Assembly (NCBI RefSeq): GCF_010977555.1
Contig: NZ_CP048815.1
Location: forward strand, 3,278,501 to 3,342,500
DNA length: 64,000 bases
Reading direction: 5' to 3'
Source: Caulobacter rhizosphaerae
GTDB taxonomy: Bacteria > Pseudomonadota > Alphaproteobacteria > Caulobacterales > Caulobacteraceae
Part shown: one piece after another, positions 1-64,000 of the stretch
How positions within the stretch are numbered: the first letter of the stretch is position 1
How the letters are laid out: each line of letters begins with the position of its first letter
Notes under the pieces: generated by a model
Seen by the model: only the letters and a program-made list of their open reading frames with translations
Database searches by the model: none
Told to the model about the DNA's origin: nothing
Made by a program: the position numbers and the translations under genes

Positions 1-1516
1 CCAGGACCTGGGCCCCCTGCCCGTTCGAGCCATGGGCCAGGCGCTTGAGCCGCAGGCCCACCGCATCGGCCACGGCCCCGCCGACGCCCTGGTCGACCTC
101 GTCGAAGATCATCAGCGGCTGGGGCCCCTCACCGCGCCCAGCCAGGGCGGCCTTCAGGGCCAGGGCGAAGCGGGCCAGTTCGCCGCCCGAGGCGATGGCC
201 TCCATCGGCCCGAACGGCGCGCCGGGATTGGTCGAGATCTCGAAGGCCACGCGGTCGATCCCGGTGGGGCCGGCGCGGTCCTCGTCCAGCGGCTCGACGG
301 CCACGCGGAAGCGGGCCTTTTCCAGCTTCAGCGGCGCCAGCTCGGCCTCGACGGCGGCGGCCAGCCGGTCGCCGGCGGCCCGGCGCTCGGCCGACAGCGC
401 CTGGGCGGCGTAGAGATAGGCGTCGCGGGCGTCGGCCGCGTCGCGCTCGGCGGCCGTCAGGGCCTCGGCCGAGGACTCGATGGCCTGCAGCTGGGCGGCG
501 AATTCGGCGCGCTTGCCGGGCAGCAGCTCGACGGCGACGTTCAGTTTGCGGGCCATCCCGCGCAGAGCGAACAATCGCTCCTCGGCCTTTTCCAGCCGGT
601 CGGGCTCGAATTCGAAGCCCTCGGCGGCGGCGTCGATGGCGGCGGCGGCCTCCTGGGCCTCGACCAGGGCGCGGTCGACCGCCTCGCAGGCGGCGGCCAG
701 CTTGGTGACGGCCGGGCCATCGGCGGGCGCGCCGGCCTGGATGGCCCGCTCGCGGGCGCGTTCCAGGGCGCGGAAGGCGCTGGCCAGCTTGCCCGACAGG
801 GCGTCGCCGCCCAGGGCCTCGCTGGCCGCGGCGATATCGGCCAGGGCCTTCTCGGCCGAGCCCAGCAGGGCCCGCTCCTCGGCCAGGGCCGTCTCCTCGC
901 CCTCGCGCGGGTCCAGCCGGTCCAGCTCCGACAGCCGCAGGGTCAGTTCCTCGGTCTCGGCGGCGGCGCGGTCGGCCAGGTCGCGCAGGGCGGCGGCCTT
1001 TTCGCGGGCGGCGCGCCAGGCGCTCCAGGCCGAGGCCACGGTCGCGACGCGAACCTGCCCGAAGGCGTCCAACAGATTGCGGTGGGTGCGCACGTCCAGC
1101 AGGCCGACCGTCTCGTGCTGGCCGTGGACCTCCAGCAGCAGGGCGCCCAGGTCCTTGAGCACGCCGACGCTGGTGGCCTGGTCGTTGACGAAGGCGCGGC
1201 TGCGGCCGTCGGGCGACAGCTGGCGGCGCAGGACCAGGTCCTCGTCGCGGGCGTAGTCCAGGCCCTTGTCGTCGAGATAGGCGAAGGCCGCATGGTCGGC
1301 CGGCAGGGCGAAGATGGCCGTGGCGCTGGCGTGGCCCGCAGCCCCCCGACGAACGAGGCCGGCGTCGGCCCGGGCGCCCGTGGCCAGGCCCAGGGCGTCC
1401 AGGATGATCGACTTGCCCGCCCCGGTCTCGCCGGTCAGGGCGGTCAGGCCCGGACCGATGGCCAGGTCCAGGCTCTCGATGAGCACGACGTCGCGGATGG
1501 AGAGACCGATCAGCAT
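1..1516 (-). CDS. recN: DNA repair protein RecN (3' end outside window)
   Basis: SMC-like ATPase that acts in recombinational repair of double-strand breaks. The minus-strand translation begins MLIGLSIRDVVLIESL and carries a Walker A motif (TGETGAGKS) near residue 30, a long Ala/Glu/Arg-rich coiled-coil centre, and the C-terminal signature ASGGELARFALALK followed by Walker B (MIFDEVDQGVGG). The ATG at 1516 is chosen because the family motif starts immediately after it. About 500 residues are visible and the end runs off the left edge. An SOS-box candidate lies 45 bp upstream, consistent with LexA control. Confidence 0.95.
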   Translation of the reverse strand, partial: MLIGLSIRDVVLIESLDLAIGPGLTALTGETGAGKSIILDALGLATGARADAGLVRRGAAGHASATAIFALPADHAAFAYLDDKGLDYARDEDLVLRRQLSPDGRSRAFVNDQATSVGVLKDLGALLLEVHGQHETVGLLDVRTHRNLLDAFGQVRVATVASAWSAWRAAREKAAALRDLADRAAAETEELTLRLSELDRLDPREGEETALAEERALLGSAEKALADIAAASEALGGDALSGKLASAFRALERARERAIQAGAPADGPAVTKLAAACEAVDRALVEAQEAAAAIDAAAEGFEFEPDRLEKAEERLFALRGMARKLNVAVELLPGKRAEFAAQLQAIESSAEALTAAERDAADARDAYLYAAQALSAERRAAGDRLAAAVEAELAPLKLEKARFRVAVEPLDEDRAGPTGIDRVAFEISTNPGAPFGPMEAIASGGELARFALALKAALAGRGEGPQPLMIFDEVDQGVGGAVADAVGLRLKRLAHGSNGQGAQVL

Positions 1517-1560
1517 GAGCCCTAGGATCGCCGGGAATCACGGTTTTTCATAGTAGGCTT

Positions 1561-1575
1561 GTTCTCGTGGCGTTC
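1561..1575. promoter_or_regulatory. LexA (SOS) box GTTC-N7-GTTC upstream of recN
   Basis: The sequence reads GTTC-TCGTGGC-GTTC, an exact match to the direct-repeat SOS box known for alphaproteobacterial LexA. It sits 45 bp upstream of the recN start, between the bamD terminator and recN, where a repressor site for a DNA-damage gene is expected. Confidence 0.75.
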
Positions 1576-1604
1576 TCGTCGCCCGCCAAGGCCTTCCGGA
1601 AACG

Positions 1605-1636
1605 AAAAACGGGCCGATCCTTCTAGGACCGGCCCG
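1605..1636 (-). terminator. Rho-independent terminator after bamD
   Basis: GC-rich hairpin (CGGGCC arm paired with GGCCCG, with an inner TCCT/AGGA pairing) followed on the minus strand by TTTTT. It begins 8 bp beyond the bamD stop and separates bamD from recN. Confidence 0.75.
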
Positions 1637-1643
1637 CTGTCTT

Positions 1644-2576
1644 CTACATGCCCAGGACGCCCATCAGGCCGCCCTTTTTCTTCTTGGCTTCGCCCGGCGG
1701 GGCCAGGGTGGTGTCCTTGTCGTGGATCAGCCGGTCGATGAGGTTCTTCTTGTTGCCGGCCTTCAGCGGCTCGACGGCGGGCTTGAGGCCGTTGTTGGTC
1801 AGCAGCTTGTAGGCCTCGGCGTACCAGGGATCGCCCGGGAAGTTGTAGCCCAGCACCGCGCCGTTGCGCTTGGCCTCGTCCAGCAGGCCCAGGGTCAGAT
1901 AGCTCTCAACCAGGCGATAGAGGGCCTCGGGGGTGTGCGAGGTGGTCTGGTGGCGGTCGATGACGGTGCGGAACCGGCCGATGGCGGCCAGGGTCTGGCC
2001 GTTGCGCAGGTAGTAGCGGCCGATGGTCATTTCCTTGCCGGCCAACTGGTCGCTGACCATGTCGATCTTCAGGCGGGCGTCCTGGGCGTATTCCGAGTTG
2101 GGATAGCGCTGGACCACGTCGCGCAGGGAGGCCATGGCCTGCTCGGTGGCGGCCTGGTCGCGGTTGACGTCGACGATCTGCTCGAAATAGCAGACGGCCT
2201 TCAGATAGTAGGCGTATGAGGCCGACGGGTTGCCCGGATACAGGCCGATGAAGCGGTCGGCGTCGGAGATCGCCTCGTTGTACTGGTTGCCCATGTAGTG
2301 GGCGTAGCCGGTCATCAGGATCGAGCGGCGCGACCATTCCGAATAGGGGTGCTGGCGCTCGACCTCGCGGAAATAGTCGACGGCCTCGTTCCAGCTGCCG
2401 CGGTCCAGGCGGTTGGCGCCGGTCGAATACAGCAGCTCCACCGGACGCTCTTCGTAAGCCAGGGTGGGCTTCTTGCGCTTGCCGGCGCAGGCGGAGACCG
2501 ACAGGGCGACCAGCACGGCGGTCGCGACCATGGCCACCTTGCGTCCCGAGAAATTACGAAGCACGGACTTTATCAC
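1644..2576 (-). CDS. bamD: Outer membrane assembly lipoprotein BamD
   Basis: Lipoprotein component of the BAM complex that inserts beta-barrel proteins into the outer membrane. The 310-residue protein has a signal peptide with a lipobox (SVSAC, lipidated Cys30). It continues with TPR-type helices characteristic of the YfiO/BamD family (WNEAVDYFREVERQHPYSEW, then GNQYNEAISDADRFIGLYPG). The C-terminus is extended and Lys/Gly-rich (EAKKKKGGLMGVLGM). It lies downstream of lpxC in the same direction, with a terminator directly after it. Family assignment is secure. Confidence 0.94.
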   Translation of the reverse strand: MIKSVLRNFSGRKVAMVATAVLVALSVSACAGKRKKPTLAYEERPVELLYSTGANRLDRGSWNEAVDYFREVERQHPYSEWSRRSILMTGYAHYMGNQYNEAISDADRFIGLYPGNPSASYAYYLKAVCYFEQIVDVNRDQAATEQAMASLRDVVQRYPNSEYAQDARLKIDMVSDQLAGKEMTIGRYYLRNGQTLAAIGRFRTVIDRHQTTSHTPEALYRLVESYLTLGLLDEAKRNGAVLGYNFPGDPWYAEAYKLLTNNGLKPAVEPLKAGNKKNLIDRLIHDKDTTLAPPGEAKKKKGGLMGVLGM

Positions 2577-2767
2577 CCTCGAAGCAAACGTGCGCCCCTG
2601 CGCCGCCGTGCAAGGCTTCTACACCACGCCGATGCGGGCGCAAATGGAAGCCGAGCCGTGACGAGGATACGCCCCAAGACGCATCCCCCGGGGAATCCGC
2701 CCAAACGCTACAGACATCGGCTTTTTGACCAAATCAGGTCGAAGCGCGACGCCTGCGTATCAGTTTG

Positions 2768-3664
2768 TCAGACAGCCTCGGCCAATTCCACCGAATGGGC
2801 GCGCATCCGCCAGGCGGAAGGGTTGGCCATCAGGGCGCGGACGATGGCGTTGTTCAGGCCGTGACCGGCCAGCACGCCCTCGAAGCGGCCGATGATCGGC
2901 GCGCCCAGCACATAGAGGTCGCCCACCGCGTCCAGCGCCTTGTGGCGCACGAACTCGTCGGGACGGCGCAGGCCTTCGGGGTTCAGCACCCGGTCGCCGT
3001 CGATGACCACGGCGTTCTCCATCGTGCCGCCGCGGGCCAGGCCGATGGCGCGCAGGGCCTCGACGTCGCGGAGGAAGCCGAAGGTGCGGCAGTCGGACAG
3101 CTCGGCGCGGAACGAGTCCTCGTCCACCACCAGGTCGACGCGCTGGCGGCCGATGGCCTTGCTGGCGAAGGCGATCTCGAAGGCCACCTCGAAGCGGTCG
3201 CTCGGCGACAGGCTGGCGCGCTTGTCGCCGTCCTCGACCGCTACCGTCTTGAGGATCTCGATGTAGCGACGAGCGGCTTCCTGCTTGCGACGACCCGCGC
3301 GGTCGAGGATCTGGACGAAGGGCTCGGACGAGCCGTCCATGATCGGCACTTCCGGACCGTCCAGCTCGACGACGCAGTTGTCGATGGCCAGGGCCGCCAG
3401 GGCGGCCATCAGGTGCTCGATGGTCGAGACGCGCACGTCGGCGGCGTTGTTGATCACGGTGCCCAGCTGGGTCTGGCAGACGGCGTCCGGCTTGACCGGC
3501 ACGCGGTTGTCGCGATCGTGGATATCGGTGCGTACGAAGACGACGCCGGCGTCGACCGGCGCGGGGCGCACGGCGACGCGCACGTGCGAGCCGGTGTGCA
3601 GGCCCACCCCGGCGAAGATGACCGGTCCGGCGACCGTATGCTGAAAATATGCCGAAGCCGACAC
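2768..3664 (-). CDS. lpxC: UDP-3-O-acyl-N-acetylglucosamine deacetylase LpxC
   Basis: Zinc amidase that catalyses the committed step of lipid A synthesis. The 298-residue protein carries the family zinc ligands and motifs: STIEHLMAAL (His84), HKALDAVGDL (His241, Asp245) and AGHGLNN (His268). Length is normal for LpxC. The start MSASAYFQHTVAGP leads straight into the conserved N-terminal fold. The gene is followed by bamD and recN on the same strand, an arrangement of envelope and repair genes found in Caulobacter. Confidence 0.97.
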   Translation of the reverse strand: MSASAYFQHTVAGPVIFAGVGLHTGSHVRVAVRPAPVDAGVVFVRTDIHDRDNRVPVKPDAVCQTQLGTVINNAADVRVSTIEHLMAALAALAIDNCVVELDGPEVPIMDGSSEPFVQILDRAGRRKQEAARRYIEILKTVAVEDGDKRASLSPSDRFEVAFEIAFASKAIGRQRVDLVVDEDSFRAELSDCRTFGFLRDVEALRAIGLARGGTMENAVVIDGDRVLNPEGLRRPDEFVRHKALDAVGDLYVLGAPIIGRFEGVLAGHGLNNAIVRALMANPSAWRMRAHSVELAEAV

Positions 3665-3953
3665 GTGAGACCCTTACCTTGACCAGCGGGGCGGTTCATC
3701 GACCGCCTTCTCGCCCCGCCTAACATCTAGGGAAAATGCTGCGTCGCGGCAAAGCAAGTCCTGTTTCCGATTGTTACCTCTGTAGTCGTTTGTTTTTCAT
3801 GGCTTTTTCGGACGATCAACGGTCATATTTTCGTCGCATTGCGAAGCTTGGCGCCTGAGAGGACGATCTTGCGCCCCTCCCCTGGCTTCGCTGGCATGTC
3901 CTCGCTAGGCTTGCGGCTCTTTCCGGCGCCAACGCCTCCTGGATACCGCTTCC
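3665..3953. other. Divergent intergenic region lpxC / S9 peptidase
   Basis: 289 bp between two divergent starts. It is AT-richer than its surroundings around 3755-3840 (runs such as TTGTTTTTCATGGCTTTTT) and must hold the promoters of both genes. No RNA gene or repeat was recognised; short ORFs here lack family features. Confidence 0.5.
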
Positions 3954-6059
3954 ATGACCAAGACCTTGCGCACAGCCGCTTCCGTCCTCGCCCTATCCAT
4001 GGGGGCCCTGTCGGTCGCCGCCTTGGCCCCGGCGCCGGCCGCTTTCGCTGAAGGCCGCGGCTTCACCGCCAAGGACATGGTGCAGCTGGAGCGGATCAGC
4101 GATCCGCGCGTGTCGCCCGACGGCCGCTTCGTCGTCTACAGCGTGCGGACGATGGACTACGCGGCCAACAAGGCCTCGATGTCGCTGTGGATCGCCGACC
4201 TGAAGGCCAGGATGGCCCCGCGCCGGCTGGCGGTGTCCGACGGCGGGGCCAGCAGCCCCCGCTGGTCGCCCGACGGCAAGGCCCTGTATTTCGTCTCGGG
4301 ACGGACCGGCGGTCTGGACCAGGTCTATCGCACCGACGCGGCCGGCGAGACCGCCGTCCAGGTGACCAAGGCTCCGTTCGACGTCGGCGCCTTCAAGATC
4401 GCGCCCGACGGCAAGACCATCGTCATCGCCCAGGCCGTGTTCCCCGACTGCGACACGCTGGAGTGCACCAAGGACAGGCTGGCGGCCAAGGGCGGGCAGA
4501 AGACCACCGGGGTGGTCTACGACAAGCTGTTCATCCGCCACTGGGACACCTGGGCGGACGGGACGCAGAATCACCTCTACGCCCTGAAGCTGGACGAGGC
4601 GGGCATCGCCACGGGCGCGCCGGTGGCGCTGATGAACGGCTTCAACGGCGACGCGCCGACCAAGCCGTTCGGCGGCGACGAGGACTTCGCCATCACGCCG
4701 GACGGCAAGACCGTGGTGTTCTCGGCCAAGCTGGCCGACCGCGAGGAATCGTGGAGCACCAACTACGACCTGTGGCGCGCGCCCCTGGATGGCTCAGCCA
4801 AGCCCGAGAACACGACGGAGGCCAACAAGGCCTGGGACGCCCAGCCCAGCGTCTCGCCCGATGGCAAGGTCCAGGCCTGGCTGGCCATGAAGCGCCCCGG
4901 CTTCGAGGCCGACCGCTTCGCCATCATGGTCCGCGAGGGCGACAAAATCCGCGAGCTCTCGCCCGCCTGGGACCGCTCGGCCCAGTCGATCGCCTGGAGC
5001 GCCGACGGCAAAGCCATCTACACGACCGCTGAGGACGTGGGCCAGACCAAGCTGTTCGCCGTCGACGTCAAGACCGGCAAGGTCACCGCCCTGACCGGCG
5101 AGGGCCATGTCAGCGGCTTCAGCGTCGGCCCGCAGTCGATCGTCTACGCCCAGGACAACCTGAAGGGCCCGGCCCAGCTCTACGCCCTGTCGACGGTCAA
5201 GAAGGGCGAGGCGCCCATCAAGCTGACCAACAACAACGCCGAGGCGCTGGCCGGCGTGGCCATGGGCGAGCCCGAGCAGTTCAGCTTCCCCGGCTGGAAC
5301 GGCGAGACCGTGCACGGCTACCTGGTCAAGCCGGCCAATTTCGACCCGGCCAAGAAATACCCGGTCGCCTTCCTGATCCATGGCGGCCCGCAAGGCAGCT
5401 TCGGCAACCTCTTCCACTATCGTTGGAACGCCCAGACCTACGCCGGGGCCGGCTATGCGGTGGTGATGATCGATTTCCATGGCTCGACCGGCTACGGCCA
5501 GGCCTTCACCGACGCGATCAGCCAGCATTGGGGCGACCGCCCGCTGGAGGACCTGCAGAAGGGCTGGGCCTTCGCGACCGGCAAGTACGGCTTCCTCGAC
5601 AAGGACCGCGCCTGCGCCCTGGGCGGCTCATACGGCGGCTTCATGATCAACTGGATCGCCAGCCAGTGGAAGGAGCCCTGGAAGTGCCTGGTCGACCACG
5701 ACGGCATCTTCGACAGCCGGTTCATGGGCTATTCGACCGAAGAGCTGTGGTTCAGCGAATGGGAAAACGGCGGCCCGCCCTACCAGGCCGGCACGACCTA
5801 TTCCAAGTTCAACCCCGCCGACCATGTGGACCAGTGGAGCGTGCCCGAACTGGTGGTCCAGGGCGGCCAGGACTTCCGCGTGCCGCTCGAGGAAGGCATC
5901 GGCACGTTCACGGCCCTGCAGCGCAAGGGCGTCCCCAGCAAGCTGCTGTATTTCCCCAACGAGAACCACTGGGTGCTGAAGGCCCAGAACTCGGTGCAGT
6001 GGCACGACGAGGTGCTGAAATGGCTCGACCAGTGGACCAAGGGCGAGCAGGTCAAGTAA
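3954..6059 (+). CDS. Secreted S9-family prolyl oligopeptidase / acylaminoacyl-peptidase
   Basis: Serine peptidase that probably degrades oligopeptides in the periplasm. The 701-residue protein starts with a signal peptide (hydrophobic stretch to about residue 32, AAFA-EG cleavage). A WD40-like/TolB-type propeller follows (repeats such as VSPDGRFVVYS, WSPDGKALYFVS, ITPDGKTVVFSA). The C-terminal alpha/beta-hydrolase domain from about residue 440 has the nucleophile motif GGSYGG (Ser559), Asp640 in GGQDFRVP and His672 in NENHWV. The catalytic triad is complete. Substrate is not predictable from sequence. Confidence 0.92.
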   Translation: MTKTLRTAASVLALSMGALSVAALAPAPAAFAEGRGFTAKDMVQLERISDPRVSPDGRFVVYSVRTMDYAANKASMSLWIADLKARMAPRRLAVSDGGASSPRWSPDGKALYFVSGRTGGLDQVYRTDAAGETAVQVTKAPFDVGAFKIAPDGKTIVIAQAVFPDCDTLECTKDRLAAKGGQKTTGVVYDKLFIRHWDTWADGTQNHLYALKLDEAGIATGAPVALMNGFNGDAPTKPFGGDEDFAITPDGKTVVFSAKLADREESWSTNYDLWRAPLDGSAKPENTTEANKAWDAQPSVSPDGKVQAWLAMKRPGFEADRFAIMVREGDKIRELSPAWDRSAQSIAWSADGKAIYTTAEDVGQTKLFAVDVKTGKVTALTGEGHVSGFSVGPQSIVYAQDNLKGPAQLYALSTVKKGEAPIKLTNNNAEALAGVAMGEPEQFSFPGWNGETVHGYLVKPANFDPAKKYPVAFLIHGGPQGSFGNLFHYRWNAQTYAGAGYAVVMIDFHGSTGYGQAFTDAISQHWGDRPLEDLQKGWAFATGKYGFLDKDRACALGGSYGGFMINWIASQWKEPWKCLVDHDGIFDSRFMGYSTEELWFSEWENGGPPYQAGTTYSKFNPADHVDQWSVPELVVQGGQDFRVPLEEGIGTFTALQRKGVPSKLLYFPNENHWVLKAQNSVQWHDEVLKWLDQWTKGEQVK

Positions 6060-6119
6060 TACGCTTATAAGTTGCAGATCAGCGCCCCTTCCGTTAGTTT
6101 GGAGGCGGAAGGGGCGATC

Positions 6120-7184
6120 ATGTTCCAGCTGTTCCGCGCGATCTCGAACCGCATCACGCTGCAATCTCGATTGGGCGGACGCTATGCCGAGGCCCGGGTG
6201 CTGGCCGCCGAGCTGGACCTGGATCTGACCGAGATCGCCCTGCGCCACGGCAGCCAGGGCCATGCCGAGGGCGGCACGACCGCCGACAATAGCCAGGCCG
6301 AGCGCGAGGAGAAGTTCAGGCGCCTGACCGAGGGCTTCAACAGCCCCTACCCCAGCGAACAGATCGCCGCGGCCGTCGACCTGCGCAAATGGATGGTGCG
6401 CGACTACGGCCTGGAGCGGCTGAGGTGGTTCGTGCCGCAGCTGCGCGAACGGTACATCCACGCGATCGGACCCAAGGCCGCCAAGCTGGAGCCGATCGTC
6501 TTCGCCCCCGAGGACGCCAACCGCGCCGAGCTGGAGGCCGAGGCCCTGAGCCTGCTGGAGCGCCTGAAGCTGCTCTACACCCTCAGCAGCGAGCGCGAGG
6601 TGCTGACGGGCCGAATGCGGCGCTGGGCCCTGGGCCTGCTGTGCTGGCTGTTCCTGGCGCTGATGATCACCCGCCTGCTGCCCAACATCAGCCCGCCCGG
6701 CGCCATTCGCGAGTCGGTGACGGTGATCGCCAACTTCTCGCTGATCGCCTTCGTTGGCGCGGCCGGAGCCATGGTCTCGGTCCTGAGGCGCACCGAGTCG
6801 GCCATGGCCTCGGCCTCGTCCGACATCGACCCCGTGCGCCAGGTCAGCGCGCTGAGCCAGGGCCTGACGGCCGTGTTCATCGCCGCCTTCGTGGGCATGT
6901 CGGTGTCCTTCGTGCTGGTGGCCTTCTTCGCCAGCGGGCTGGTGCGCGAGGGCGCGATCGTCGGGTCGGGGGCCGCGACGCTGTTCCCGCAGATCGTGCC
7001 CTGCCGCTACGACTGCCCGATCACCCTGGTCAATCGCGGCCTGATGTTCCCGGCCGCCGTCGACGCCGCCAAGATGATGGTCTGGGCCTTCATCGGCGGC
7101 TTTTCCGAACAGCTGGTGCCCGACGTGCTGGACCGTCTGACCAAGGCCGCTCGGCAGACGAAGAAACCGTCGGAGGCGGCGTAG
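6120..7184 (+). CDS. Membrane protein of unknown function
   Basis: Not recognised. The N-terminal half is soluble and charged, with a helical region ending TLSSEREVLTGRMRR. Three hydrophobic segments follow at roughly residues 165-185, 195-220 and 250-275, then a polar C-terminus. The ATG at 6120 is preferred over an in-frame TTG at 6072 because it follows a GGAAGGGG ribosome-binding site; it gives 354 residues. It lies 60 bp after the S9 peptidase in the same direction, so co-transcription is possible. Confidence 0.75.
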   Translation: MFQLFRAISNRITLQSRLGGRYAEARVLAAELDLDLTEIALRHGSQGHAEGGTTADNSQAEREEKFRRLTEGFNSPYPSEQIAAAVDLRKWMVRDYGLERLRWFVPQLRERYIHAIGPKAAKLEPIVFAPEDANRAELEAEALSLLERLKLLYTLSSEREVLTGRMRRWALGLLCWLFLALMITRLLPNISPPGAIRESVTVIANFSLIAFVGAAGAMVSVLRRTESAMASASSDIDPVRQVSALSQGLTAVFIAAFVGMSVSFVLVAFFASGLVREGAIVGSGAATLFPQIVPCRYDCPITLVNRGLMFPAAVDAAKMMVWAFIGGFSEQLVPDVLDRLTKAARQTKKPSEAA

Positions 7185-7187
7185 GCC

Positions 7188-7266
7188 GGGGACATGCCCT
7201 TGCGGCGTGTCCCCAGTTTCAGGCGCCGCGCTTGCCGATGGGGACATGCCGCAAGGGCATGTTCCC
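7188..7266. repeat. Pair of inverted 27-bp palindromic repeats
   Basis: Two imperfect palindromes that begin GGGGACATGCC and end in GTCCCC or GTTCCC occur at 7188-7214 and 7240-7266. The second is the reverse complement of the first apart from small changes. They fill the gap between two convergent genes, the usual place for REP-like elements, and may also end transcription. Confidence 0.7.
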
Positions 7267-7269
7267 AGC

Positions 7270-8025
7270 TTAGATCCGCCCCGTCGCCACCGCCCAGGTC
7301 AGCCGCAGGCGCTTCTCCAGCTCGCCCAGCTCCCGCGCGCCCAACTGCGCCATCGCCAGGGCCGCCGGCGCCGCGGCCGGAAAGGCGGCGATCGGCAAGG
7401 CCTTGAGCGCCACATTGGCCTTGGCGCGCGCCTCCCCCACCCGGCGGCGGACGTCGCCCTGCGTCCAGTCGGCCGGCAGGCGCTGGACCCCCGCCCGCTT
7501 CAGCCGCCACAGTCCCGCCAGGCCATAGGCCCGGGCGGCGTCCTGCACGGCGTGGGGATCGGCCTTGGGGTCCAGCCGCCAGGCGGCCAGCATCGCCGTC
7601 GCCCCGGCCGTGGCGTCGACATAGGCCAGGACCTGGCCCTTCGTCTCGAATGGCGTAGCGTCGAGATCGGCCATCCGGGCCTCGGCCATCTCGGCCAGGG
7701 CGCCCAGGGGATAGCCGGCGGCGGCCACGGCCTCGACCGTGGGGTGGCGGCGCGGCGGCTGGCCGGCGGCGATCTCCTCCATGGCCTCGCGCCACCAGGT
7801 CAGGCGGATCTCGCCCATCAGGGCGTTGCTAACCCCGCCGGCCACCCGGGCCAGCTCGTAGTTGAAGGCGTAGAGCGCGATCACGTCGGTCCGCGCCTTG
7901 GGATCGGCAATGAACCGGCTGGCCAGCCAACGGTCGGGATCGACCCGGCGCACCAGGGCGTCCAGATCGGTGTCCGGGGCGTCGTTGCGGTGGGCGATGT
8001 CCAGCGTGGTCTTCGGCGTCGTCAT
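7270..8025 (-). CDS. Squalene/phytoene synthase-family protein (NDUFAF6-like)
   Basis: All-helical isoprenoid-synthase-fold protein of 251 residues. Family landmarks are ALYAFNYELARV (about residues 50-62) and GEIRLTWWREAMEEI (about 71-85). The first aspartate-rich DDxxD motif of true squalene/phytoene synthases is not visible, and the first landmark reads NYELARVAGGVSNALM instead. This matches the NDUFAF6-like branch, linked in mitochondria to complex I assembly, rather than a carotenoid enzyme. There are no carotenoid or hopanoid genes nearby. In many alphaproteobacteria it lies near secDF, as here. Confidence 0.8.
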   Translation of the reverse strand: MTTPKTTLDIAHRNDAPDTDLDALVRRVDPDRWLASRFIADPKARTDVIALYAFNYELARVAGGVSNALMGEIRLTWWREAMEEIAAGQPPRRHPTVEAVAAAGYPLGALAEMAEARMADLDATPFETKGQVLAYVDATAGATAMLAAWRLDPKADPHAVQDAARAYGLAGLWRLKRAGVQRLPADWTQGDVRRRVGEARAKANVALKALPIAAFPAAAPAALAMAQLGARELGELEKRLRLTWAVATGRI

Positions 8026-8052
8026 GGGCGCGGCTTATGCGCCGCCTAGCCC

Positions 8053-8085
8053 AAAAGAAAAAGGCCCACGGGTCCCGTGGGCCTT
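8053..8085 (-). terminator. Rho-independent terminator
   Basis: Perfect hairpin AAGGCCCACGG / CCGTGGGCCTT with a 3-nt loop, followed on the minus strand by TTTTTCTTTT. It lies 24 bp beyond the stop of the PuuD-like membrane protein gene. Confidence 0.85.
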
Positions 8086-8108
8086 CCTCGTCCGTCCTGA
8101 TCGGGCGA

Positions 8109-8723
8109 TCAGTTGAACAGCGTCTGGTACATCGTCATCGTCGCCAGCATCGGGATGCTGAGCAGGGTGTTGATGCGCGAGAACAGCATGGCCATCTTGG
8201 CCGCCTTGGCCTTGGCGTCGGCGTCCACCTCGACGATGCCCAGGGCCCGCTTCTGGTTCGGCCAGATCACGCCCCAGACATTGATGAACATGATCGTCGC
8301 CAGCCACATGCCCAGGCCGATGAAGGTGAAGCCCATGTCGACGCCGCGCTCGTAGCCGCCCCACAGGCCGAAGGTCGCCGCCTCGGCCAGGTAGCCGCGA
8401 CTGAACGCCAGGACCACGCCCATCAGCCAGGTGGCCAGCGCCGCCCAACGGAACCAGAACAGCGCCTCGGGGGCGATGTACTTGGACACCGCCGGCTTCA
8501 GCTCGGCCGGGATCTGCGGCATGACGCGGATCTGCACGAAGTTGAAATAGTACAGCAGCCCGATCCACAGGATGCCGAAGAACACGTGCAGCAGGCGGAA
8601 CACCGCCTGGAAATAGGCCTCGTCGAAGCCGTGCGGGCTGTGGCCGAAGCCGAACGCGATCACCAGCGCCAGCAGGACGCTGACGATGATGGTGTTGCGG
8701 AAATTGGAAAGTAGTCCGGTCAT
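8109..8723 (-). CDS. Urate hydroxylase PuuD-like / DUF989 membrane protein
   Basis: Integral membrane protein of 204 residues with about four hydrophobic helices: NTIIVSVLLALVIAFGF, FFGILWIGLLYYF, FRWAALATWLMGVVLAF and FIGLGMWLATIMFINVWGVIW. The family includes the N-terminal domain of PuuD-type urate oxidase; the HVFFGILWIGLLYYFN and NVWGVIWPNQK segments are typical. There are no purine catabolism genes nearby, so the urate role is uncertain. It is followed by a strong terminator. Confidence 0.7.
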   Translation of the reverse strand: MTGLLSNFRNTIIVSVLLALVIAFGFGHSPHGFDEAYFQAVFRLLHVFFGILWIGLLYYFNFVQIRVMPQIPAELKPAVSKYIAPEALFWFRWAALATWLMGVVLAFSRGYLAEAATFGLWGGYERGVDMGFTFIGLGMWLATIMFINVWGVIWPNQKRALGIVEVDADAKAKAAKMAMLFSRINTLLSIPMLATMTMYQTLFN

Positions 8724-8806
8724 GTCCAGGCCCCCTAATGCCCCTGTTGCAGGGTCAGGTATAGGGCGTCTGGCGGAGTCGGCAAATAGACGCGATTGGC
8801 CCCGCC

Positions 8807-9163
8807 CTAGACGGCGATCAGCGCCGCCGCCAGCCGCCGGCCTTCGCTGGCCAGGACGTTGTAGGTGCGCGCGGCGGCCTCGGTGCTCATGAACTCCAGA
8901 CCAAGCCCCGCCGCCTTCAGGGCGTCACGCACCGGGCGCGGCGGCAGGGCGTTGACCAGGCCCACGCCCAGCAGCACGAACTCGACCGCCCCGCCCGCCG
9001 CGAAGACCTCGGCGAAGTCGTCCGGCGTCAAGGCGGCCAGGCTGGTGGCGCCCCAGGATCGCGGCTGGTCGTCGAGGATCAGCAGCGAACCTGGACGCCA
9101 GTCGCCGGAGACGCGGAACCCGCCGCCGCCCCAGGCGTCGATCGATGGCGGCTGGCGCAGCAT
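8807..9163 (-). CDS. Mth938-like domain protein (NDUFAF3/DUF498 family)
   Basis: Small 118-residue protein. It starts at the ATG whose A is shared with the secF stop codon (TGATG), which implies translational coupling. Landmarks are WGGGGFRVSGDWRPGSLLIL near the N-terminus, FVLLGVG in the middle and TEAAARTYNVLASEGRRLAAALI at the end, the last typical of the family. Mitochondrial homologues (NDUFAF3) assist complex I assembly. Its position behind secDF is common in alphaproteobacteria. Confidence 0.85.
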   Translation of the reverse strand: MLRQPPSIDAWGGGGFRVSGDWRPGSLLILDDQPRSWGATSLAALTPDDFAEVFAAGGAVEFVLLGVGLVNALPPRPVRDALKAAGLGLEFMSTEAAARTYNVLASEGRRLAAALIAV

Positions 9164-10110
9164 CAGGGCCGTGTGCCGGCGCCGAGCTTGATCGGCGTGG
9201 CTTCTTCGTCGCCCCGCTTGACGCCCCAGACGAGGATCAGCGGCAGGGCGATATAGACCGACGAATAGGTGCCGATCAGGATGCCGAAGGTCATGGTGAA
9301 GACCAGCGGGAACAGCACCGGGCCGCCGAACACCATCGTGCCGCCCAGGGCCAGCAGGGCCGTGGAGCCGGTGATGATCGTCCGCGACAGACGCTCGTTC
9401 TCCGACAGGTCGATGATGTCGCGCAGCGGGGTGGTCTTGTACTTGCGCAGGTTCTCCTTGAGCCGGTCGAAGGTGATGACCTTCTCGTTCATGGAGTAGC
9501 CGATCACCGTCAGCAGGGCGGCGATCGAGGTCATCGAGAACTCGATCTGCAGCACCGATAACAGACCCAGTGTCAGGATGATGTCGTGGAACACGGCCAC
9601 CACGGCGCCGACGCCGAACTGCCACTGGAACCGGAACCAGATGTAGCCCAGCATCAGCACCAGGGCGATGCCCAGGGCCTTGAAGCCCGACCCCAGCAGC
9701 TCGCCCGAGACCTTGGCGCCGATCACCGACGGGGCCGGCATGGTCATGGTCGGGAAGTGGGCGACCAGCTTCTGCTTGATCTCGGCCGCCTCGGCGTTGG
9801 CGTTCTGGCCCGCCTCCGGCAGAAAACGGATCATGGCGGAGTTGGGCGAGCCGAAGCCTTGGACCTGGGCGTCGTGAACGCCGATCCGACCCAGCTCGCC
9901 GCGAAGCTCGGCCAGCGGAACGGGCGTGGGCATGCGCGCTTCCATGGCGATGCCGCCCTTGAAGTCGATGCCCAGGTTCAGGCCCTGGGTGAAGAACGAG
10001 ACGCACGAGCCGGCGATCAGCAGGGCGGAGATCGCCGCGGCGACCGGAGCCCACTTCACGAAGCGGAAGTGGGTCTGGCGGGGGATCAGGCGGATGAGGG
10101 GCCAAGCCAT
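9163..10110 (-). CDS. secF: Protein translocase subunit SecF
   Basis: Inner-membrane partner of SecD that uses the proton gradient to help complete Sec-dependent export. The 315-residue protein has an N-terminal transmembrane helix, a periplasmic region with GIDFKGGIAMEAR, then a C-terminal five-helix RND-like block with VFHDIILTLGLLSV and IGYSMNEKVITFDRLKENL. Spacing to the upstream secD is 9 bp; the downstream Mth938-like gene overlaps by one base. Length and motifs are normal. Confidence 0.97.
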   Translation of the reverse strand: MAWPLIRLIPRQTHFRFVKWAPVAAAISALLIAGSCVSFFTQGLNLGIDFKGGIAMEARMPTPVPLAELRGELGRIGVHDAQVQGFGSPNSAMIRFLPEAGQNANAEAAEIKQKLVAHFPTMTMPAPSVIGAKVSGELLGSGFKALGIALVLMLGYIWFRFQWQFGVGAVVAVFHDIILTLGLLSVLQIEFSMTSIAALLTVIGYSMNEKVITFDRLKENLRKYKTTPLRDIIDLSENERLSRTIITGSTALLALGGTMVFGGPVLFPLVFTMTFGILIGTYSSVYIALPLILVWGVKRGDEEATPIKLGAGTRP

Positions 10111-10119
10111 GATGGAAAC

Positions 10120-11718
10120 CTAAGCGATCGGCAGCTTCTTCGGACGGGCGGTCTTGAACCACCAGCCGATGAGCACTTGAGTGATGATGATGGCGGTGAA
10201 CACCGAGGTGAACACGCCGATCGACAGGGTCCAGGCGAAGCCCTTGATGGGGCCCGAGCCGAACCCGAACATGATCGCGGCGGAGATCAGGCTGGTGATG
10301 TTGGCGTCCATGATCGAGACCATGGCCCGGCGGAAGCCCGTGTCCGCCGCCGACATCGGCGATCGTCCCGCCGCGGCCTCGTCCCGCATCCGTTCGTAGA
10401 TCAGCACGTTGGCGTCGACCGCCACCGCCAGGGTCAGGATCAGGCCGGCGATGCCGGGGAAGGTCAGGGTGGCCTGGGTCATCGACATGATGCCGACGAT
10501 CAGCAGCACGTTGGCCACCAGGGCCAGGGCCGCGAACACCCCGAACAGGCCGTAGGCCAGGATGATGAACACGAACATCGCCGCCGCGCCGATGGCCAGG
10601 GAGATGGCCCCGGCCCGGACGGCGTCGGCGCCCAGCTCGGCTCCGACGGTGCGCTGCTCTTCCAGGTTCAGCTTGGCGGGCAAGGCGCCCGACCGCAGCA
10701 GCAGGGCCAGTTCGGCGGCGCTTTCCGGCGTGAAGTTGCCGGTGATGATGCCCGAACCGCCCGGCAGCGGCTGATTGATCCTGGGGGCCGAGATGTATTT
10801 GCCGTCCAGCACGATGGCGAAGCGCTTGCCGACGTTGCGGGTGGTGGCGTCACCGAACTTGCGGGCGCCGGAACCGCCGAAGCGGAAACCGACCGCGGGC
10901 GCGCCGTTCTGGTCGAACTCCTGGTTGGCGTTAACCAGGTCCTCGCCGGTCACCAAGGCGCGCTTGGCCACTGGGATCGGCGGCTCGCCGGGCTGGGTGC
11001 CCGGGATGACCACCACGCCAGGCGGGATGCGGCCAGCGACCATGTCTTCCTGGGTGACCGTCTCGTCGACCATCTGGAAGGTCAGCTTGGCGGTCTGGCC
11101 GATCACGGCCTGCAGGCGGGCGGGGTCGCTTTCGCCGGCCGCCTGGATGACGATCCGGTTGCTGCCCTGGCGGGTGATCGTCGGTTCCTTGGTGCCCAGG
11201 GCGTCGATCCGGCGTCGGATCGTCTCGATCGACTGGGTCACGGCCTTGGCGGCGTCCGCCTTGGCCGCTTCCGGCACGAAGGCAAGTTCCAGCTGGCCAT
11301 CGCCATTATTGGTCACGGTCGTATCGCGCCCGGTAACCGTCCCTTGCAGCTGGCCGCCGATCGAGCGGCGCAGCAGGCTGACCGCCTGGTCCACCTTGGC
11401 CGGATCGGTGATGCGCACCCGCACGACGCCGCCCGCCTCGCCCAGTTCGCCGAACTCGATCTGGTCGTTGCGCAGGGTGGTGCGCACGTCCTCGACCATG
11501 TTGGTCAGGCGTTCGGCCCGCAGCGCATCGGTGTCGACCTCGTAGAGCAGGTACGAGCCGCCCTGCAGGTCGAGCCCCAGGTTGAGCTTCTGGTGGGGAA
11601 CCCAGCCTGGAAGCGCGTCGAGCGTCTTCTGCGGCAGCACGTTGGGCAGGGAGAAGACGATGCCGAAGATCACCGACAGGATGACGGCGGTGACTTTCCA
11701 GCGGGAGAGGGTCAGCAT
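10120..11718 (-). CDS. secD: Protein translocase subunit SecD
   Basis: Large SecDF subunit (532 residues) acting after SecA/SecYEG. It begins with a membrane anchor (KVTAVILSVIFGIVFSLPNV) and the conserved GLDLQGGSYLLYEVD. The periplasmic P1 region follows, then the C-terminal six-helix block with GLILTLAVAVDANVLIYERM and the family motif AVDANVLIYER. It lies between yajC and secF in one operon (74 bp from yajC, 9 bp to secF). Confidence 0.97.
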   Translation of the reverse strand: MLTLSRWKVTAVILSVIFGIVFSLPNVLPQKTLDALPGWVPHQKLNLGLDLQGGSYLLYEVDTDALRAERLTNMVEDVRTTLRNDQIEFGELGEAGGVVRVRITDPAKVDQAVSLLRRSIGGQLQGTVTGRDTTVTNNGDGQLELAFVPEAAKADAAKAVTQSIETIRRRIDALGTKEPTITRQGSNRIVIQAAGESDPARLQAVIGQTAKLTFQMVDETVTQEDMVAGRIPPGVVVIPGTQPGEPPIPVAKRALVTGEDLVNANQEFDQNGAPAVGFRFGGSGARKFGDATTRNVGKRFAIVLDGKYISAPRINQPLPGGSGIITGNFTPESAAELALLLRSGALPAKLNLEEQRTVGAELGADAVRAGAISLAIGAAAMFVFIILAYGLFGVFAALALVANVLLIVGIMSMTQATLTFPGIAGLILTLAVAVDANVLIYERMRDEAAAGRSPMSAADTGFRRAMVSIMDANITSLISAAIMFGFGSGPIKGFAWTLSIGVFTSVFTAIIITQVLIGWWFKTARPKKLPIA

Positions 11719-11792
11719 GGATTACAGGCTCTGGACGACGCCCTTCGGCGTCAAGTTACGGGCGGCGCCTCGTGGTCGACGCGGAGTGGTGA

Positions 11793-12101
11793 TCAGCTCT
11801 TGGGATCGTTGGCCGGGGCCGGTTCGCCCTTGGCGCGGATCTCGGCGATCATGCTCTTGACCACCTTGACGGTCACGCCCTGGGCGATCTCGACGCCGAC
11901 CTCGGTCTCCTCGACCCGGACGACCTTGCCCAGCATGCCGTTCGACAGCACGACGTTGTCGCCGCGCTTGACGGCGGCGATGGCCGCGGCGTGCTGCTTG
12001 GCGCGCGTCTGCTGCGGGCGGATCAGCATGAAATAGAAGAGCACGACCATCAGGATGATGGGCGCGATCTGGATCAGTTGGGCTTGCAGTCCACCGGACA
12101 T
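11793..12101 (-). CDS. yajC: Preprotein translocase subunit YajC
   Basis: Single-pass membrane protein of 102 residues that associates with SecDF. An N-terminal helix (IAPIILMVVLFYFMLI) is followed by the signature RPQQTRAKQHAAAIAAVKRGD and a small beta-rich cytoplasmic domain (VVLSNGMLGKVVRVEETEVGV). It is the first gene of the yajC-secD-secF operon; the promoter must lie in the 121 bp before the divergent ATPase gene. Confidence 0.96.
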   Translation of the reverse strand: MSGGLQAQLIQIAPIILMVVLFYFMLIRPQQTRAKQHAAAIAAVKRGDNVVLSNGMLGKVVRVEETEVGVEIAQGVTVKVVKSMIAEIRAKGEPAPANDPKS

Positions 12102-12222
12102 GTCGTCTCCAAGAAAGTCTGGTTAGCGTCCCCGCCCACATGGGGGGCCCGCCAAGTCGGCGGAAGCTATGCGTTCACCTCTCCTTTTGCAATGACAGCT
12201 GGGTGGGGCTAGGAGGCAACAC

Positions 12223-13062
12223 ATGAACGACGCCGCCCTGCCCCTGCTCGCCCGCATCGCCGACGCCCTGGAGCGCCTGGCCCCCGCGGCTCCCGCCGCG
12301 CCCGACTTCGGGGCCGGACGGCTGTTCCGGCACGAGCCGAAAGGCGACGGCTTCGTCCCCGCCCCCGACTATCCGATGCCGCTGGACCTGCTGATCGGCG
12401 TCGAGCGGCAGAAGGACCGGTTCGTCGAGAACCTCCGCCGCTTCGCCGTCGGCCTGCCCTGCAACCACGTGTTGCTGTGGGGCGTGCGCGGCACGGGCAA
12501 GAGCTCGCTGACCAAGGCCGCCTTCATGGGGATGGCCGCCGAGTATCCGGCCCTGAAGCTGATCGAGGTCGATCGCGACGAGGTCGCGGCGTTGCCGCCG
12601 CTATTTGATGTGCTGCGGTCGTGCGCGGAGCGCTTCGTGGTGCTGTGCGACGACCTGTCGTTCGAGGACGGGGCGGCGGCGGCCAAGGCGCTGAAATCGG
12701 CCCTGGAGGGCGGCGTGGCCGGCCCGCCGGAGAACGTGCTGTTCGTGGCCACCTCCAACCGCCGCCACCTGATGCCGCGCGACCATGTCGAGACGCAAGG
12801 CGCGATCGCCGCGGCCGAGAACGCCGAGGAGGAGATGAGCGTCTCCGACCGCTTCGGCCTGTGGATCGGCTTTCCGCCCATGGACCAGCCCACCTACCTG
12901 GCGGCGATCCACGGCTATGCCGAGCGCTTCGGGCTGCAGGTCGAGAACCTTGAGCGCCGGGCGCTGCAGTGGTCGCAGCTGCGCGGCGCCCGCTCGGGCC
13001 GGGTGGCCTACCAGTTCATCCGTGACCTGGCCGGGGAGCTGGGTGTAAACCTGCCCGCCTAA
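12223..13062 (+). CDS. DUF815-family AAA-type ATPase
   Basis: P-loop ATPase of 279 residues. Walker A is GVRGTGKSSL (about residues 86-95) and Walker B is FVVLCDDLSFE. Other family features are the linker PLDLLIGVERQKDRFVENL just before the P-loop and the sensor-like FVATSNRRHLMPRD. DUF815 proteins are conserved in proteobacteria but their job is not established. It is transcribed away from yajC, and a small membrane protein gene follows 18 bp later. Confidence 0.88.
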   Translation: MNDAALPLLARIADALERLAPAAPAAPDFGAGRLFRHEPKGDGFVPAPDYPMPLDLLIGVERQKDRFVENLRRFAVGLPCNHVLLWGVRGTGKSSLTKAAFMGMAAEYPALKLIEVDRDEVAALPPLFDVLRSCAERFVVLCDDLSFEDGAAAAKALKSALEGGVAGPPENVLFVATSNRRHLMPRDHVETQGAIAAAENAEEEMSVSDRFGLWIGFPPMDQPTYLAAIHGYAERFGLQVENLERRALQWSQLRGARSGRVAYQFIRDLAGELGVNLPA

Positions 13063-13080
13063 ACCCCGCGGGAGGCCCGG

Positions 13081-13320
13081 ATGGGCAAGCCCTGGTTTCG
13101 CGTGAAGCGCTACGGGTTCGGCGCCGGCCTGCCGTGCCGCTGGCAAGGCTGGGCGCTGCTGATCGGCTTCCTGGTCGTCATCGTCGCCAGCGGCGTGGTG
13201 TTCGCCGGACGAGACCCCATGCTCCATCTGGGCCTGGTGCTGGCCTCGACGGCGGTCGTGGTGATCGTCAGCTGGCGCAAGAGCGACGGCCCGTGGAAGT
13301 GGCGCTGGGGCGACGCGTAG
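13081..13320 (+). CDS. Small two-helix membrane protein
   Basis: 79-residue protein of unknown function with two hydrophobic segments (GWALLIGFLVVIVASGVVF and LGLVLASTAVVVIVSW) between basic ends (KPWFRVKRYGFG and RKSDGPWKWRWGDA). It follows the DUF815 ATPase by 18 bp with a GGGAGG ribosome-binding site just before the ATG, so the two are probably co-transcribed. The segment RVKRYGFGAGLPCRWQGW is typical of short uncharacterised alphaproteobacterial proteins. Confidence 0.75.
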   Translation: MGKPWFRVKRYGFGAGLPCRWQGWALLIGFLVVIVASGVVFAGRDPMLHLGLVLASTAVVVIVSWRKSDGPWKWRWGDA

Positions 13321-13334
13321 CCGACGCCCGCGCT

Positions 13335-13397
13335 CCGCCCCCTATAGGGGCGGACAGACCGCGCAGCGGTCAGGTGGGGCAAGTTAGCGCCCCACCT
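13335..13397. repeat. Three consecutive hairpins between convergent genes
   Basis: Palindromes at about 13335-13353 (CCGCCCC/GGGGCGG), 13356-13370 (GACCGC/GCGGTC) and 13372-13397 (AGGTGGGGC/GCCCCACCT). They lie between the small membrane protein and dipM, which converge. The arrangement looks like a REP-type element that may also act as a bidirectional terminator. Confidence 0.6.
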
Positions 13398-13406
13398 CCC
13401 CGCCTT

Positions 13407-15296
13407 CTACTTCGGCAGCACCAGACCCGGATCCACCGGCCGCGCCTTGTCCTTGGGCGTGGGCGCGTAGCGGACCTCGAAGTGCAGCTTCGGCTCGCTG
13501 GCGCCGCCGGTCTGGCCGACCGAACCGAGCGTGGCCCCCTGGGCGACCTGCTGGCGCATCTTGACCTGGATGTCCGCGAGGTGGGCGTAGGCCGTCACCC
13601 AGCCGTCCGCATGCTTGACCAGCACCAGGTTGCCGAAGCCGGGCACCTGGTTGCCGGCATAGACCACCTCGCCCGCCGCGGCGGCGCGGACCGGCGTGCC
13701 GGCCGGCGCGCGGATATCGACGCCGTCGTTGCGCTGGCCGGCGCCCTTGGGGCCGAAGTCCGAGATCGTCTCGCCCTGCAGCGGCCACACGAAGCGGCCG
13801 CGACCGGCGGCGGTGATCTCGGCCTCGGTCGGCGGCGGGGTGCTGCCGATGATCTGGCCCGAGGACGGCGGCGGCGTCACCGGCTGGGCCGAGACCGGAC
13901 CGGTGGGCGTGCGCGGATAGCTGGAACTGGGCGACGGCGTATAAGGGCGCGGTGACGACGGCAGCGAGGCCGGCGGCGTAGTGGCGGCCGGCGGGGTGTA
14001 GCTGGGGGTCGGCGTGACCGGGCGCGGGGTCGTGGGACGCGGCGCCGGCGGGGCGGTCGTTACCGTGGTCTTCAGCGGGCCCTTGTCGCGATAGCCGGAC
14101 GGCAGGCGCAGTTTCTGGCCCTTCTTGATCGCCGCCGAGGTGCGCAGATTGTTCTCTTCGGCCAGGGCGGCCGGCTTGACGTTGAAGCGCTTGGCGACAT
14201 TGGCCAGGGTGTCGCCGGTCTGGACCACATAGGCCTTGGCGGTGGTTTCCGGGCCCTTCAGCTTCTGGCCGGGATTGATGCGATACGGCGCCTTGAGGTC
14301 GTTGTCCTTGGCCAGGTCGGCGCGGGTGGTGTCCAGGGTGCGGGCGATGGCGTCGATATTGTCGCCCCGCTTGACGGTGTAGGCGCGGCGCGGGCCGGCG
14401 ACCTCGACCACGGGCCCCGTGACGCTGACCGTCGTGGTGGTGACCGGACGGCCGGCGGGGACCTCCTCCTCCTCGACGTCGCGGGACGGAGCCGGCGCGG
14501 TCGCGTGGCTGGACGGCGAACCGATCGGCGGCAGGTCGCCGGACGACGGCGCGCCGCTGGCCGGGCCCTGGGCGACCGGCTGCATCACGGTGGTGCGGCT
14601 GGGACCCTTGTCCCTGTAGCCTTCCGGCAGGCGCAGCTTCTGGCCCTTGCGGATCGCCGAGCCGGTGCTCAGCTCGTTCTCCTCGGCCAGGGCCGCGGCC
14701 GGGACCGAGAAGCGCTTGGCGATGGCGAACATCGTGTCGCCTGTCTGGACGACGTAGGCCTTGGCGTCCTTGGTCTCCGGCCCCTGCAGCACCAGGCCCG
14801 GATGGATCCGGTACGGCGACTTCAGGTCGTTGTCCTTGGCCAGCTGGGCGCGGGTGGTGCCCAGGGTGCGGGCGATGGCGTCGATATTGTCGCCCGACTT
14901 GACCTTGTAGCTCTTGGGCGGGCCGGCGATCGTCACCACGGGGCCGCCGACGGTGGTGACCACCACCGGACGCGCGGCCGGCGCCGGGGCCGGACGGGCT
15001 TCAGCGACGGGAGGGGGCGGCGGAGGCGGCAGCGGCTGGGTGGTCGTGGCCGGGGCCAGAGGCTGGCTGGAGACGCCGACGCTGCCGGCGGGCGCGGAGA
15101 AGGTGGGTTGCGGCTCGTCGGGCGGGGTCGAGGGCCCCTCGGGCTGCTGGTTGGCCGGCGGGGCCTGGACGATCGGGAAGTTCGGAGTCGGAGCCTGGCT
15201 CCGGGTGGGATACTGCGCGCCGCCCGTGCTCTCGCAGGCCGCGAGCGTTCCAGCCGTCAGGGCGATCACCGCCGCGCGCGTCCACAACTGCCTCAT
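13407..15296 (-). CDS. dipM: DipM-type LysM/LytM cell-division factor
   Basis: Envelope protein that binds peptidoglycan and coordinates its remodelling at division in Caulobacter. The 629-residue protein has a signal peptide with a possible lipobox (LAAC), Pro-rich linkers, four LysM domains in two pairs (about 128-225 and 305-405) and a C-terminal LytM/M23 domain (about 510-620). Two zinc-ligand histidines of active M23 enzymes are replaced (Asn523 in RNDGVDI, Lys603 in PKLHFEVR), so the domain is probably non-hydrolytic, as described for DipM. The ATG at 15296 follows AGGAGAGG; an in-frame start at 15392 lacks support. Confidence 0.9.
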   Translation of the reverse strand: MRQLWTRAAVIALTAGTLAACESTGGAQYPTRSQAPTPNFPIVQAPPANQQPEGPSTPPDEPQPTFSAPAGSVGVSSQPLAPATTTQPLPPPPPPPVAEARPAPAPAARPVVVTTVGGPVVTIAGPPKSYKVKSGDNIDAIARTLGTTRAQLAKDNDLKSPYRIHPGLVLQGPETKDAKAYVVQTGDTMFAIAKRFSVPAAALAEENELSTGSAIRKGQKLRLPEGYRDKGPSRTTVMQPVAQGPASGAPSSGDLPPIGSPSSHATAPAPSRDVEEEEVPAGRPVTTTTVSVTGPVVEVAGPRRAYTVKRGDNIDAIARTLDTTRADLAKDNDLKAPYRINPGQKLKGPETTAKAYVVQTGDTLANVAKRFNVKPAALAEENNLRTSAAIKKGQKLRLPSGYRDKGPLKTTVTTAPPAPRPTTPRPVTPTPSYTPPAATTPPASLPSSPRPYTPSPSSSYPRTPTGPVSAQPVTPPPSSGQIIGSTPPPTEAEITAAGRGRFVWPLQGETISDFGPKGAGQRNDGVDIRAPAGTPVRAAAAGEVVYAGNQVPGFGNLVLVKHADGWVTAYAHLADIQVKMRQQVAQGATLGSVGQTGGASEPKLHFEVRYAPTPKDKARPVDPGLVLPK

Positions 15297-15422
15297 AGCC
15301 TCTCCTCTACCTTGCATAGGCTCCAGTCGCCGCCGCAAGGGTAAACCAACCATTAAACATCTCGCGTCGTCCCGAGAACCCTGCGCAAGCACCCACAGGG
15401 AAAACCCGGCGACGCCGGCCCG

Positions 15423-16082
15423 CTATTCGCGGGCGACGCCGTCCAGGATCGGGACGAAACGCACGTCGCACAGGACTTCGACCGTGAAGCCCCCCTTCCC
15501 GTCGCCGGCATAGCGGCGAAGGCTCTGCACCGGCCCCTTGCCCACGGGCGCGACGAGCACGCCCTGCGGCTTGAGCTGCGAAAGCAGAGTTTCGGGTTCA
15601 TCCTGCGCCGCCGCCGTGACCAGAATGCGGTCAAACGGCGCCTGTTTGGGCCAGCCCTCCCATCCATCCCCAAATTTCGTGATGACATTGGTCAGGCCCA
15701 GCACCGCGAAGCGGGCCTCGGCCTCCTTCATCAGGGTCCGATAGCGCTCGATCGTATAGACCAGGCGCGAGACGCGGCTGAGAACGGCGGTCTGGTAGCC
15801 CGAGCCTGTGCCGATCTCCAGCACCCGGCAGCGCGGCTCCAGGGTCAGGGCCTGGGTCATCAGGCCGACGATGAACGGCTGGCTGATGGTCTGGCCGCAG
15901 GCGATCGGCAGGGCCGAGTCCTCCCACGACCGCTCCTTGAACAGGTCGGGCGTGAACAGGTCGCGCGGGGTCTTCTCGATGGCGTTCAGCACGGCCGGGT
16001 CGGTGACCCCCTGGGCGCGCAGGGCCTTCATCAGCGCCTGCAGCCGGGCCTCGGGCGTGTCGGCCTTGGCTTGGGCCATCAC
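15423..16082 (-). CDS. pcm: Protein-L-isoaspartate O-methyltransferase
   Basis: SAM-dependent repair enzyme that methylates isoaspartyl residues in damaged proteins. The 219-residue protein shows [20 protein letters not shown], the conserved [20 protein letters not shown] motif [17 protein letters not shown] and [22 protein letters not shown]. It overlaps surE by 4 bp (ATGA), a pairing with surE widely seen in proteobacteria and suggestive of a survival operon. dipM lies downstream on the same strand. Confidence 0.95.
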
Positions 16083-16873
16083 GAAGCCGCCTCCAGCTTG
16101 GGAGGCGCGCCACCGAGCAGGCCCTTCAGCGCCGCCACGGTCGGGTTGTGGGTCAGGTCGATGTGCAGCGGCGTGACCGAGATCTTGCCTTCGTAGACGG
16201 CCTTCAGATCCGTACCCTCCGCCGGCTTGGACGGCTTGAGAACAAAGCCCGTCCAGTAATAGTCGCGACCGCGCAGGTCGGTCCGCTTTTCCATGCTCCG
16301 CATGTGCGAGTCGCGGAAGCCCTGGCGGGTGACTTCCACCTCGGTGACCGCTTCCGGGGCAAGGGCCGGGAAGTTGACGTTCATGATGACGTCCCTGGGC
16401 CAGCCGATCTCCAGCAGGCGGCGGACGACGCCCGGCCCGAAGTGCTCGGCCGTCTCCCAGTGGGCCACCACCTCGTCGTGGAAATAGGTCATGGCCTGCG
16501 ACAGGGCGATCGACGGGATGCCCAGGGCCATGCCCTCGATGGCGCCGGCCACCGTGCCCGACAGGGTGACGTCCTCGGCCAGGTTCTGGCCGCGGTTGAC
16601 GCCCGACAGCACCAGGTTCGGGGCTGGGCCCTCGATCAGCTGCTGCACGGCCATGGCCACGCAGTCTGTGGGCGTGCCCTCGACGGCGAAGCGGCGATCG
16701 TCGACCCGGCGCACGCGGATCGGGTCCGACAGGGTCAGGGCCCGGCCGGCCCCGGACTGCTCGTACTCCGGGGCGACGATCCAGATGTCGTCCGACAGCG
16801 TCCGGGCGATGCGCTCCAGGCTTTGCAGGCCCTCGGCGTGGATGCCGTCATCGTTGGTCAGGAGGATGCGCAT
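16079..16873 (-). CDS. surE: 5'/3'-nucleotidase SurE
   Basis: Metal-dependent phosphatase acting on nucleoside monophosphates. The 264-residue protein starts [16 protein letters not shown], with the metal-binding Asp8-Asp9 pair. It also has [16 protein letters not shown], the [11 protein letters not shown] loop and [22 protein letters not shown], all family signatures. It overlaps pcm by 4 bp and is separated from serS by a palindromic repeat. Confidence 0.96.
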
Positions 16874-16882
16874 CTAACGGGC

Positions 16883-16994
16883 GAGCCCCCTCCGCCCCTT
16901 CGGGCCACCTCCCCCAGAGGGGGAGGATCTGCACGGTGCGGCGGCCATTAGATGCTCCCCCTCTGGGGGAGCTGTCGCGGAGCGACTGAGGGGG

Positions 16995-16997
<3 letters not shown>
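16883..16997. repeat. Inverted pair of palindromic (REP-like) elements
   Basis: Two arms, each containing a CTCCCCCTCTGGGGGAG-type palindrome (CCTCCCCCAGAGGGGGAGG at 16907-16925 and CTCCCCCTCTGGGGGAG at 16956-16972), lie in opposite orientation. Both outer ends carry GAG/CTC-G5 segments (GAGCCCCCTCC, GGGGGTCAC). The right end supplies the serS stop codon. Confidence 0.75.
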
Positions 16998-18329
<1,332 letters not shown>

Positions 18330-18386
18330 CTAAGGCGCGTCGGCGGGGGCGCCAAGCGTGGTGTCTTGCCCCGCCCTCCCCAAACG

Positions 18387-18518
18387 ACCGTCATCCCGGG
18401 CCTTGTGCCCGGGACCCCTTTATCGGCCGCAGGTGCGGAGGGATGGCGCGCTGGCGCGCCAAAGCGCTTCACCGTCGGCTGAACCAGGGGTCCCGGGCAC
18501 AAGGCCCGGGATGACGGT
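18387..18518. repeat. 32-bp perfect inverted repeat with 68-bp spacer
   Basis: ACCGTCATCCCGGGCC...ACCCC at 18387-18418 is repeated in inverse orientation at 18487-18518. Each arm itself contains a CCCGGGC/GCCCGGG palindrome. It lies in the non-coding interval between tatC and serS and resembles mobile REP-type repeats common in GC-rich alphaproteobacteria. Confidence 0.75.
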
Positions 18519-18543
18519 TAAAAAGGGGTGGGTTTACCCGCCG

Positions 18544-19446
18544 CTAAACCGCCACCACGTCCTTGGTCTGCTCGGCCTCGTCCTTGGCCTTGCGGCGTTC
18601 GATCAGCCACACGCACCAGATCGAGATCTCGTAGAGCAGGCACATCGGGATCGCCAGGGTCATCTGGCTGATCGGGTCGGGCGGGGTCAGGATGGCGGCG
18701 GCGATGAACACCCCGACGATGGCGTAGCGGCGGCCGTCGCGCAGCATCTTGGAGCTGATGATACCGGCCATGCCCAGCAGCGAGACCACCACCGGGAGCT
18801 GGAAGCACAGGCCGAAGGCCAGCAGCAGCGAGGTCACCAGGGTCAGATAGTCGCTGACCTTGGGCAGAAGCTCGACCGAGATGCCCTGCCCGAAGATCTG
18901 CTGGTTCAGCGAGAACCAGACGATGAACGGCAGCATGATGTAATAGACCAGCGCCGCGCCCATCGCGAACAGCACCGGCGAGGCGATCAGGAACGGCAGG
19001 AAGGCGTTGCGCTCGTTCTTGTACAGGCCCGGCGCGACGAAGCGGTAGAGCTGCCAGGCCAGGACGGGGAAGGTCACGACGACCGCGCCGAACGCTGACA
19101 GCTTCAGCTTGGTGAAAAACTGCTCCAGCAGGGCCGTGAAGACGAACTTCTGGTGGCCGGCGGCGGCGGCCGGGACCTCCTTGAGGCCGACCAGGGTCAT
19201 GATCAGGTCGAAAGGGCCGTGATGTCCGCCGGCCTTGCCGGCGGCGACCATGTTGGCGGCCACCTCGTAGGGGTGGATCAGGAACAGGAACAGCTGCTGC
19301 GAGAAGGCGAAGCAGACCCCGAAGCCGACGAACAGCGCTACCACGCAGATGATCAGCCGCCGGCGCAGCTCGATCAGGTGGTCCATCAGCGGCGCGCGCG
19401 AGGCTTCGATCTCGTCTTCCGGATCGTGTCCGATGGCGTTGGTCAC
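18544..19446 (-). CDS. tatC: Sec-independent translocase subunit TatC
   Basis: Core receptor of the twin-arginine translocase, binding RR signal peptides with TatB. The 300-residue, six-helix protein starts its family region at APLMDHLIELRRRLIICVVAL and contains VVVTFPVLAWQLYRFVAPGLYKNER and the FGLCFQLPVVVSLLGMAGI helix. It overlaps tatB by 4 bp, and the tatA-tatB-tatC order is the standard operon. The C-terminal tail is charged (ERRKAKDEAEQTKD). Confidence 0.97.
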   Translation of the reverse strand: MTNAIGHDPEDEIEASRAPLMDHLIELRRRLIICVVALFVGFGVCFAFSQQLFLFLIHPYEVAANMVAAGKAGGHHGPFDLIMTLVGLKEVPAAAAGHQKFVFTALLEQFFTKLKLSAFGAVVVTFPVLAWQLYRFVAPGLYKNERNAFLPFLIASPVLFAMGAALVYYIMLPFIVWFSLNQQIFGQGISVELLPKVSDYLTLVTSLLLAFGLCFQLPVVVSLLGMAGIISSKMLRDGRRYAIVGVFIAAAILTPPDPISQMTLAIPMCLLYEISIWCVWLIERRKAKDEAEQTKDVVAV

Positions 19447-20012
19447 GAGACGATGTCCGATTTGGTCGAGGGCTTGGCCGCGCGCTTGCGGACCGGCTTT
19501 GTGGGAACCGAGAGATCATCCTTGGCGGCCTTGGCCGCCTTCGGCTTGGAGACGATCTCGGCCGTCTTGGCGGCGGGCTTCTTGGCCGGCGCCCTGCGCT
19601 TCGGCTTGGGCTCCGAGACGATCTCGACGCCGGGCGCGGGCGCTTCCAGGGACGTGGCCGGCTGGTAGGCGTCGTGCGGCGAGACCTTGACCGCGCCGCT
19701 GTTGAGGCTGGCGTCGATGTCGGCGAACACCTGGTCGACGTGGCTGGCGTCGCTGGCCTGGGCCGCGGCGTCGCGCATCGGGGCGGTGTACTGCCCTTCA
19801 CGCATGGCCTGGACCTCGCGGCGCAGCTCGTCCAGTTCCGACTGGCGGGCCATCTCGTCGAAGCTGGCGCGGAACTCGTTGGCCATGCCGCGGATCTTGG
19901 CGACGAACTGGCCGAGCTTGCGCAGCAGGACAGGCAGGTCCTTGGGCCCCACCACGATCAAGGCGACCGCGGCGATGACCAGGAGTTCCGTTCCGCCGAT
20001 ATCAGGGAGCAT
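19443..20012 (-). CDS. tatB: Sec-independent translocase subunit TatB
   Basis: Single-pass protein that forms the Tat receptor complex with TatC. The 189-residue protein has the typical start MLPDIGGTELLVIAAVALIV, the GP hinge (VVGPKDLPVLLRKLGQF) and an amphipathic helix (IRGMANEFRASFDEMARQSEL). The C-terminus is long, Lys/Ala/Pro-rich and low-complexity, much of it probably disordered. It overlaps tatC by 4 bp and lies 84 bp downstream of tatA. Confidence 0.95.
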   Translation of the reverse strand: MLPDIGGTELLVIAAVALIVVGPKDLPVLLRKLGQFVAKIRGMANEFRASFDEMARQSELDELRREVQAMREGQYTAPMRDAAAQASDASHVDQVFADIDASLNSGAVKVSPHDAYQPATSLEAPAPGVEIVSEPKPKRRAPAKKPAAKTAEIVSKPKAAKAAKDDLSVPTKPVRKRAAKPSTKSDIVS

Positions 20013-20096
20013 GGACGCGCCTTAGAGCGAACCGGCGCCGCCGGGTTCGCGAAGTGAAACGACAGTCGCGCCGGCCGAGCCGGCGCGACGAATCCC

Positions 20097-20321
20097 CTAC
20101 GACTTGCGCAGGTCTTCCTTCTCGGCCTCGGTGCGCGGCAGGGCGCCCGTGGACTTGTTGGCCGCGACGTCGTCGGACGGATCGTCCTTCAGGCCGTCCT
20201 TGAACGCCTTGATGCCCTTGGCCGCGTCGCCCATGATGCCGGACAGCTTGCCGCGCCCGCCAAACAGCAGGGCCACGACCGCGATCACGATCACCCAGTG
20301 GATCCAGCTCATGCTACCCAT
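20097..20321 (-). CDS. tatA: Sec-independent translocase subunit TatA
   Basis: Pore-forming subunit of the Tat translocase (74 residues). The N-terminal helix ([20 protein letters not shown]) leads into the [24 protein letters not shown] hinge and amphipathic helix that define TatA. A short charged tail ends [10 protein letters not shown]. It is the first gene of tatABC. A small neighbour at 20468-20662 begins with a closely similar N-terminal helix. Confidence 0.95.
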
Positions 20322-20467
20322 GACGACGATGCTCCTTGCGACAGCGGCCCATTAGCCGCTGCGGCGTGCCGTTACAATATGCCAGCCGATATATAAGCGC
20401 ATGCGGCGGTCCCCGCCACGGAGCGCTTTGACGCGCGCCCCGGAACTTCGGAACCAGGCGGCGAGCC

Positions 20468-20662
20468 CTATTCCTTTCGCTGGCTCGGCCATTCGATGGA
20501 CGCCAGCACCCAGAGACCGATCAAATTCGCCAAGGGCGCCAGGGCCAGAAGCCCCCACCATCCCGAAAAACCCATTCTCTTCAAGATTTTGACGACTGGC
20601 AGCCCGATAAGCGCGACCGGAGCCAGCACGATCAACCAATGAACGATCGACATTGAACCCAT
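20468..20662 (-). CDS. Small membrane protein with TatA-like N-terminal helix
   Basis: 64-residue protein. The start MGSMSIVHWLIVLAPVAL closely matches TatA ([18 protein letters not shown]) from the next gene. The rest (RMGFSGWWGLLALAPLANLIG, then ASIEWPSQRKE) forms a second hydrophobic segment and lacks the TatA hinge. GFSGWW...PLxNLIxLWVxA is a common motif in small proteobacterial membrane proteins. Function is unknown. It lies upstream of tatA, 146 bp away on the same strand, and could be read as its leader gene. Confidence 0.7.
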   Translation of the reverse strand: MGSMSIVHWLIVLAPVALIGLPVVKILKRMGFSGWWGLLALAPLANLIGLWVLASIEWPSQRKE

Positions 20663-20688
20663 AGTTTTCCCCCTTCGAGATCTCAGGC

Positions 20689-21342
20689 CTAGGACGCGTC
20701 CCCCAGGAAATCCTGTGCGAATTCCGGGGCCTCGTCGCCGTCCTCCAGCGGATCCTCGTCCTCGCCGGTTCGCAGGCCCATCGGGTCGGGCACGGTGAAG
20801 CCCGGCGGCAGGTCCAGGGCCAGCAGGCCGGCCGCGCGCATCTCGGCGATTCCCGGCAGGTCGCCCAGGGTCGCCAGGCCGTAGTGCTCGAGAAAGGCGT
20901 CGGTGGTGCCGAAGGTCACGGGGCGGCCGGGCGTGCGGCGGCGGCCGCGCATCTTGACCAGGCCCAACTCCAGCAGCACGTCCAGCGTGCCGCGGCTGGC
21001 CTGCACCCCGCGCACCGCCTCGATCTCGGCCCGGGTGACCGGCTGGTGGTAGGCGATGATCGCCAGGGTCTCCTGGGCGGCCTTGGACAGCCGCCGCGGC
21101 TCCTCGCGCTCCTCGGTCATCAGGAAGGCCAGGTCGGTCGCGGTCTGGAACCGCCAGCGGCCCGCCACCTGGACCAGCTCGATGCCGCGGCCGGCGTAGC
21201 GCGCGTACAGGTCGGCCAGACCCGCGCCGACGTCCGCCCCCTCGGGCAGGCGCTTGGCCAGGTCCTCGACGCTCAGCGGCTCGGCCGCGGCGAACAGCAG
21301 GGCCTCGATGCAGCGGGTGGTGAAGAGCGGGTCGATGGTCAT
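20689..21342 (-). CDS. scpB: Segregation and condensation protein ScpB
   Basis: Winged-helix regulatory subunit of the SMC-ScpAB condensin that organises and segregates the chromosome. The 217-residue protein shows IEALLFAAAEPLSVEDLAKRLP, LSKAAQETLAIIAYHQPVTRAEIEAVRG (the ScpB core signature) and GRRRTPGRPVTFGTTDAFLEHYGL. It lies 121 bp after scpA; the gap holds a palindromic repeat. The acidic C-terminus is typical for alphaproteobacteria. Confidence 0.95.
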   Translation of the reverse strand: MTIDPLFTTRCIEALLFAAAEPLSVEDLAKRLPEGADVGAGLADLYARYAGRGIELVQVAGRWRFQTATDLAFLMTEEREEPRRLSKAAQETLAIIAYHQPVTRAEIEAVRGVQASRGTLDVLLELGLVKMRGRRRTPGRPVTFGTTDAFLEHYGLATLGDLPGIAEMRAAGLLALDLPPGFTVPDPMGLRTGEDEDPLEDGDEAPEFAQDFLGDAS

Positions 21343-21362
21343 GTTTTCGTGGGCCCGCCCTG

Positions 21363-21440
21363 GTCCTTCGACAAGCTCAGGATGAGGGCTATTGATGGAT
21401 CGGCGCGCAAAAAATCCTCATCCTGAGCTTGTCGAAGGAC
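21363..21440. repeat. 25-bp inverted repeat (REP family CTTCGACAAGCTCAGGATGAGG)
   Basis: GTCCTTCGACAAGCTCAGG... at 21363-21387 and its exact reverse complement at 21416-21440, with a 28-nt spacer. It lies between scpA and scpB. The inner TCAGGATGAGG/CCTCATCCTGA part also occurs in the elements at 25871 and 42896. Confidence 0.8.
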
Positions 21441-21463
21441 GAGGATTTCCGTCCGGATCTGGC

Positions 21464-22288
21464 TCATACGATCGGCTCCAGCGGCTCGGCCCGCGTGCGC
21501 AGGTAGATGTCCGAGAAATGCTCCATCTGCCGCGCTTCGAGGATCCCTTCCTTCACCAGCTCCAGGCTGGCCGACAGGGTCGAGGCCAGATAGCTGGCGG
21601 GGCTCGGGCCGTCGGGGTCCTCCTCCCAGCGCTCGACCGGGGCGACGCCCGACAAGGTGGTCCAGTCCTTCATCTCCGGCAGCAGCTCGCGCAGGCGGTC
21701 GCGGGCGTCCTCCAGCGGATAGGCCTGCGGCGGGCGCGGGGCGTAGTGGCGGCCGTGCTCGCGCTTGCGCTGGGTGATGTAGGCGGTCATCAGGGCGTAG
21801 AGGTCGCCCTCGAAGCGGGTCGAGGAGACGATCTTCACCGCCTCCGGATCGCCGCGCATGAACACGTCGCGCTTGAGGATCGGACGCTCCTTCAGGGCCT
21901 CGACGGCCTTGCGCATCACGTCCAGCTTGGCCAGGCGGAAGGCCAGCTGGGCGGCCATCTCCTCGGCGGGCGGCTCCTCGGCCTTGGGGCGCTCGGGCTT
22001 GGGCAGCAGCAGGCGCGACTTCAGATAGGCCAGCCAGGCGGCCATCACCAGATAGTCGGCGGCCAGCGAGAAGCGCACGCGGCGGGCCTGCTGCACGAAG
22101 GCCAAGTACTGCTCGGCCAGCTTGGTGATCGACAGCTGCAGCAGGTCGACCTTCTGGCTGCGCGCCAGGGCCAGCAGCACGTGCAGCGGGCCCTCGTAGC
22201 CGTCGATGTCGATGACCAGCGCCGCGCCGTCCTCGGCCGCCTCGTTGGCGGCCTCGAAGTCGAGGGTGGGCTGGAAGCCCGTGCTCAC
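21464..22288 (-). CDS. scpA: Segregation and condensation protein ScpA
   Basis: Kleisin subunit that bridges SMC heads. The 274-residue protein has the conserved N-terminal IDIDGYEGPLHVLLALARSQ and DLLQLSITKLAEQYLAFV, a central acidic linker (ERPKAEEPPAEEMAAQLAFRL) and a winged-helix C-terminus. The GTG at 22288 is chosen because it overlaps the nagZ stop (GTGA) and places the family start at the right distance. The upstream in-frame extension belongs to another frame of nagZ. Confidence 0.93.
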   Translation of the reverse strand: MSTGFQPTLDFEAANEAAEDGAALVIDIDGYEGPLHVLLALARSQKVDLLQLSITKLAEQYLAFVQQARRVRFSLAADYLVMAAWLAYLKSRLLLPKPERPKAEEPPAEEMAAQLAFRLAKLDVMRKAVEALKERPILKRDVFMRGDPEAVKIVSSTRFEGDLYALMTAYITQRKREHGRHYAPRPPQAYPLEDARDRLRELLPEMKDWTTLSGVAPVERWEEDPDGPSPASYLASTLSASLELVKEGILEARQMEHFSDIYLRTRAEPLEPIV

Positions 22289-23310
22289 GCAAAGCGTCCG
22301 TCGAAGGCCGCGTCGAAGCGGGCGCGGGCCTCGGCCACGTCCAGCGGCTCGGGAACCTTGACCAGCCGGCCCATGATCGCCTGGACCCGGCGGCGGGCCT
22401 CGCGCGACAGCTTGCCGACGCCCGACATCACCGCCTTCATCTCGGCCATGTCGCCGTTGCAGTGCAGGACCACGTCGCAGCCGGCGGCCAGGCTGTCCTT
22501 GGCGCGCTGCTTGAAGTCGCCCGACAGCGCCTTCATCGACAGGTCGTCGCTCATCAGAAGTCCGTCGAAGCCGATGGATTCCCGAATGATCTTCCTGATC
22601 GCCTTCTTCGACGTCGTGGCCGGACGGGACCGGTCGATGGCCGTGTAGACGACGTGGGCGGTCATTGCCATCGGCATGTCCGACAGCACGCGGAACGGCG
22701 CGAAGTCGCGGGCGTCCAGCTCGGCCAGCTTGGCCTTGACCACCGGCAGTTCCAGGTGGCTGTCGCTCATCGCGCGGCCGTGACCGGGGATGTGCTTGAT
22801 GATCGGCAGAACGCCGCCGGCCAGCAGGCCCTCCGCCGCCGCGCGGCCCAGGGTCGCCACCTGCTGCGGCGTGTCGCCATAGGCGCGGTCGCCGATGATC
22901 TCGTGACCCTGCGGATCGGGCACGTCCAGCACCGGCACGCAGTCGACGTTGATGCCGAGATCCAGCAGGTCGTGGGCGATCAGCCGCGCGCCCAGGCGGG
23001 TGATCTCGCGGGCGACCAGCGGGTCGTTGGCCATCAGTTCGCCATAGGCGCGGCCGGGCGGGTAGGTCTTCCAGTGGGGCGCGCCCAGGCGGGCGACGCG
23101 GCCGCCCTCCTGGTCGATCAGGATCGGGGCGTCGGCGCGCCCGACCGTCGCCCGCAACGCCGCCGTCAGGGCCCGGACCTGATTGGGGTCGGCGATGTTG
23201 CGCTTGAACAGGATGAAGCCCCACGGCTTCACGTCGCGGAAGAACGCGACCTCTTCCGCCGTCAGGGTGGTCCCGGCGCAGCCGAGGATGGCGGCGGAGA
23301 TGCTGGCCAT
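22285..23310 (-). CDS. nagZ: Beta-N-acetylhexosaminidase NagZ
   Basis: Family GH3 enzyme that removes GlcNAc from anhydro-muropeptides in peptidoglycan recycling. The 341-residue protein carries ILIDQEGGRVARL (about residues 80-92), VDCVPVLDV and the GH3 NagZ loop KHIPGHGRAMSDSH with its catalytic His/Asp, then FDGLLMSDDLSMKAL with the nucleophile Asp. It overlaps scpA by 4 bp and lies 13 bp after the SPOR-domain gene, so these cell-wall and chromosome genes share an operon. Confidence 0.95.
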   Translation of the reverse strand: MASISAAILGCAGTTLTAEEVAFFRDVKPWGFILFKRNIADPNQVRALTAALRATVGRADAPILIDQEGGRVARLGAPHWKTYPPGRAYGELMANDPLVAREITRLGARLIAHDLLDLGINVDCVPVLDVPDPQGHEIIGDRAYGDTPQQVATLGRAAAEGLLAGGVLPIIKHIPGHGRAMSDSHLELPVVKAKLAELDARDFAPFRVLSDMPMAMTAHVVYTAIDRSRPATTSKKAIRKIIRESIGFDGLLMSDDLSMKALSGDFKQRAKDSLAAGCDVVLHCNGDMAEMKAVMSGVGKLSREARRRVQAIMGRLVKVPEPLDVAEARARFDAAFDGRFA

Positions 23311-23323
23311 GCGCCCTGCCCCT

Positions 23324-24139
23324 CTATTTCACGAAGCAGGACTTGCCGGCGGCGCTCAGGGCGTCGCAGAAGGCCTTGGCCTCGGCGCGGCTGGCGAAGC
23401 CGGTGACGGCCGTGCGGTAGAGGGTCGTGCCGTTCTTGTCGATCGCCTCGACCCGCTTGCCCTTGCCCGCCGCTAGACCCGGCGCGATGCGGGCGGCGTC
23501 AGACCAGGCCTTGTCGGCCAGGGCGGTGGAGGACAGGGCGCCGATCTGCACGCTGGCCGGGCCGCCGGCCGAGGCGGCGGGGACCGGCGCGGCGGCCGGT
23601 TTGGTCGCGGCCGGCGCGGTGGCGCGCGGCGAGACCGCGGCGGTGGCCAGGCCTTCGATGGTCTGGGCGGGCTTGGCGGCGGGCTTGGTGGCCGGGGCGG
23701 CCGAGACCGGTGCGGCGGGACCGGCCGGCGCCGGCTTGGCGGGCTGCAGGGTGGCGGTCTGGACCGGGGCGCTGGGCGGCGGCGGCGTGGGACGGGCCAT
23801 CGGCGCTTCTGGCTGGGCGGCGAAGGTCGGCGAGGCCTCGGGGGTCTCGCTCTTGTAGATCTGCAGGCCGGAGGCCGGGTCAGCCGGTTGGGCGGCGTCG
23901 GCCGGCGGCGGGGCCTTCACCTGGGCGACAGGCTCGCCCACCGTGCGCGGCGGCTCATTGGGGCCGCGCACGCCGCCGCGATAGATCAGCAGCACCGCGA
24001 CCACCAAGGTGGCCAGCACCACCGCGCTGATGATCAGGGTCATGGGCAAGGGCCGCGAGCCGCGAACCGGCTGACGCGCGTCGAACGAGAGCGGCGCATC
24101 GGTGGGCGGCGTATAGGCGCCGCGGTGGGGATCGGACAT
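23324..24139 (-). CDS. SPOR-domain envelope protein
   Basis: 271-residue inner-membrane protein. A polar N-terminus of about 32 residues is followed by one transmembrane helix (MTLIISAVVLATLVVAVLLIY), a long Pro/Ala-rich periplasmic linker, and a C-terminal SPOR domain (about 195-271: VQIGALSSTALADKAWSDA, LYRTAVTGFASRAEAKAFC, ending SAAGKSCFVK). SPOR domains bind denuded glycan at the septum, so a division-related role is inferred. It precedes nagZ in the same operon. Confidence 0.88.
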   Translation of the reverse strand: MSDPHRGAYTPPTDAPLSFDARQPVRGSRPLPMTLIISAVVLATLVVAVLLIYRGGVRGPNEPPRTVGEPVAQVKAPPPADAAQPADPASGLQIYKSETPEASPTFAAQPEAPMARPTPPPPSAPVQTATLQPAKPAPAGPAAPVSAAPATKPAAKPAQTIEGLATAAVSPRATAPAATKPAAAPVPAASAGGPASVQIGALSSTALADKAWSDAARIAPGLAAGKGKRVEAIDKNGTTLYRTAVTGFASRAEAKAFCDALSAAGKSCFVK

Positions 24140-24271
24140 TCGCGTCGAGGCTCCAGACTTCCATGCGCGCGGGATCGCTCACAGCGAATCGGACGCGCGC
24201 CGACCTAGTTTATCGGAGCCCGGGCCCGCCCAGAACTACCCGTGAACATCGCCGCTCCGCTTTCGCGCGGG

Positions 24272-25456
24272 CTAGTTCCAGACATCCAGCTGGAACAGCT
24301 TGCGATGTTCCTCGATGGCGAACCGATCGGTCATGCCCGCGATGTAGTCGCAGACCACGCGCGCACGGCCGGCCTCGTCGCGGTTCTGCGACCGGGCGAA
24401 CCATTCCGACGGCAGGACGTCGGGCTCGGCCAAGAAGAGGTTGAACATCTCGGCGAGAATGCGGCGCGCCTGGCTGCGCGTCCGGTTGACGCGCCAGTGG
24501 CGGTACATGCGGGTGTGCAGGAACTGACGCAGCCGGGCCAGGTCCTCGGCCATGTCCGGCGAGAAGGCGACCAGGGCGTGATCCAGGGCGCGGACGTCCT
24601 GCGCCGACTGCACGCCAGTGGCGGCGGCGCGCTGCAGGGTCTCGCCCATCACGTCGTCGACCATGGCGCCGATCATCCGCCGCACGGCTTCAAGCCGGGT
24701 CAGGCGCGGGTCCAGGTCCGGGCGCTCGCTGCGGACGGCGACCAGGATCGGGCCGATCAGCGGCACGTCCATCAGCTCGTCCAGGGTGAACAGCCCCGCC
24801 TCGACCCCGTCGTCGATGTCGTGGTTGTTGTAGGCGATGTCGTCGGCCAGGGCCGCGACCTGGGCCTCGGCCGACGCCCAGGTGTTCAGGCCCAGCTTGT
24901 ACTCGCTGTCGTACTTGGAGATCGCCTTCCACGACGGCTTGCCCAGCTTTTCGGTCACCGGGCCGTTGTGCTTGATGATCCCCTCCAGCGTCTCCCAGGT
25001 CAGGTTCAGGCCGCTGAAGTCCGGATAGCGGCGCTCCAGCTCGGTGACGACGCGGAAGGTCTGGACGTTATGGTCGAAGCCGCCGTACGCCTTCATGCAC
25101 GACTGCAGCTCGTCTTCGCCAGCGTGGCCGAACGGCGGGTGGCCGATGTCGTGCCCCAGGGCGATGGTCTCGGCCAGGTCGCTGTCCAACCCCAGCGCGG
25201 TCGCCAGCGAACGCGCCACCTGGGCCACCTCCAGCGAATGGGTCAGGCGGGTGCGGAAGTTGTCGCCCTCGTGGGCGACGAACACCTGGGTCTTTTCCTT
25301 CAGCCGCCGAAAGGCCGAGGTGTGGATGATGCGGTCGCGGTCGCGGGCGAACGGCGTGCGCGTGCGGCTCTCGTCTTCGGGGAAGCGGCGGCCCAGGGAC
25401 CTGGCCGGATCCTCGGCATAGGGGGCGCGCTGGACGAAGAAGGGAGACGACGACAT
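24272..25456 (-). CDS. dgt: Deoxyguanosinetriphosphate triphosphohydrolase-like protein
   Basis: HD-domain dNTP triphosphohydrolase of 394 residues that converts dGTP or other dNTPs to nucleosides. Motifs are [37 protein letters not shown] (first HD histidine), [17 protein letters not shown] (HD pair) and [20 protein letters not shown]. These match the alphaproteobacterial dNTPase branch. It is divergent from erpA; the 77-bp gap must hold both promoters. Substrate preference is not visible. Confidence 0.93.
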
Positions 25457-25533
25457 GGAAGGCCTTTGCTGATCGCCCCTTTCCCTGGGGCGCGCACGCC
25501 CTCATATAGGCGAAGTATGGATTTTCCACAGCC

Positions 25534-25866
25534 ATGACCGACACAGCCGTAACGCTTTCTCCCAACGCCGCCCGCCGGCTGCATACGATCTCGGAGGCCG
25601 AGGGCCATCCGGTGATGCTGCGCGTCGCCGTCGATGGCGGCGGCTGCTCGGGCTTCCAGTATCGCTTCGACCTGGTCGACAGCGCCCAGCCCGACGACCT
25701 GAAGGTCGAGCGCGACGGAGCCGCGGCCCTGGTCGACGTGATCTCCCTGGCCCTGCTCAAGGGCTCGGAGATCGACTTCGTCGACGAACTGGCGGGCGCC
25801 GAGTTCCGCGTGCGCAACCCCAACGCCAAGTCCAGCTGCGGCTGCGGCGTCAGCTTCTCGATCTGA
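25534..25866 (+). CDS. erpA: Iron-sulfur cluster insertion protein ErpA
   Basis: A-type Fe-S carrier of 110 residues. The three conserved cluster-binding cysteines are present: Cys38 in GGGCSGFQY, and Cys102 and Cys104 in SSCGCGVSF. The sequence begins VTLSPNAARRLHTI and has the DFVDELAGAEFRVRNPNA region typical of ErpA/IscA. It stands alone, divergent from dgt, and is followed by a palindromic repeat. Confidence 0.93.
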   Translation: MTDTAVTLSPNAARRLHTISEAEGHPVMLRVAVDGGGCSGFQYRFDLVDSAQPDDLKVERDGAAALVDVISLALLKGSEIDFVDELAGAEFRVRNPNAKSSCGCGVSFSI

Positions 25867-25870
25867 GGCG

Positions 25871-25981
25871 CCCTGCGTCCTTCGAGGCTCGGCTGCGCCT
25901 CGCACCTCAGGATGAGGGATTCAGAGCACCAAAGCTCCTCATCCTGAGGCGCCCGCGCAGCGGGCCTCGAAGGACGCAGGG
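25871..25981. repeat. Large palindromic repeat (CCTTCGAGG...CTCAGGATGAGG family)
   Basis: Arms of about 46 bp: CCCTGCGTCCTTCGAGGC...CTCAGGATGAGG at 25871-25917 and CCTCATCCTGAGG...GCCTCGAAGGACGCAGGG at 25937-25981. They are perfect at their outer and inner ends and differ in the middle. The same element, diverged, recurs at 42896-43001. Confidence 0.8.
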
Positions 25982-26064
25982 TGCCCGACCTCACCAAATC
26001 CAAAGCCGCGACTTGAGCCCGTTCCCCATGCGCCCTAGCCTCCCGCCGCCGACTGGAGCCCTCG

Positions 26065-26853
26065 ATGCGCATCGCCACCTGGAACGTCAATTCCGTCAAC
26101 GCCCGCCTGGAACGAGTCCTGGAGTGGTTCGAATCGGCCGCGCCCGACGTGGCCGTGCTGCAGGAGATCAAATGCCTGGACGAGAAGTTCCCGACCGAGG
26201 CCTTCGAGCGCCTGGGCTACAACGTCGCCGTCCATGGCCAGAAGACCTACAACGGCGTGGCGATGCTCTCGAAGTTCCCGCTCGAGGACGTCCGGCGCGG
26301 CCTGCCCTTCCTGCATGACGACGAGGTCGACGAGCAGGCGCGCTATGTCGAGGCGGTGATCGCCGCCCCCACCCCGCTGCGGATGGTGGGCATCTACCTG
26401 CCCAACGGCAATCCGATCGGAACCGAGAAGTTCGCCTACAAGCTGGCCTGGATGAAGCGGCTTCACGCCCACGCCCAGGGCCTGTTGGCCCTGGAAGAGC
26501 CGCTGGTCATCGCCGGCGACTACAATGTCATCCCCGAAGCCGAGGATGTGGCCAATCCCGAGGCCTGGCTGGGCGACGCCCTGTTCCAGCCCGAGAGCCG
26601 GGCCGCGTTCCGGGCCCTGAAGAACCTGGGCTTCACCGACGCCTACATGCAGGCCGACGGCGCGCCGGGCGGCTACACCTTCTGGGATTACCAGGCCGGC
26701 GCCTGGCCGCGAAACCTGGGCATCCGCATCGACCACCTGCTGCTGTCGCCCCAGGCCGCCGACCATCTGGCCGGGGTGGTCATCCATCGCGACGAGCGGG
26801 ACAAGGAAAAGCCCTCCGATCACGTTCCCGTGGTGGCCGAACTGTCGCTCTGA
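26065..26853 (+). CDS. xthA: Exodeoxyribonuclease III
   Basis: AP endonuclease/3'-5' exonuclease of base excision repair, 262 residues. It starts MRIATWNVNSVNARLERVL and shows the metal-binding VAVLQEIKC, NGVAMLSKFP, VIAGDYNVIPEAEDV and the C-terminal IRIDHLLLSP and DKEKPSDHVPVVAEL with the catalytic His. The upstream palindromic repeat separates it from erpA. Length and motifs are standard. Confidence 0.96.
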   Translation: MRIATWNVNSVNARLERVLEWFESAAPDVAVLQEIKCLDEKFPTEAFERLGYNVAVHGQKTYNGVAMLSKFPLEDVRRGLPFLHDDEVDEQARYVEAVIAAPTPLRMVGIYLPNGNPIGTEKFAYKLAWMKRLHAHAQGLLALEEPLVIAGDYNVIPEAEDVANPEAWLGDALFQPESRAAFRALKNLGFTDAYMQADGAPGGYTFWDYQAGAWPRNLGIRIDHLLLSPQAADHLAGVVIHRDERDKEKPSDHVPVVAELSL

Positions 26854-26897
26854 AACGGCGACTGTTCGTAAACCGGGACTCCCGCTAGCCTGATCCC

Positions 26898-27752
26898 ATG
26901 AGCGAACTCTGGCGTCTTTTGCTGCTCGTGACCCTGTCGGCGTCCGCGGTGACCTTCGTGGGCAGCGCCGCCATCTGGTTCATGGACGAGGAGCGCCGGA
27001 TCCGCCGCGCCCTGCGCCATGTGCTCAAGGGCGCGCCGGAGACCGTGATCGTCGCCAAGGGACGCGGCCGGGGCGCGGGCTTCAACTTCACCACCAACCA
27101 GGCCGCCGTGGCTTGGGACAGCGGCGCCTGGTGCCTGATCTACCGCATCGACGAACTGATGGGGGCGGAGCTGTCGGTCGACGGCCAGGTGATCGGCCGG
27201 GTGTTCCGCGGCGAGCCGCGCCGGGCCATCGACCAGATCGTTCAGCAGGCCGCCCAGGTCACCCTGAAGCTGATCTTCGACGATCCGCGCCATCCCGACT
27301 TCGAGCTGGACCTGTGGCTGGAGAGCGACCAGCAGCACCGCGAGAGCCGCTCGCCCGCCAACGCCATCCAGGAAGCCAACCGCTGGCTGCTGCGCGCCGA
27401 CGCCATCGTTCGCCGCCCGCTGGCTCCGAAGGCCAAGGCCGCGCCATCGTCCGAGCCGGCCATCCAGGCCCGTCCGCCGGTGGTCGAGCCGCAGGTCGCC
27501 CGCGCGCCGCAGCCCTACACCCCGGCCCTGGAGGCCGTCAGCGCCGCGCCGCAGGCTCGTCCAGCCGCCACCGCCCCGCTGTTCGACGAGATCGACACCA
27601 CCGCCGATCCGCTGGAGGCGCCCTGGGAGCCGGACGAGGACCTCGACGACGATCCGCCGCTGACCCTCGAAAAGACCTACAAGCCGGTCTCCAAGGCGGC
27701 GCGTCCGCCCAGGGACGACCAGGACGAGCTGCCATTCGACCTGGACGATTGA
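26898..27752 (+). CDS. Membrane-anchored protein of unknown function
   Basis: 284 residues. An N-terminal transmembrane helix (LLLLVTLSASAVTFVGSAAIWF) is followed by a soluble domain (about residues 30-150: RRALRHVLKGAPETVIVAKG, SGAWCLIYRIDELMGAELSVD, FDDPRHPDFELDLWLES). A Pro/Ala-rich linker and an acidic tail (PDEDLDDDPPLTLEK, DDQDELPFDLDD) complete it. No family was recognised; similar proteins occur in Caulobacterales. The ATG lies 45 bp after the xthA stop. Confidence 0.8.
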   Translation: MSELWRLLLLVTLSASAVTFVGSAAIWFMDEERRIRRALRHVLKGAPETVIVAKGRGRGAGFNFTTNQAAVAWDSGAWCLIYRIDELMGAELSVDGQVIGRVFRGEPRRAIDQIVQQAAQVTLKLIFDDPRHPDFELDLWLESDQQHRESRSPANAIQEANRWLLRADAIVRRPLAPKAKAAPSSEPAIQARPPVVEPQVARAPQPYTPALEAVSAAPQARPAATAPLFDEIDTTADPLEAPWEPDEDLDDDPPLTLEKTYKPVSKAARPPRDDQDELPFDLDD

Positions 27753-27829
27753 TCCCGTTGACTCCTCGCGCGTTTGATCGCCCAAATGCCTTGCCTGCTC
27801 GTCTCGCGGGTCTTGCGGAGTCCCGATCG

Positions 27830-28156
27830 ATGCGCCTGGTTCTCGCCGCCGCCCTCGCCGTCTGTTGCGCCACGCCGGCCCTGGCTGCGCCCCAGCCGTT
27901 GGCGTTGACGCCGGCCGACACCGATCGCGACGGCGTGGTCAGCACCGAGGAGGCCGCGGCCTGGCTGGACCGTGACCGCGGCGCCATTGTCCCCGTCAGG
28001 CTCGGCGCCCCGGCCCGCGCGGCGGCGGCGATGGAGCAGCGCCGCACGATGTTCGACCAGGGCCTGCTGCGGCCCAACGATTTCCGCGCCCCGGCCCCTG
28101 AGGACCGGCCGCCGGAAGACCTGTTCTACAAGGATTTCAAGAAGATCAAGAAGTAG
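27830..28156 (+). CDS. Small secreted EF-hand-like protein
   Basis: 108 residues. A signal peptide (MRLVLAAALAVCCATPALA) is followed by LTPADTDRDGVVSTEEAAAWL, whose DTDRDGVVSTEE fits the 12-residue calcium-binding EF-hand loop. A Lys-rich C-terminus ends YKDFKKIKK. The ATG at 27830 is chosen because it directly precedes the signal peptide. The next gene encodes a similar protein with the loop DTDHDGQVSDAE. Confidence 0.78.
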   Translation: MRLVLAAALAVCCATPALAAPQPLALTPADTDRDGVVSTEEAAAWLDRDRGAIVPVRLGAPARAAAAMEQRRTMFDQGLLRPNDFRAPAPEDRPPEDLFYKDFKKIKK

Positions 28157-28200
28157 GCCGGGCGGCGCTGGGCGCCGCTTTCATGCCCTGGGAGATTCGG

Positions 28201-28545
28201 ATGTCCGTTTCGCGTCCCCTTGCAGTCCTGGCGCTCGGCGCAGCCCTGCTGGCGCCAGCCCTGGCCTTCGCCCAGCAGGTCCCGCGCCTCAGGCTTGACC
28301 TCGCCGACACCGATCATGACGGGCAGGTCAGTGACGCCGAGCGCGCGGCCAGCCTCGCCGAAATCGACGCCGAGCTCACGCCCGTCGCCGCGCCGGCCGC
28401 TCCCCGGCCCCATCGCGTAGCCTACGATCGTCCCCCAGGCCCCCTGGACATGGCTCGGCGGATCGTCCCGCCCAGCGAGTTCGAGGCCTTCCTGGAATAT
28501 CGCTTCAACCGCGAGGTCGAGCGGCGCGGCAAGAGCAAGGATTGA
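28201..28545 (+). CDS. Second small secreted EF-hand-like protein
   Basis: 114 residues. A signal peptide (RPLAVLALGAALLAPALAFAQ) is followed by LDLADTDHDGQVSDAERAAS, which contains an EF-hand-type loop. The middle is Pro-rich, and a helical tail (PSEFEAFLEYRFNREVERR) follows. The ATG at 28201 follows GGGAG; an upstream in-frame ATG at 28183 is less well placed. It lies 44 bp after its likely paralogue, so the two are probably co-expressed. Calcium binding is inferred only from the loop. Confidence 0.75.
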   Translation: MSVSRPLAVLALGAALLAPALAFAQQVPRLRLDLADTDHDGQVSDAERAASLAEIDAELTPVAAPAAPRPHRVAYDRPPGPLDMARRIVPPSEFEAFLEYRFNREVERRGKSKD

Positions 28546-28599
28546 AACGCCGGCGCGGGCGGTTCAAAGCGACCCGGCATGAGTCCGCCGGAGAGTCAG

Positions 28600-29070
28600 A
28601 TGATGGAATCGCTTGTCGAAGCGCGGAGCCAACTTCGCCGCCTGGTCGGGATCTGGGACGGCGCTGGCAAGGTCCATCCCAATCCGTTCGGGCCAGACGG
28701 CCCGACCTCAGGCCGTTGGACATTCAGGATGGATCCCGACGACATAAGCCTGATCGGCGACTACGCCGAGGAACGCCCCGGCGGGCATCGCTTTCATGGC
28801 CATGGCGTCCTGACGATCGACCCTGAGCGCCTGGATGCGATCTGGTTCTGGTTCGACACCTATGGATTCCCGCCCATCGCGCCGGCCCGCGGCAGGTGGG
28901 AGGGTGATCAGCTGATCCTGGAGAAGACCACCCCACGCGGCGTCGGCCGGACCCTGTTCAGGGTGGACGGTGACCGGCTCCAGCACGAGGCGTCTGCCCG
29001 ACTGGCCGGCGAGGAGACCTTCCGCCAGATCTCCTCGATGACCCTCGCGCGGATCAGCGCGGCGGGATAG
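28600..29070 (+). CDS. DUF1579-like hypothetical protein
   Basis: About 156 residues of predicted beta-rich cytoplasmic protein. LRRLVGIWDGAGKVHPNPFG at the start resembles lipocalin-like DUF1579 proteins, and WFDTYGFPPIAPARGRWEGD and DGDRLQHEASARL fit such a barrel. The ATG at 28600 is preferred because GGAG lies 7 bp before it; an upstream ATG at 28579 would add seven residues. Function is unknown. It ends 5 bp before the convergent ilvD stop. Confidence 0.7.
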   Translation: MMESLVEARSQLRRLVGIWDGAGKVHPNPFGPDGPTSGRWTFRMDPDDISLIGDYAEERPGGHRFHGHGVLTIDPERLDAIWFWFDTYGFPPIAPARGRWEGDQLILEKTTPRGVGRTLFRVDGDRLQHEASARLAGEETFRQISSMTLARISAAG

Positions 29071-29074
29071 GCCT

Positions 29075-30805
29075 TCAGATATCCGCGTAGACGTGGGTTT
29101 CCTTCGCCGCGCCCGGATGGGTGGTCGCGCCCAAATAGGCCGGTCCCACCAACTGGGCGAACTTCCAGATCGCGCCGCTGTTGTAGTCGTGCCCGCGCGG
29201 CTGCCAGTGCCGGCGGCGGTTTTCCAGCTCGATCGGGTCGACCTCCAGGTCGATCGTCCCCTGAATTGCGTCGATGCTGATGATGTCGCCGTCCTTGACC
29301 AGGGCGATCGGCCCGCCCACGGCGGCTTCCGGACCCACGTGGCCGATGCACAGGCCGCGCGTGGCGCCCGAGAAGCGGCCGTCGGTGATCAGGGCGATGT
29401 TCTCCACGCCCTGGCCGTAGATGGCGGCGGTGGTCGACAGCATCTCGCGCATGCCCGGTCCGCCCTTGGGGCCTTCGTAGCGGATGACCAGGACGTCGCC
29501 TTCCTTGTAGTCTCGGTTCGACACCGCCTCGAAGCAGGCCGCCTCGCCGTCGAACACCCGGGCCGGGCCGCGGTGCACCTGGTGCTTGAGGCCGGCCACC
29601 TTGACGATGCCGCCGTCGGGGGCCAGCGAGCCCCACAGGCCGACCACGCCGCCGGTCGGCGACAGCGGGTTGGAGACCGGGCGGATAACGTCCTGGTCGT
29701 CGCGCCAGACCACGTCGGCCAGGTTCTCGGCCAGGGTCTTGCCGGTCACGGTCATGCAGTCGCCGTGCAGCAGGCCGGCGTCCAGCAGGGTGCGCAGCAG
29801 CATCGGCACGCCGCCGGCCTCGCCCATGTCCTTGGCCACGTAGCGGCCGCCGGGCTTGAGGTCAGCGATATAGGGCGTGCGGGCGGCGATCTCGGCCACG
29901 TCCTTGAGGGTGAACTCGATGCCGCACTCGTGGGCCATGGCCGGCAGGTGCAGGGCGCCGTTGGTCGAGCCGCCGGTCGCGGCGACGACCACGGCGGCGT
30001 TCTCGAACGCCTTGCGGGTGCAGATGTCGCGCGGACGGATGTTCTGCTCGATCAGCCGCATCACCGCCTCGCCCGAGGCCACGGCGTACTGGTCGCGGTC
30101 CAGGTACGGGGCCGGCAGGGCCGACGACAGCGGCAAGGCCAGGCCGATGGCCTCGGACACGCAGGCCATGGTGTTGGCGGTGAACTGGCCGCCGCAGGCC
30201 CCGTCCGACGGACAGGCGTGCTGCTCCAGCTCGCACAGGGTCTTAGCGTCCATGGTCCCGGCCGCGTGGGCGCCGACGCCCTCGAACACGTCCATCACGG
30301 TGATGTCGCGGCCCTGGAAGCGGCCGGGCAGAATCGAGCCGCCGTACAGGAACACCGAGGGCACGTTCAGACGCAGCATGGCCATCATCATGCCCGGCAG
30401 GCTCTTGTCGCAGCCGGCGACGCCGACCAGGGCGTCATAGCCGTGGCCGCGCATGGTCAGTTCGACGGAGTCGGCGATCACGTCGCGGCTGACCAGCGAG
30501 CTGCGCATGCCCTCGTGGCCCATGGCGATGCCGTCGGTCACGGTGATGGTGCAGAACTCGCGCGGGGTGCCGCCGGCCGCCTTGACGCCCTTGGCCACGG
30601 CGTTGGCCTGGCGCATCAGGGCGGTGTTGCAGGGGGCCGCTTCGTTCCAGCACGAGGCCACGCCCACGAACGGTTGGGCGATCTCGCGGGTGCCAAGGCC
30701 CATGGCGTAGTAATACGAGCGGTGCGGCGCGCGGGCCGGCCCTTCGGTTACATGCCGGCTGGGGAGTTGCGACTTGTCCCACGTGCCGTCGGGTTTCTTG
30801 GTCAT
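29075..30805 (-). CDS. ilvD: Dihydroxy-acid dehydratase (IlvD/Edd family)
   Basis: Fe-S dehydratase that makes 2-keto acids in isoleucine/valine synthesis. The 576-residue protein has Cys52 and Cys59 in [26 protein letters not shown] (Cys132), [20 protein letters not shown], and the [16 protein letters not shown] and [17 protein letters not shown] signatures. The N-terminal [20 protein letters not shown] region is typical of IlvD. Some IlvD/Edd relatives act on sugar acids. The divergent neighbour is a xylosidase, but the overall sequence favours the branched-chain pathway. Confidence 0.88.
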
Positions 30806-31069
30806 GATCTTAGCCTTCCAGATAGAGCGCCGTGGTTAGCTCAGCTGGCCGCGCGACGAAAGGGTCGGACGCCGAGTTTTTGCCGGCGATCGGCCGGCCG
30901 ACGCGCGTTTCATTGCGAACGGTTCGCGGAAGCACGGCCGTCGCGCATGATCACACCCTTCCCGGCCGATTTTCGAACGGGCTATACGGCGCCCTCCGAA
31001 TAATGGTACCGGTCCCACTGACATCGCCCCATCCACGAGGGCGGGCCACTGCAGGAAGGACCAGCCGCC
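30806..31069. other. Divergent intergenic region ilvD / GH39 gene
   Basis: 264 bp containing promoters for both genes. Besides the LacI-type operator candidate at 31004-31017 there is a GCGAAC-G-GTTCGC palindrome at 30915-30927. No gene was recognised. Confidence 0.5.
31004..31017. promoter_or_regulatory. LacI/GalR-type operator candidate upstream of the GH39 gene
   Basis: TGGTACCGGTCCCA is an inverted repeat (TGGnACC/GGTnCCA) with a central CG, the form of LacI-family operators. It lies 53 bp before the xylosidase ATG and about 20 bp after a CTATAC -10-like hexamer, a repressor position. This suggests sugar-induced expression. No LacI-type regulator gene is in the window. Confidence 0.55.
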
Positions 31070-32653
31070 ATGACCCCCACCCTCACCAGGACCTTGCTCC
31101 GCAGCGCGATCCTGGCCTCGGCCATGGCCAGCCTTTTGGCGGGATCCGCCCTGGCCCAGGGCAAGCCGGCCGTCCGCCACATCGCCGTCGACGCCAAGGC
31201 CCCGACCACGCCGCGCGACCACTTCTACGACCTGTCGGTCGGCTCGGACTATCCCGGCACCCTGCTGCGCGACGACAGCCTGGGCCAGTTGAAGATCGCC
31301 CGCGACGAGCTCGGGTTCCGCTATGTCCGCTTCCACGCCATCTTCCACGACGTGCTGGGCACCTATCGCGTCGTCGACGGCAAGCCGGTCTATGACTGGA
31401 CCAAGATCGACCAGCTGTACGACCGCCTGCTGAAGATGGGCGTCAAGCCGTTCGTCGAGCTGGGCTTCACCCCCGACGCGATGAAGACCTCGGAACAGAC
31501 GGTCTTCTACTGGAAAGGCAATACCTCGCATCCCGATCCCAAGCAGTGGGCGGCCCTGGTCGACGCTTTCGTGCGACACTGCCAGCAGCGCTACGGCGAG
31601 GCCGAGGTGCGGTCCTGGTATTTCGAGGTCTGGAACGAGCCCAACCTGGACGGCTTCTGGGAAAAGGCCGACCAGAAGGCCTATTTCGAGCTCTATGACA
31701 ACACCGCCCGGACCATCAAGGCGATCGACCCGGCCCTGAAGGTCGGCGGCCCCTCGACCGCCGGCGCGGCCTGGACGCCCGAATTCCTGAGCCACGTCCA
31801 GGCCTCGGGCGCGGGAGTCGACTTCGTCACCACCCACACCTACGGCGTCGACGGTGGCTTCCTGGACGAGAAGGGCCAGCAGGACACCAAGCTGTCGCCC
31901 TCGCCGGACGCCATCGTCGGCGACGTGCGCCGGGTGCGAAAGGAGATCGAGGCTTCGTTCAAGCCCGGCCTTCCGCTCTATTTCACTGAATGGAGCACCA
32001 GCTATACGCCGCGCGACCCGGTGCACGATTCCTATGTCAGCGCGCCCTACATCCTGTCCAAACTGAAGGCCAGCGAAGGCCTGCTGCAGGGCATGAGTTA
32101 CTGGACCTACAGCGATCTGTTCGAGGAGCCGGGCGCGCCCACCGCGCCGTTCGAGGGCGGCTTTGGCCTGATGAACCCGCAAGGGATCCGCAAGCCGGCC
32201 TGGTTCGCCTACAAGTACCTGAACCAGCTGGGCGACAAGGCCGTCAAGGTCGCCGACGCGGAAAGCTGGGTCACCACGGACAAGGGGGGCGTCCAAGCCC
32301 TGGTCTGGGCCTTCCGCCAGCCCGTGCAGACGGTCAGCAACCGCCCCTACTACACCAAGGTCCAGCCCACCCATGACATCGAGCCGGTCAGCCTCGACCT
32401 GAAGGGCCTCAAGCCCGGCCGCTACGACGTCCAGATCTTCCGCACCGGCTTCAAGGCCAACGACGCCCACACGGCCTATCTGGAACTGGGCTCGCCCAAG
32501 ACGCTGACCGACCAGCAGGTACGGGACCTGAACGCCCTGACCGTGGACAAGCCCGAGACCCGGGCCCTGACCGTCGGCAAATCGGGCGCGGCCAGCGTAG
32601 CGGTGACGATGCGGGCCAACGACGTGGTGCTGGTCAAGGTGGCGCCGAAATAG
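31070..32653 (+). CDS. Secreted GH39 beta-xylosidase-like glycoside hydrolase
   Basis: 527-residue enzyme with a signal peptide (LLRSAILASAMASLLAGSAL, cleaved after ALA-QG). The (beta/alpha)8 domain has the acid/base Glu190 in WYFEVWNEPNLDGFW and the nucleophile candidate Glu307 in LYFTEWSTS. Other GH39 landmarks are FRYVRFHAIFHDVL near the start and MSYWTYSDLFEEPG. It probably removes xylose from xylo-oligosaccharides in the periplasm. A C-terminal beta domain (about 400-527) is typical. A LacI-type operator candidate lies upstream. Confidence 0.9.
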   Translation: MTPTLTRTLLRSAILASAMASLLAGSALAQGKPAVRHIAVDAKAPTTPRDHFYDLSVGSDYPGTLLRDDSLGQLKIARDELGFRYVRFHAIFHDVLGTYRVVDGKPVYDWTKIDQLYDRLLKMGVKPFVELGFTPDAMKTSEQTVFYWKGNTSHPDPKQWAALVDAFVRHCQQRYGEAEVRSWYFEVWNEPNLDGFWEKADQKAYFELYDNTARTIKAIDPALKVGGPSTAGAAWTPEFLSHVQASGAGVDFVTTHTYGVDGGFLDEKGQQDTKLSPSPDAIVGDVRRVRKEIEASFKPGLPLYFTEWSTSYTPRDPVHDSYVSAPYILSKLKASEGLLQGMSYWTYSDLFEEPGAPTAPFEGGFGLMNPQGIRKPAWFAYKYLNQLGDKAVKVADAESWVTTDKGGVQALVWAFRQPVQTVSNRPYYTKVQPTHDIEPVSLDLKGLKPGRYDVQIFRTGFKANDAHTAYLELGSPKTLTDQQVRDLNALTVDKPETRALTVGKSGAASVAVTMRANDVVLVKVAPK

Positions 32654-32704
32654 GCGAGCGGGCCGGCCGACGGTCTCCGCCGCCGCCGTCCTTCGCGACG
32701 GCGC

Positions 32705-32920
32705 TCAGGTCTTCGGGTGAGCGGTTCCCAACGCCTCGACCGGCGCGTCATCGTCGCTGTCGTCGCCGTCGGGCGTGACGATCTCGGCCGGCTCGTCCTG
32801 CCGGGCCAGGTCGCGGGCGCCCACGCCGCCGCCCTGCTGGATGTTGCGGTTGGCCTCGACCGTCGAAGGATCGTAGGCGTCGTCGGTCTCGTCGCCGTTG
32901 GTGACGTCGGGTTGGGCCAT
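32705..32920 (-). CDS. Small acidic hypothetical protein
   Basis: 71 residues, hydrophilic and strongly acidic (GDETDDAYDPSTVEA, TPDGDDSDDDAPVEAL), probably disordered. The ATG at 32920 follows GGAGACTCGCC; an in-frame extension to 32950 lacks a ribosome-binding site. No family was recognised; similar short acidic proteins are found in Caulobacter. It converges with the xylosidase gene. Confidence 0.6.
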   Translation of the reverse strand: MAQPDVTNGDETDDAYDPSTVEANRNIQQGGGVGARDLARQDEPAEIVTPDGDDSDDDAPVEALGTAHPKT

Positions 32921-33113
32921 GGCGAGTCTCCGTCTCAAGTCTGGTCCCAAGCAACGACCGGGGAGCGGGCCCGTTCCCCCGCGCCGCCTCGCAGATTCCC
33001 TGCGGCGGCCGCCAGAATAAAATCAGAGCCTGTGGCAGTTGCGGTAGCGGCGCGGAGGACCAGATATGCGAGGCGCCGACGTGGGGTCGGCAAAACGCTG
33101 CAGGGACTGTTTC

Positions 33114-34190
33114 ATGCCCACTCTGTTCGATCCGCTTCGTCTTGGCGATCTTGAGCTGCCCAACCGCGTCGTCATGGCGCCGCTGACCCGCCTGCGGGCC
33201 GGGCCCACCCAGATCCCCAACGCCCTGATGGCCGACTACTACGCCCAGCGGGCCTCGGCCGGCCTGCTGATCACCGAAGGCGTACCGGTCACGCCGCAGG
33301 GCGTCGGCTACCAGGGCGTGCCGGGCATCTGGTCCCAGGCGCAGGTCGAAGGCTGGAAGCAGGTCACCAAGGCCGTGCACGACAAGGGCGGCCGCATCTT
33401 CATGCAGATCTGGCACGTGGGCCGGGTGTCCGATCCGTCGTTCCACGGCGGCGAGCTTCCGGTCGGCCCCAGCGCCATCGCGGCCAAGGGCCATGTCAGC
33501 CTGCTGCGTCCTGAACGCCCCTACCCCACGCCCCGCCCCCTGACGACCGACGAGGTGGTCGGCGTGGTCGAGGCCTTCCGCAAGGGGGCCGAAAACGCCA
33601 AGGCCGCCGGCTTCGACGGGGTCGAGATCCACGGCGCCAACGGTTACCTGATCGACCAGTTCCTGCAGGACGGCTCCAACCAGCGGACCGACCGCTACGG
33701 CGGCTCGATCGAGAACCGCGCCCGGCTGATGCTGGAGGTCGCCGACGCCGCCGCCTCGGTGTTCGGCCCGGGCCGGGTCGGCATGCACCTGGCGCCGCGC
33801 GCCGACAGCCACTCCATGGGCGACAGTAACCTGGCCGCCACCTTCGGCTACGTGGCCAAGGAACTGGGCCAGCGCGGCATCGCCTTCCTGTGCGCCCGCG
33901 AATATGACGGCCCCGACAGCCTGGCCGCCGACCTGAAGAAGGCGTTCGGCGGCGTCTACATCGTCAACGAGAAGTTCACCGCCGCCACCGCCCAGGCGGC
34001 CCTGGACGCCGGAAAGGCCGACGCCGTGGCGTTCGGCAAGGTCTATATCGCCAATCCAGACCTGGTGGAGCGCCTGCGCGTCGGCGCGCCGCTGAACGAT
34101 CCGGATCCGTCGACCTTCTACGGCGGCGACGGTCGCGGCTATACCGATTATCCCGCCTTGAGGACGCCCGTCCCGGCCGCGGCCGAATAG
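33114..34190 (+). CDS. Old Yellow Enzyme-family alkene reductase
   Basis: FMN-dependent NAD(P)H oxidoreductase of 358 residues that reduces activated C=C bonds, nitro compounds or nitrate esters (NemA-like). Landmarks are LFDPLRLGDLELPNRVVMAPLTRLRA at the N-terminus, MQIWHVGRVSDPSFHG, the substrate-binding His/Asn pair in VEIHGANGYLIDQF and NQRTDRYGGSIENRARL. The ATG at 33114 starts at the barrel; an in-frame start at 33066 adds an unrelated leader. The true substrate is unknown. Confidence 0.92.
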   Translation: MPTLFDPLRLGDLELPNRVVMAPLTRLRAGPTQIPNALMADYYAQRASAGLLITEGVPVTPQGVGYQGVPGIWSQAQVEGWKQVTKAVHDKGGRIFMQIWHVGRVSDPSFHGGELPVGPSAIAAKGHVSLLRPERPYPTPRPLTTDEVVGVVEAFRKGAENAKAAGFDGVEIHGANGYLIDQFLQDGSNQRTDRYGGSIENRARLMLEVADAAASVFGPGRVGMHLAPRADSHSMGDSNLAATFGYVAKELGQRGIAFLCAREYDGPDSLAADLKKAFGGVYIVNEKFTAATAQAALDAGKADAVAFGKVYIANPDLVERLRVGAPLNDPDPSTFYGGDGRGYTDYPALRTPVPAAAE

Positions 34191-34209
34191 GCCGACACGG
34201 GATTTGACC

Positions 34210-34282
34210 TTAAGCCTGTATCCGCCGCGCCAATTGCCGCGTTGGGACTTCACCACGCGGCGCGTAGCGGATACAGGCTTAA
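34210..34282. repeat. Long inverted repeat abutting the 34285 start codon
   Basis: TTAAGCCTGTATCCG (34210-34224) and its perfect complement CGGATACAGGCTTAA (34268-34282) flank 43 nt that can pair further (CGCGCC with GGCGCG, CCGCG with CGCGG). The right arm ends 2 nt before the ATG at 34285 and occupies the normal ribosome-binding position. It could be a small MITE-like insertion or a translation-regulating hairpin. Confidence 0.65.
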
Positions 34283-34284
34283 CC

Positions 34285-34719
34285 ATGAGCGCGACCAACG
34301 ATCACTGGAAGACCGTCCTGCAGCGCGGCGCCAACGCCCTGGCCTTCCACATCACCAGCCCGGCCAACGCCGCCAAGCCGACCATGGCGGCCGAGCCGGC
34401 GCCGCAGAAGCGCACCCTGCCCGTCATGGTCTTTCACGCCGTGGCCGCCTGCGCCCTGGTCGACGGCTGGGTGGCGGGCGGCGAAGGCGAGATCCTGATC
34501 GACCGGGCCGCCGTCCTGGCCCGCCAGAAGCTGGTCAACGCCAAGGCCGCCGAACCGCCCGGCAGCACGCCCTCTCCGTTCTCGGTCGGCTATGCCGCCG
34601 ACTATCGGCAGGAACTGGCGCGCCTGGCCTGGCTGGCGATCATCGACGACCCAGCCGTCCGCCTGGAAGCCCTGGCGGCGGCGTACCAGCCCTCCGAGCC
34701 CAGGGTGAAGCTGGTCTGA
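34285..34719 (+). CDS. Hypothetical protein
   Basis: 144 residues, no recognised family. Visible features are VLQRGANALAFHITSPAN, a hydrophobic stretch (VMVFHAVAACALVDGWVAGG) and helical DYRQELARLAWLAIIDDPAVRLEALAAAY. The ATG at 34285 lies immediately after a 73-bp inverted repeat and has no clear ribosome-binding site. A TTG at 34204 would put the repeat inside the gene. It follows the alkene reductase in the same direction. Confidence 0.6.
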   Translation: MSATNDHWKTVLQRGANALAFHITSPANAAKPTMAAEPAPQKRTLPVMVFHAVAACALVDGWVAGGEGEILIDRAAVLARQKLVNAKAAEPPGSTPSPFSVGYAADYRQELARLAWLAIIDDPAVRLEALAAAYQPSEPRVKLV

Positions 34720-34836
34720 CCGGCGAACTCGAAGGTCCCGACGCTCTAGGAGTGGTTCTCCCGGAAGCGCTCAGCGCTTCCCCTGCGAAGCTTTCGAGGT
34801 AACGACGATCTGGCGGGCGGAGCGATCGTCCGCCCG

Positions 34837-35274
34837 TTACCAAGCCCCCGTGTTGGGCATCGAAACCCATGGCTCGGCCGGTTCCAGGCTGCCGTCCTGC
34901 AGCAGCTCGACCGAAATGTTGTCTGGCGAACGGACGAAGGCCATGTGGCCGTCGCGCGGCGGGCGGTTGATCGTCACGCCCATGTCCATCAGCCGCTGGC
35001 AGGTTTCGTAGATGTCGTCGACCCGGTAAGCCAGATGGCCGAAATTGCGCCCGCCCTGGTAGTCTTCGGGATCCCAGTTGTAGGTCAGCTCGACCAGCGG
35101 CGCCTTGCGCTCCCGAGCCAGCTCCACATCCTCCGGCGCGGCCAGGAACACCAGGGTGAAGCGGCCCCTCTCGTTCTCCGTCCGGTACATCTCGGTCAGG
35201 CCCAGGCCTTGGCAATAGAACCGCAGCGAGGCGTCGAGGTCCTTCACGCGGACCATGGTGTGCAGATAGCGCAT
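34837..35274 (-). CDS. gloA: Lactoylglutathione lyase (glyoxalase I)
   Basis: Metalloenzyme that converts the methylglyoxal-glutathione hemithioacetal to lactoylglutathione. The 145-residue single-domain protein has the expected ligands: His in [12 protein letters not shown], Glu in LVELTYNWD, His in [11 protein letters not shown] and Glu in ISVELLQDG. The ATG at 35274 follows CAGGAGCC; the longer in-frame ORF up to 35340 is unsupported. It is downstream of the small gene at 35367. Confidence 0.92.
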
Positions 35275-35366
35275 GGCGGCTCCTGGGATCGGGTCGGCGT
35301 GGCGCAGGATATAGCCGCCCTCCGCCGCCGCACCCCACATTTATCGGCTGGAACGGTCTTGAAGGC

Positions 35367-35558
35367 CTATTCGCCGGCCCGCGCGGTCGGGCCTTGCAGC
35401 GCCTGCTGGGCGCGCTCGACGGCTTCCATCAGATGGCCCAGGGCCAGGCCCTCGGGGCTGTCGGCGCGGTAGATCTCGCGCAGGGCCGGCACCCGGTCCT
35501 TGCAGGCGGCCATTGCGTCCAGGGCCCGATCGATCTTTCGCGTCAGCATGACAGTCAT
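35367..35558 (-). CDS. Small hypothetical protein
   Basis: 63 residues (starts MTVMLTRKIDRALDAMAA). The sequence is mostly helical (YRADSPEGLALGHLMEAVERA). No family was recognised. It lies 46 bp after the Atm1-type transporter gene in the same direction and 92 bp before gloA, so it could be a third gene of that transcript. A later ATG at 35549 is an alternative start. Confidence 0.55.
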   Translation of the reverse strand: MTVMLTRKIDRALDAMAACKDRVPALREIYRADSPEGLALGHLMEAVERAQQALQGPTARAGE

Positions 35559-35604
35559 CGCCGTTGATGTTCTACATTCGTTCTACAATGACGGTTTTCG
35601 GATA

Positions 35605-37473
35605 TCAATCGACGACCGCCCCCGCTTCCACAGGTTTCTCCCGAGTCTGCCGCCGCCACAACGCCGCGTATTCGCCGCCGGCCTCCAAAAGCGCCGCGTG
35701 GGCGCCGCGCTCCACGACCTTTCCCCGGCGCAGCACGATGATCTCGTCGGCGTCGGCGATGGTCGACAGGCGGTGGGCCACTACCAGGGTCGTGCGGCCG
35801 GCCCGGGCCTTGCGCAGGGTGGCCTGGATGGCCGCCTCGGTGCGGCTGTCCAGGGCGCTGGTCGCCTCGTCCAGGATCAGCACGCGGGGGTCGGCCAGCA
35901 GCGCCCGGGCGATGCCCACGCGCTGGCGCTCGCCGCCCGACAGCTTCAGCCCGCGCTCGCCGACCTTGGTCTCCATGCCCTCGGGCAGGTTGCGGATGAA
36001 CTCGCCCAGTTCCGCCGCCTCGGCCGCGGCCCAGACGTCCACCTCCGAGGCGTCCGGACGCGCGAAGGCGATGTTGGCCATCAGGGTGTCGTTGAACAGC
36101 GCCACGTCCTGCGGCACCAGGGCGACGGCCCGGCGCAGCGAGGCTTGTTTCAGCGCCTTCAGGTCGTGGCCGTCCAGGGTGACCCGGCCAGCCTGGGGGT
36201 CGATCATCCGCAGGGCCAGACGCACCAGGGTGGTCTTGCCCGCGCCCGAGGGGCCGACGATGGCGACGGTGGTCCCCGGCAGGGCGGCGAACGTCACGGC
36301 CTGCAGGCCTTCCGACCGCGCGCCGTGGCGGAACGACACGCCCTCGAAGGCCACCGCCCCGCCCCGCCGGTCGGCGGGCGGCGGCAGGTCGACGGCGTCG
36401 GCGGCGTCGGCCACGTCCGGCTGGGCCCGGCGCAGGTCGAGCATGGCCTCCATGTCGATGAACGACTGGCGGATCTCGCGATAGGCGAAGCCCAGGATGT
36501 TCAGCGGACCGTACAGGTTGACCAGGATCAGCACGGCGGCGGTGACGTCGCCAGGGCCGATCCGGCCCGCGGCCGCCTCGGCCCCGGCCAGGATCGCCAT
36601 CACGCCCAGCCCCAGGCTCATCACCGCCGACTGCACGCTGTTGAGCAGGGTCAGGGAGTTGGTCGCCTTGATATTGGCCGCGCCATAGGCCGTCAGGGCG
36701 GCGTCGTAGCCGCCGACCGCCCGCTCCTCGGCCCCGAAGGCCTTGACCGTCTCGTAGTTCAGCAGCGCGTCGACAGCCCGCCCGGCGGCTTCGGCGTCGG
36801 CCTCGTTCATCACCCGCCGATGGCCGATCCGCCAATCCGAGATGGCGAAGGTCACCACGCCATAGATCACGACGGTGACCACCGCCGTCAGGGCGAAGCG
36901 CCAGTCATAGGCCTTGGCCAGCACGATGGCGGCCATGACCAGCTCGACCGCCGTCGGCGCGATGTTGAACACCAGGCCGCGCAGCAGGAAATCCATCGAC
37001 CGCGCGCCCCGGTCGATCACCCGGGACAGCGAGCCCGTGCGCTTGGTCTGGTGGAAGTCGATCGACAGCGACAGGGCGTGGGCAAAGGTCTCGACGGCCG
37101 CGCGGGTCTGGGCCGCCTGGGCGACGGGCGTGAACACGGCGTCGCGCGCCTGGGGCGCGACGGCGGCGATGAAGCGGATCAGCGCCCAGCCGCCGGCCAG
37201 GGCGGCGAAGGTCAGGCCGACCTGCACCGCCGCCCCCTGCCCGGCGCTCAGCGCATTGACCGCCTTGCCCAGCAGCAGGGGCGCGATCACGCCCAGGAAC
37301 TTGCCGGCGAAGGTGAAGACCAGGGCCAGGGTGACGCGCCAGCGCAGTCCGGGCGCCTTGGAACGCATCACCAGGCTGAACAGGTCGGCCAGGGCTTTCC
37401 AGCCGTTGGCCTTGACCTCAGGAGGCGCCACCGCGCCAGCCACGGCTCCGGATCGCGACGCCATGCCCCTCAT
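35605..37473 (-). CDS. Atm1-type ABC transporter (heavy-metal/glutathione-conjugate exporter family)
   Basis: Half-transporter of 622 residues fusing a six-helix exporter domain and an ATPase. The Atm1-type core includes GKFLGVIAPLLLGKAVNAL, SLSRVIDRGARSMDFLLR and TYGAANIKATNS-like loops. The NBD has Walker A GPSGAGKTTL, signature LSGGERQR and Walker B VLILDEATSALDSRTE. Bacterial Atm1 proteins export glutathione-linked metals or sulfur compounds. The gene overlaps the upstream lipoprotein gene by 4 bp (ATGA). Confidence 0.9.
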   Translation of the reverse strand: MRGMASRSGAVAGAVAPPEVKANGWKALADLFSLVMRSKAPGLRWRVTLALVFTFAGKFLGVIAPLLLGKAVNALSAGQGAAVQVGLTFAALAGGWALIRFIAAVAPQARDAVFTPVAQAAQTRAAVETFAHALSLSIDFHQTKRTGSLSRVIDRGARSMDFLLRGLVFNIAPTAVELVMAAIVLAKAYDWRFALTAVVTVVIYGVVTFAISDWRIGHRRVMNEADAEAAGRAVDALLNYETVKAFGAEERAVGGYDAALTAYGAANIKATNSLTLLNSVQSAVMSLGLGVMAILAGAEAAAGRIGPGDVTAAVLILVNLYGPLNILGFAYREIRQSFIDMEAMLDLRRAQPDVADAADAVDLPPPADRRGGAVAFEGVSFRHGARSEGLQAVTFAALPGTTVAIVGPSGAGKTTLVRLALRMIDPQAGRVTLDGHDLKALKQASLRRAVALVPQDVALFNDTLMANIAFARPDASEVDVWAAAEAAELGEFIRNLPEGMETKVGERGLKLSGGERQRVGIARALLADPRVLILDEATSALDSRTEAAIQATLRKARAGRTTLVVAHRLSTIADADEIIVLRRGKVVERGAHAALLEAGGEYAALWRRQTREKPVEAGAVVD

Positions 37474-38288
37474 CGGGCCGCGCCCAGCAATTGGGTGCTC
37501 TGCACGCCGCCGCCCGGGGTCATCCAGTCAACGCGCCAGCCCGCGGCGGTCAGGGTCGAGGACGCCGGTCCGCCCCGGGGCGGCGTGGGCGGAGCGACGT
37601 CGACGACCACCTGCTGCTCGCCGCCCTCGCCCGCGACCTGGATCACGTGGGTTCCACCGGCCAGCGGCTGGTCGAGCGAGATCGAGAAACGGCCGTCCTC
37701 GCCGACCTTGCCCTCGCCCCGTGTGACACGGTCGACGCGCACGCCCAGACCCGCGCCGGGCGCGCCGACGCCGGAGATCACGCCTCCGCCGCTGCGGTCA
37801 TAGTCGATCGCCAGGATGCGGGGCGACGGCGAGCTCTGGCCCATCACCTCCGCGCCCGCCCCGGCCCGCAGCAGCACCGCCGCCCCGCTGGGCGCGACCA
37901 TCAGATAGCCCTGGGCCTGGACGGTGCGTCCGTCCATGGTCATCGACAGGCCGTAGAGCCGGGGTTCGGCGGCCAGGGGCGCCACCAGCCGCCAGGCGCC
38001 CGCCGCATCGGCCTTGCCCAGCAGTGCCTCGCCGGTCGGCGCGCCCAGCCGCACGCTGGCCAGGGGCTCGGCCTGTCCCGACAACGCCACGGCGTCGCCC
38101 TGGCGGACCGCCGACACCAGGCTGGGCGGCTTCAGATAGCTGTCCCGCGACGAAACCTGCTCGATCTTGGCGGTCGCCGGATCGCGCCGCCAACCCTTGT
38201 CGTCGCGCCCGCAGGCGCCCAGCGCCAGCAGGGCCAGCACCGCGACGGCGCAGGTCGACTTGAAACCGATCTCGCGAATCCTGATCAT
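37470..38288 (-). CDS. Lipoprotein of unknown function
   Basis: 272 residues. A signal peptide with lipobox LALGAC (about residues 21-26) starts the protein, followed by a beta-rich, Gly-rich secreted region with Ig-like features (LSGQAEPLASVRLGAPTGEAL, GVGAPGAGLGVRVDRVTRGEG, FSISLDQPLAGGTHVIQVAGEG). The stop overlaps the start of the Atm1-type transporter by 4 bp, so the two are translationally coupled. A periplasmic adaptor role for the exporter is only inference. Confidence 0.75.
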   Translation of the reverse strand: MIRIREIGFKSTCAVAVLALLALGACGRDDKGWRRDPATAKIEQVSSRDSYLKPPSLVSAVRQGDAVALSGQAEPLASVRLGAPTGEALLGKADAAGAWRLVAPLAAEPRLYGLSMTMDGRTVQAQGYLMVAPSGAAVLLRAGAGAEVMGQSSPSPRILAIDYDRSGGGVISGVGAPGAGLGVRVDRVTRGEGKVGEDGRFSISLDQPLAGGTHVIQVAGEGGEQQVVVDVAPPTPPRGGPASSTLTAAGWRVDWMTPGGGVQSTQLLGAAR

Positions 38289-38403
38289 GGCGTATCCAAC
38301 GGCCGACGACGCCCCGACGGCCCGCTTCTTGGCTGTTCACGTGCGGCGCGCCGCCCTTGGAGACAAGGACCGGCGCGCTGTTTATTTTCTGGAGTGGACG
38401 ACG

Positions 38404-39042
38404 ATGACCGACCTGTCCAGCGGCCAAGCCGCCGTCGCGGAGCCCGCCGCGGCCGCCAAGGCCGTCTGCGTCTATTGCGGCTCGTCGAACACGGCCGACC
38501 CGGCGTTCCTGGAAGCGGCGTTCCAGATCGGCGGCGACTTCGCCAGGGCCGGCCTGAAACTGGTCTATGGCGGCGGCGGCGTGGGGCTGATGGGCGCGGC
38601 CGCGCGGGGCGCCCACGCGGCCGGCGGACGGGTGCTGGGCATCATCCCCAAGTTCCTGCGCGGCCGCGAGCAGCCGTTCGACGACGTCGAGACTGTGATC
38701 GTCACCTCGATGCATGAGCGCAAGATGATGATGTTCGAGCGATCGGACGCCTTCGTGGTGCTGCCCGGCGGCATCGGCACCCTGGAGGAGATCATCGAAC
38801 TCCTGTCCTGGCGGCGCCTGGACCTGCACCGCAAGCCGATCGTCTTCCACAATCCCGGCGGCTTCTGGGACCCGCTGTTCGCCCTGCTGCGCCACACCAT
38901 CGACCAGGGCCTGACTCCACCCTCCCTGGCGGACTGCTGGCGGGTGGCGGAGAAGGCGGGCGACATCACGCCGACTCTGCTTGCCTGGCTGGCGGAAACC
39001 GGCGGTGAAGACGCCGCGTCAAACGTTCGTTTGTTGACTTAG
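38404..39042 (+). CDS. LOG-family nucleotide phosphoribohydrolase
   Basis: 212-residue protein with the LOG (Lonely Guy) lysine-decarboxylase-like fold. Signatures are AVCVYCGSSNTADP, LVYGGGGVGLMGAAA, MHERKMMMFERSDAFVVLPGGIGTLEE. LOG enzymes release free bases (cytokinins in plants) from nucleoside monophosphates; in bacteria they probably clean up nucleotides. The ATG at 38404 follows GGAGTGGACG; upstream ORF sequence is out of frame with the divergent lipoprotein and is not supported. Confidence 0.9.
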   Translation: MTDLSSGQAAVAEPAAAAKAVCVYCGSSNTADPAFLEAAFQIGGDFARAGLKLVYGGGGVGLMGAAARGAHAAGGRVLGIIPKFLRGREQPFDDVETVIVTSMHERKMMMFERSDAFVVLPGGIGTLEEIIELLSWRRLDLHRKPIVFHNPGGFWDPLFALLRHTIDQGLTPPSLADCWRVAEKAGDITPTLLAWLAETGGEDAASNVRLLT

Positions 39043-39056
39043 TTGCAAAACGCAAC
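39042..39056. promoter_or_regulatory. GTTGC-N5-GCAAC palindrome upstream of the CC_3452-like gene
   Basis: Perfect 5-bp arms (GTTGC AAAAC GCAAC) directly after the LOG stop codon. They overlap the spacer of a possible promoter (TTGACT at 39034-39039). It lies about 60 bp before the secreted-protein start. This is a repressor site candidate for that gene; the regulator is unknown. Confidence 0.3.
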
Positions 39057-39114
39057 CAATTGTATCCGAAGCCGGCCTCCCAGTGTCGGCGTTAGGGGAT
39101 TACAGGAAACAAGC

Positions 39115-39429
39115 ATGCGTATCTTAATGACCGCGCTGGTCGCGGCCTCCGCCCTGTCCACTGCTGGTATGGCGACCAGCGCCTTCGCCGCCGAAGGCGC
39201 GGTTCTCAAGCTGAAGGCGCCCAGCAAGGCGCCCACCCTGATCCAGGACGGCGCCATGTGGCGCTGCAACGGCGACGTCTGCGCCGCCCCTCAGGTCAAG
39301 TCCCTGCCGATCGGCCGCGCCTGCCGCAAGGTCGCCGCCGAGCTCGGCCCGATCGTCAGCTTCAACTATCGCGGCCAGGACCTGGACGCCGCCGGCCTCG
39401 CCGACTGCAATACGGTCGCCAAGTCGTAA
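39115..39429 (+). CDS. CC_3452-type small secreted protein
   Basis: 104 residues. A signal peptide (LMTALVAASALSTAGMATSA) is followed by AMWRCNGDVCAAPQVKSLPIG, then RACRKVAAELGPIVSF and LDAAGLADCNTVAKS. The CNGDVC pair plus two later cysteines match the conserved cysteine pattern of an alphaproteobacterial secreted family (CC_3452 type) of unknown role. The ATG at 39115 follows AGGAAAC. A terminator follows the stop. Confidence 0.78.
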   Translation: MRILMTALVAASALSTAGMATSAFAAEGAVLKLKAPSKAPTLIQDGAMWRCNGDVCAAPQVKSLPIGRACRKVAAELGPIVSFNYRGQDLDAAGLADCNTVAKS

Positions 39430-39459
39430 GCCAGCACGGCTGTTCCAAACGTGAGACAG

Positions 39460-39491
39460 GGGCGGACCGCCAAGCGCGGCCGCCCTTTTTT
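39460..39491 (+). terminator. Rho-independent terminator
   Basis: GGGCGGACCGC pairs with GCGGCCGCCC with one bulged base, and the hairpin is followed by TTTTTT. It lies 30 bp after the CC_3452-type gene. Confidence 0.75.
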
Positions 39492-39556
39492 CTGCTCCAA
39501 ATCTTTTCCTACGCATCGCTCTTGCGGAAACCGGTCTCCACGTTCCGCGCCAAGCT

Positions 39557-39679
39557 CTATTTCCGGCCGGACGGCTTGGGCTCGGCGACGGGCGGCTTCG
39601 GTGGGTGCCTTCCCCCGACCAGCATCCCGCCCATCAGGGCGAAGGACAGCATGGCGTGGCTCATTCTCGATACGTTCAT
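39557..39679 (-). CDS. Possible 40-residue small membrane protein
   Basis: Short ORF encoding MNVSRMSHAMLSFALMGGM followed by a Pro-rich tail (HPPKPPVAEPKPSGRK), i.e. one hydrophobic segment and a polar end. GGGAGA lies about 9 nt before the ATG. It sits in an otherwise empty interval between two terminators (39460-39491 and 39820-39854). There is no homologue I recognise, so this is a candidate only. Confidence 0.35.
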   Translation of the reverse strand: MNVSRMSHAMLSFALMGGMLVGGRHPPKPPVAEPKPSGRK

Positions 39680-39819
39680 CGGCGGCGTCTCCCGTCAGCG
39701 CGTCGAGACCAAGCATGCGCCGACGGAGGCTCGACGCAACAGGAACAGTCCGAACCCTGACGAAATCCGCACACGGACGAACCCGATCGCCTTGGCGTGC
39801 AAAGCCTTTGTCCGCCAAG

Positions 39820-39854
39820 AAAAAAGCGCCCGCGACGGCGTGTCGCGGGCGCTT
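39820..39854 (-). terminator. Rho-independent terminator after the acyl-CoA dehydrogenase gene
   Basis: Perfect hairpin AAGCGCCCGCGAC / GTCGCGGGCGCTT, followed on the minus strand by a run of Ts. It lies 33 bp past the stop of the acyl-CoA dehydrogenase at 39888. Confidence 0.85.
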
Positions 39855-39887
39855 TCGTCTTCGAGCGTCCCTCGTCCGTAGACGGTG

Positions 39888-41045
39888 TCAGGCCGCCTGG
39901 CTGCTCGCTGGTCCGAACGACAGCGATTCGTAGCGCTTCAGGTGGTGGTCGACCGATCCGAACAGGCCCTCGATGATCGAGGCGCGCTTGAAATAGTGGC
40001 CGATGGCCAGCTCGTCGGTCATGCCCATGCCGCCGTGGATCTGGATGGCGTTCTGGCCCACGAACTTGCAGGCCCGGCCGATGCGGACCTTGGCGGCCGA
40101 GACGGCCTTGGCGCGCTCGTCGTCGCTCTCGTCCAGCTTGATGGTGGCCATGTAGGTCATCGACACGGCCTGCTCGACCTCGATGAACATGTCGACCATC
40201 CGATGCTGCAGCACCTGGAAGTTGGAGATGGCCGTGCCGAACTGCTTGCGCTGCTTGGCGTAATCCAGCGTGCCCTCGTGCAGCTTGCGCAGCACGCCCA
40301 CGGCCTCGGCCCCGACGGCGGCCGTGGCCTCGTCGATCACCTTGTCGACCAGCGGCAGGCCGCCCCCCTCTTCGCCGATCAGGGCGTCGGCCGGGATCGA
40401 GACGTTCTCGAAATAGACCTCCGAAGCGCGGCCGCCGTCGACCGTGGGATAGTCGCGGGTGACGACGCCCGGCAGGCTCTTGTCGATCAGGAACACCGAA
40501 ACCCCGCCGGCGTCGCGTTGCGCGCCGCCCGTGCGGGCCGTGACCACCAGGTGGGTAGCGAACGGCGCGCCGACCACCACGGCCTTGTGGCCGTTCAGGA
40601 CATAGCCCGCGCCATCCTTCCTGGCCGTGGTCTTCAGGTCGCGCCAGGTGTAGCGGGCCTGCGGCTCGGCATAGGCGAAGGCGATGGTCGTGGTCCCGCC
40701 GACGATGCCCTCGATCACCGACGCCGCGCCGGCGTAGCCCGAGTGCTTCATGAAGCCGCCGCCGATCACCACCGTGCCCAGATAGGGCTCGATGACCAGC
40801 GCCTTGCCGAACTCCTCCATGATGATCATGTTGTCGATCGCGCCGCCGCCCAGGCCGCCCAGTTCCTCGCTGAACGAGGCGCCCAGGATGCCGAGCTCCT
40901 CGGCGAAGGCCTTCCAGTAGTCGGCGCGCCATCCGCTCTCGGACGCCACGATCTTGCGGCGGGTCTCGAAGTCGTACTTGTCCTGCAGGAAGCTCGCGAC
41001 CGTGTCGCGAACCATCGACTGCTCTTCGGTGAAGTTGAAGTCCAT
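39888..41045 (-). CDS. Acyl-CoA dehydrogenase family protein (downstream copy)
   Basis: FAD-dependent dehydrogenase of 385 residues, starting MDFNFTEEQSMVRDTVASFLQ. Visible are AFAYAEPQARYTWRDLKT-type substrate-loop sequence, VVVGAPFATHLVVTARTGG, and the C-terminal QIHGGMGMTDELAIGHYFKRA, which is typical of the family and near the ADP-binding tail. It probably works with the related enzyme encoded at 41537-42751, perhaps as a heteromer in lipid or steroid catabolism. A DUF559 gene lies between them. Confidence 0.88.
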   Translation of the reverse strand: MDFNFTEEQSMVRDTVASFLQDKYDFETRRKIVASESGWRADYWKAFAEELGILGASFSEELGGLGGGAIDNMIIMEEFGKALVIEPYLGTVVIGGGFMKHSGYAGAASVIEGIVGGTTTIAFAYAEPQARYTWRDLKTTARKDGAGYVLNGHKAVVVGAPFATHLVVTARTGGAQRDAGGVSVFLIDKSLPGVVTRDYPTVDGGRASEVYFENVSIPADALIGEEGGGLPLVDKVIDEATAAVGAEAVGVLRKLHEGTLDYAKQRKQFGTAISNFQVLQHRMVDMFIEVEQAVSMTYMATIKLDESDDERAKAVSAAKVRIGRACKFVGQNAIQIHGGMGMTDELAIGHYFKRASIIEGLFGSVDHHLKRYESLSFGPASSQAA

Positions 41046-41058
41046 CCCAGGTTTCCTC

Positions 41059-41484
41059 TTATCGCTCCCCTCCCCCTTGCGGGGAGGGGTTGGGGGTGGG
41101 GGAGCCAGCGTCGAGGATCGAGATTACGCGCTGGACGGCGGTATGCGGGTCGTAGATGGCCAACTCGTTTGGAATACGGATGACCGTATAGCCACGCGAT
41201 TCAAGCCAGGATTGGCGGTCGGCGTCACGGGACGCCACGTGGGGCAAGTCGTGAATTCCACCGTCCACCTCGATGATCACACGATGATGGTGGCAGACGA
41301 AGTCCACGACGTAGGGGCCCAGGGAAGACTGGCGGCGAAAGTGCGATCCAGGGATCTCGATCTTTCGCAACGCCTTCCAGAACAGCTTTTCGGCCAGGGT
41401 CGGCTCGCGACGCATTCGACGGGCTGCTCGATCGGCCCGCTCGGATGTGTGCAAAGGTCCTGGCGTTCGTGCTGACACCCCCAC
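41059..41484 (-). CDS. DUF559 (Vsr/restriction-endonuclease-like) protein
   Basis: About 141 residues. The DUF559 core is MRREPTLAEKLFWKALR, HFRRQSSLGPYVVDFVCHHH, RVIIEVDGGIHD and YTVIRIPNELA; it has the D...ExK-like layout (VVDFVC, IIEVDG) of a very-short-patch-repair/restriction nuclease fold. Start is a GTG in the right inverted repeat (41484 or 41478). The last residues GSPTPNPSPQGGGER are encoded by the left inverted repeat. Catalytic activity is inferred, not shown. The gene interrupts a pair of acyl-CoA dehydrogenase genes. Confidence 0.85.
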   Translation of the reverse strand: MGVSARTPGPLHTSERADRAARRMRREPTLAEKLFWKALRKIEIPGSHFRRQSSLGPYVVDFVCHHHRVIIEVDGGIHDLPHVASRDADRQSWLESRGYTVIRIPNELAIYDPHTAVQRVISILDAGSPTPNPSPQGGGER

Positions 41485-41514
41485 CCCCTACCCCTCCCCG
41501 CAAGGGGGAGGGGA
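41066..41514. mobile_element. DUF559 cassette bounded by 37-bp inverted repeats
   Basis: The left repeat 41066-41102 and the right repeat 41478-41514 are reverse complements with one mismatch in 37 bp. Each contains the palindrome CCCCTTGC/GCAAGGGG. The DUF559 gene fills the space between and its ends lie in the repeats. The unit sits between two co-directional acyl-CoA dehydrogenase genes. No transposase is present; a mobile cassette is an inference. Confidence 0.55.
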
Positions 41515-41536
41515 ACTGCAAATGCTCAGGCCTTCA

Positions 41537-42751
41537 TCAAAGCCCCAGCACCATCTTGGCGATGATGTTGCGCTGGATCTCGTTGGAGCCGCCGTAGATC
41601 GAGGTCTTGCGGACGTTGAAATAGGTCGGGGCGGCGCGGTGAGCCCAGTCGGGACCGATCGGGTGGGCGTTGTCGCCGTCGTTCGGGAAGCCGCGGAAGT
41701 ACGGCGCGCCATAGTGGCCGGCCGCCTCCAGCACCAGTTCGGTGATCCGCTGCTGGATCTCGGTGCCCTTGATCTTCAGGACCGAGGATTCCGGACCCGG
41801 CCCCTTGCCCGCCGCCTCGCCGGCGAGGGTGCGCAGTTCGGTGTATTCCAGGGCCGTCAGGTCGATTTCAAGATCCGCGACCTTGCGCTTGAAGGCCGGG
41901 TCGGCCAGCAGGGGCTGGCCGTCGTCGCCCAACTCGGTGGAGGCGATCTGGCGGATGCGCTCGATGCCGCGCTTGGAGCGGGCCACGCCGGCGATGCCGC
42001 TACGCTCGTGGGCCAGCAGGAACTTGGCGCAGGTCCAGCCCTTGTTCTCCTCGTAGATCCGGTTCTCGACCGGCACCTTGACGTTCTCCAGCCAGACCTC
42101 GTTGACCTCGTGCTCGCCGCCCAGGGTGATGATCGGCCGCACGGTCACACCCGGCGACTTCATGTCGATCAGCAGGAACGAGATGCCTTCCTGGATCTTG
42201 GCGTTAGGGTCGGTGCGGACCAGGCAGAAGATCCAGTCGCCGTGCTGGGCCAGGGTGGTCCAGGTCTTCTGGCCGTTGACCAGGTAGTATTCCTTGCCGT
42301 CGTCGCCGGTGAAACGCTCGGCCTTGGTCTTCAGGCTGGCCAGGTCCGACCCGGCGCCCGGCTCCGAATAGCCCTGGGCCCACCAGATGTCGCCCGACAG
42401 GGTCGGCGGCAGGAAGCGTTCCTTCTGCTCGGGGGTGGCGAAGGTGTAGATCACCGGCCCGACCATATTGATGCCGAACGGCAGGATCGGCACGCAGTCG
42501 GCGCGGGCGGTCTCTTCCGACCAGATGTAGCGCTGCACCGAGGTCCAGCCCGGGCCGCCGTACTTCTCCGGCCAGGCCGGCGCCACCCAGCCCTTCTTGG
42601 CCAGGACGCGGTGCCAGGACAGGAAATCCTCCTTGGCCATCTCCTCGCCCTCCTCCTGCTTCTCGCGCAGGCCGGCGGGGTAGTTCTCGGCGATGAAGGC
42701 GCGGACCTCGTCGCGGAACGCGACGTCTTCGGGCGAGAAATCGAGGTTCAT
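41537..42751 (-). CDS. Acyl-CoA dehydrogenase family protein (upstream copy)
   Basis: 404-residue FAD enzyme. It has MNLDFSPEDVAFRDEVRAFI, WPEKYGGPGWTSVQRYIWSEE, the substrate-side YSEPGAGSDLASLKTKAER and KTWTTLAQHGDWIFCLVRTD, and a C-terminal NVRKTSIYGGSNEIQRNII. The Glu-rich SEPGAGSDLA and GGSNEIQRN motifs are classic. The ATG at 42751 follows CGGGAGTCC; the in-frame start at 42781 is weaker. A MerR-type operator candidate lies about 96 bp upstream. Confidence 0.9.
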   Translation of the reverse strand: MNLDFSPEDVAFRDEVRAFIAENYPAGLREKQEEGEEMAKEDFLSWHRVLAKKGWVAPAWPEKYGGPGWTSVQRYIWSEETARADCVPILPFGINMVGPVIYTFATPEQKERFLPPTLSGDIWWAQGYSEPGAGSDLASLKTKAERFTGDDGKEYYLVNGQKTWTTLAQHGDWIFCLVRTDPNAKIQEGISFLLIDMKSPGVTVRPIITLGGEHEVNEVWLENVKVPVENRIYEENKGWTCAKFLLAHERSGIAGVARSKRGIERIRQIASTELGDDGQPLLADPAFKRKVADLEIDLTALEYTELRTLAGEAAGKGPGPESSVLKIKGTEIQQRITELVLEAAGHYGAPYFRGFPNDGDNAHPIGPDWAHRAAPTYFNVRKTSIYGGSNEIQRNIIAKMVLGL

Positions 42752-42846
42752 GGCGGACTCCCGGAAACCGACCCTCTTCAAGGGGCCGTCTTTGGCTTTT
42801 CGGGAGTCACCTTAGAGTTCGAACGGGCGTTTGGAAAGATGACCTT

Positions 42847-42879
42847 AGCGTCAACGTAAACAATGTTCAGGTTGACGCT
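42847..42879. promoter_or_regulatory. AGCGTCAAC...GTTGACGCT inverted repeat upstream of the acyl-CoA dehydrogenase genes
   Basis: Perfect 9-bp arms at 42847-42855 and 42871-42879 with a 15-nt spacer. It lies 96 bp before the ATG. The left half with its flank, read on the minus strand, is TGTTTACGTTGACGC, similar to the TTTACGT-type sites of MerR-family regulators of acyl-CoA catabolism (LiuR type). The regulator is not in the window. Confidence 0.45.
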
Positions 42880-42895
42880 GGAACGGACGGGCCAT

Positions 42896-43001
42896 GCGCC
42901 CTTCGAGGCCCGCTGCGCGGGCGCCTCAGGAAGAGGAATTCAGTGCGAAAGTGGTCCTCATCCTGAGGTGTGAGCCGAAGGCGAGCCTCGAAGGACGCAG
43001 G
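42896..43001. repeat. Second copy of the CCTTCGAGG/CTCAGGATGAGG-type palindromic repeat
   Basis: Outer ends GCGCCCTTCGAGGCCCGC and GCGAGCCTCGAAGGACGCAG, with inner CTCAGGAAGAGG and CCTCATCCTGAGG, match the element at 25871-25981, here more diverged. It separates the CobT-like gene from the upstream acyl-CoA dehydrogenase. Confidence 0.7.
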
Positions 43002-43004
43002 GGG

Positions 43005-43898
43005 TCACCGAACCTCGCAGGCCAGCCGCACCAGGGCCAGGGCCGTCACGCCGCCGACCCCCTCCTCCTCGGCGATGTCCAGGTTGATCAGCGGCCGCTT
43101 GCCCAACGCCTCCAGCAGGCGGGCGTGGCCCTTGGCGGTCCCGACATGGCTGGCCTGGCAGTGGGCGATCAGGGCCGGATCGATCGCGTGCAGCACCGCC
43201 GCGGCGGCGGCGGCGGCGTAGCCGTCCAGCAGGACGGGAATCTTCTGGACCCGGGCGGCCAGGATCGCCCCGACCAGGGCGGCGGTTTCGCGACCGCCCA
43301 GCTGGCGCAGGGCCTGCAGCGGGTCGGACAGGTTGTCCTCGCCGGCGGCGCGGGTCACGGCGGCGGCGACCGGTTCGGGCGCATCGCTCCAGTCCGAAGC
43401 CTCGCCGCCGACCAGGGCCAGGGCGATGGCGCCGGCGGCGCGGTCGGTCTCGGCGGCGATCACGCCGGGGATCAGCAGGTCGGGCTGCTTGGCCAGTGCC
43501 TCCATGCCGAAGGCCATGGTCGCGGCGCATTCCTTCTCGCTCATCGACGCCTTGGCGGCCGCGTCGGGCGTCGGACGGTCGATGGCCAGATCGAAGGCTT
43601 CCAGGCCTGCGCCCTGGACACCGGCGATGCGGCAGACATTGGCCCCGCCGGCGGCCACGGCTTCCAGGCGCTCGCGAGCGTAGCCGCGCGGCCCCACGCC
43701 CTGGCGCGCGCCGGCATACAGGGCGACGACCGGGCGGAGCACGACCGGCGGCGTCTTGCCGGTCCAGGCCGTCAGCCATGCGGAGATCTCGGCCAGACGA
43801 TCACCGCCTTCGAAGGTCGAGGCCGGAGCGGCCGGCGCGTCGGCGGCCAGTTGGCGGATGTCGTCGAAGGGCGAAGCGGCGGGCGAGGAAGCGGTCAT
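43005..43898 (-). CDS. CobT-like nicotinate mononucleotide:base phosphoribosyltransferase family protein
   Basis: 297 residues, shorter than the roughly 340-350 usual for CobT. The family is shown by [18 protein letters not shown] near the start, [20 protein letters not shown] in the middle, [21 protein letters not shown] and LNLD-like [17 protein letters not shown] at the end, where CobT carries its catalytic glutamate loop. Such enzymes prepare the lower ligand nucleotide of cobalamin. There are no other cobalamin genes nearby. The ATG at 43898 is chosen over 43934 by the family N-terminus. Confidence 0.75.
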
Positions 43899-43960
43899 GG
43901 GCCGCGGGCTTAAGCCAGACCGCGCCCGATGCAAAGTCCGCTTCGATCCGGTCGGGGGCT

Positions 43961-44326
43961 TCAGGCCCCGGCGGGCGTTGCGACCGAGGCGGTCGACGAC
44001 GTCTCCACCAGCGCCTTGCAGGCTCCGTCGCGCTCGGCGATCAACGACGCCTTGAGGGCGTCCTTGGCCTTGCCGGCCTGGGACTTGGCGGACCGCTCGG
44101 CGGCTTCGACCCGGTCCTGGACCAAGGGATCGCGGCCGCGGCCCTGGGTCTTGACAAAGGCCTGCAACGCCGTCGCGTCCGACGTCCCCAGGTTGGCGGC
44201 CTGGGCCAGGCCAAGGCAGCGCGAAGCCCGCACCAGTTCACTGTCGCTGACGCGATCGGCGGCGAAGGCCGGGGCGGCCGCCGAGGCGGCGAGCGCGGCG
44301 GCGATGGTAAGACCGAGAATACGCAT
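43961..44326 (-). CDS. Secreted Cys-containing protein, paralogue A
   Basis: 121 residues with a signal peptide ([20 protein letters not shown]). The mature part has [21 protein letters not shown] and, near the end, [16 protein letters not shown]. The same pattern, ASRCLGLA and [10 protein letters not shown], occurs in the gene at 44697 (AARCRGLA, AERSGACSAW). The family is not recognised; a disulfide-bonded periplasmic protein is inferred. Confidence 0.7.
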
Positions 44327-44431
44327 GACGGCTCCTTGTTCTTGGAAGAGAGGTTACAGACGCGATCGACGCGCTGGCGCGCGCCGCGAGCCGCCCTTGC
44401 GCGGTCCGCCTGGAACGGCGACATACGGGAC

Positions 44432-44689
44432 ATGAGCTCGGCCACGCCCCCTAAAGCCCGTGACGAGGACGCCCTGAATTCGGCGCCCCGCCCGCCCCGT
44501 CCGATCGCCACGCCCTGCGTGAAGGTGTGCGCGGTGGATGGGCGGAGCGGCTTCTGCCTGGGTTGCCGGCGAACCCTTCCGGAGATCGCCGGCTGGGCTC
44601 GCTTGAGCGACGAGGAGCGGTCGGCGATCATGGCCGCCCTGCCCCACCGCCCTGACCCGATGGCCGACCTGATGGCCGGCCGGGGCTAG
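44432..44689 (+). CDS. DUF1289-family protein
   Basis: 85-residue protein. [21 protein letters not shown] and [19 protein letters not shown] are the characteristic DUF1289 motif, with four cysteines (TPCVKVC...GFCLGC) that could bind a metal or Fe-S cluster. The role of the family is not known. The start ATG is chosen because the family domain begins after a short leader. It is flanked on both sides by genes on the opposite strand. Confidence 0.85.
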
Positions 44690-44696
44690 GCGGTCC

Positions 44697-45053
44697 CTAG
44701 TTCGCGGTGTTCATGGCCGCGCCGGTCGCGGCGCCGCCCAGCCACGCCGAGCAAGCCCCGGAACGTTCGGCCAGCAGCTTTTCCTTCTTGGCGCCGTCGG
44801 CCTTGTCGCCTTCCTTCTGCGCGCCCGAGATCTTGTTGTTGGCCGATACGCGGACCGGCAATTCGCGGGCGCCGGTTTCCTGCTTGAGGAACGCGTCGAT
44901 GCCGGCGGTGTCCAGCTTGCCCAAGCCTTCCGAGGCGGCCAAGCCGCGGCATCGGGCGGCTTGCAGGAACTGGGTGTTGCTGACTTCGGCGGCCTGGGCC
45001 GCTCCGGCCAACGCGGAAAGCGCGACGGCGGCGGCGATGATGACCTTCTTCAT
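44697..45053 (-). CDS. Secreted Cys-containing protein, paralogue B
   Basis: 118 residues with a signal peptide (MKKVIIAAAVALSALAGAAQA). The mature part, EVSNTQFLQAARCRGLAASE and KEKLLAERSGACSAWLGGA, has the two-cysteine layout of the protein encoded at 43961, about 370 bp away. The middle Lys/Asp-rich helical segments also match. Function is unknown. The stretch upstream is unusually AT-rich. Confidence 0.72.
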   Translation of the reverse strand: MKKVIIAAAVALSALAGAAQAAEVSNTQFLQAARCRGLAASEGLGKLDTAGIDAFLKQETGARELPVRVSANNKISGAQKEGDKADGAKKEKLLAERSGACSAWLGGAATGAAMNTAN

Positions 45054-45328
45054 GGCGTTGTTCCCTCAACAAGCACTGATTTGATGAACACCATATGCTG
45101 CCGCACCGCGCTGAATTGAAGTTAAATCGAAGTCATCTTGCACATTACTTGAATGTAACGTTAGCATTGATAAGTATTACAGCTTTTTAATTTTCCATTC
45201 GACCGGCAATTTGTTAACTTTACTGAACTGTGAACGCCGCGATTCACCGGTTGAAAACCCATTCGCGACTATGCTCCCCGCAACGGCCGTAGAAACGGTC
45301 AGCAAGCCGGTATGGCGGGGTGACTTCG
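45054..45328. other. AT-rich intergenic region
   Basis: 275 bp between the divergent paralogue B and aspartic protease genes. Its 45100-45240 part is clearly AT-rich (runs such as GCTTTTTAATTTTCC and TTAACTTTACTGAACTG) in a GC-rich genome. It must contain both promoters. No RNA gene was seen. Confidence 0.6.
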
Positions 45329-45829
45329 ATGTTCAAGTTCGCGGCCATCGCAATGGTAGGCGCACTCTCGGCGGTCGGGGCGGCGAAGGCCGTCGTGTCG
45401 CTGGACGACCTGCGCCAGCCGGACCTGCGCGGCCCCGCCCCGGCCGTGGCGACCGCCGATGACGGCGCCGCCCAGATCGTCAAGGCGGCCGACGGCCATT
45501 TCTGGGCCGAGGCCAAGGTCGATGGTCGCGCCGTGCGCTTCCTGATCGACACCGGAGCCACCGCCGTCGCCCTCAGCCAGACCGACGCCAAGCGGCTGGG
45601 CATCGACACCAAGGCGCTGGACTACAGCTACAAGGTCATGACCGCTTCGGGCCAGACCCGCGCCGCCTCGGTCAAGTTGGCCAGCGTGTCGGTGGCCGGC
45701 GCCCAGGTGCGCGACGTCGAGGCCCTGGTGGTGGAGAAGGGCCTGGAGACTTCGCTGCTGGGCATGAGCTATCTGGGCCGGCTGTCCAGCTTCCAGGCTA
45801 CGCCGCGCGCCCTGGTGCTGCGCTCCTGA
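45329..45829 (+). CDS. Secreted retropepsin-like aspartic protease (clan AA)
   Basis: About 166 residues. A signal peptide (MFKFAAIAMVGALSAVGAAKA) is followed by a single-lobe aspartic protease domain. The active-site motif is VRFLIDTGATAVALS and the C-terminal flap region is TSLLGMSYLGRLSSFQ. This matches the TIGR02281-type family of proteobacterial secreted aspartic proteases; an inner-membrane or periplasmic dimer is expected. The ATG at 45329 is chosen; a GTG 9 bp upstream is an alternative. Confidence 0.87.
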   Translation: MFKFAAIAMVGALSAVGAAKAVVSLDDLRQPDLRGPAPAVATADDGAAQIVKAADGHFWAEAKVDGRAVRFLIDTGATAVALSQTDAKRLGIDTKALDYSYKVMTASGQTRAASVKLASVSVAGAQVRDVEALVVEKGLETSLLGMSYLGRLSSFQATPRALVLRS

Positions 45830-45836
45830 GCCGGGA

Positions 45837-46505
45837 TCAGAACCGGTAGTTCAGCCCGACCTGGACGATCGGGAAGTACTTGAAGCCCTTGGCGTCGTCG
45901 CGGACGTCGTCCTCCTCCCGCCGAAGCTCGGCCTGGAAGAGCGGATCGCCGGCCAGCGTGCCGTCTGTGGCGGTCAGGTCGACCTTGGGCTTGTCGCTGA
46001 ACGACACCCCGCCCAGCACCCGAAAGCCCCAGCGGCTGTTGCGCGTGAAGGTGTTGTCCCAGCCCAGACCCAGGAACGGCTGGGTCTTGGACATCTCGAC
46101 GCCGCCGCGGATCGTGCCGATCTGCTCGGGGGTGAACGTCAGGTCGCCGATCTGGGTCGGCCCTGTCGGCCGGCCGTCCAGCCGCGCCTTGCGCTCGCCG
46201 AAATAGCCGCCGCCCGACAGGAAGAAGCCACCGCCGCCGGGGTGCCAGTCGACGAAGGCGCCGGCCGTGCCTGTCTTCAGTTTCGCCGAATAGTCGACGC
46301 CGCTGTAGGTGTGGTCGTGGTCGAAGCTCATCCAGTCGCCGCCGCCCCGGACGACGAAATGGTCATTGAGCTTGTACTGCAGTTCGGCGCCCAGGCCGGG
46401 CGTGCCGATATTGGCGCCGATGGCCAGACGGCCGTCCTGGGCCCGCGCCAGGGATGGAACGGCCGCGGCGGCGAGAAGCGCGGCGGTCAGAATGGAACGC
46501 AACAT
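45837..46505 (-). CDS. Outer-membrane beta-barrel protein
   Basis: 222 residues. A signal peptide (LTAALLAAAAVPSLARAQDG) is followed by alternating beta-strand sequence: LGAELQYKLNDHFVVRGGG, AFVDWHPGGGGFFLSGGGYFG, FKYFPIVQVGLNYRF. The final Phe and the strand periodicity fit an outer membrane barrel. The family is close to OmpA/OmpW-like eight-stranded proteins, but function is unknown. The ATG at 46505 is supported by the signal peptide. Confidence 0.78.
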   Translation of the reverse strand: MLRSILTAALLAAAAVPSLARAQDGRLAIGANIGTPGLGAELQYKLNDHFVVRGGGDWMSFDHDHTYSGVDYSAKLKTGTAGAFVDWHPGGGGFFLSGGGYFGERKARLDGRPTGPTQIGDLTFTPEQIGTIRGGVEMSKTQPFLGLGWDNTFTRNSRWGFRVLGGVSFSDKPKVDLTATDGTLAGDPLFQAELRREEDDVRDDAKGFKYFPIVQVGLNYRF

Positions 46506-46582
46506 GTGGCGACCTCGCATCAGGGTTTCGCCCCGACCTCGAGGATCGTTAACCGTGCGCTCGCGTCCCTTGTTCCCGGGGC

Positions 46583-47593
46583 TTAGCTGGCGACGGCGTC
46601 CAGCGCCCGCGCCTCGCGCGCGTCGACCGCCTGGCGGACGGCGCTCAGGGCGCGGTCGACCACCTCCAGCCCCGCCCCGGCCTTCACGCCGTCGACGGTC
46701 AGGATGCGGCGCCAGGCGCGCGCGCCAGGCAAACCGTGGAACAGACCCAGCATGTGACGGCTCATCGCCGCCAGGTGCACGCCCGCCGCCAGCTGGGCGG
46801 CCATGTAGGGCTTGTAGAGCTCGACCGCCTCGAACGCATCGATATCGGCGACGTCCTCGCCGAACACCCGACGGTCGACCTGCCCCAGCAGGCCCGGCTC
46901 ATGGTAGGCCGCCCGCCCCAGCATCGCCCCGTCCACGTGCTCCAGCTGGGCCAAAGCCACGTCGAGGTCAGGAATGCCGCCGTTGATCACGATCGTCAGG
47001 TCCGGGCGCTCGCGCTTCAGCCGGTGGACCAGCGGATAGTCCAGCGGCGGCACGTCGCGGTTTTCCTTCGGCGACAGCCCCTTCAGCCAGGCCTTGCGCG
47101 CATGGACCACGAAGGTGGTGACGCCGGCCTGGGCCGACAGGTCGACCAGCTCGAACAGGCTCTGTTCCGGGTCCTGGTCGTCGACGCCGATCCGGCACTT
47201 GACGGTCACCGGTACGGACACCGCCGCCGCCATGGCCGCCATGCAGTCCGCCACCAGCTGCGGCTCGCGCATCAGGCAGGCTCCGAACCGCCCGCTCTGC
47301 ACGCGGTCGGACGGGCAGCCGACGTTCAGATTGATCTCGTCATAGCCCCAGTCCTCGCCGATCCTGGCGGCGGCGGCCAGGTCTGCGGGCTCGGATCCGC
47401 CCAGTTGCAGCGCCACCGGATGCTGGCCGGCGTCGAAGCCCAGCAGCTTCTCGCGATCGCCGTTCAGCACCGCCCCGCTGGTCACCATCTCGGAATACAG
47501 CAGCGTCCGGCGCGACAGCACCCGATGCAGCGACCGGCAGTGACGGTCGCTCCAATCCATCATCGGAGCCACGGAGAATTTCGTCATAAGCAT
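46583..47593 (-). CDS. dusA: tRNA-dihydrouridine(20/20a) synthase DusA
   Basis: FMN enzyme of 336 residues that reduces uridine in the tRNA D-loop. The sequence shows FSVAPMMDWSDRHCRSLHR at the start, INLNVGCPSDRVQSGRFGAC with catalytic Cys93, VKCRIGVDDQDP, VVHARKAWLKGLSPKENR and ALQLGGSEPADLA, all typical of the DusA branch. It ends MLGRAAYHEPGLLGQVD and a C-terminal helical domain. An in-frame ATG at 47587 is an alternative start. Confidence 0.95.
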   Translation of the reverse strand: MLMTKFSVAPMMDWSDRHCRSLHRVLSRRTLLYSEMVTSGAVLNGDREKLLGFDAGQHPVALQLGGSEPADLAAAARIGEDWGYDEINLNVGCPSDRVQSGRFGACLMREPQLVADCMAAMAAAVSVPVTVKCRIGVDDQDPEQSLFELVDLSAQAGVTTFVVHARKAWLKGLSPKENRDVPPLDYPLVHRLKRERPDLTIVINGGIPDLDVALAQLEHVDGAMLGRAAYHEPGLLGQVDRRVFGEDVADIDAFEAVELYKPYMAAQLAAGVHLAAMSRHMLGLFHGLPGARAWRRILTVDGVKAGAGLEVVDRALSAVRQAVDAREARALDAVAS

Positions 47594-48003
47594 CGAATTT
47601 TATTCAATAATTTCCACGCCAATCCCACATGAGGATTTGGACCGACAGAAAGCCAACCGAAGGATTTCAAGGGGTTATCCGATTTTCGCGCGTAAAAATA
47701 CGCTCAAAACCGCCGCTCACTGTACATGCGACGGGTTCGATCACGTACAGCATTTATGCGTTTTCTGATCCGGCATAGGGACGCTCCGCGGGATCGAAAC
47801 GCCTGACGCGCTTCGACGCCGCGCCTCGGCCGCCTCGTTTCCCAACAGCCAACAGTCAGCTGGGGCGTTCGCCCACGGCTTCACGAGGATCCCGGTCGGA
47901 GGGGGTGTCGCCCCCCCCAACTGGGGCTTGCCATCCAGGCCCGGAAGAGCAGCAAGTGTCGGCAGCCTTGGGCGCTGGAGCCCGGAGAGCCGCGGAACCT
48001 GTC
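47594..48003. other. Intergenic region before the propeller kinase
   Basis: About 410 bp between divergent dusA and the kinase, with no gene seen. It includes an inverted repeat at 47720-47750 that resembles an operator, and a tract with several poly-purine/pyrimidine palindromes near 47880-47920. A 5' extension of the kinase ORF covers its right end. Confidence 0.5.
47720..47750. promoter_or_regulatory. CTGTACATG-N13-CACGTACAG operator-like inverted repeat
   Basis: Nine-base arms at 47720-47728 and 47742-47750, complementary at eight of nine positions. It lies between dusA and the propeller kinase, 254 bp before the kinase GTG. It could control either gene; the regulator is unknown. Confidence 0.4.
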
Positions 48004-51000
48004 GTGCGATTGATCAAGGCCGTCCTCATTGCGACGATGCTGTTGCACACCTCCGCGGCGTCCGCCGCCGAGCCGGTGCGTCGCCTGGCCCACTACACCC
48101 ATCAGCGATGGACCGAAGAGGGCGAGGCTCCCGCCCCCGTGCTCGCCATGGACCAGGGCCGCGACGGCTATCTCTGGCTCGCGACGGGCGTAGGTCTTTT
48201 CCGATTCGACGGGATCAACTTCGAGCCGATCGACATCGAGCCCGGCCAGGGGCGGCAGGATCCGCCGAGCGCCGTGCTGGCGGCGCGCAACGGGGACATC
48301 TGGACCAGCCTCGGCGAGACACACCGCTTCGCCGTCTATCGCGACGGCGCCTTGCGCGCCTCGGCCCTGCCCGCCGCGCCCAATCGGGTCGTGGCGATGG
48401 CCGAGGGGAAGGACGGCGCGATCTGGGCCCTCACCGCCCGGTTCGACGCCGAACTGCTGCGACTTCGCGGCCATCGGTGGCGCGCCTTCAACGCCGCCCA
48501 AGGCCTGCCGCGCGACGACGCTCTCAGCTTGCTGGTGGCGGCTGACGGCGCGGTCTGGGTGTCGCTCAGCAATTCGGTCGCGCGCCTGCCGCCCGGCGCA
48601 GAGCGGTTCGAAGTCGTGCGCAGGACGCCGCGCGCCAATGGAATGCTGTCGCAGGACCCCCTTGGGCGCGTCTGGCTGTCGGCGCGAACCGGCAGCTATC
48701 CCCTCACCGGCCCGGGTGGGCATGGCCCGCCCCCTGCCGGCCCGCCCTATCGCACCGACGACGCCCAGATCCGTGGCGCGCCTCGGTTCGATCGCGCAGG
48801 AAACCTCTGGATCGCGACACGCTACGGCGGCGTGCAACGGGTCGCGGCGGCGGGCGCCTTCGGACGCTCGAGCCGCTTGATCGAAACCCTTGGCGATCGC
48901 GATGGCCTGTCCTCGGACCTGACCAATCAAGTCTTCGAGGACCGCGAGGGCAACATCTGGATCGGCTCGGAAAAGGGCTTGGACAAGCTGCGTCCGGCGA
49001 CGCTCCGGTCCGAGCCTTTGCTGAACCATCCTGCCGCCTTCGGCGACAAGCTGCTCTCGGCGTCCGACGGCAGCGTGTATGTCGGGGAGGCCGACACGAT
49101 CTACCGGATCGCGCCGGACGGCGCCCCGAAGCCCATACTGCGTGGCGTCCGCGAACCGCAGAGCCTCTGCGAGGCGCCGGACGGCGCGGTCTGGATCGCC
49201 TTCGCCACGCGCGTCGTGGTGTGGAAGGACGGTCGAACGCTCCGGACATTCAACCGCCCCGACACCGACAGCATCATCTATGACTGCGCGTTCGACAGGC
49301 GCGGCGACTTCTGGATTTCCGCCGCCGCGGGCGGACTGCTGCGCCATCACCAAGGGCGCTGGGAAGCGATGTTCGCTCAAGCCGACGGCGAGCGGTTTCA
49401 CCCGATGACCATGGTTCGGGACGCCGACGGACGGCTGGTGCTGCAATGGGCGCTGCGCCGCCTGGCCTGGGTGGACTATCCCACCCGCACGTTCCAGGGC
49501 CTGGACCTCGGCCGCGACGCCACCGCCGTGACCCTCTATCCTGCCGCGAACGGCGATGTCCTGGCCGCGGGCGACTTCGGACTGTCGCGGTTTCGCGATG
49601 GACGGGTCGACACGATACGGGCCGGCGCGCTGCGCGGTCGGATCAGCGGGGTGGTCCAGACGCCGCAGGGCGACACCTGGCTAGCCTATCCCAGGGCCCT
49701 GGTTCGGCTCGGCGCCCAGGACCTTGAGCGCGCCTTCGCCCGCCACGCCTTTTCTCCCCCCGACCTCTCGCTGGGCTTTGGCGACGGCCTGACCAGCCGC
49801 CCCCACTCGCACACCCAGCGCGCGCTGGTCCAAGGCGGCGACGGGCGGATCTGGGTCGCGACCGAGACCGGAACCCTGTGGATGGATCCTCGACACATCG
49901 TTCGCACGCATCTTCCGCCCGATGTCTCGATCCGGTCGCTGGCCGCGGGCGACCACCTCTATCGGGACCCCGCAGACCTCAGGCTCAAGAAGGCGACGTC
50001 CAGCCTTGAGATCGACTACGCGGTGCTCAGCTTCGCCGATCCCCGTCAGGTCAGCGTCCGCTATAAGCTCGAAGGCTTCGATCGCGACTGGGTCGATCCA
50101 GGCGCGCGACGGCAGGCGTTCTACACCAATCTCAAGCCCGGCAAGTACCGCTTCCACGTGATCGCGGCCAGCAACGAGGGCGTCTGGAACCGGACCGGCG
50201 CGGCGGTCGCGTTCGACATCCCGCCGACCTTCCTGCAGTCGCGCTGGTTTTTGGCCCTGTGCATCGGCTTGACCCTGGCGCTGCTCTGGCTGTTCTACCG
50301 GCTCCGCCTGGCCCAGCTGGAGCAGCGTATCCATGTCGGCCACGAGGCGCGGCTCAGCGAGCGCGAGCGGATCGCGCGAGAACTGCACGACACGCTGCTG
50401 CAAAGCGTCCAGGGCCTGGTGCTGCGGTTCCAGTCGGTGGCCAACAAGATGCCGCCGGGCGACCAGTCCCGAGACCTGCTGGAATCTGCGCTCAAGCGTG
50501 CGGACGACGTCATCGTCGATGGCCGCAACCGGGTGCGCGACCTGAGGATGGCCGAAAGTCCCGGCGACCTCCCCGCGATCCTGGAAGAACGGGGGGCCGC
50601 GGCGGGGTTCGATCCGCCCATCCCCATCCACATCATCACCGAGGGCGTCGCGCGCACCGTGCATCCGCTGGTCGCCGCCGAGATCGGCCGCGTCGCGGGC
50701 GAGGCGCTGTTCAACATCGCACGCCACGCCAAGGCCCAGTCGGTCGAGGTCTCGATCGGCTTCACCGACCATCAGCTGAGCGTCCGGATCCGCGACGACG
50801 GCGTGGGCATCCCGCAAGAGGTCGTGGTCAAGGGCCACAAGCCCGGCCACTTCGGCCTCGTGGGCATGCGCGAGCGCGCCCAGCGGATCGGCGGCGCCCT
50901 GTCGATCGAGAGCCGGCCGGGCGCCGGCGCCGAGATCACCCTGAAACTACCCGCGCGACTGGCCTATGCCGACAAGGCTCCCGCGCGGTCGCGCCTGTCC

Positions 51001-51039
51001 AACTTCCTTCGTCGTTTTGGGAGAGCCCCCGTTGCCTGA
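48004..51039 (+). CDS. Beta-propeller sensor histidine kinase (Reg_prop/YYY/HisKA_3)
   Basis: About 1011 residues. A signal peptide (RLIKAVLIATMLLHTSAASA) leads to a large periplasmic domain of about 14 propeller repeats with GYLWLATGVGLFRFDG and NIWIGSEKGLDKLRP motifs. A Y_Y_Y-type domain (about 655-735), one transmembrane helix (about 745-767) and a HisKA_3 dimerisation domain follow, with ERIARELHDTLLQSVQGL (phospho-acceptor His795). The HATPase_c domain has VGMRERAQRIGG. It is of the type that senses sugars or exported ligands. It is coupled to the regulator at 51032. The GTG start is inferred from the signal peptide. Confidence 0.88.
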   Translation: MRLIKAVLIATMLLHTSAASAAEPVRRLAHYTHQRWTEEGEAPAPVLAMDQGRDGYLWLATGVGLFRFDGINFEPIDIEPGQGRQDPPSAVLAARNGDIWTSLGETHRFAVYRDGALRASALPAAPNRVVAMAEGKDGAIWALTARFDAELLRLRGHRWRAFNAAQGLPRDDALSLLVAADGAVWVSLSNSVARLPPGAERFEVVRRTPRANGMLSQDPLGRVWLSARTGSYPLTGPGGHGPPPAGPPYRTDDAQIRGAPRFDRAGNLWIATRYGGVQRVAAAGAFGRSSRLIETLGDRDGLSSDLTNQVFEDREGNIWIGSEKGLDKLRPATLRSEPLLNHPAAFGDKLLSASDGSVYVGEADTIYRIAPDGAPKPILRGVREPQSLCEAPDGAVWIAFATRVVVWKDGRTLRTFNRPDTDSIIYDCAFDRRGDFWISAAAGGLLRHHQGRWEAMFAQADGERFHPMTMVRDADGRLVLQWALRRLAWVDYPTRTFQGLDLGRDATAVTLYPAANGDVLAAGDFGLSRFRDGRVDTIRAGALRGRISGVVQTPQGDTWLAYPRALVRLGAQDLERAFARHAFSPPDLSLGFGDGLTSRPHSHTQRALVQGGDGRIWVATETGTLWMDPRHIVRTHLPPDVSIRSLAAGDHLYRDPADLRLKKATSSLEIDYAVLSFADPRQVSVRYKLEGFDRDWVDPGARRQAFYTNLKPGKYRFHVIAASNEGVWNRTGAAVAFDIPPTFLQSRWFLALCIGLTLALLWLFYRLRLAQLEQRIHVGHEARLSERERIARELHDTLLQSVQGLVLRFQSVANKMPPGDQSRDLLESALKRADDVIVDGRNRVRDLRMAESPGDLPAILEERGAAAGFDPPIPIHIITEGVARTVHPLVAAEIGRVAGEALFNIARHAKAQSVEVSIGFTDHQLSVRIRDDGVGIPQEVVVKGHKPGHFGLVGMRERAQRIGGALSIESRPGAGAEITLKLPARLAYADKAPARSRLSNFLRRFGRAPVA

Positions 51040-51667
51040 GTCCAGTTCGCGTCCCATCCGCATCCTCGTGGTCGATGATCACCCGATCCTTCGCGAGGGC
51101 GTCGCCGCGATTCTGGAGGATCGCGACGATATGCTGCTGGTCGGCGAGGCGCGTGACGGCGTCGAGGCCATCGTCCAGTTCCGCGACCTGCGGCCTGACG
51201 TGACCCTGATGGACCTGCAGATGCCGGGCATGGGCGGGGTCGAGGCGATCAAGGCGATCCGCGCGGAACATCCCACCGCCTGCATCGTCGTGCTGACCAC
51301 CTATGACGGCGACGTGCAGGCTGTCCGCGCGCTGAAGGCCGGCGCCATGGGCTACCTGCTGAAAAGCAGCCTGCGCACCGAGATGCTCGACGCGATCCAC
51401 AGCGTCAGTCAGGGCCGCCGCTATCTGCATCGCAACATCGCCGACGAGATCGCCATGCACATCCTCGAAGACGGCCTCAGCGAGCGCGAAGTGACGGTTC
51501 TGCAGCTTGTCGCCGTCGGCAAGGCCAACAAGGAAATCGCCCGCGATCTGGGCATCTCCGAGGAGACGGTGAAGGGCTATCTGAAGGGCGTCTTCACCAA
51601 GCTCGGCGTGTCCGACCGCACCCACGCCGTCACGGTCGCAGCGCGCCGCGGGATCATCGAGCTCTGA
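51032..51667 (+). CDS. NarL/LuxR-type response regulator
   Basis: 211 residues. The receiver domain has the acidic pair Asp15-Asp16 and phospho-acceptor Asp61 (LMDLQMPG), and the output domain is a LuxR-type HTH (LSEREVTVLQLVAVGKANKEI, ISEETVKGYLKGVFTKLGV). The TTG at 51032 follows GGGAGAGCC and overlaps the last codons of the kinase gene, so translation is coupled. It is the partner of the propeller kinase; targets are unknown. Confidence 0.9.
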   Translation: MPESSSRPIRILVVDDHPILREGVAAILEDRDDMLLVGEARDGVEAIVQFRDLRPDVTLMDLQMPGMGGVEAIKAIRAEHPTACIVVLTTYDGDVQAVRALKAGAMGYLLKSSLRTEMLDAIHSVSQGRRYLHRNIADEIAMHILEDGLSEREVTVLQLVAVGKANKEIARDLGISEETVKGYLKGVFTKLGVSDRTHAVTVAARRGIIEL

Positions 51668-51671
51668 GAAG

Positions 51672-51707
51672 GCCACATCGGGCGGCGATCGCGCCGCCCG
51701 ATGTGGC
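51672..51707. terminator. Bidirectional hairpin terminator
   Basis: Perfect 16-bp stem (GCCACATCGGGCGGCG / CGCCGCCCGATGTGGC) with a 4-nt loop. It begins 5 bp after the regulator stop and reaches the stop codon of the convergent gene. There is no T-run, so termination is inferred from structure and position. Confidence 0.65.
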
Positions 51708-52579
51708 TAGGGGCGTCTGCCCAGCCAGGCCGCGATGTTCAGGACGTAGCGGTGAGTGTCGGCCAGAGCCCCGGGCTCGCGCGCCATTCCGTGGCCAGGA
51801 ACCTCGGAGACGAAGGTCGGACATCCGCGCGAGAGGTCCCAGTTGTAGTCGGCGAAGTGGTGGAAGGTGCTTTCGGCAATCGCCGGCCCGCCGTGTCCGT
51901 CACGCTCGAAGGCGACGGCGAGGTTGAAGTCGCGGCCTGTGGCCTGGCTGCGCCCCGTCATGATCGCGCGGGCGCCGCCAGGAGCGGCCACGGCGCCCTC
52001 GTGCGGGTGGGCGGGCAAGTAGCGCAGGACGCCGGTCGGCGAGGCGGGATCGATCAGCACCGGATGAACGGGCTCGATCGGCCGGATCAGCTGATAGTCG
52101 CCATTGGCTCCCGACCGATAATTCGGCCAGGAAATGGCCTGGGTCTCCTCGTCGTCGCGGACGTGCCGGCCCGGATCGGCCTCAGGATTGCGGCTGTGGA
52201 AATGATGCGCCGCGCCGACGCCGCCCAGGGTGCAGACCGACGAGCCCAGGTCCATGTGGTCGCGGGTGACCAGCATGCCGCCGCCGGCCTGGCGGAAGCG
52301 GGAGACTCCTTCGCAGTCCTGCTCGGTCAGCCCGTCGCCGACATCGACGGCCAGCAGCCAGAGTTGGTCGAAGTCGCTCTCGTCCAGGCGCGACAGCACC
52401 GGATCGGGCGCGCCGAGCGGACCACGGTCGCGCGCCTCCACGGTGTAGAGAGGCCTTCCCTCGGCGTCGACCGCGCCGGCCAGCAGTTGATGCAGCAAGC
52501 CAAAGCGCGCGATCGACCAGTCGTCGTCGGTCGGCGGAATGGTGGTCTGCAGAAGTATCCGGGTCGCGCCGTCACGCAT
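51707..52579 (-). CDS. Class I glutamine-amidotransferase-like (ThuA-like) protein
   Basis: 290 residues. The start is ATRILLQTTIPPTDDDWSI; the centre has GGGMLVTRDHMDLGSSVCTLGG, VGAAHHFHSRNPEADPGRHV and EGAVAAPGGARAIMTGRS. The C-terminal FHHFADYNWDLSRGCPTF is a recurrent motif of uncharacterised proteins in this superfamily. No catalytic Cys-His-Glu triad was confidently identified. It follows a truncated flavoprotein fragment whose stop codon overlaps its start region. Confidence 0.6.
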   Translation of the reverse strand: MRDGATRILLQTTIPPTDDDWSIARFGLLHQLLAGAVDAEGRPLYTVEARDRGPLGAPDPVLSRLDESDFDQLWLLAVDVGDGLTEQDCEGVSRFRQAGGGMLVTRDHMDLGSSVCTLGGVGAAHHFHSRNPEADPGRHVRDDEETQAISWPNYRSGANGDYQLIRPIEPVHPVLIDPASPTGVLRYLPAHPHEGAVAAPGGARAIMTGRSQATGRDFNLAVAFERDGHGGPAIAESTFHHFADYNWDLSRGCPTFVSEVPGHGMAREPGALADTHRYVLNIAAWLGRRP

Positions 52580-52697
52580 GGGGCCTCTCTACAGGTTCGG
52601 ATAGTTCGGTCCGTCGCCGCCTTGGCAGCGGCTTGAAGCGGATGGCGGCGGCGGGGCCGGAGGGGCCGGCCCCGACGACCACCATGTCATAGGCCAT
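52572..52697 (-). pseudogene. Remnant of an FAD-dependent oxidoreductase (ETF-QO-like N-terminus)
   Basis: Minus-strand ORF of 41 codons beginning MAYDMVVVGAGPSGPAAAIR, the FAD-binding Rossmann start (GxGxxG) of ETF-ubiquinone oxidoreductase-like flavoproteins. After about residue 24 the sequence (LPRRRRTELSEPVERPHA) no longer looks like the family, and the ORF stops. The rest of the enzyme is missing, so this is interpreted as a truncated relic. Confidence 0.5.
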
Positions 52698-52765
52698 AGC
52701 TTCGCGGTCGGGCGTGTTGGCCCGCCCTGCGGGATAGCTCTCTCTCTCTCGGCTGCGGTCACGCT

Positions 52766-53545
52766 TCAGCGCGCCGAAGCGGCTTCCTCGATCAGGGCGA
52801 CGATCTCGCCGGGATGCGACACCATCAGGGCGTGCGAGCCGCCCTCGACGGCGACAGTCTTACGGGCCTTGGCGCGGTCGGCCATGAACCGCTCGGCCTC
52901 CGCCGGAATGTTGCGGTCGGCGGTTCCATAGATCACGTACGACGGCAACTGCTTCCAGGTCGGCGCCGTCGCCATGTCGGACAACGCCCGTCCCGTCACC
53001 GGGCGCTGGGTCGCGGCCATGAGAGCCGCCGTCGCGGCCGGCGCGTCCGCGGCGAATTGCGCGTGGAACTTGGCGGGTTGGATGTAAAAATCCTCGTCGC
53101 CGTCCTGCAGCACGACCGGGGCCAGCGCGTGGGCCAGCGTGCTGCCCGGGAACTTTCCCGACAGCGAGAGCGCCGATTCACCAGCGTCCGGCAGGAAACC
53201 CGCGACATAGACCAAGGCGACGACATTGCCCTGACCCTTCGCGGCCTCGGTAATCACCTCGCCGCCGTAGGAGTGGCCCACCAGAACCACCGATCCGCCG
53301 ATGGACCTGATCAGCGCTGAAAGGGACTCTGCGTCGGATTTCAAAGCCCTTAGTGGATTGGCGGCGGCGACCACCGGATAGCCGTCCTGGCTGAGCTTCG
53401 CGACCACGCCGTTCCAGCCCGAAGCGTCTGCGAAGGCGCCGTGTACCAGAACGATGGTCGGCTTGGCGGCAGGCTCGGCCGACTGGGCGACGCTCGCCGT
53501 CGCCAGCGCCGCGGTCAGGCCCATGATCTTGAGCAGAGTGCGCAT
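52766..53545 (-). CDS. Secreted alpha/beta hydrolase
   Basis: 259 residues. A signal peptide (LLKIMGLTAALATASVAQSA) precedes the hydrolase domain: IVLVHGAFADASGWNGVV (oxyanion region), VVLVGHSYGGEVITEAA with nucleophile Ser92, VIYGTADRNIP (acid) and GGSHALMVSHP (His). The family includes EstC/hydroxynitrile-lyase-like enzymes that act on small esters. The ATG at 53545 follows GGAG; the longer ORF to 53617 adds a non-signal leader. Confidence 0.88.
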   Translation of the reverse strand: MRTLLKIMGLTAALATASVAQSAEPAAKPTIVLVHGAFADASGWNGVVAKLSQDGYPVVAAANPLRALKSDAESLSALIRSIGGSVVLVGHSYGGEVITEAAKGQGNVVALVYVAGFLPDAGESALSLSGKFPGSTLAHALAPVVLQDGDEDFYIQPAKFHAQFAADAPAATAALMAATQRPVTGRALSDMATAPTWKQLPSYVIYGTADRNIPAEAERFMADRAKARKTVAVEGGSHALMVSHPGEIVALIEEAASAR

Positions 53546-53917
53546 CGATATCTCCGTGGGTTCCGGGGAGGCGTCCCGTCGACCACACGATGCGCCATCT
53601 CCGTCGGGGCCGCCCATCCCGCGGAAGGGCTTGGCCGCCCCCTCCCAAGGTCTAGGTCCCCCGGGGTTCGAGCCAAGTTCGGAGCAGGATCATGCCGCCC
53701 TCCATCGCCCCGCCGTCCTTCACGCTTCCGCCCGCCCAGGCTCCAAGGGCGCGGCTCTTCTCCGACCTTAGGCGGCGCTCGACCGGATCCTAGCCGCAGG
53801 TATGGGGTCGCTCCGTCCTTCCGCCAGATCGATCGCCCGCGCCGCCCTCCGTAACGTCCTCTCCATCGCTCACCGTCCGAGGGTCGTTGAGCCGGAACAC
53901 AACGACGGAAGGCCGCC
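53546..53917. other. Intergenic region between hydrolase and AraC regulator
   Basis: About 370 bp between divergent genes with no real gene seen. It contains the two-block promoter element at 53795-53834 and has purine/pyrimidine-rich stretches. Confidence 0.5.
53795..53834 (+). promoter_or_regulatory. Shared two-block element, site A (AraC gene)
   Basis: Block 1 CGCAGGTATGGG, then CCTTCCGCCAGATCGATC beginning exactly 22 nt after the start of block 1. It lies 84 bp before the ATG of the AraC-type gene. It matches three other sites in the window (58247, 58954, 62849). Confidence 0.6.
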
Positions 53918-54490
53918 ATGCCGCCAGGGACCGACTCCACCGAGACCGTCAACGGGCGCTCGTCCAGCCTGGCCGGACTGCTGGCCGACGCCCTGGGCGA
54001 TCTCGCGCCGGAGCAGATCAGCGCCCGCGCCAAGATCGCCGCCGCGCTGTGGATGGTCGGCGGCGAACAGGCGCTTACGGCCCACACCGGCGGCTTCGCG
54101 CCCTGGCTGGTCAAGCGGCTAAGGGCGCATATCGAGACCAATATCGAAACGCCCCTGCGCCTCGAAGACGTCGCGGGCCTGGCGCGCGTTAGCCGCAGCC
54201 ATTTCTCGCGAGCGTTCAAGAAGACCTTCGGCGAGCCCTTCTCGCGCTATGTCATGGGCGTGCGGTTGGAACGGGCCCGGCGACTGCTGATCGACACCAA
54301 CCAATCGATCAGCGAGATCGCCCTGGCCTGCGGTCTCAGCGACCAGTCTCACCTGACCCGCCTGTTCCATCGCCGCTACGGCGCTCCGCCCCGCGCCTGG
54401 CGGCGCGTGCACGGCTGGCCGGTCGCCAGCGCCGCGGAGCAGCCGCTCGGGTTCAGGCGGCCGGGGGATCAAGCGGCAGCGCGATCGTGA
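53918..54490 (+). CDS. AraC-family transcriptional regulator
   Basis: 190 residues. The C-terminal two-HTH AraC domain starts near residue 68 (RLRAHIETNIETPLRLEDVAG), continues through SRSHFSRAFKKTFGEPFSRYV and LERARRLLIDTNQSISEIALA, and ends ACGLSDQSHLTRLFHRRYGA. The N-terminal domain is short and lacks a recognised ligand cupin. The gene end overlaps the convergent PAS kinase by 38 bp. A shared two-block promoter element lies 84 bp upstream. Confidence 0.9.
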   Translation: MPPGTDSTETVNGRSSSLAGLLADALGDLAPEQISARAKIAAALWMVGGEQALTAHTGGFAPWLVKRLRAHIETNIETPLRLEDVAGLARVSRSHFSRAFKKTFGEPFSRYVMGVRLERARRLLIDTNQSISEIALACGLSDQSHLTRLFHRRYGAPPRAWRRVHGWPVASAAEQPLGFRRPGDQAAARS

Positions 54491-56450
54491 AGATCGCCCC
54501 GCCGGCGTCGTGATTGGCCGCCGAGATCGCCCCGCCATGCTCGGTGATGATCGACTGGCAGATGGCCAGGCCGATGCCGATGCCGCCGTCCTTGGTGGTG
54601 AAGAACCCATCGAAGACGCTGGCCAGGTGCTCGGCGGCGATGCCCGGTCCGGTGTCGTGGATCGAAATCGTCACGCCGCCCGGAACCGGCGCCGCAGCCA
54701 GCCGGATCTCGCGGCGGTCGAGACCGTGGTGGTCGATGGCCTGGAGACTGTTGATCAGCAGGTTGACCACCACCTGCTGCAACTGGATCCGGTCGCCGTG
54801 AATGGCCGGGAGATCCCGATCCAGGGCCAGGCTTATGGTGATGGCCTTGGCTTCGATCTCGTGGCGCACGATCATCACGGCTTCCTCGATGGTCGCGCGC
54901 AAATCCAGCCGCGCATGCCGCGGCTGGCGCTTCATGGCCATTCCGCGCACCCGCTCGATGATCTCGCTGGCGCGGCCGGCGCTGGCGGCGATCCGTTCGG
55001 TCAGCATGCGAACCTTTTCGAGATTGGGCGGGTTCTGGGCTAGCCAGCGCAGGCTCGTGTCGGCGTTGGTGGCGATCGCCGAGAGCGGCTGATTGACCTC
55101 GTGCGCGATCGAGGCCGCCAGTTCCCCCAGGGTCGACAGGCGCGCCGCGTGGGCGAAGTTGGCCTGCAGGCGACGGAGCTCGCCCTCGGTCCACAGCCGT
55201 TCAGTGACGTCCTCGATGGTGATGAACGTGGTGTCCATGTACTCGGGCGGCGCGGGATAGGTCACCGAGAACACCACATCCAGAACCCGTCCGTCGAACG
55301 TGGCCATCTTGGCCTGTTCTACATAGTTGCGGCGGCCCTCGAAGTGGGCCTCCATCACCCGGTTGGCCATTTTCGGCGTGGCCGAGAACAGATAGCGCAC
55401 CGACTGGATGAGCTCCGCGGCGTTGCGCGCCCCGAACAGTCGGACGGCGGCCTGGTTGACCTCGGTCACCACGACGACGTCCTTGGCCAGTTCGACCAAT
55501 TCAGGGTGGTCGTCCAGAAAGTTGGCGATGTCGGTGACCCCCTGGGCCCGCAGCTTCTGAAACTCGTCGCCGGAGCGGCGGGAGTCGACATAGAGCAGCG
55601 GCGTGGGTGCGAAATGGATCAGCTTGCGGTAGCGGTCCTCGCTGGCCTGAAGCTCCCAGGCCGTGCGGTCGTCGCTGACTGCGCCGTTGACCATCAGGAA
55701 CACCGCCTCGGCGCGGCCCGGCTCGGCCGACCGCCAGGCGGTCGCGGTCGCCCCGGCCAGCACGCCGTACAGTCCCAGCACCTGGACAAGGGGCGAGCCG
55801 ACTGGCCGCTCGAGGGCGGCGGCCAGCAGCCCCGCTATGGCCTCCCGGCTCTCGGCCGGCCAGAAGTCGCCCAAGGGGCGCCCGATCGTCCGGTCGCGCT
55901 CGGCCGAACCCCCGAACAGTCGAACTGCGCGCACGTTGGCGTCGATGATCCGACAGTCGCCGAGCAGCGCGCCGCCGTCGGCCCCGGCGGCGCGAGCGGC
56001 GCGGGTCCCGACCACGTCCAGTTCCCAGCAGGCCGCGATCGTCCGCCGCAGCTCTGTCGGTCCGTCCAGGCCGCTCAGATGCGGACGCGAACGCGCCGCC
56101 TGTCCGTACTCGACCACGTCCCTCAACGAGCCGTCGGCGTTGCGCCTCAGGGTGCGACGCACGTGGGCGGCAACGGCGGGACCGGCCGCCCCGCTGCGGC
56201 GGATGTCGCCCTCCCAGGCGCCCTCGCGCAGCAACAGCGCCCATTCCTCGTCATGGAGCTGGGCGTCGGAAGCCAGTTCGCGCAGGTCCAGACCCACCAT
56301 CGCCATGGCCGGCCAGCCGTAAAGACTCTCGGCCGCCGGGTTCCAGTAGCGGACGACGCCCGCAGGGTCGGTGACGACGACGGCCTCCATCGCGAGATCG
56401 GCCAGGTCACCGCAATCCCCTCGCCCCAAGGTGCGAAACAGCACGGTCAT
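54453..56450 (-). CDS. Soluble PAS-domain sensor histidine kinase
   Basis: 665 residues with no transmembrane helix or signal peptide. An N-terminal PAS domain (MEAVVVTDPAGVVRYWNPAAE) is followed by a second sensory region, a third PAS-like region (VTEVNQAAVRLFGARNAAEL) and a HisKA domain with LGELAASIAHEVNQPLSAI (His450). The HATPase_c domain has VVNLLINSLQAIDH, ISIHDTGPGIAAEHL and DGGIGIGLAICQSI. HEVNQPL kinases usually partner FixJ-type regulators; one is encoded at 57519. Ligand is unknown. Confidence 0.9.
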   Translation of the reverse strand: MTVLFRTLGRGDCGDLADLAMEAVVVTDPAGVVRYWNPAAESLYGWPAMAMVGLDLRELASDAQLHDEEWALLLREGAWEGDIRRSGAAGPAVAAHVRRTLRRNADGSLRDVVEYGQAARSRPHLSGLDGPTELRRTIAACWELDVVGTRAARAAGADGGALLGDCRIIDANVRAVRLFGGSAERDRTIGRPLGDFWPAESREAIAGLLAAALERPVGSPLVQVLGLYGVLAGATATAWRSAEPGRAEAVFLMVNGAVSDDRTAWELQASEDRYRKLIHFAPTPLLYVDSRRSGDEFQKLRAQGVTDIANFLDDHPELVELAKDVVVVTEVNQAAVRLFGARNAAELIQSVRYLFSATPKMANRVMEAHFEGRRNYVEQAKMATFDGRVLDVVFSVTYPAPPEYMDTTFITIEDVTERLWTEGELRRLQANFAHAARLSTLGELAASIAHEVNQPLSAIATNADTSLRWLAQNPPNLEKVRMLTERIAASAGRASEIIERVRGMAMKRQPRHARLDLRATIEEAVMIVRHEIEAKAITISLALDRDLPAIHGDRIQLQQVVVNLLINSLQAIDHHGLDRREIRLAAAPVPGGVTISIHDTGPGIAAEHLASVFDGFFTTKDGGIGIGLAICQSIITEHGGAISAANHDAGGAIFTIALPLDPPAA

Positions 56451-56901
56451 GACCGGCGCGCTCCGGTCGTGGCGGCAAGGCAGCGGCGTCGGGACTTCGT
56501 CATGATCCCGACATTACCGCGGTCGATCGCCCCGACCCTCACACGTTCGGGCCGGTCCGCTCCCCCCTCTTCCGCGTCAATGAAGACGGCCGGGGGTTTA
56601 CCTCGCCCCCTCGTTTCCGCAGGCCCGACCATCGCCCTGGCTACCTATCCTTTGGTCTGGGGGCCATAGCGCCTTCTTGGGTGGCGGCCGGGAATTTCGG
56701 GGCCGCGGACGCCGCCCGCGGTTCGCCCACCGCATAGTTTCGGCCCCCCGACCCTGCGGCGACACTCCTGTCGAGCCGTGTCAATCGGACGCGGCAGGGA
56801 TGGCGAACGCGAGATTTTTTCCGATTTCATCTCGCGACCAACGAAGCGGTAGGCGAGCGCCCAACCTGTCCGGCTCAACCCGAAACGAGGCGATCAGGCG
56901 A
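56451..56901. other. Intergenic region
   Basis: About 450 bp between the divergent kinase and DUF427 genes. No gene is convincing: short ORFs lack family features and ribosome-binding sites. It contains GC palindromes around 56690-56760 and must hold the promoters of both genes. Confidence 0.45.
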
Positions 56902-56949
56902 ATGAAGCTTCGGCTCGCGCTTGATCGTCAGACCCCACAGGTGGACCCC

Positions 56950-57357
56950 ATGATCACTTCCGAAACGGACCAAACCCCACGCATCCGCGGCGGCGTCCGC
57001 GCCCGCGCGCTGTTCGAAGGCCACGACATTGCCGACAGCCAGGACGTGGTCGTCGTGGAAGAGGCGGGCCATGCGCCGGCCTACTACTTCCCGCGTCACG
57101 ATGTGTTCATGGTCTTCCTGCGCCAGACCGACAAGGTCACGCGCAACCCCGACAAGGGCGACGCCCGCCATTTCATGATCTATCGGGACCAGCATATCGT
57201 CGACGACCTGGCCTGGTCCTACGAGACCCCGCGTTCGGCCTTCGCCGCCATCGCCGGCCGCATCGCCTTCCATCCCGCCCACGTCGACTTCCAGATCGAC
57301 GGGCAGCCGGCCGCATGGACCGGGGAAGACGACGACCCGGAGGTCGCGGCCGGCTGA
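56950..57357 (+). CDS. DUF427-family protein
   Basis: About 135 residues from the ATG at 56950, which follows AGGTGG; an in-frame ATG at 56902 is also possible. The DUF427 domain (small beta-barrel) is shown by VRARALFEGHDIADSQDVVVV, YYFPRHDVFMVFLRQTDK and HFMIYRDQHIVDDLAWSYETP. The family is widespread with no established function. It lies between the PAS kinase and the FixJ-type regulator and may be read with the latter. Confidence 0.85.
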   Translation: MITSETDQTPRIRGGVRARALFEGHDIADSQDVVVVEEAGHAPAYYFPRHDVFMVFLRQTDKVTRNPDKGDARHFMIYRDQHIVDDLAWSYETPRSAFAAIAGRIAFHPAHVDFQIDGQPAAWTGEDDDPEVAAG

Positions 57358-57518
57358 TTTGGGGGGCCGCGCCATGCCCTGTTCGGGTCTGGCCGCCCCA
57401 CGGCGCGGGGCTCATAACGCGGACGAACCAGGGCCGGGTCATGACAAACCTTCCCGCCGAAGACTGCCCTCGCAAGTGCGTCGCCAGCCTCGGCGCGACC
57501 GCGCTCAGGAGGCTTTCG

Positions 57519-58217
57519 ATGACTGAACCCCTACCCCTCGCGCGGGACGAGCGCGGTTTCGCCGGACTGTCCGCCAAGGTTCAGGCCGAGGCCAAACCGC
57601 TGGTCATCGTGGTCGATGACGACGAAGCGGTGCGGCTTTCGATCTGCGAGCTGCTGGAGTCGGTCGGCATCGACTCCGCGGCTTTTGGTTCCACCCGCGA
57701 GCTGCTCGAGGCGGATGTGCTGCATCGACCCGGCTGCATGATCCTGGACGTGCGCATGCCGGGCCTGAGCGGGCTGGACTTCCAGAGCCAGCTGGCCGCC
57801 CAGGGCATCCCGACGTCGATCATCTTCCTGACCGGTCACGGCGACATACCGATGACGGTCCAGGCGATGAAGGCCGGGGCCATCGAGTTCCTGACCAAGC
57901 CCGCCCGCGACCAGACCCTGCTGGACGCCGTCAACCGCGCCATCGCCGCCGACCAGGCCAAGCGCGGCGACGCCCAGACGGCGCGGGAGAACGCCACGCT
58001 CTACCAGAGCCTGACGCCACGCGAACGCCAGGTCATGCGCTCGGTGGTCCAAGGCGCGCTGAACAAGCAGATCGCCTATGAACTCGGCATCACGGAAGTG
58101 ACGGTCAAGCTGCACCGTAGCAGCCTGATGAAGAAGATGCGCACCCCCTTCGTCACCCATCTGGTGCGCGCCTGGCAGTCCCTGCCCGCGCCCCTTCGAG
58201 ACGAATTGCCCGTCTAG
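57519..58217 (+). CDS. FixJ/NodW-type response regulator
   Basis: 232 residues. Receiver domain with the acidic triplet VVDDDEAVRL, phospho-acceptor Asp77 in CMILDVRMPGLSGLD and the Lys motif FLTKPARDQ. The LuxR-type HTH has TPRERQVMRSVVQGALNKQIA and ITEVTVKLHRSSLMKKM, characteristic of FixJ-like regulators. The ATG at 57519 follows AGGAGG by 7 bp. It is the likely partner of the PAS kinase and a candidate regulator of the shared two-block promoters. Confidence 0.92.
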   Translation: MTEPLPLARDERGFAGLSAKVQAEAKPLVIVVDDDEAVRLSICELLESVGIDSAAFGSTRELLEADVLHRPGCMILDVRMPGLSGLDFQSQLAAQGIPTSIIFLTGHGDIPMTVQAMKAGAIEFLTKPARDQTLLDAVNRAIAADQAKRGDAQTARENATLYQSLTPRERQVMRSVVQGALNKQIAYELGITEVTVKLHRSSLMKKMRTPFVTHLVRAWQSLPAPLRDELPV

Positions 58218-58246
58218 GCCGAGCATCGACGATGGCGACGCCTGTA

Positions 58247-58286
58247 CGCGGGTATGGGGCGCCCTGGGCCTTTGGCCAAATCGCTC
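58247..58286 (+). promoter_or_regulatory. Shared two-block element, site B (GST gene)
   Basis: CGCGGGTATGGG at 58247 and CCTTTGGCCAAATCGCTC from 58269, spacing 22 nt. It lies 54 bp before the GST ATG. Confidence 0.6.
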
Positions 58287-58340
58287 CGGATCGGCTCGGC
58301 GCGTAGCGTCTCCAGCACACCCATCGCCCGGAGATCCCGC

Positions 58341-58931
58341 ATGAAACTCTACTACGCCATCGGCGCCTGCAGCCTCGCCGACAAGATCGCCCTGGCCGAG
58401 GCCGGCATTCCCTGCGACTTCGAACGCGTCGAGCTGCATACGCGGACCACCGAGACCGGGGCGGACTACGCGGCCATCAATCCCAAGGGCTACGTGCCGG
58501 CGCTGGTGCTCGACGGCGGCGAGATGATCACCGAGAACATCGCCATCCTGTCCTGGGTCGCCGAGCAGTCGCCAACCCTTCGTCCCGACGGCCCGTTGGG
58601 CTGGTTCCGACTGCTGGAGTCGCTGGCCTACATCTCGACCGAGGTCCACAAGAGCTTCCATACCTTCTTCATTCCGGATGTGACCGAGGAGGCCAAGGAG
58701 CAGGCTCGCGCCCTGGCGACCCTGCGGCTGGACTACCTGGCGGCCAGTCTCGGCGACGCCTACCTGCTGGGCCCGAAACTGACCGTCGCCGACCCGTACC
58801 TGTTCGTGATCATGACCTGGGCCAAGCCCAACGGCGTCGTCCTGCCCGCGCCCCTGGCGGCCTACTACGAGCGGATGAAGGCCCGCCCCGCGGTCGCCGC
58901 GGCGCTCGCCAGCGAAGGCTTGCAGGTCTGA
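58341..58931 (+). CDS. Glutathione S-transferase
   Basis: 196 residues. The thioredoxin-like N-terminal domain reads MKLYYAIGACSLADKIALAE with the typical SLADKIALxE turn, INPKGYVPALVLDGGEMITE and NIAILSWVAEQSP; the helical C-terminal domain is LGDAYLLGPKLTVADPYLFV. Glutathione conjugation or peroxide/isomerase activity is possible. The ATG at 58341 follows GGAG; the longer ORF from 58254 overlaps the shared two-block promoter element and is rejected. Confidence 0.9.
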   Translation: MKLYYAIGACSLADKIALAEAGIPCDFERVELHTRTTETGADYAAINPKGYVPALVLDGGEMITENIAILSWVAEQSPTLRPDGPLGWFRLLESLAYISTEVHKSFHTFFIPDVTEEAKEQARALATLRLDYLAASLGDAYLLGPKLTVADPYLFVIMTWAKPNGVVLPAPLAAYYERMKARPAVAAALASEGLQV

Positions 58932-58953
58932 CCATCGGCGGGCGGCGCCTATG

Positions 58954-58993
58954 CGCCGGTATAGGTCCCGCACGCCCTTTCACCCAATCGATC
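58954..58993 (+). promoter_or_regulatory. Shared two-block element, site C (NmrA-like gene pair)
   Basis: CGCCGGTATAGG at 58954 and CCTTTCACCCAATCGATC from 58976, spacing 22 nt. It lies 76 bp before the ATG of the first NmrA-like gene. Confidence 0.6.
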
Positions 58994-59069
58994 CCATCCA
59001 GGTTCGCGCCCTAGGTTTTCCGTTCAGGCCGAGCCGCCAGAGTCGGGCGCCGGAGACGGAGGTGTTGAG

Positions 59070-59864
59070 ATGAAGATCGTGGTGGTTGGCGGGAGCGGAC
59101 GGATTGGCGAAAAGCTGGTCTACAATCTTCGCCAGGACGACTATCGCGTCCTTGAGGCCTCGCCCTCGTTCGGCGTGAACACGATCACGCGGGAAGGCCT
59201 CGATCGGGCGCTCGACGGCGCAACCGTCGTGGTCGACGTCACCCAGTCGCCGACGCTGGACGGCCCAGGGGCGCTGGCTTTCTTCGAGGCCTCGGGGCGC
59301 AACCTGCTGGCCGCCGGAAAAGCCGCGGGCGTGCGCCACCACATCGCGCTGTCGATCGTCGGCACAGACCGCTTGCAGGCCAGCGGCTATTTCCAGGCCA
59401 AGAAGATCCAGGAAGACCTGATCAAGGCTTCCGGCCTGCCCTTCTCGATCCTGCGCTCGACCCAGTTCTTCGAATTCATCAGCGGCGTCGTGCAGGACGG
59501 CACGGACCGCGACATCGTCATCTCGCCCGCCCGCGTGCAGCCGATCGCCGCCGAGGACGTGGCCGAGACCCTGGCCGATCTGGCCCTGGGCTCGCCGATC
59601 AACGGCGCCGTCGAGGTTGCGGGGCCCGAACGCTTCCGGCTCGACGCCCTGGCCGCGGAGGTCCTCACCGCCTTGGAGGATCCCCGCCAGGTCCAGCCAG
59701 ATCCGGCCGTTCCCTATTTCGGCGCCCGGCTGGACGAGGCCTCCCTGCTGCCCGGCGCGACCGCCCGCATCGCGCCCACCCGCTTCCATGATTGGCTGAG
59801 CGCCAGCCTGCAGGCTCCGCCGATCGCCCCCCGAACCATGCGCGGGCAAGGATATGCACCATGA
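59070..59864 (+). CDS. NmrA-like NAD(P)-binding protein, copy 1
   Basis: 264 residues. The Rossmann start is MKIVVVGGSGRIGEKLVYNL, with GGSGRIG as the dinucleotide loop. A conserved core follows, including VVVDVTQSPTLDGPGALAFF, ALSIVGTDRLQASGYFQAK and FSILRSTQFFEFI. The three copies in this window align over the full length. Atypical extended-SDR enzymes of this type often reduce small carbonyls or act as redox sensors. It shares a 4-bp overlap (ATGA) with the next gene. Confidence 0.85.
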   Translation: MKIVVVGGSGRIGEKLVYNLRQDDYRVLEASPSFGVNTITREGLDRALDGATVVVDVTQSPTLDGPGALAFFEASGRNLLAAGKAAGVRHHIALSIVGTDRLQASGYFQAKKIQEDLIKASGLPFSILRSTQFFEFISGVVQDGTDRDIVISPARVQPIAAEDVAETLADLALGSPINGAVEVAGPERFRLDALAAEVLTALEDPRQVQPDPAVPYFGARLDEASLLPGATARIAPTRFHDWLSASLQAPPIAPRTMRGQGYAP

Positions 59865-60619
59865 AGATCGTCGTCGCCGGCGGGACCGGTTGTGTCGGCG
59901 CCCGGCTCGCCGAGATCCTCCGCCGCCAGGGCCATGAGGTTCTCATCGCCGCCCGCGCGTCGGGCGTGGATGTGATCACCCGCCAGGGCCTGGACGAGGT
60001 CATGGTCGGCGCCGAGGTAGTGGTCGACGTCCTCAACTCGCCGTCGTTCGATGATGCGCCGGCCATGGCGTTCTTCCAGACCTCCAGCCGCAATCTCCTG
60101 GAGGCGGCTTCCGCGGAGGGCGTACGCCACTATCTGGCGCTCTCGATCGTCGGCTGCGAGCGGCTGCAGGGCAGCGGCTACTTCAGAGCCAAGCTGGCCC
60201 AGGAGAACCTGGTCCGCGACGGCGGCGTACCCTATTCGATCCTGCGCGCGACGCAGTTCTTCGAGTTCCTTGACCGCGTCGTGGACGATGGGCTGGACGG
60301 CGACGTGGTCCGCCTGGCCCCGGCTCGCGTGCAGTTCATCGCCGCCGAGGACGTCGCCGCCGCTCTGGCCGACATCGTCGATCGCGCCCCGGCCAACGAC
60401 ACGCTCGAGGTCGCGGGTCCCGACCCGTTCCGCCTCGATGACCTGGTCCAGCGCTTTATGACCGCCCGCCAGGACGAGCGCCCGGTCGTGGCCGAACCGA
60501 CGGCGCTCTATTTCGGAACCCCGCTGGGCGACGAGACCCTGATCGCCGACGGAAATCCGCGCTTCGGCCATACCGAATTCGACCTCTGGCTGCAGCGCGC
60601 GAATAAGAGCGCGGACTGA
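59861..60619 (+). CDS. NmrA-like NAD(P)-binding protein, copy 2
   Basis: 252 residues, starting MKIVVAGGTGCVGARLAEIL. The ATG at 59861 overlaps the stop of copy 1 (ATGA), so translation is coupled. The core VVVDVLNSPSFDDAPAMAFF, ALSIVGCERLQGSGYFRAKL and YSILRATQFFEFLDRV parallels copies 1 and 3. No Tyr-x-x-x-Lys catalytic pair of classical SDRs was seen; a YFRAK motif occupies that region. It is followed by a hairpin terminator. Confidence 0.85.
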   Translation: MKIVVAGGTGCVGARLAEILRRQGHEVLIAARASGVDVITRQGLDEVMVGAEVVVDVLNSPSFDDAPAMAFFQTSSRNLLEAASAEGVRHYLALSIVGCERLQGSGYFRAKLAQENLVRDGGVPYSILRATQFFEFLDRVVDDGLDGDVVRLAPARVQFIAAEDVAAALADIVDRAPANDTLEVAGPDPFRLDDLVQRFMTARQDERPVVAEPTALYFGTPLGDETLIADGNPRFGHTEFDLWLQRANKSAD

Positions 60620-60640
60620 CGCAGGCGTCCGTAACGCAAG

Positions 60641-60668
60641 AGCGGGCGGTCCAGCCGGACCGCCCGCT
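60641..60668. terminator. Hairpin between convergent NmrA-like genes
   Basis: Perfect 12-bp stem AGCGGGCGGTCC / GGACCGCCCGCT with a 4-nt loop, lying between copies 2 and 3. Only a short T-run follows. It probably ends transcription from both directions. Confidence 0.7.
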
Positions 60669-60692
60669 TTCGCATGGCTGCAACGAAGTTGG

Positions 60693-61451
60693 TCAGGCCG
60701 CGGCCGGAACCACGTCCCTCAACCAGTCCTCGAACATGGTCCGGCCGAGAATGGGGGCCTCGCCCGGCGTCAGCGAGCGCTCCTGCAGCTTGACGCCGAA
60801 ATAGAGCGCCGCCGGATCGGCGACGACCTTGCGGGGATCGCCCTTGGCCTGCAGATAGCGGGCGACGAACCTGTCCAGGCCGAAGGCCGAGGGTCCGGCG
60901 ACCTCGACCAGCCCGTTCACCGGTTGGCCCAGCACGACGTCGGTCAAGGCGCCGGCGACATCGGGCGCGGCGATCGGCTGGACCAGGGCGGGCGACACGT
61001 GCACCTCGTCGCCGACCTGCCCCGCCTGGATGATGCCCTGGACGAACGGAAAGAACTGGGTCGAGCGCAGGATCGAATAGGGAATCGGCGAGGCCCGGAT
61101 CAGGGCTTCCTGGACGATCTTGGCCCGGAAATAACCGCTCTCCTGCAGGCGCTCGGTCCCGACGACCGACAGGGCGACATGGTGCTTGATCCCGGCCTTC
61201 CGCCCAGCGGCCAAGAGGTTGCGGCCCGAGGTGACGAAGAAATCGAGCGCCGGGCCAGCCTCGAACTGTGGCGAGTTGGCGACGTCGACCACGATGTCGG
61301 CGCCCGCGAGCGCCGCGTCCAGCCCCTCGCCCGTCAAGGTGTTGACCCCAGTGTTCGGCGCGGCGGCGATGGCCTCGTGGCCCTGGCGGGCCAAATTGGC
61401 GACGACGCTGGAACCGATCAGGCCAGTCCCGCCGATGACGACGATTTTCAT
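60693..61451 (-). CDS. NmrA-like NAD(P)-binding protein, copy 3
   Basis: 252 residues on the opposite strand to copies 1 and 2, convergent with copy 2. The start MKIVVIGGTGLIGSSVVANL is typical, and IVVDVANSPQFEAGPALDFF, ALSVVGTERLQESGYFRAKI and YSILRSTQFFPFVQGI parallel the other copies. The ATG at 61451 follows GAGGAG. It shares a divergent 300-bp region with the AhpD-like gene. Confidence 0.85.
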   Translation of the reverse strand: MKIVVIGGTGLIGSSVVANLARQGHEAIAAAPNTGVNTLTGEGLDAALAGADIVVDVANSPQFEAGPALDFFVTSGRNLLAAGRKAGIKHHVALSVVGTERLQESGYFRAKIVQEALIRASPIPYSILRSTQFFPFVQGIIQAGQVGDEVHVSPALVQPIAAPDVAGALTDVVLGQPVNGLVEVAGPSAFGLDRFVARYLQAKGDPRKVVADPAALYFGVKLQERSLTPGEAPILGRTMFEDWLRDVVPAAA

Positions 61452-61751
61452 AGCGCTTCTCCTCGAATGGATCGTCCGGGAAACATGACGCAAGCGTGCG
61501 CGGACGCACGCGAGGCGATGGATCGGCCCGGCGCCCGTCCTGGGCGCGGTGGACCTCCGCCGAGGGCGTATCGGCGCACGCCCTCACCACACCACGCCTG
61601 GACCTTGGAACAGCTTGACGACGCCTCGGCGCCAAGACCGCCCCGCGGCCCCCGTCCCAAGGGCGTGTCGGTGAGCCCTGTGCGGATGATGGCGCTCATT
61701 CCGTTCGGGCGCGCATGTTGCGGCGTCTTCACCGTCAAAGAGGAACCGACG
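61452..61751. other. Divergent region between NmrA-like copy 3 and AhpD-like gene
   Basis: 300 bp with no gene seen. It contains several inverted GC-rich segments. The two-block element of sites A-D was not found here in either orientation. Promoters for both genes are expected. Confidence 0.4.
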
Positions 61752-62219
61752 ATGACCCAGTCCCCCCGCTTCGCCCCGTTCAAGCTCGCGCCCGACGTGA
61801 CCAAGGCCATGCTCGCCGTCGAAGCCGCCCTGGGCGAGACCGGCATCGAGCGCGGCCTCGGCGAACTGGTCCGCCTGCGCGCCTCCCAGATCAACGGCTG
61901 CGCCGCCTGCATCTTCATGCATGTGCAGGACGCCCGCTCGCACGGCGAAACCGAGCTGCGCCTCCAGATGCTCAACGCGTGGCGCGAGTCTTCGCTGTTC
62001 ACCGATCGCGAACGCGCCGCCCTGGCCTGGGCCGAGTCGCTGACCCGGATCACCAAAACCCACGCGCCCGACGCCGACTACGAAGTGGTCAAGGCCCAGT
62101 TCAGCGAGGCTGAAATCGCGGCCCTGACCATCATCATCAGCCAGATCAACGCCTGGAATCGGCTGCAGATCGCCGCCCGCGCGGCCCACCCGGCCCAGCC
62201 GGCCGCCGTCGCGGCCTGA
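61752..62219 (+). CDS. AhpD-like carboxymuconolactone decarboxylase-family protein
   Basis: 155-residue all-helical protein. The AhpD-type redox motif CxxC is at Cys50 and Cys53 (QINGCAACIFMHVQDA), preceded by the ELVRLRASQINGC signature and followed by LTIIISQINAWNRLQIAAR. Such proteins are alkylhydroperoxidase or thiol-dependent peroxide-reduction partners. The ATG follows AGAGGAACCG. It may act with the GST and NAD(P)-binding proteins in oxidant defence. Confidence 0.88.
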   Translation: MTQSPRFAPFKLAPDVTKAMLAVEAALGETGIERGLGELVRLRASQINGCAACIFMHVQDARSHGETELRLQMLNAWRESSLFTDRERAALAWAESLTRITKTHAPDADYEVVKAQFSEAEIAALTIIISQINAWNRLQIAARAAHPAQPAAVAA

Positions 62220-62411
62220 CCCGACGGCCCGCAGCCGCCCGGATCGCGTCGAAGCCCCCCAATGTTCGACGCGCGAAGGCGACCGGCCTCGAAAGGGCGA
62301 CAGGTCGCCTTCGGTCGCGCCCCGGCCTCCCAGCGCGCCGGGGCGCGCCTCTTTCAACCCCCCCTCCGCGGCCGACAGGTCCCGGGGTCCTGGCGCAAGG
62401 AGATCGCCCTG

Positions 62412-62819
62412 ATGAAATATACGTGCATCGGCCTAGCCGCCCTGCTTGGCGTGCTCGCCGTGGCCAATGGCCTGTTCATGCTGTTTTCGCCCGAAGGCTG
62501 GTACTTCGCCGTGCCCGGCGTGACCACGACGGGCCCGTACAATCAGCACTTCATCCGCGACATCGGCCTGATCTTCCTGCTGATCGGCGCGGCCTATCTG
62601 ACCGGCGTCGCCCGGCCTGACCTGCGCTTGATCTTCTGGACGGGATCGACGATCTGGCTTTCGGGCCATGCCCTTTTCCATTTCTGGGAAGTGGCGGTCG
62701 GCATCTGCTCGGCCTCGGCGCTCGCCCGCGACTTCATGGCCGTCACCCTGCCCGCCATCCTCGGCTGGCTGATCACCGCCTGGGCGGCGCGACGCGGCGC
62801 CGCGAGCGCCAATCGCTGA
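62412..62819 (+). CDS. Small four-helix membrane protein
   Basis: 135 residues with four hydrophobic segments: CIGLAALLGVLAVANGLFML, IGLIFLLIGAAYLTGV, LIFWTGSTIWLSGHALFHF and FMAVTLPAILGWLITAW. The ATG at 62412 follows AAGGAG by 9 bp. Family is not recognised; the layout is similar to DoxX-like or DUF4345-type small membrane proteins. It lies after the AhpD-like gene in the same direction. Confidence 0.75.
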   Translation: MKYTCIGLAALLGVLAVANGLFMLFSPEGWYFAVPGVTTTGPYNQHFIRDIGLIFLLIGAAYLTGVARPDLRLIFWTGSTIWLSGHALFHFWEVAVGICSASALARDFMAVTLPAILGWLITAWAARRGAASANR

Positions 62820-62848
62820 GCCGCCCTCGGATCTCCTGAACGGCTAGA

Positions 62849-62887
62849 CGATCGTATAGGTAGAAAGCGGCCTCTACAGCGTCGATA
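62849..62887 (+). promoter_or_regulatory. Shared two-block element, site D (receiver-only gene)
   Basis: CGATCGTATAGG at 62849 and CCTCTACAGCGTCGATA from 62871, spacing 22 nt. This is the most diverged of the four copies. It lies 43 bp before the TTG start of the gene. Confidence 0.5.
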
Positions 62888-62930
62888 TTTCAATCACACG
62901 GGGACCTTCGCCCGTGAAAGGACCAGTCGG

Positions 62931-63323
62931 TTGTCCACAGCGCCTCTCTTCGCGGTCGTCGACGACGACGTGGCCATGCGGGAAGCCTTGGCCGAGTTGC
63001 TGGAAGTCTTCGATTTCGATTGCCGTACCTATGAAGGAAGCGAGAGCTTCTGGGCCGACCACGCGCCTGGCCGGTTCGCGGGCCTGATCACCGACCTGAA
63101 CCTGGTGGGGGAAAGCGGACTTCAGCTGCAGCAACGCCTGCGGCTGCTCGATCCCGCGCTGCCCGTGATCATCATCACGGCGCAGTCCGATCCCGCCACG
63201 CGCGCTCGGGTCATGGCCTCGGGGCCGATGGCCTGTCTGACCAAACCGATCGACGCCCAGGCGCTTCGCCGCCACCTGGACGACGCCCTGGCTCGCCACG
63301 CGGCGTCTCGCGACGCCGAATAG
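62931..63323 (+). CDS. Single-domain response regulator
   Basis: 130 residues, receiver only and no output domain. VVDDDVAMREALAELLEVF and phospho-acceptor Asp55 (LITDLNLVGESGL) are present, as is the Lys motif CLTKPIDAQALRR. It starts at TTG after AAAGGA. Such proteins are phosphate sinks or relay partners in FixJ-type systems. No kinase gene is adjacent; the closest is the PAS kinase at 54453. Confidence 0.85.
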   Translation: MSTAPLFAVVDDDVAMREALAELLEVFDFDCRTYEGSESFWADHAPGRFAGLITDLNLVGESGLQLQQRLRLLDPALPVIIITAQSDPATRARVMASGPMACLTKPIDAQALRRHLDDALARHAASRDAE

Positions 63324-63497
63324 CCGCCGCACCGGGGTCTCGATGGAGCCGACGGACCCCGCCGCCCCTCCTCCCAGCCTCGCGGCGGCGCCCGCGACCT
63401 TCGGCCCGTTGAGGGCTCGGTTCCGTCTGACGTAAGGCTGGCGCGTCGCGCCGAGCGTTTTGAGCTTCGCCACCGCACCCTGCACGCCAAGGGGTGG

Positions 63498-64000
63498 TCA
63501 GCCGCCCTTGCCGACTTCGCGAACCACCTCCAGGAACGCCCGCAAGGCCAGGGGCGGCGCCCGATGCCCCGGATAATAGACCGCCACCGCTTCCGTCGCG
63601 GGGAGCCAGGACGCCAGGACTTCGCGCACCTGTCCCGCCGCCAGCGCCGCGGTCGCCGCCGGCTCGGCGACATAGGCCACGCCCAGCCCCTTGACGGCGG
63701 CCTCGACCATCAGGTCCTCGTCGTCGAGGACGATCGATCCTGCCGTGTCGATCGTCATGACCTGCCCGTCGCGTTCGAACTCCCAGCGGTAAAGCCGACC
63801 GCTCGGCAGGCGATGACCGATGCAGCGATGCGCCCCGAGGTCGTCGGGCGTGGTCGGTACGCCGGCGCGGTCAAGATAGGCGGGCGAGGCGACGCACAGG
63901 AACCGTAGCGGACGCGTCAGCGGAACGGCGATCATGTCGCGCGGGATCGACTCGACCAGCCGCACCCCGGCGTCGAATCCGCCCGCCACGATGTCGATCA
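63498..64000 (-). CDS. LysR-family transcriptional regulator (5' end outside window)
   Basis: The visible 167 residues are the substrate-binding domain of a LysR regulator: FDAGVRLVESIPRDMIAVPL, RFLCVASPAYLDRAGVP, GLGVAYVAEPAATAALAAG and VYYPGHRAPPLALRAFLEVV. The DNA-binding N-terminus lies beyond the right edge. It resembles the AaeR/DsdC-type branch with the VRLVESIPRDMIAVPL segment. The neighbouring divergent gene is also outside the window. Confidence 0.88.
   Translation of the reverse strand, partial: IDIVAGGFDAGVRLVESIPRDMIAVPLTRPLRFLCVASPAYLDRAGVPTTPDDLGAHRCIGHRLPSGRLYRWEFERDGQVMTIDTAGSIVLDDEDLMVEAAVKGLGVAYVAEPAATAALAAGQVREVLASWLPATEAVAVYYPGHRAPPLALRAFLEVVREVGKGG

Follow-up and report, generated by a model that had tools for sequence, protein, structure and literature searches.

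An 18-bp inverted repeat, CCTATAC-N4-GTATAGG, recurs upstream of genes of one cluster in the window, i.e., the whole 64,000-nucleotide stretch of Caulobacter rhizosphaerae DNA analysed. From sequence comparison we consider it about 80% probable that this repeat and the sequence following it form the operator and promoter region of a small, local regulon under two-component control, run by a phosphorylated FixJ/StyR-type dimer as activator. The comparative data favour the original prediction, in which a single activator, with the FixJ-like protein the foremost candidate, binds close to the promoters of a local regulon not described before; exact matches among 61 same-genus genomes lie only beside FixJ-like orthologs. 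The regulon is most likely previously undescribed and the kind of switch already known; the open-licence PMC literature searched yielded no account of this cluster or operator. The element thereby offers a concrete candidate operator and target list for a FixJ/StyR-type branch without a paper found in that literature, and adjoins NmrA-like, GST, and AhpD-like genes.

In the proposed circuit, a PAS histidine kinase would respond to a presumed signal by phosphorylating the FixJ/StyR-type regulator, whose phosphorylated dimer would bind the inverted repeat. Bound upstream of a weak ATCG -35, it would recruit RNA polymerase at the AraC, GST, and NmrA promoters. A like repeat ahead of DUF427-fixJ would provide self-amplification, and another precedes the receiver-only gene, whose product may act as a phosphate drain that dampens the system. 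The putative regulon members are AraC, GST, the NmrA pair, DUF427-fixJ, and the receiver.

Sites and probable promoters in the cluster

Four sites had been predicted as pairs of blocks, and re-reading of the window DNA returned the same coordinates and sequences: CGCAGGTATGGG-N10-CCTTCCGCCAGATCGATC (site A, 53795) upstream of the AraC-type gene, CGCGGGTATGGG-N10-CCTTTGGCCAAATCGCTC (site B, 58247) upstream of GST, CGCCGGTATAGG-N10-CCTTTCACCCAATCGATC (site C, 58954) upstream of the NmrA pair, and CGATCGTATAGG-N10-CCTCTACAGCGTCGAT (site D, 62849) upstream of the receiver-only gene. The distance from the beginning of the site to the adopted start codon is, within the predicted range, 123 nt for AraC, 94 nt for GST, 116 nt for NmrA1, and 82 nt for the receiver gene. 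The predicted element is real but had been half seen, since its first block is only the right arm of the inverted repeat; the left arms (CCTAGCC in A, CCTGTAC in B, CCTATGC in C, and GCTAGAC in D) had been overlooked. A dyad is the form of site that one would expect a NarL/FixJ-type dimer to bind. The notion of two common blocks holds for A, B, and C but not for D, which has the repeat and a second block not kept in orthologs.

At A, B, and C the second block, CCTT...ATCG, starts 10 nt past the repeat and abuts the probable promoter, and a CTA(G) -10-like element follows about 35 nt after CCTT. This block, not common to site D, probably represents the promoter's -35 side. ATCG would be a weak -35 match and CTA(G) the -10, in a nearly fixed register at the AraC, GST, and NmrA promoters, and the centre of the repeat would lie about 67 nt upstream of the transcription start inferred there. 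A repeat so placed, with a weak -35 and a -10 in near-fixed register, suggests that the regulator recruits RNA polymerase. That the FixJ-like protein is bound here as a repressor is improbable: a precedent exists in StyR-P, which according to PMC2442086 can also repress from a second site, whereas a dyad upstream of the inferred -35 occupies the usual position of an activator, and the -35 match is weak.

The AraC-family regulator gene (putative target A; 53918..54490, +; PF12833, PF00165) is preceded by the dyad CCTAGCC-GCAG-GTATGGG (53789..53806, +), which is aligned in 7/7 AraC-type promoters, window included. Its second block CCTTCCGCCAGATCGATC (53817..53834, +), the probable -35 side, contains GATCGAT in all seven, with CCTT at the same place in three (window, L141, L142), and the putative -10 CGTAACGTC (53850..53858, +) falls on a TA column present in 7/7. 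Before the glutathione S-transferase-like gene (putative target B; 58341..58931, +; GstA model 172.6 bits, cut-off 198) lies the dyad CCTGTAC-GCGG-GTATGGG (58241..58258, +). The site occurs in 7/7 aligned GST promoters (window included), two of them degenerate; AATC of the second block CCTTTGGCCAAATCGCTC (58269..58286, +) is found in 7/7 and CCTT in 5/7, and the promoter alignment points to CGTAGCGTC (58302..58310, +) as the -10-like element. The AraC and GST alignments comprise loci other than L147 and L232, where no close ortholog was found, and some gene starts in the region and promoter comparisons were placed by hand from tblastn ends.

Conservation extends to 9/9 NmrA1 promoters (window included) for the dyad of site C, CCTATGC-GCCG-GTATAGG (58948..58965, +), of which CCTRTRCNNNNGYAYAGG has a single exact match in its own genome. 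CCTTTC and CCAATCG of the second block CCTTTCACCCAATCGATC (58976..58993, +) and CTAG of the putative -10 CCTAGGTTT (59010..59018, +) are likewise present in 9/9. The putative target is the NmrA1-like NAD(P)-binding protein (59070..59864, +; Pfam scan), presumably in one unit with the NmrA2-like protein (59861..60619, +), whose start overlaps the NmrA1 stop.

Site D contains the dyad GCTAGAC-GATC-GTATAGG (62843..62860, +), at a like distance to the gene in several genera; its putative target and possible feedback element is the receiver-only response regulator (62931..63323, +; TTG start, PF00072 only). Site E, CCTATCC-TTTG-GTCTGGG-N10-CCTT (56644..56675, +), absent from the original prediction, precedes DUF427-fixJ in the gap to the divergent kinase gene. 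It is present in seven of eight regions compared (window, L141-L146), all seven with CCTT at N10, and none was found in the eighth, L147. The promoter alignments and the region comparison place D and E without the ATCG/CTA promoter portion. No site at 10 of 14 was seen for NmrA3, CMD, or the window's membrane-protein gene.

Two similar elements were rejected. The Abhydrolase gene (52766-53617, -) has a CCTAGAC-CTTG-GGAGGGG-N10-CCTT-like element, also seen in L141, L142, L145, and L146, which was not counted, the right arm being poor. Upstream of this gene, CCTAGACC fits a housekeeping -10, with TTGGCT upstream, and counts against a site. The other (G000:C1:2489471, L198) has only a short ORF downstream.

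The regulator among known two-component systems

The proposed activator (57441..58217, +) is a NarL/FixJ-family protein by its domains (PF00072, E 3.1e-25; PF00196, E 1.8e-18), and among solved structures its best sequence match is StyR (1yio, E 6.3e-52). The recognition helix reads EVTVKLHRSS, against EVTVKVHRHN in StyR, and by this helix the regulator is nearer to StyR than to rhizobial FixJ. The Asp77 of the original prediction is numbered from an alternative start at 57519. Its presumed partner is the PAS histidine kinase (54453..56450, -; PAS, HisKA, HATPase_c), and the likely first gene of the DUF427-fixJ unit encodes a DUF427 protein (56952..57357, +; PF04248, scanned as a longer ORF, 56677-57357).

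StyS/StyR and TodS/TodT/TmoT of aromatic-degrading pseudomonads are alike in having a receiver with a NarL/FixJ-type HTH and a near-identical recognition helix. According to PMC5874301, StyR-like regulators 'may recognize' ATAAACN4GTTTAT, and Lys175, Val176, and His179 are named as StyR contact residues. The cluster repeat has the same N4 between arms and the common core TAnAC-N4-GTnTA, but its outer bases differ (CCTATAC-N4-GTATAGG), and in the 1yio alignment Lys175 is kept whereas Val176 is replaced by Leu and His179 by Ser. This paired difference in helix and operator provides a test of DNA reading by the HTH family. The StyR site STY2 lies at about -40 according to PMC2442086, whereas the cluster repeat would be near -67. 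Unlike the TodS-like kinases with two transmitters and a receiver, the cluster kinase is a single-transmitter PAS kinase, with one HisKA, one HATPase_c, and no receiver match. No ring-oxygenase is found among the Pfam-scanned genes of the cluster, and no aromatic catabolic operon is visible there.

Rhizobial FixL/FixJ also pairs a PAS kinase with a FixJ-type regulator. The cluster proteins, however, score below the curated NCBIfam cut-offs (FixJ, 188.7 vs 255 bits; FixL, 200.5 vs 850 bits), and the regulator's recognition helix EVTVKLHR differs from PRTIEVYR of rhizobial FixJ.

Occurrence of the element and candidate binders

GTATRGG-N10-CCTY has six exact matches in the 5.96-Mb genome, four being sites A-D and two lying inside long ORFs (C1:712634, C2:19716), and the 43-nt pattern CCTNNNC-N4-GNNNNGG-N10-CCTTNNNNCNNATCG has three, sites A, B, and C; these genome counts are descriptive, as the pattern was built after the sites were seen. 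Equal frequency in coding DNA, named beforehand as grounds for rejecting the element, is not what the exact matches show, 4/6 of the short pattern and 3/3 of the full pattern being upstream of genes. When one mismatch is allowed, the short pattern does not rise above background (70+61 matches vs 64+79 in the reversed control, coding and non-coding pooled). The full pattern with up to three mismatches gives 116 matches, site E among them, vs 69 in the control, and was not used to call targets. The plain dyad with up to two mismatches is not specific (155 vs 105 in the reversed control), and we therefore propose no targets beyond the cluster.

Among 61 same-genus genomes, 12 of which fall short of the 90% complete, 5% contaminated mark, the full pattern has 13 exact matches, spread over seven genomes and none farther than about 6 kb from an ortholog of the FixJ-like gene. 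Such an ortholog (E<=1e-75) exists in nine genomes, and in 9/9 at least one match with up to one mismatch lies within about 8 kb of it; exact matches occur in 0/52 genomes without the ortholog.

There is a slim chance that the element is bound instead by the cluster's AraC-family protein, which would then be the regulator of the cluster. Its gene lies in the cluster with a site ahead of itself, and orthologs at 56-68% identity occur in L141-L146. AraC-type binding sites are usually direct repeats, and the element is a dyad. In the G033 and G068 stretches the NmrA1 site is kept, whereas only the C-terminal part of AraC is matched, at 41-42%, and no AraC homolog was found at E<=1e-8 in the Phyllobacterium, Sphingomonas, and Inquilinus stretches with a receiver-gene repeat.

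It is very unlikely that the binder is the neighbouring NarL-type (LuxR/GerE-type) regulator (50966-51667), whose paired kinase is of the beta-propeller type (47905-51039). This regulator lies close to the cluster in the window as well as in G011 and G032, and the kinase also in G068, but a search of stretches no longer than 19 kb did not find the regulator in the site-bearing L141-L144 and L147, nor in L031-L049. It is just as hard to credit that the element is the core promoter of an unusual sigma factor, for which the near-constant register of CCTT, ATCG, and CTA at A, B, C, and orthologs would speak, since the dyad persists at D and E, where the ATCG/CTA part is missing, and exact matches track orthologs of the FixJ-like regulator.

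The receiver gene in other genera

In several genera, the repeat favoured here as the operator of the FixJ-like protein is conserved ahead of the receiver-only gene, at a distance of 79-91 nt. The gene itself changes position: in the window it follows the membrane-protein gene, in L141-L146 it sits directly behind fixJ, and in L232 it comes before NmrA1; at each position the repeat lies 87-89 nt upstream, with the right arm only in L143 and L144. It lies 79-88 nt upstream in L031 and L032 (Phyllobacterium), L033 (Sphingomonas), and L034 and L038 (Inquilinus), and neither an AraC nor a NarL-type neighbour was found in the stretches of these loci examined.

A weight matrix was built from genus sites only, the window's five included. 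For cluster homologs elsewhere in the class, 13/37 upstream regions score at least 8 (24 below), vs 5.1% of 960 random windows. In seven later stretches the corresponding figures are 7/16 (nine below) vs 70/1400, with a modest rank test (p 0.008); L242 among the loci is 90% identical across 3.4 kb to L035, which belongs to the earlier set. Both tests used regions of at least 300 nt and alignments beginning no later than residue 20, and left out the sequences ahead of FixJ, kinase, LysR, 'pre', and NarL genes. No repeat scored in the receiver upstream regions of L242, L244, L245 (both), L039, L044, L045, and L046. From an 80-locus set, L031-L046 served for the matrix test, L031-L049 for the rival-gene check, L031-L093 for recognition helices, and L031-L060 for one further comparison.

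A receiver-only survey covered all 80 loci and L141-L149, and 50 rows were kept. Each has a GerE-type match no farther than 2.5 kb away and none immediately behind the receiver, as well as 120 nt or more of upstream sequence. Among these loosely defined genes near FixJ-type genes, a few of which may be FixJ-type genes with a missed HTH, the repeat reaches shuffle p<=0.05 in only 14/50.

It is tentatively suggested, as a doubtful extension, that a distinct Alphaproteobacteria-wide StyR-like clade (helix near EVTVKLHRS) forms a stress or xenobiotic circuit, in which the regulator would drive its own gene and, from a repeat 79-91 nt upstream, a dedicated receiver-only protein serving as phosphate sink. 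Feedback would then be hard-wired with the regulon, and the operator would move with the receiver gene. The receiver-only protein behind a like operator makes the feedback idea directly testable.

Inverted repeat and second block at the cluster promoters

The four two-block elements of the original prediction, at 53795 (site A, before the AraC gene), 58247 (B, GST), 58954 (C, NmrA1) and 62849 (D, receiver-only gene), are present in the sequence as described. Their first block is real, but it makes up only one half, the right arm, of the inverted repeat CCTATAC-N4-GTATAGG, whose left arm had been overlooked. The repeat was revealed by the regions of seven same-genus genomes, in which the FixJ ortholog has 81-84% identity (six genomes) or 63% (one). 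In the window the left arm reads CCTAGCC at A, CCTGTAC at B, CCTATGC at C and GCTAGAC at D, and CCTRTRCNNNNGYAYAGG has its sole exact match in the own genome at site C. The proposal of one element common to all four sites holds at D for the repeat and fails for the CCTC...TCGAT block, which is not kept in orthologs. A further element, site E (56644, upstream of DUF427-fixJ), was seen in seven of eight regions compared, every time with CCTT at N10, and was absent from L147.

Promoter alignments, window included, show that CCT...ATAG, CCTTTC, CCAATCG and CTAG are kept in 9/9 NmrA1 promoters. AraC promoters keep the repeat and GATCGAT in 7/7 and CCTT in 3/7, and GST promoters have a like layout in 7/7, with the left arm altered and CCTT absent in two. 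Where distances were counted by hand, a -10-like element has its TA 35-37 nt downstream of the first C of CCTT; if this TA is assumed to occupy -12/-11, the repeat would be centered near -67 relative to the transcription start and ATCG would fall within the -35 region.

The receiver gene changes position, being immediately downstream of fixJ (L141-L146), before NmrA1 (G068) or after a membrane-protein gene (window), and throughout these positions the repeat lies 87-89 nt upstream of its start (right arm only in L143 and L144).

On the minus strand, a CCTAGACCTTnGnAGGGG-N10-CCTT-like element (53605-53660) precedes an abhydrolase gene and is repeated in four relatives; it is probably an ordinary promoter. 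A similar copy stands ahead of a short ORF elsewhere in the own genome (L198, G000:C1:2489471).

Co-occurrence with the FixJ-like regulator in the genus

GTATRGG-N10-CCTY, the short pattern, is matched exactly six times in the 5.96-Mb genome: at the four sites A-D and at two places within long open reading frames. With up to one mismatch it falls to background level. In the same genome the full pattern, CCTNNNC-N4-GNNNNGG-N10-CCTTNNNNCNNATCG, matches exactly only at A, B and C. Across 61 same-genus genomes (49 with completeness of 90% or more and contamination of 5% or less), it occurs 31 times when one mismatch is allowed, 13 times exactly. Every exact match, and 19 of the 31 overall, adjoins a FixJ ortholog (up to about 6 kb away for the exact matches); the 12 located away from it compare with 15 for a reversed control pattern. 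The ortholog (E<=1e-75) occurs in nine of the 61 genomes (G000, G002, G005, G009, G011, G019, G032, G033, and G068), each with an adjoining match, at one mismatch in G033 and G068. Exact matches were found in none of the 52 genomes without an ortholog at this threshold.

In G032 (L149 7597-10160) there is a second FixJ-like copy (64% identity), preceded by TCAATAC-TAAA-GTATAGG-N10-CCTT...ATCG...GCTAG and, from ORF reading, near apparent ECF sigma factor and FecR-like regulator genes. Adjoining the window cluster, a beta-propeller histidine kinase gene (Reg_prop, Y_Y_Y) overlaps a NarL-type response regulator gene (47905-51667); G011 and G032 likewise have this pair close to the cluster, and G068 has the kinase there. 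Three NmrA-like paralogs are adjacent at 59070-61493, two on the plus strand and one on the minus. Genes 51707-52579 and 62412-62819, conserved with the cluster, had no Pfam match at E<=0.001.

The regulator and the proposed regulon

The observations are best explained by a two-component regulon that is self-contained. The FixJ-like regulator (57441-58217, plus strand) would exert positive control over fixJ itself, and the receiver-only protein may damp the regulon. Judging from family names, the GST, NmrA-like and AhpD-like genes might, as a guess, handle electrophiles, quinones or xenobiotics. A search of open-licence papers found no account of this cluster or operator.

The FixJ-like protein consists of receiver and GerE domains. 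Its top sequence match among solved structures is 1yio (E 6.3e-52), described in the structure table just as 'response regulatory protein' and which we take to be StyR, followed by FixJ 5xso (E 1.5e-38). The recognition helix EVTVKLHRS or a close variant is kept by the FixJ-like clade across genera, and neither the AraC-type nor the NarL-type neighbor was found in L031-L046, stretches beyond the genus. According to one study, StyR-like regulators may recognize ATAAACN4GTTTAT, with Lys175, Val176, and His179 as putative DNA contacts (PMC5874301, 2018); these are Lys, Leu, and Ser in the FixJ-like protein. Another reports activation by StyR-P from a site at about -40, and its involvement in repression when it occupies a second site as well (PMC2442086). 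The StyR/TodT group functions similarly at the level of dyad architecture. Membership in it is not claimed, because the contact residues, the precise operator sequence and the layout of the kinase are different.

Repeats beyond the genus

The 300 nt preceding cluster homologs were scanned with a weight matrix built from 28 genus sites. In L031-L046, 13/37 upstream regions score at least 8, vs 5.1% of 960 random windows (Mann-Whitney p 2e-5). A class-wide search detected the regulator at E<=1e-65 in 7/387 genomes, own genome counted; in seven stretches of the six others, 7/16 regions reach this score vs 70/1400 (Fisher p 8e-6, Mann-Whitney p 0.008). The repeat stands 79-88 nt before the receiver gene in Phyllobacterium (L031, L032), Sphingomonas pruni (L033), Inquilinus limosus (L038) and L034, and at 91 nt in L241 and 86 nt in L243. 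It is absent upstream of receiver genes in L039, L044, L045, and L046 of the first set and in L242, L244, and L245 (both genes) of the later stretches, and among receiver-only genes near FixJ-type genes at large only 14/50 have it at shuffle p<=0.05. The link between repeat and regulator is thus restricted to a clade and does not extend to the whole family.

Near-perfect repeats, for example CCTAAAC-N4-GTTTAGG and CCTAAGC-N4-GCTTAGG, also lie close to the regulator and receiver genes of other FixJ-type clades (Massilia, Bradyrhizobium), at L054 8691, at L055 7897 and 8751, and in L062, 126 nt before its receiver gene. Such repeats suggest clade-specific operators sharing one design.
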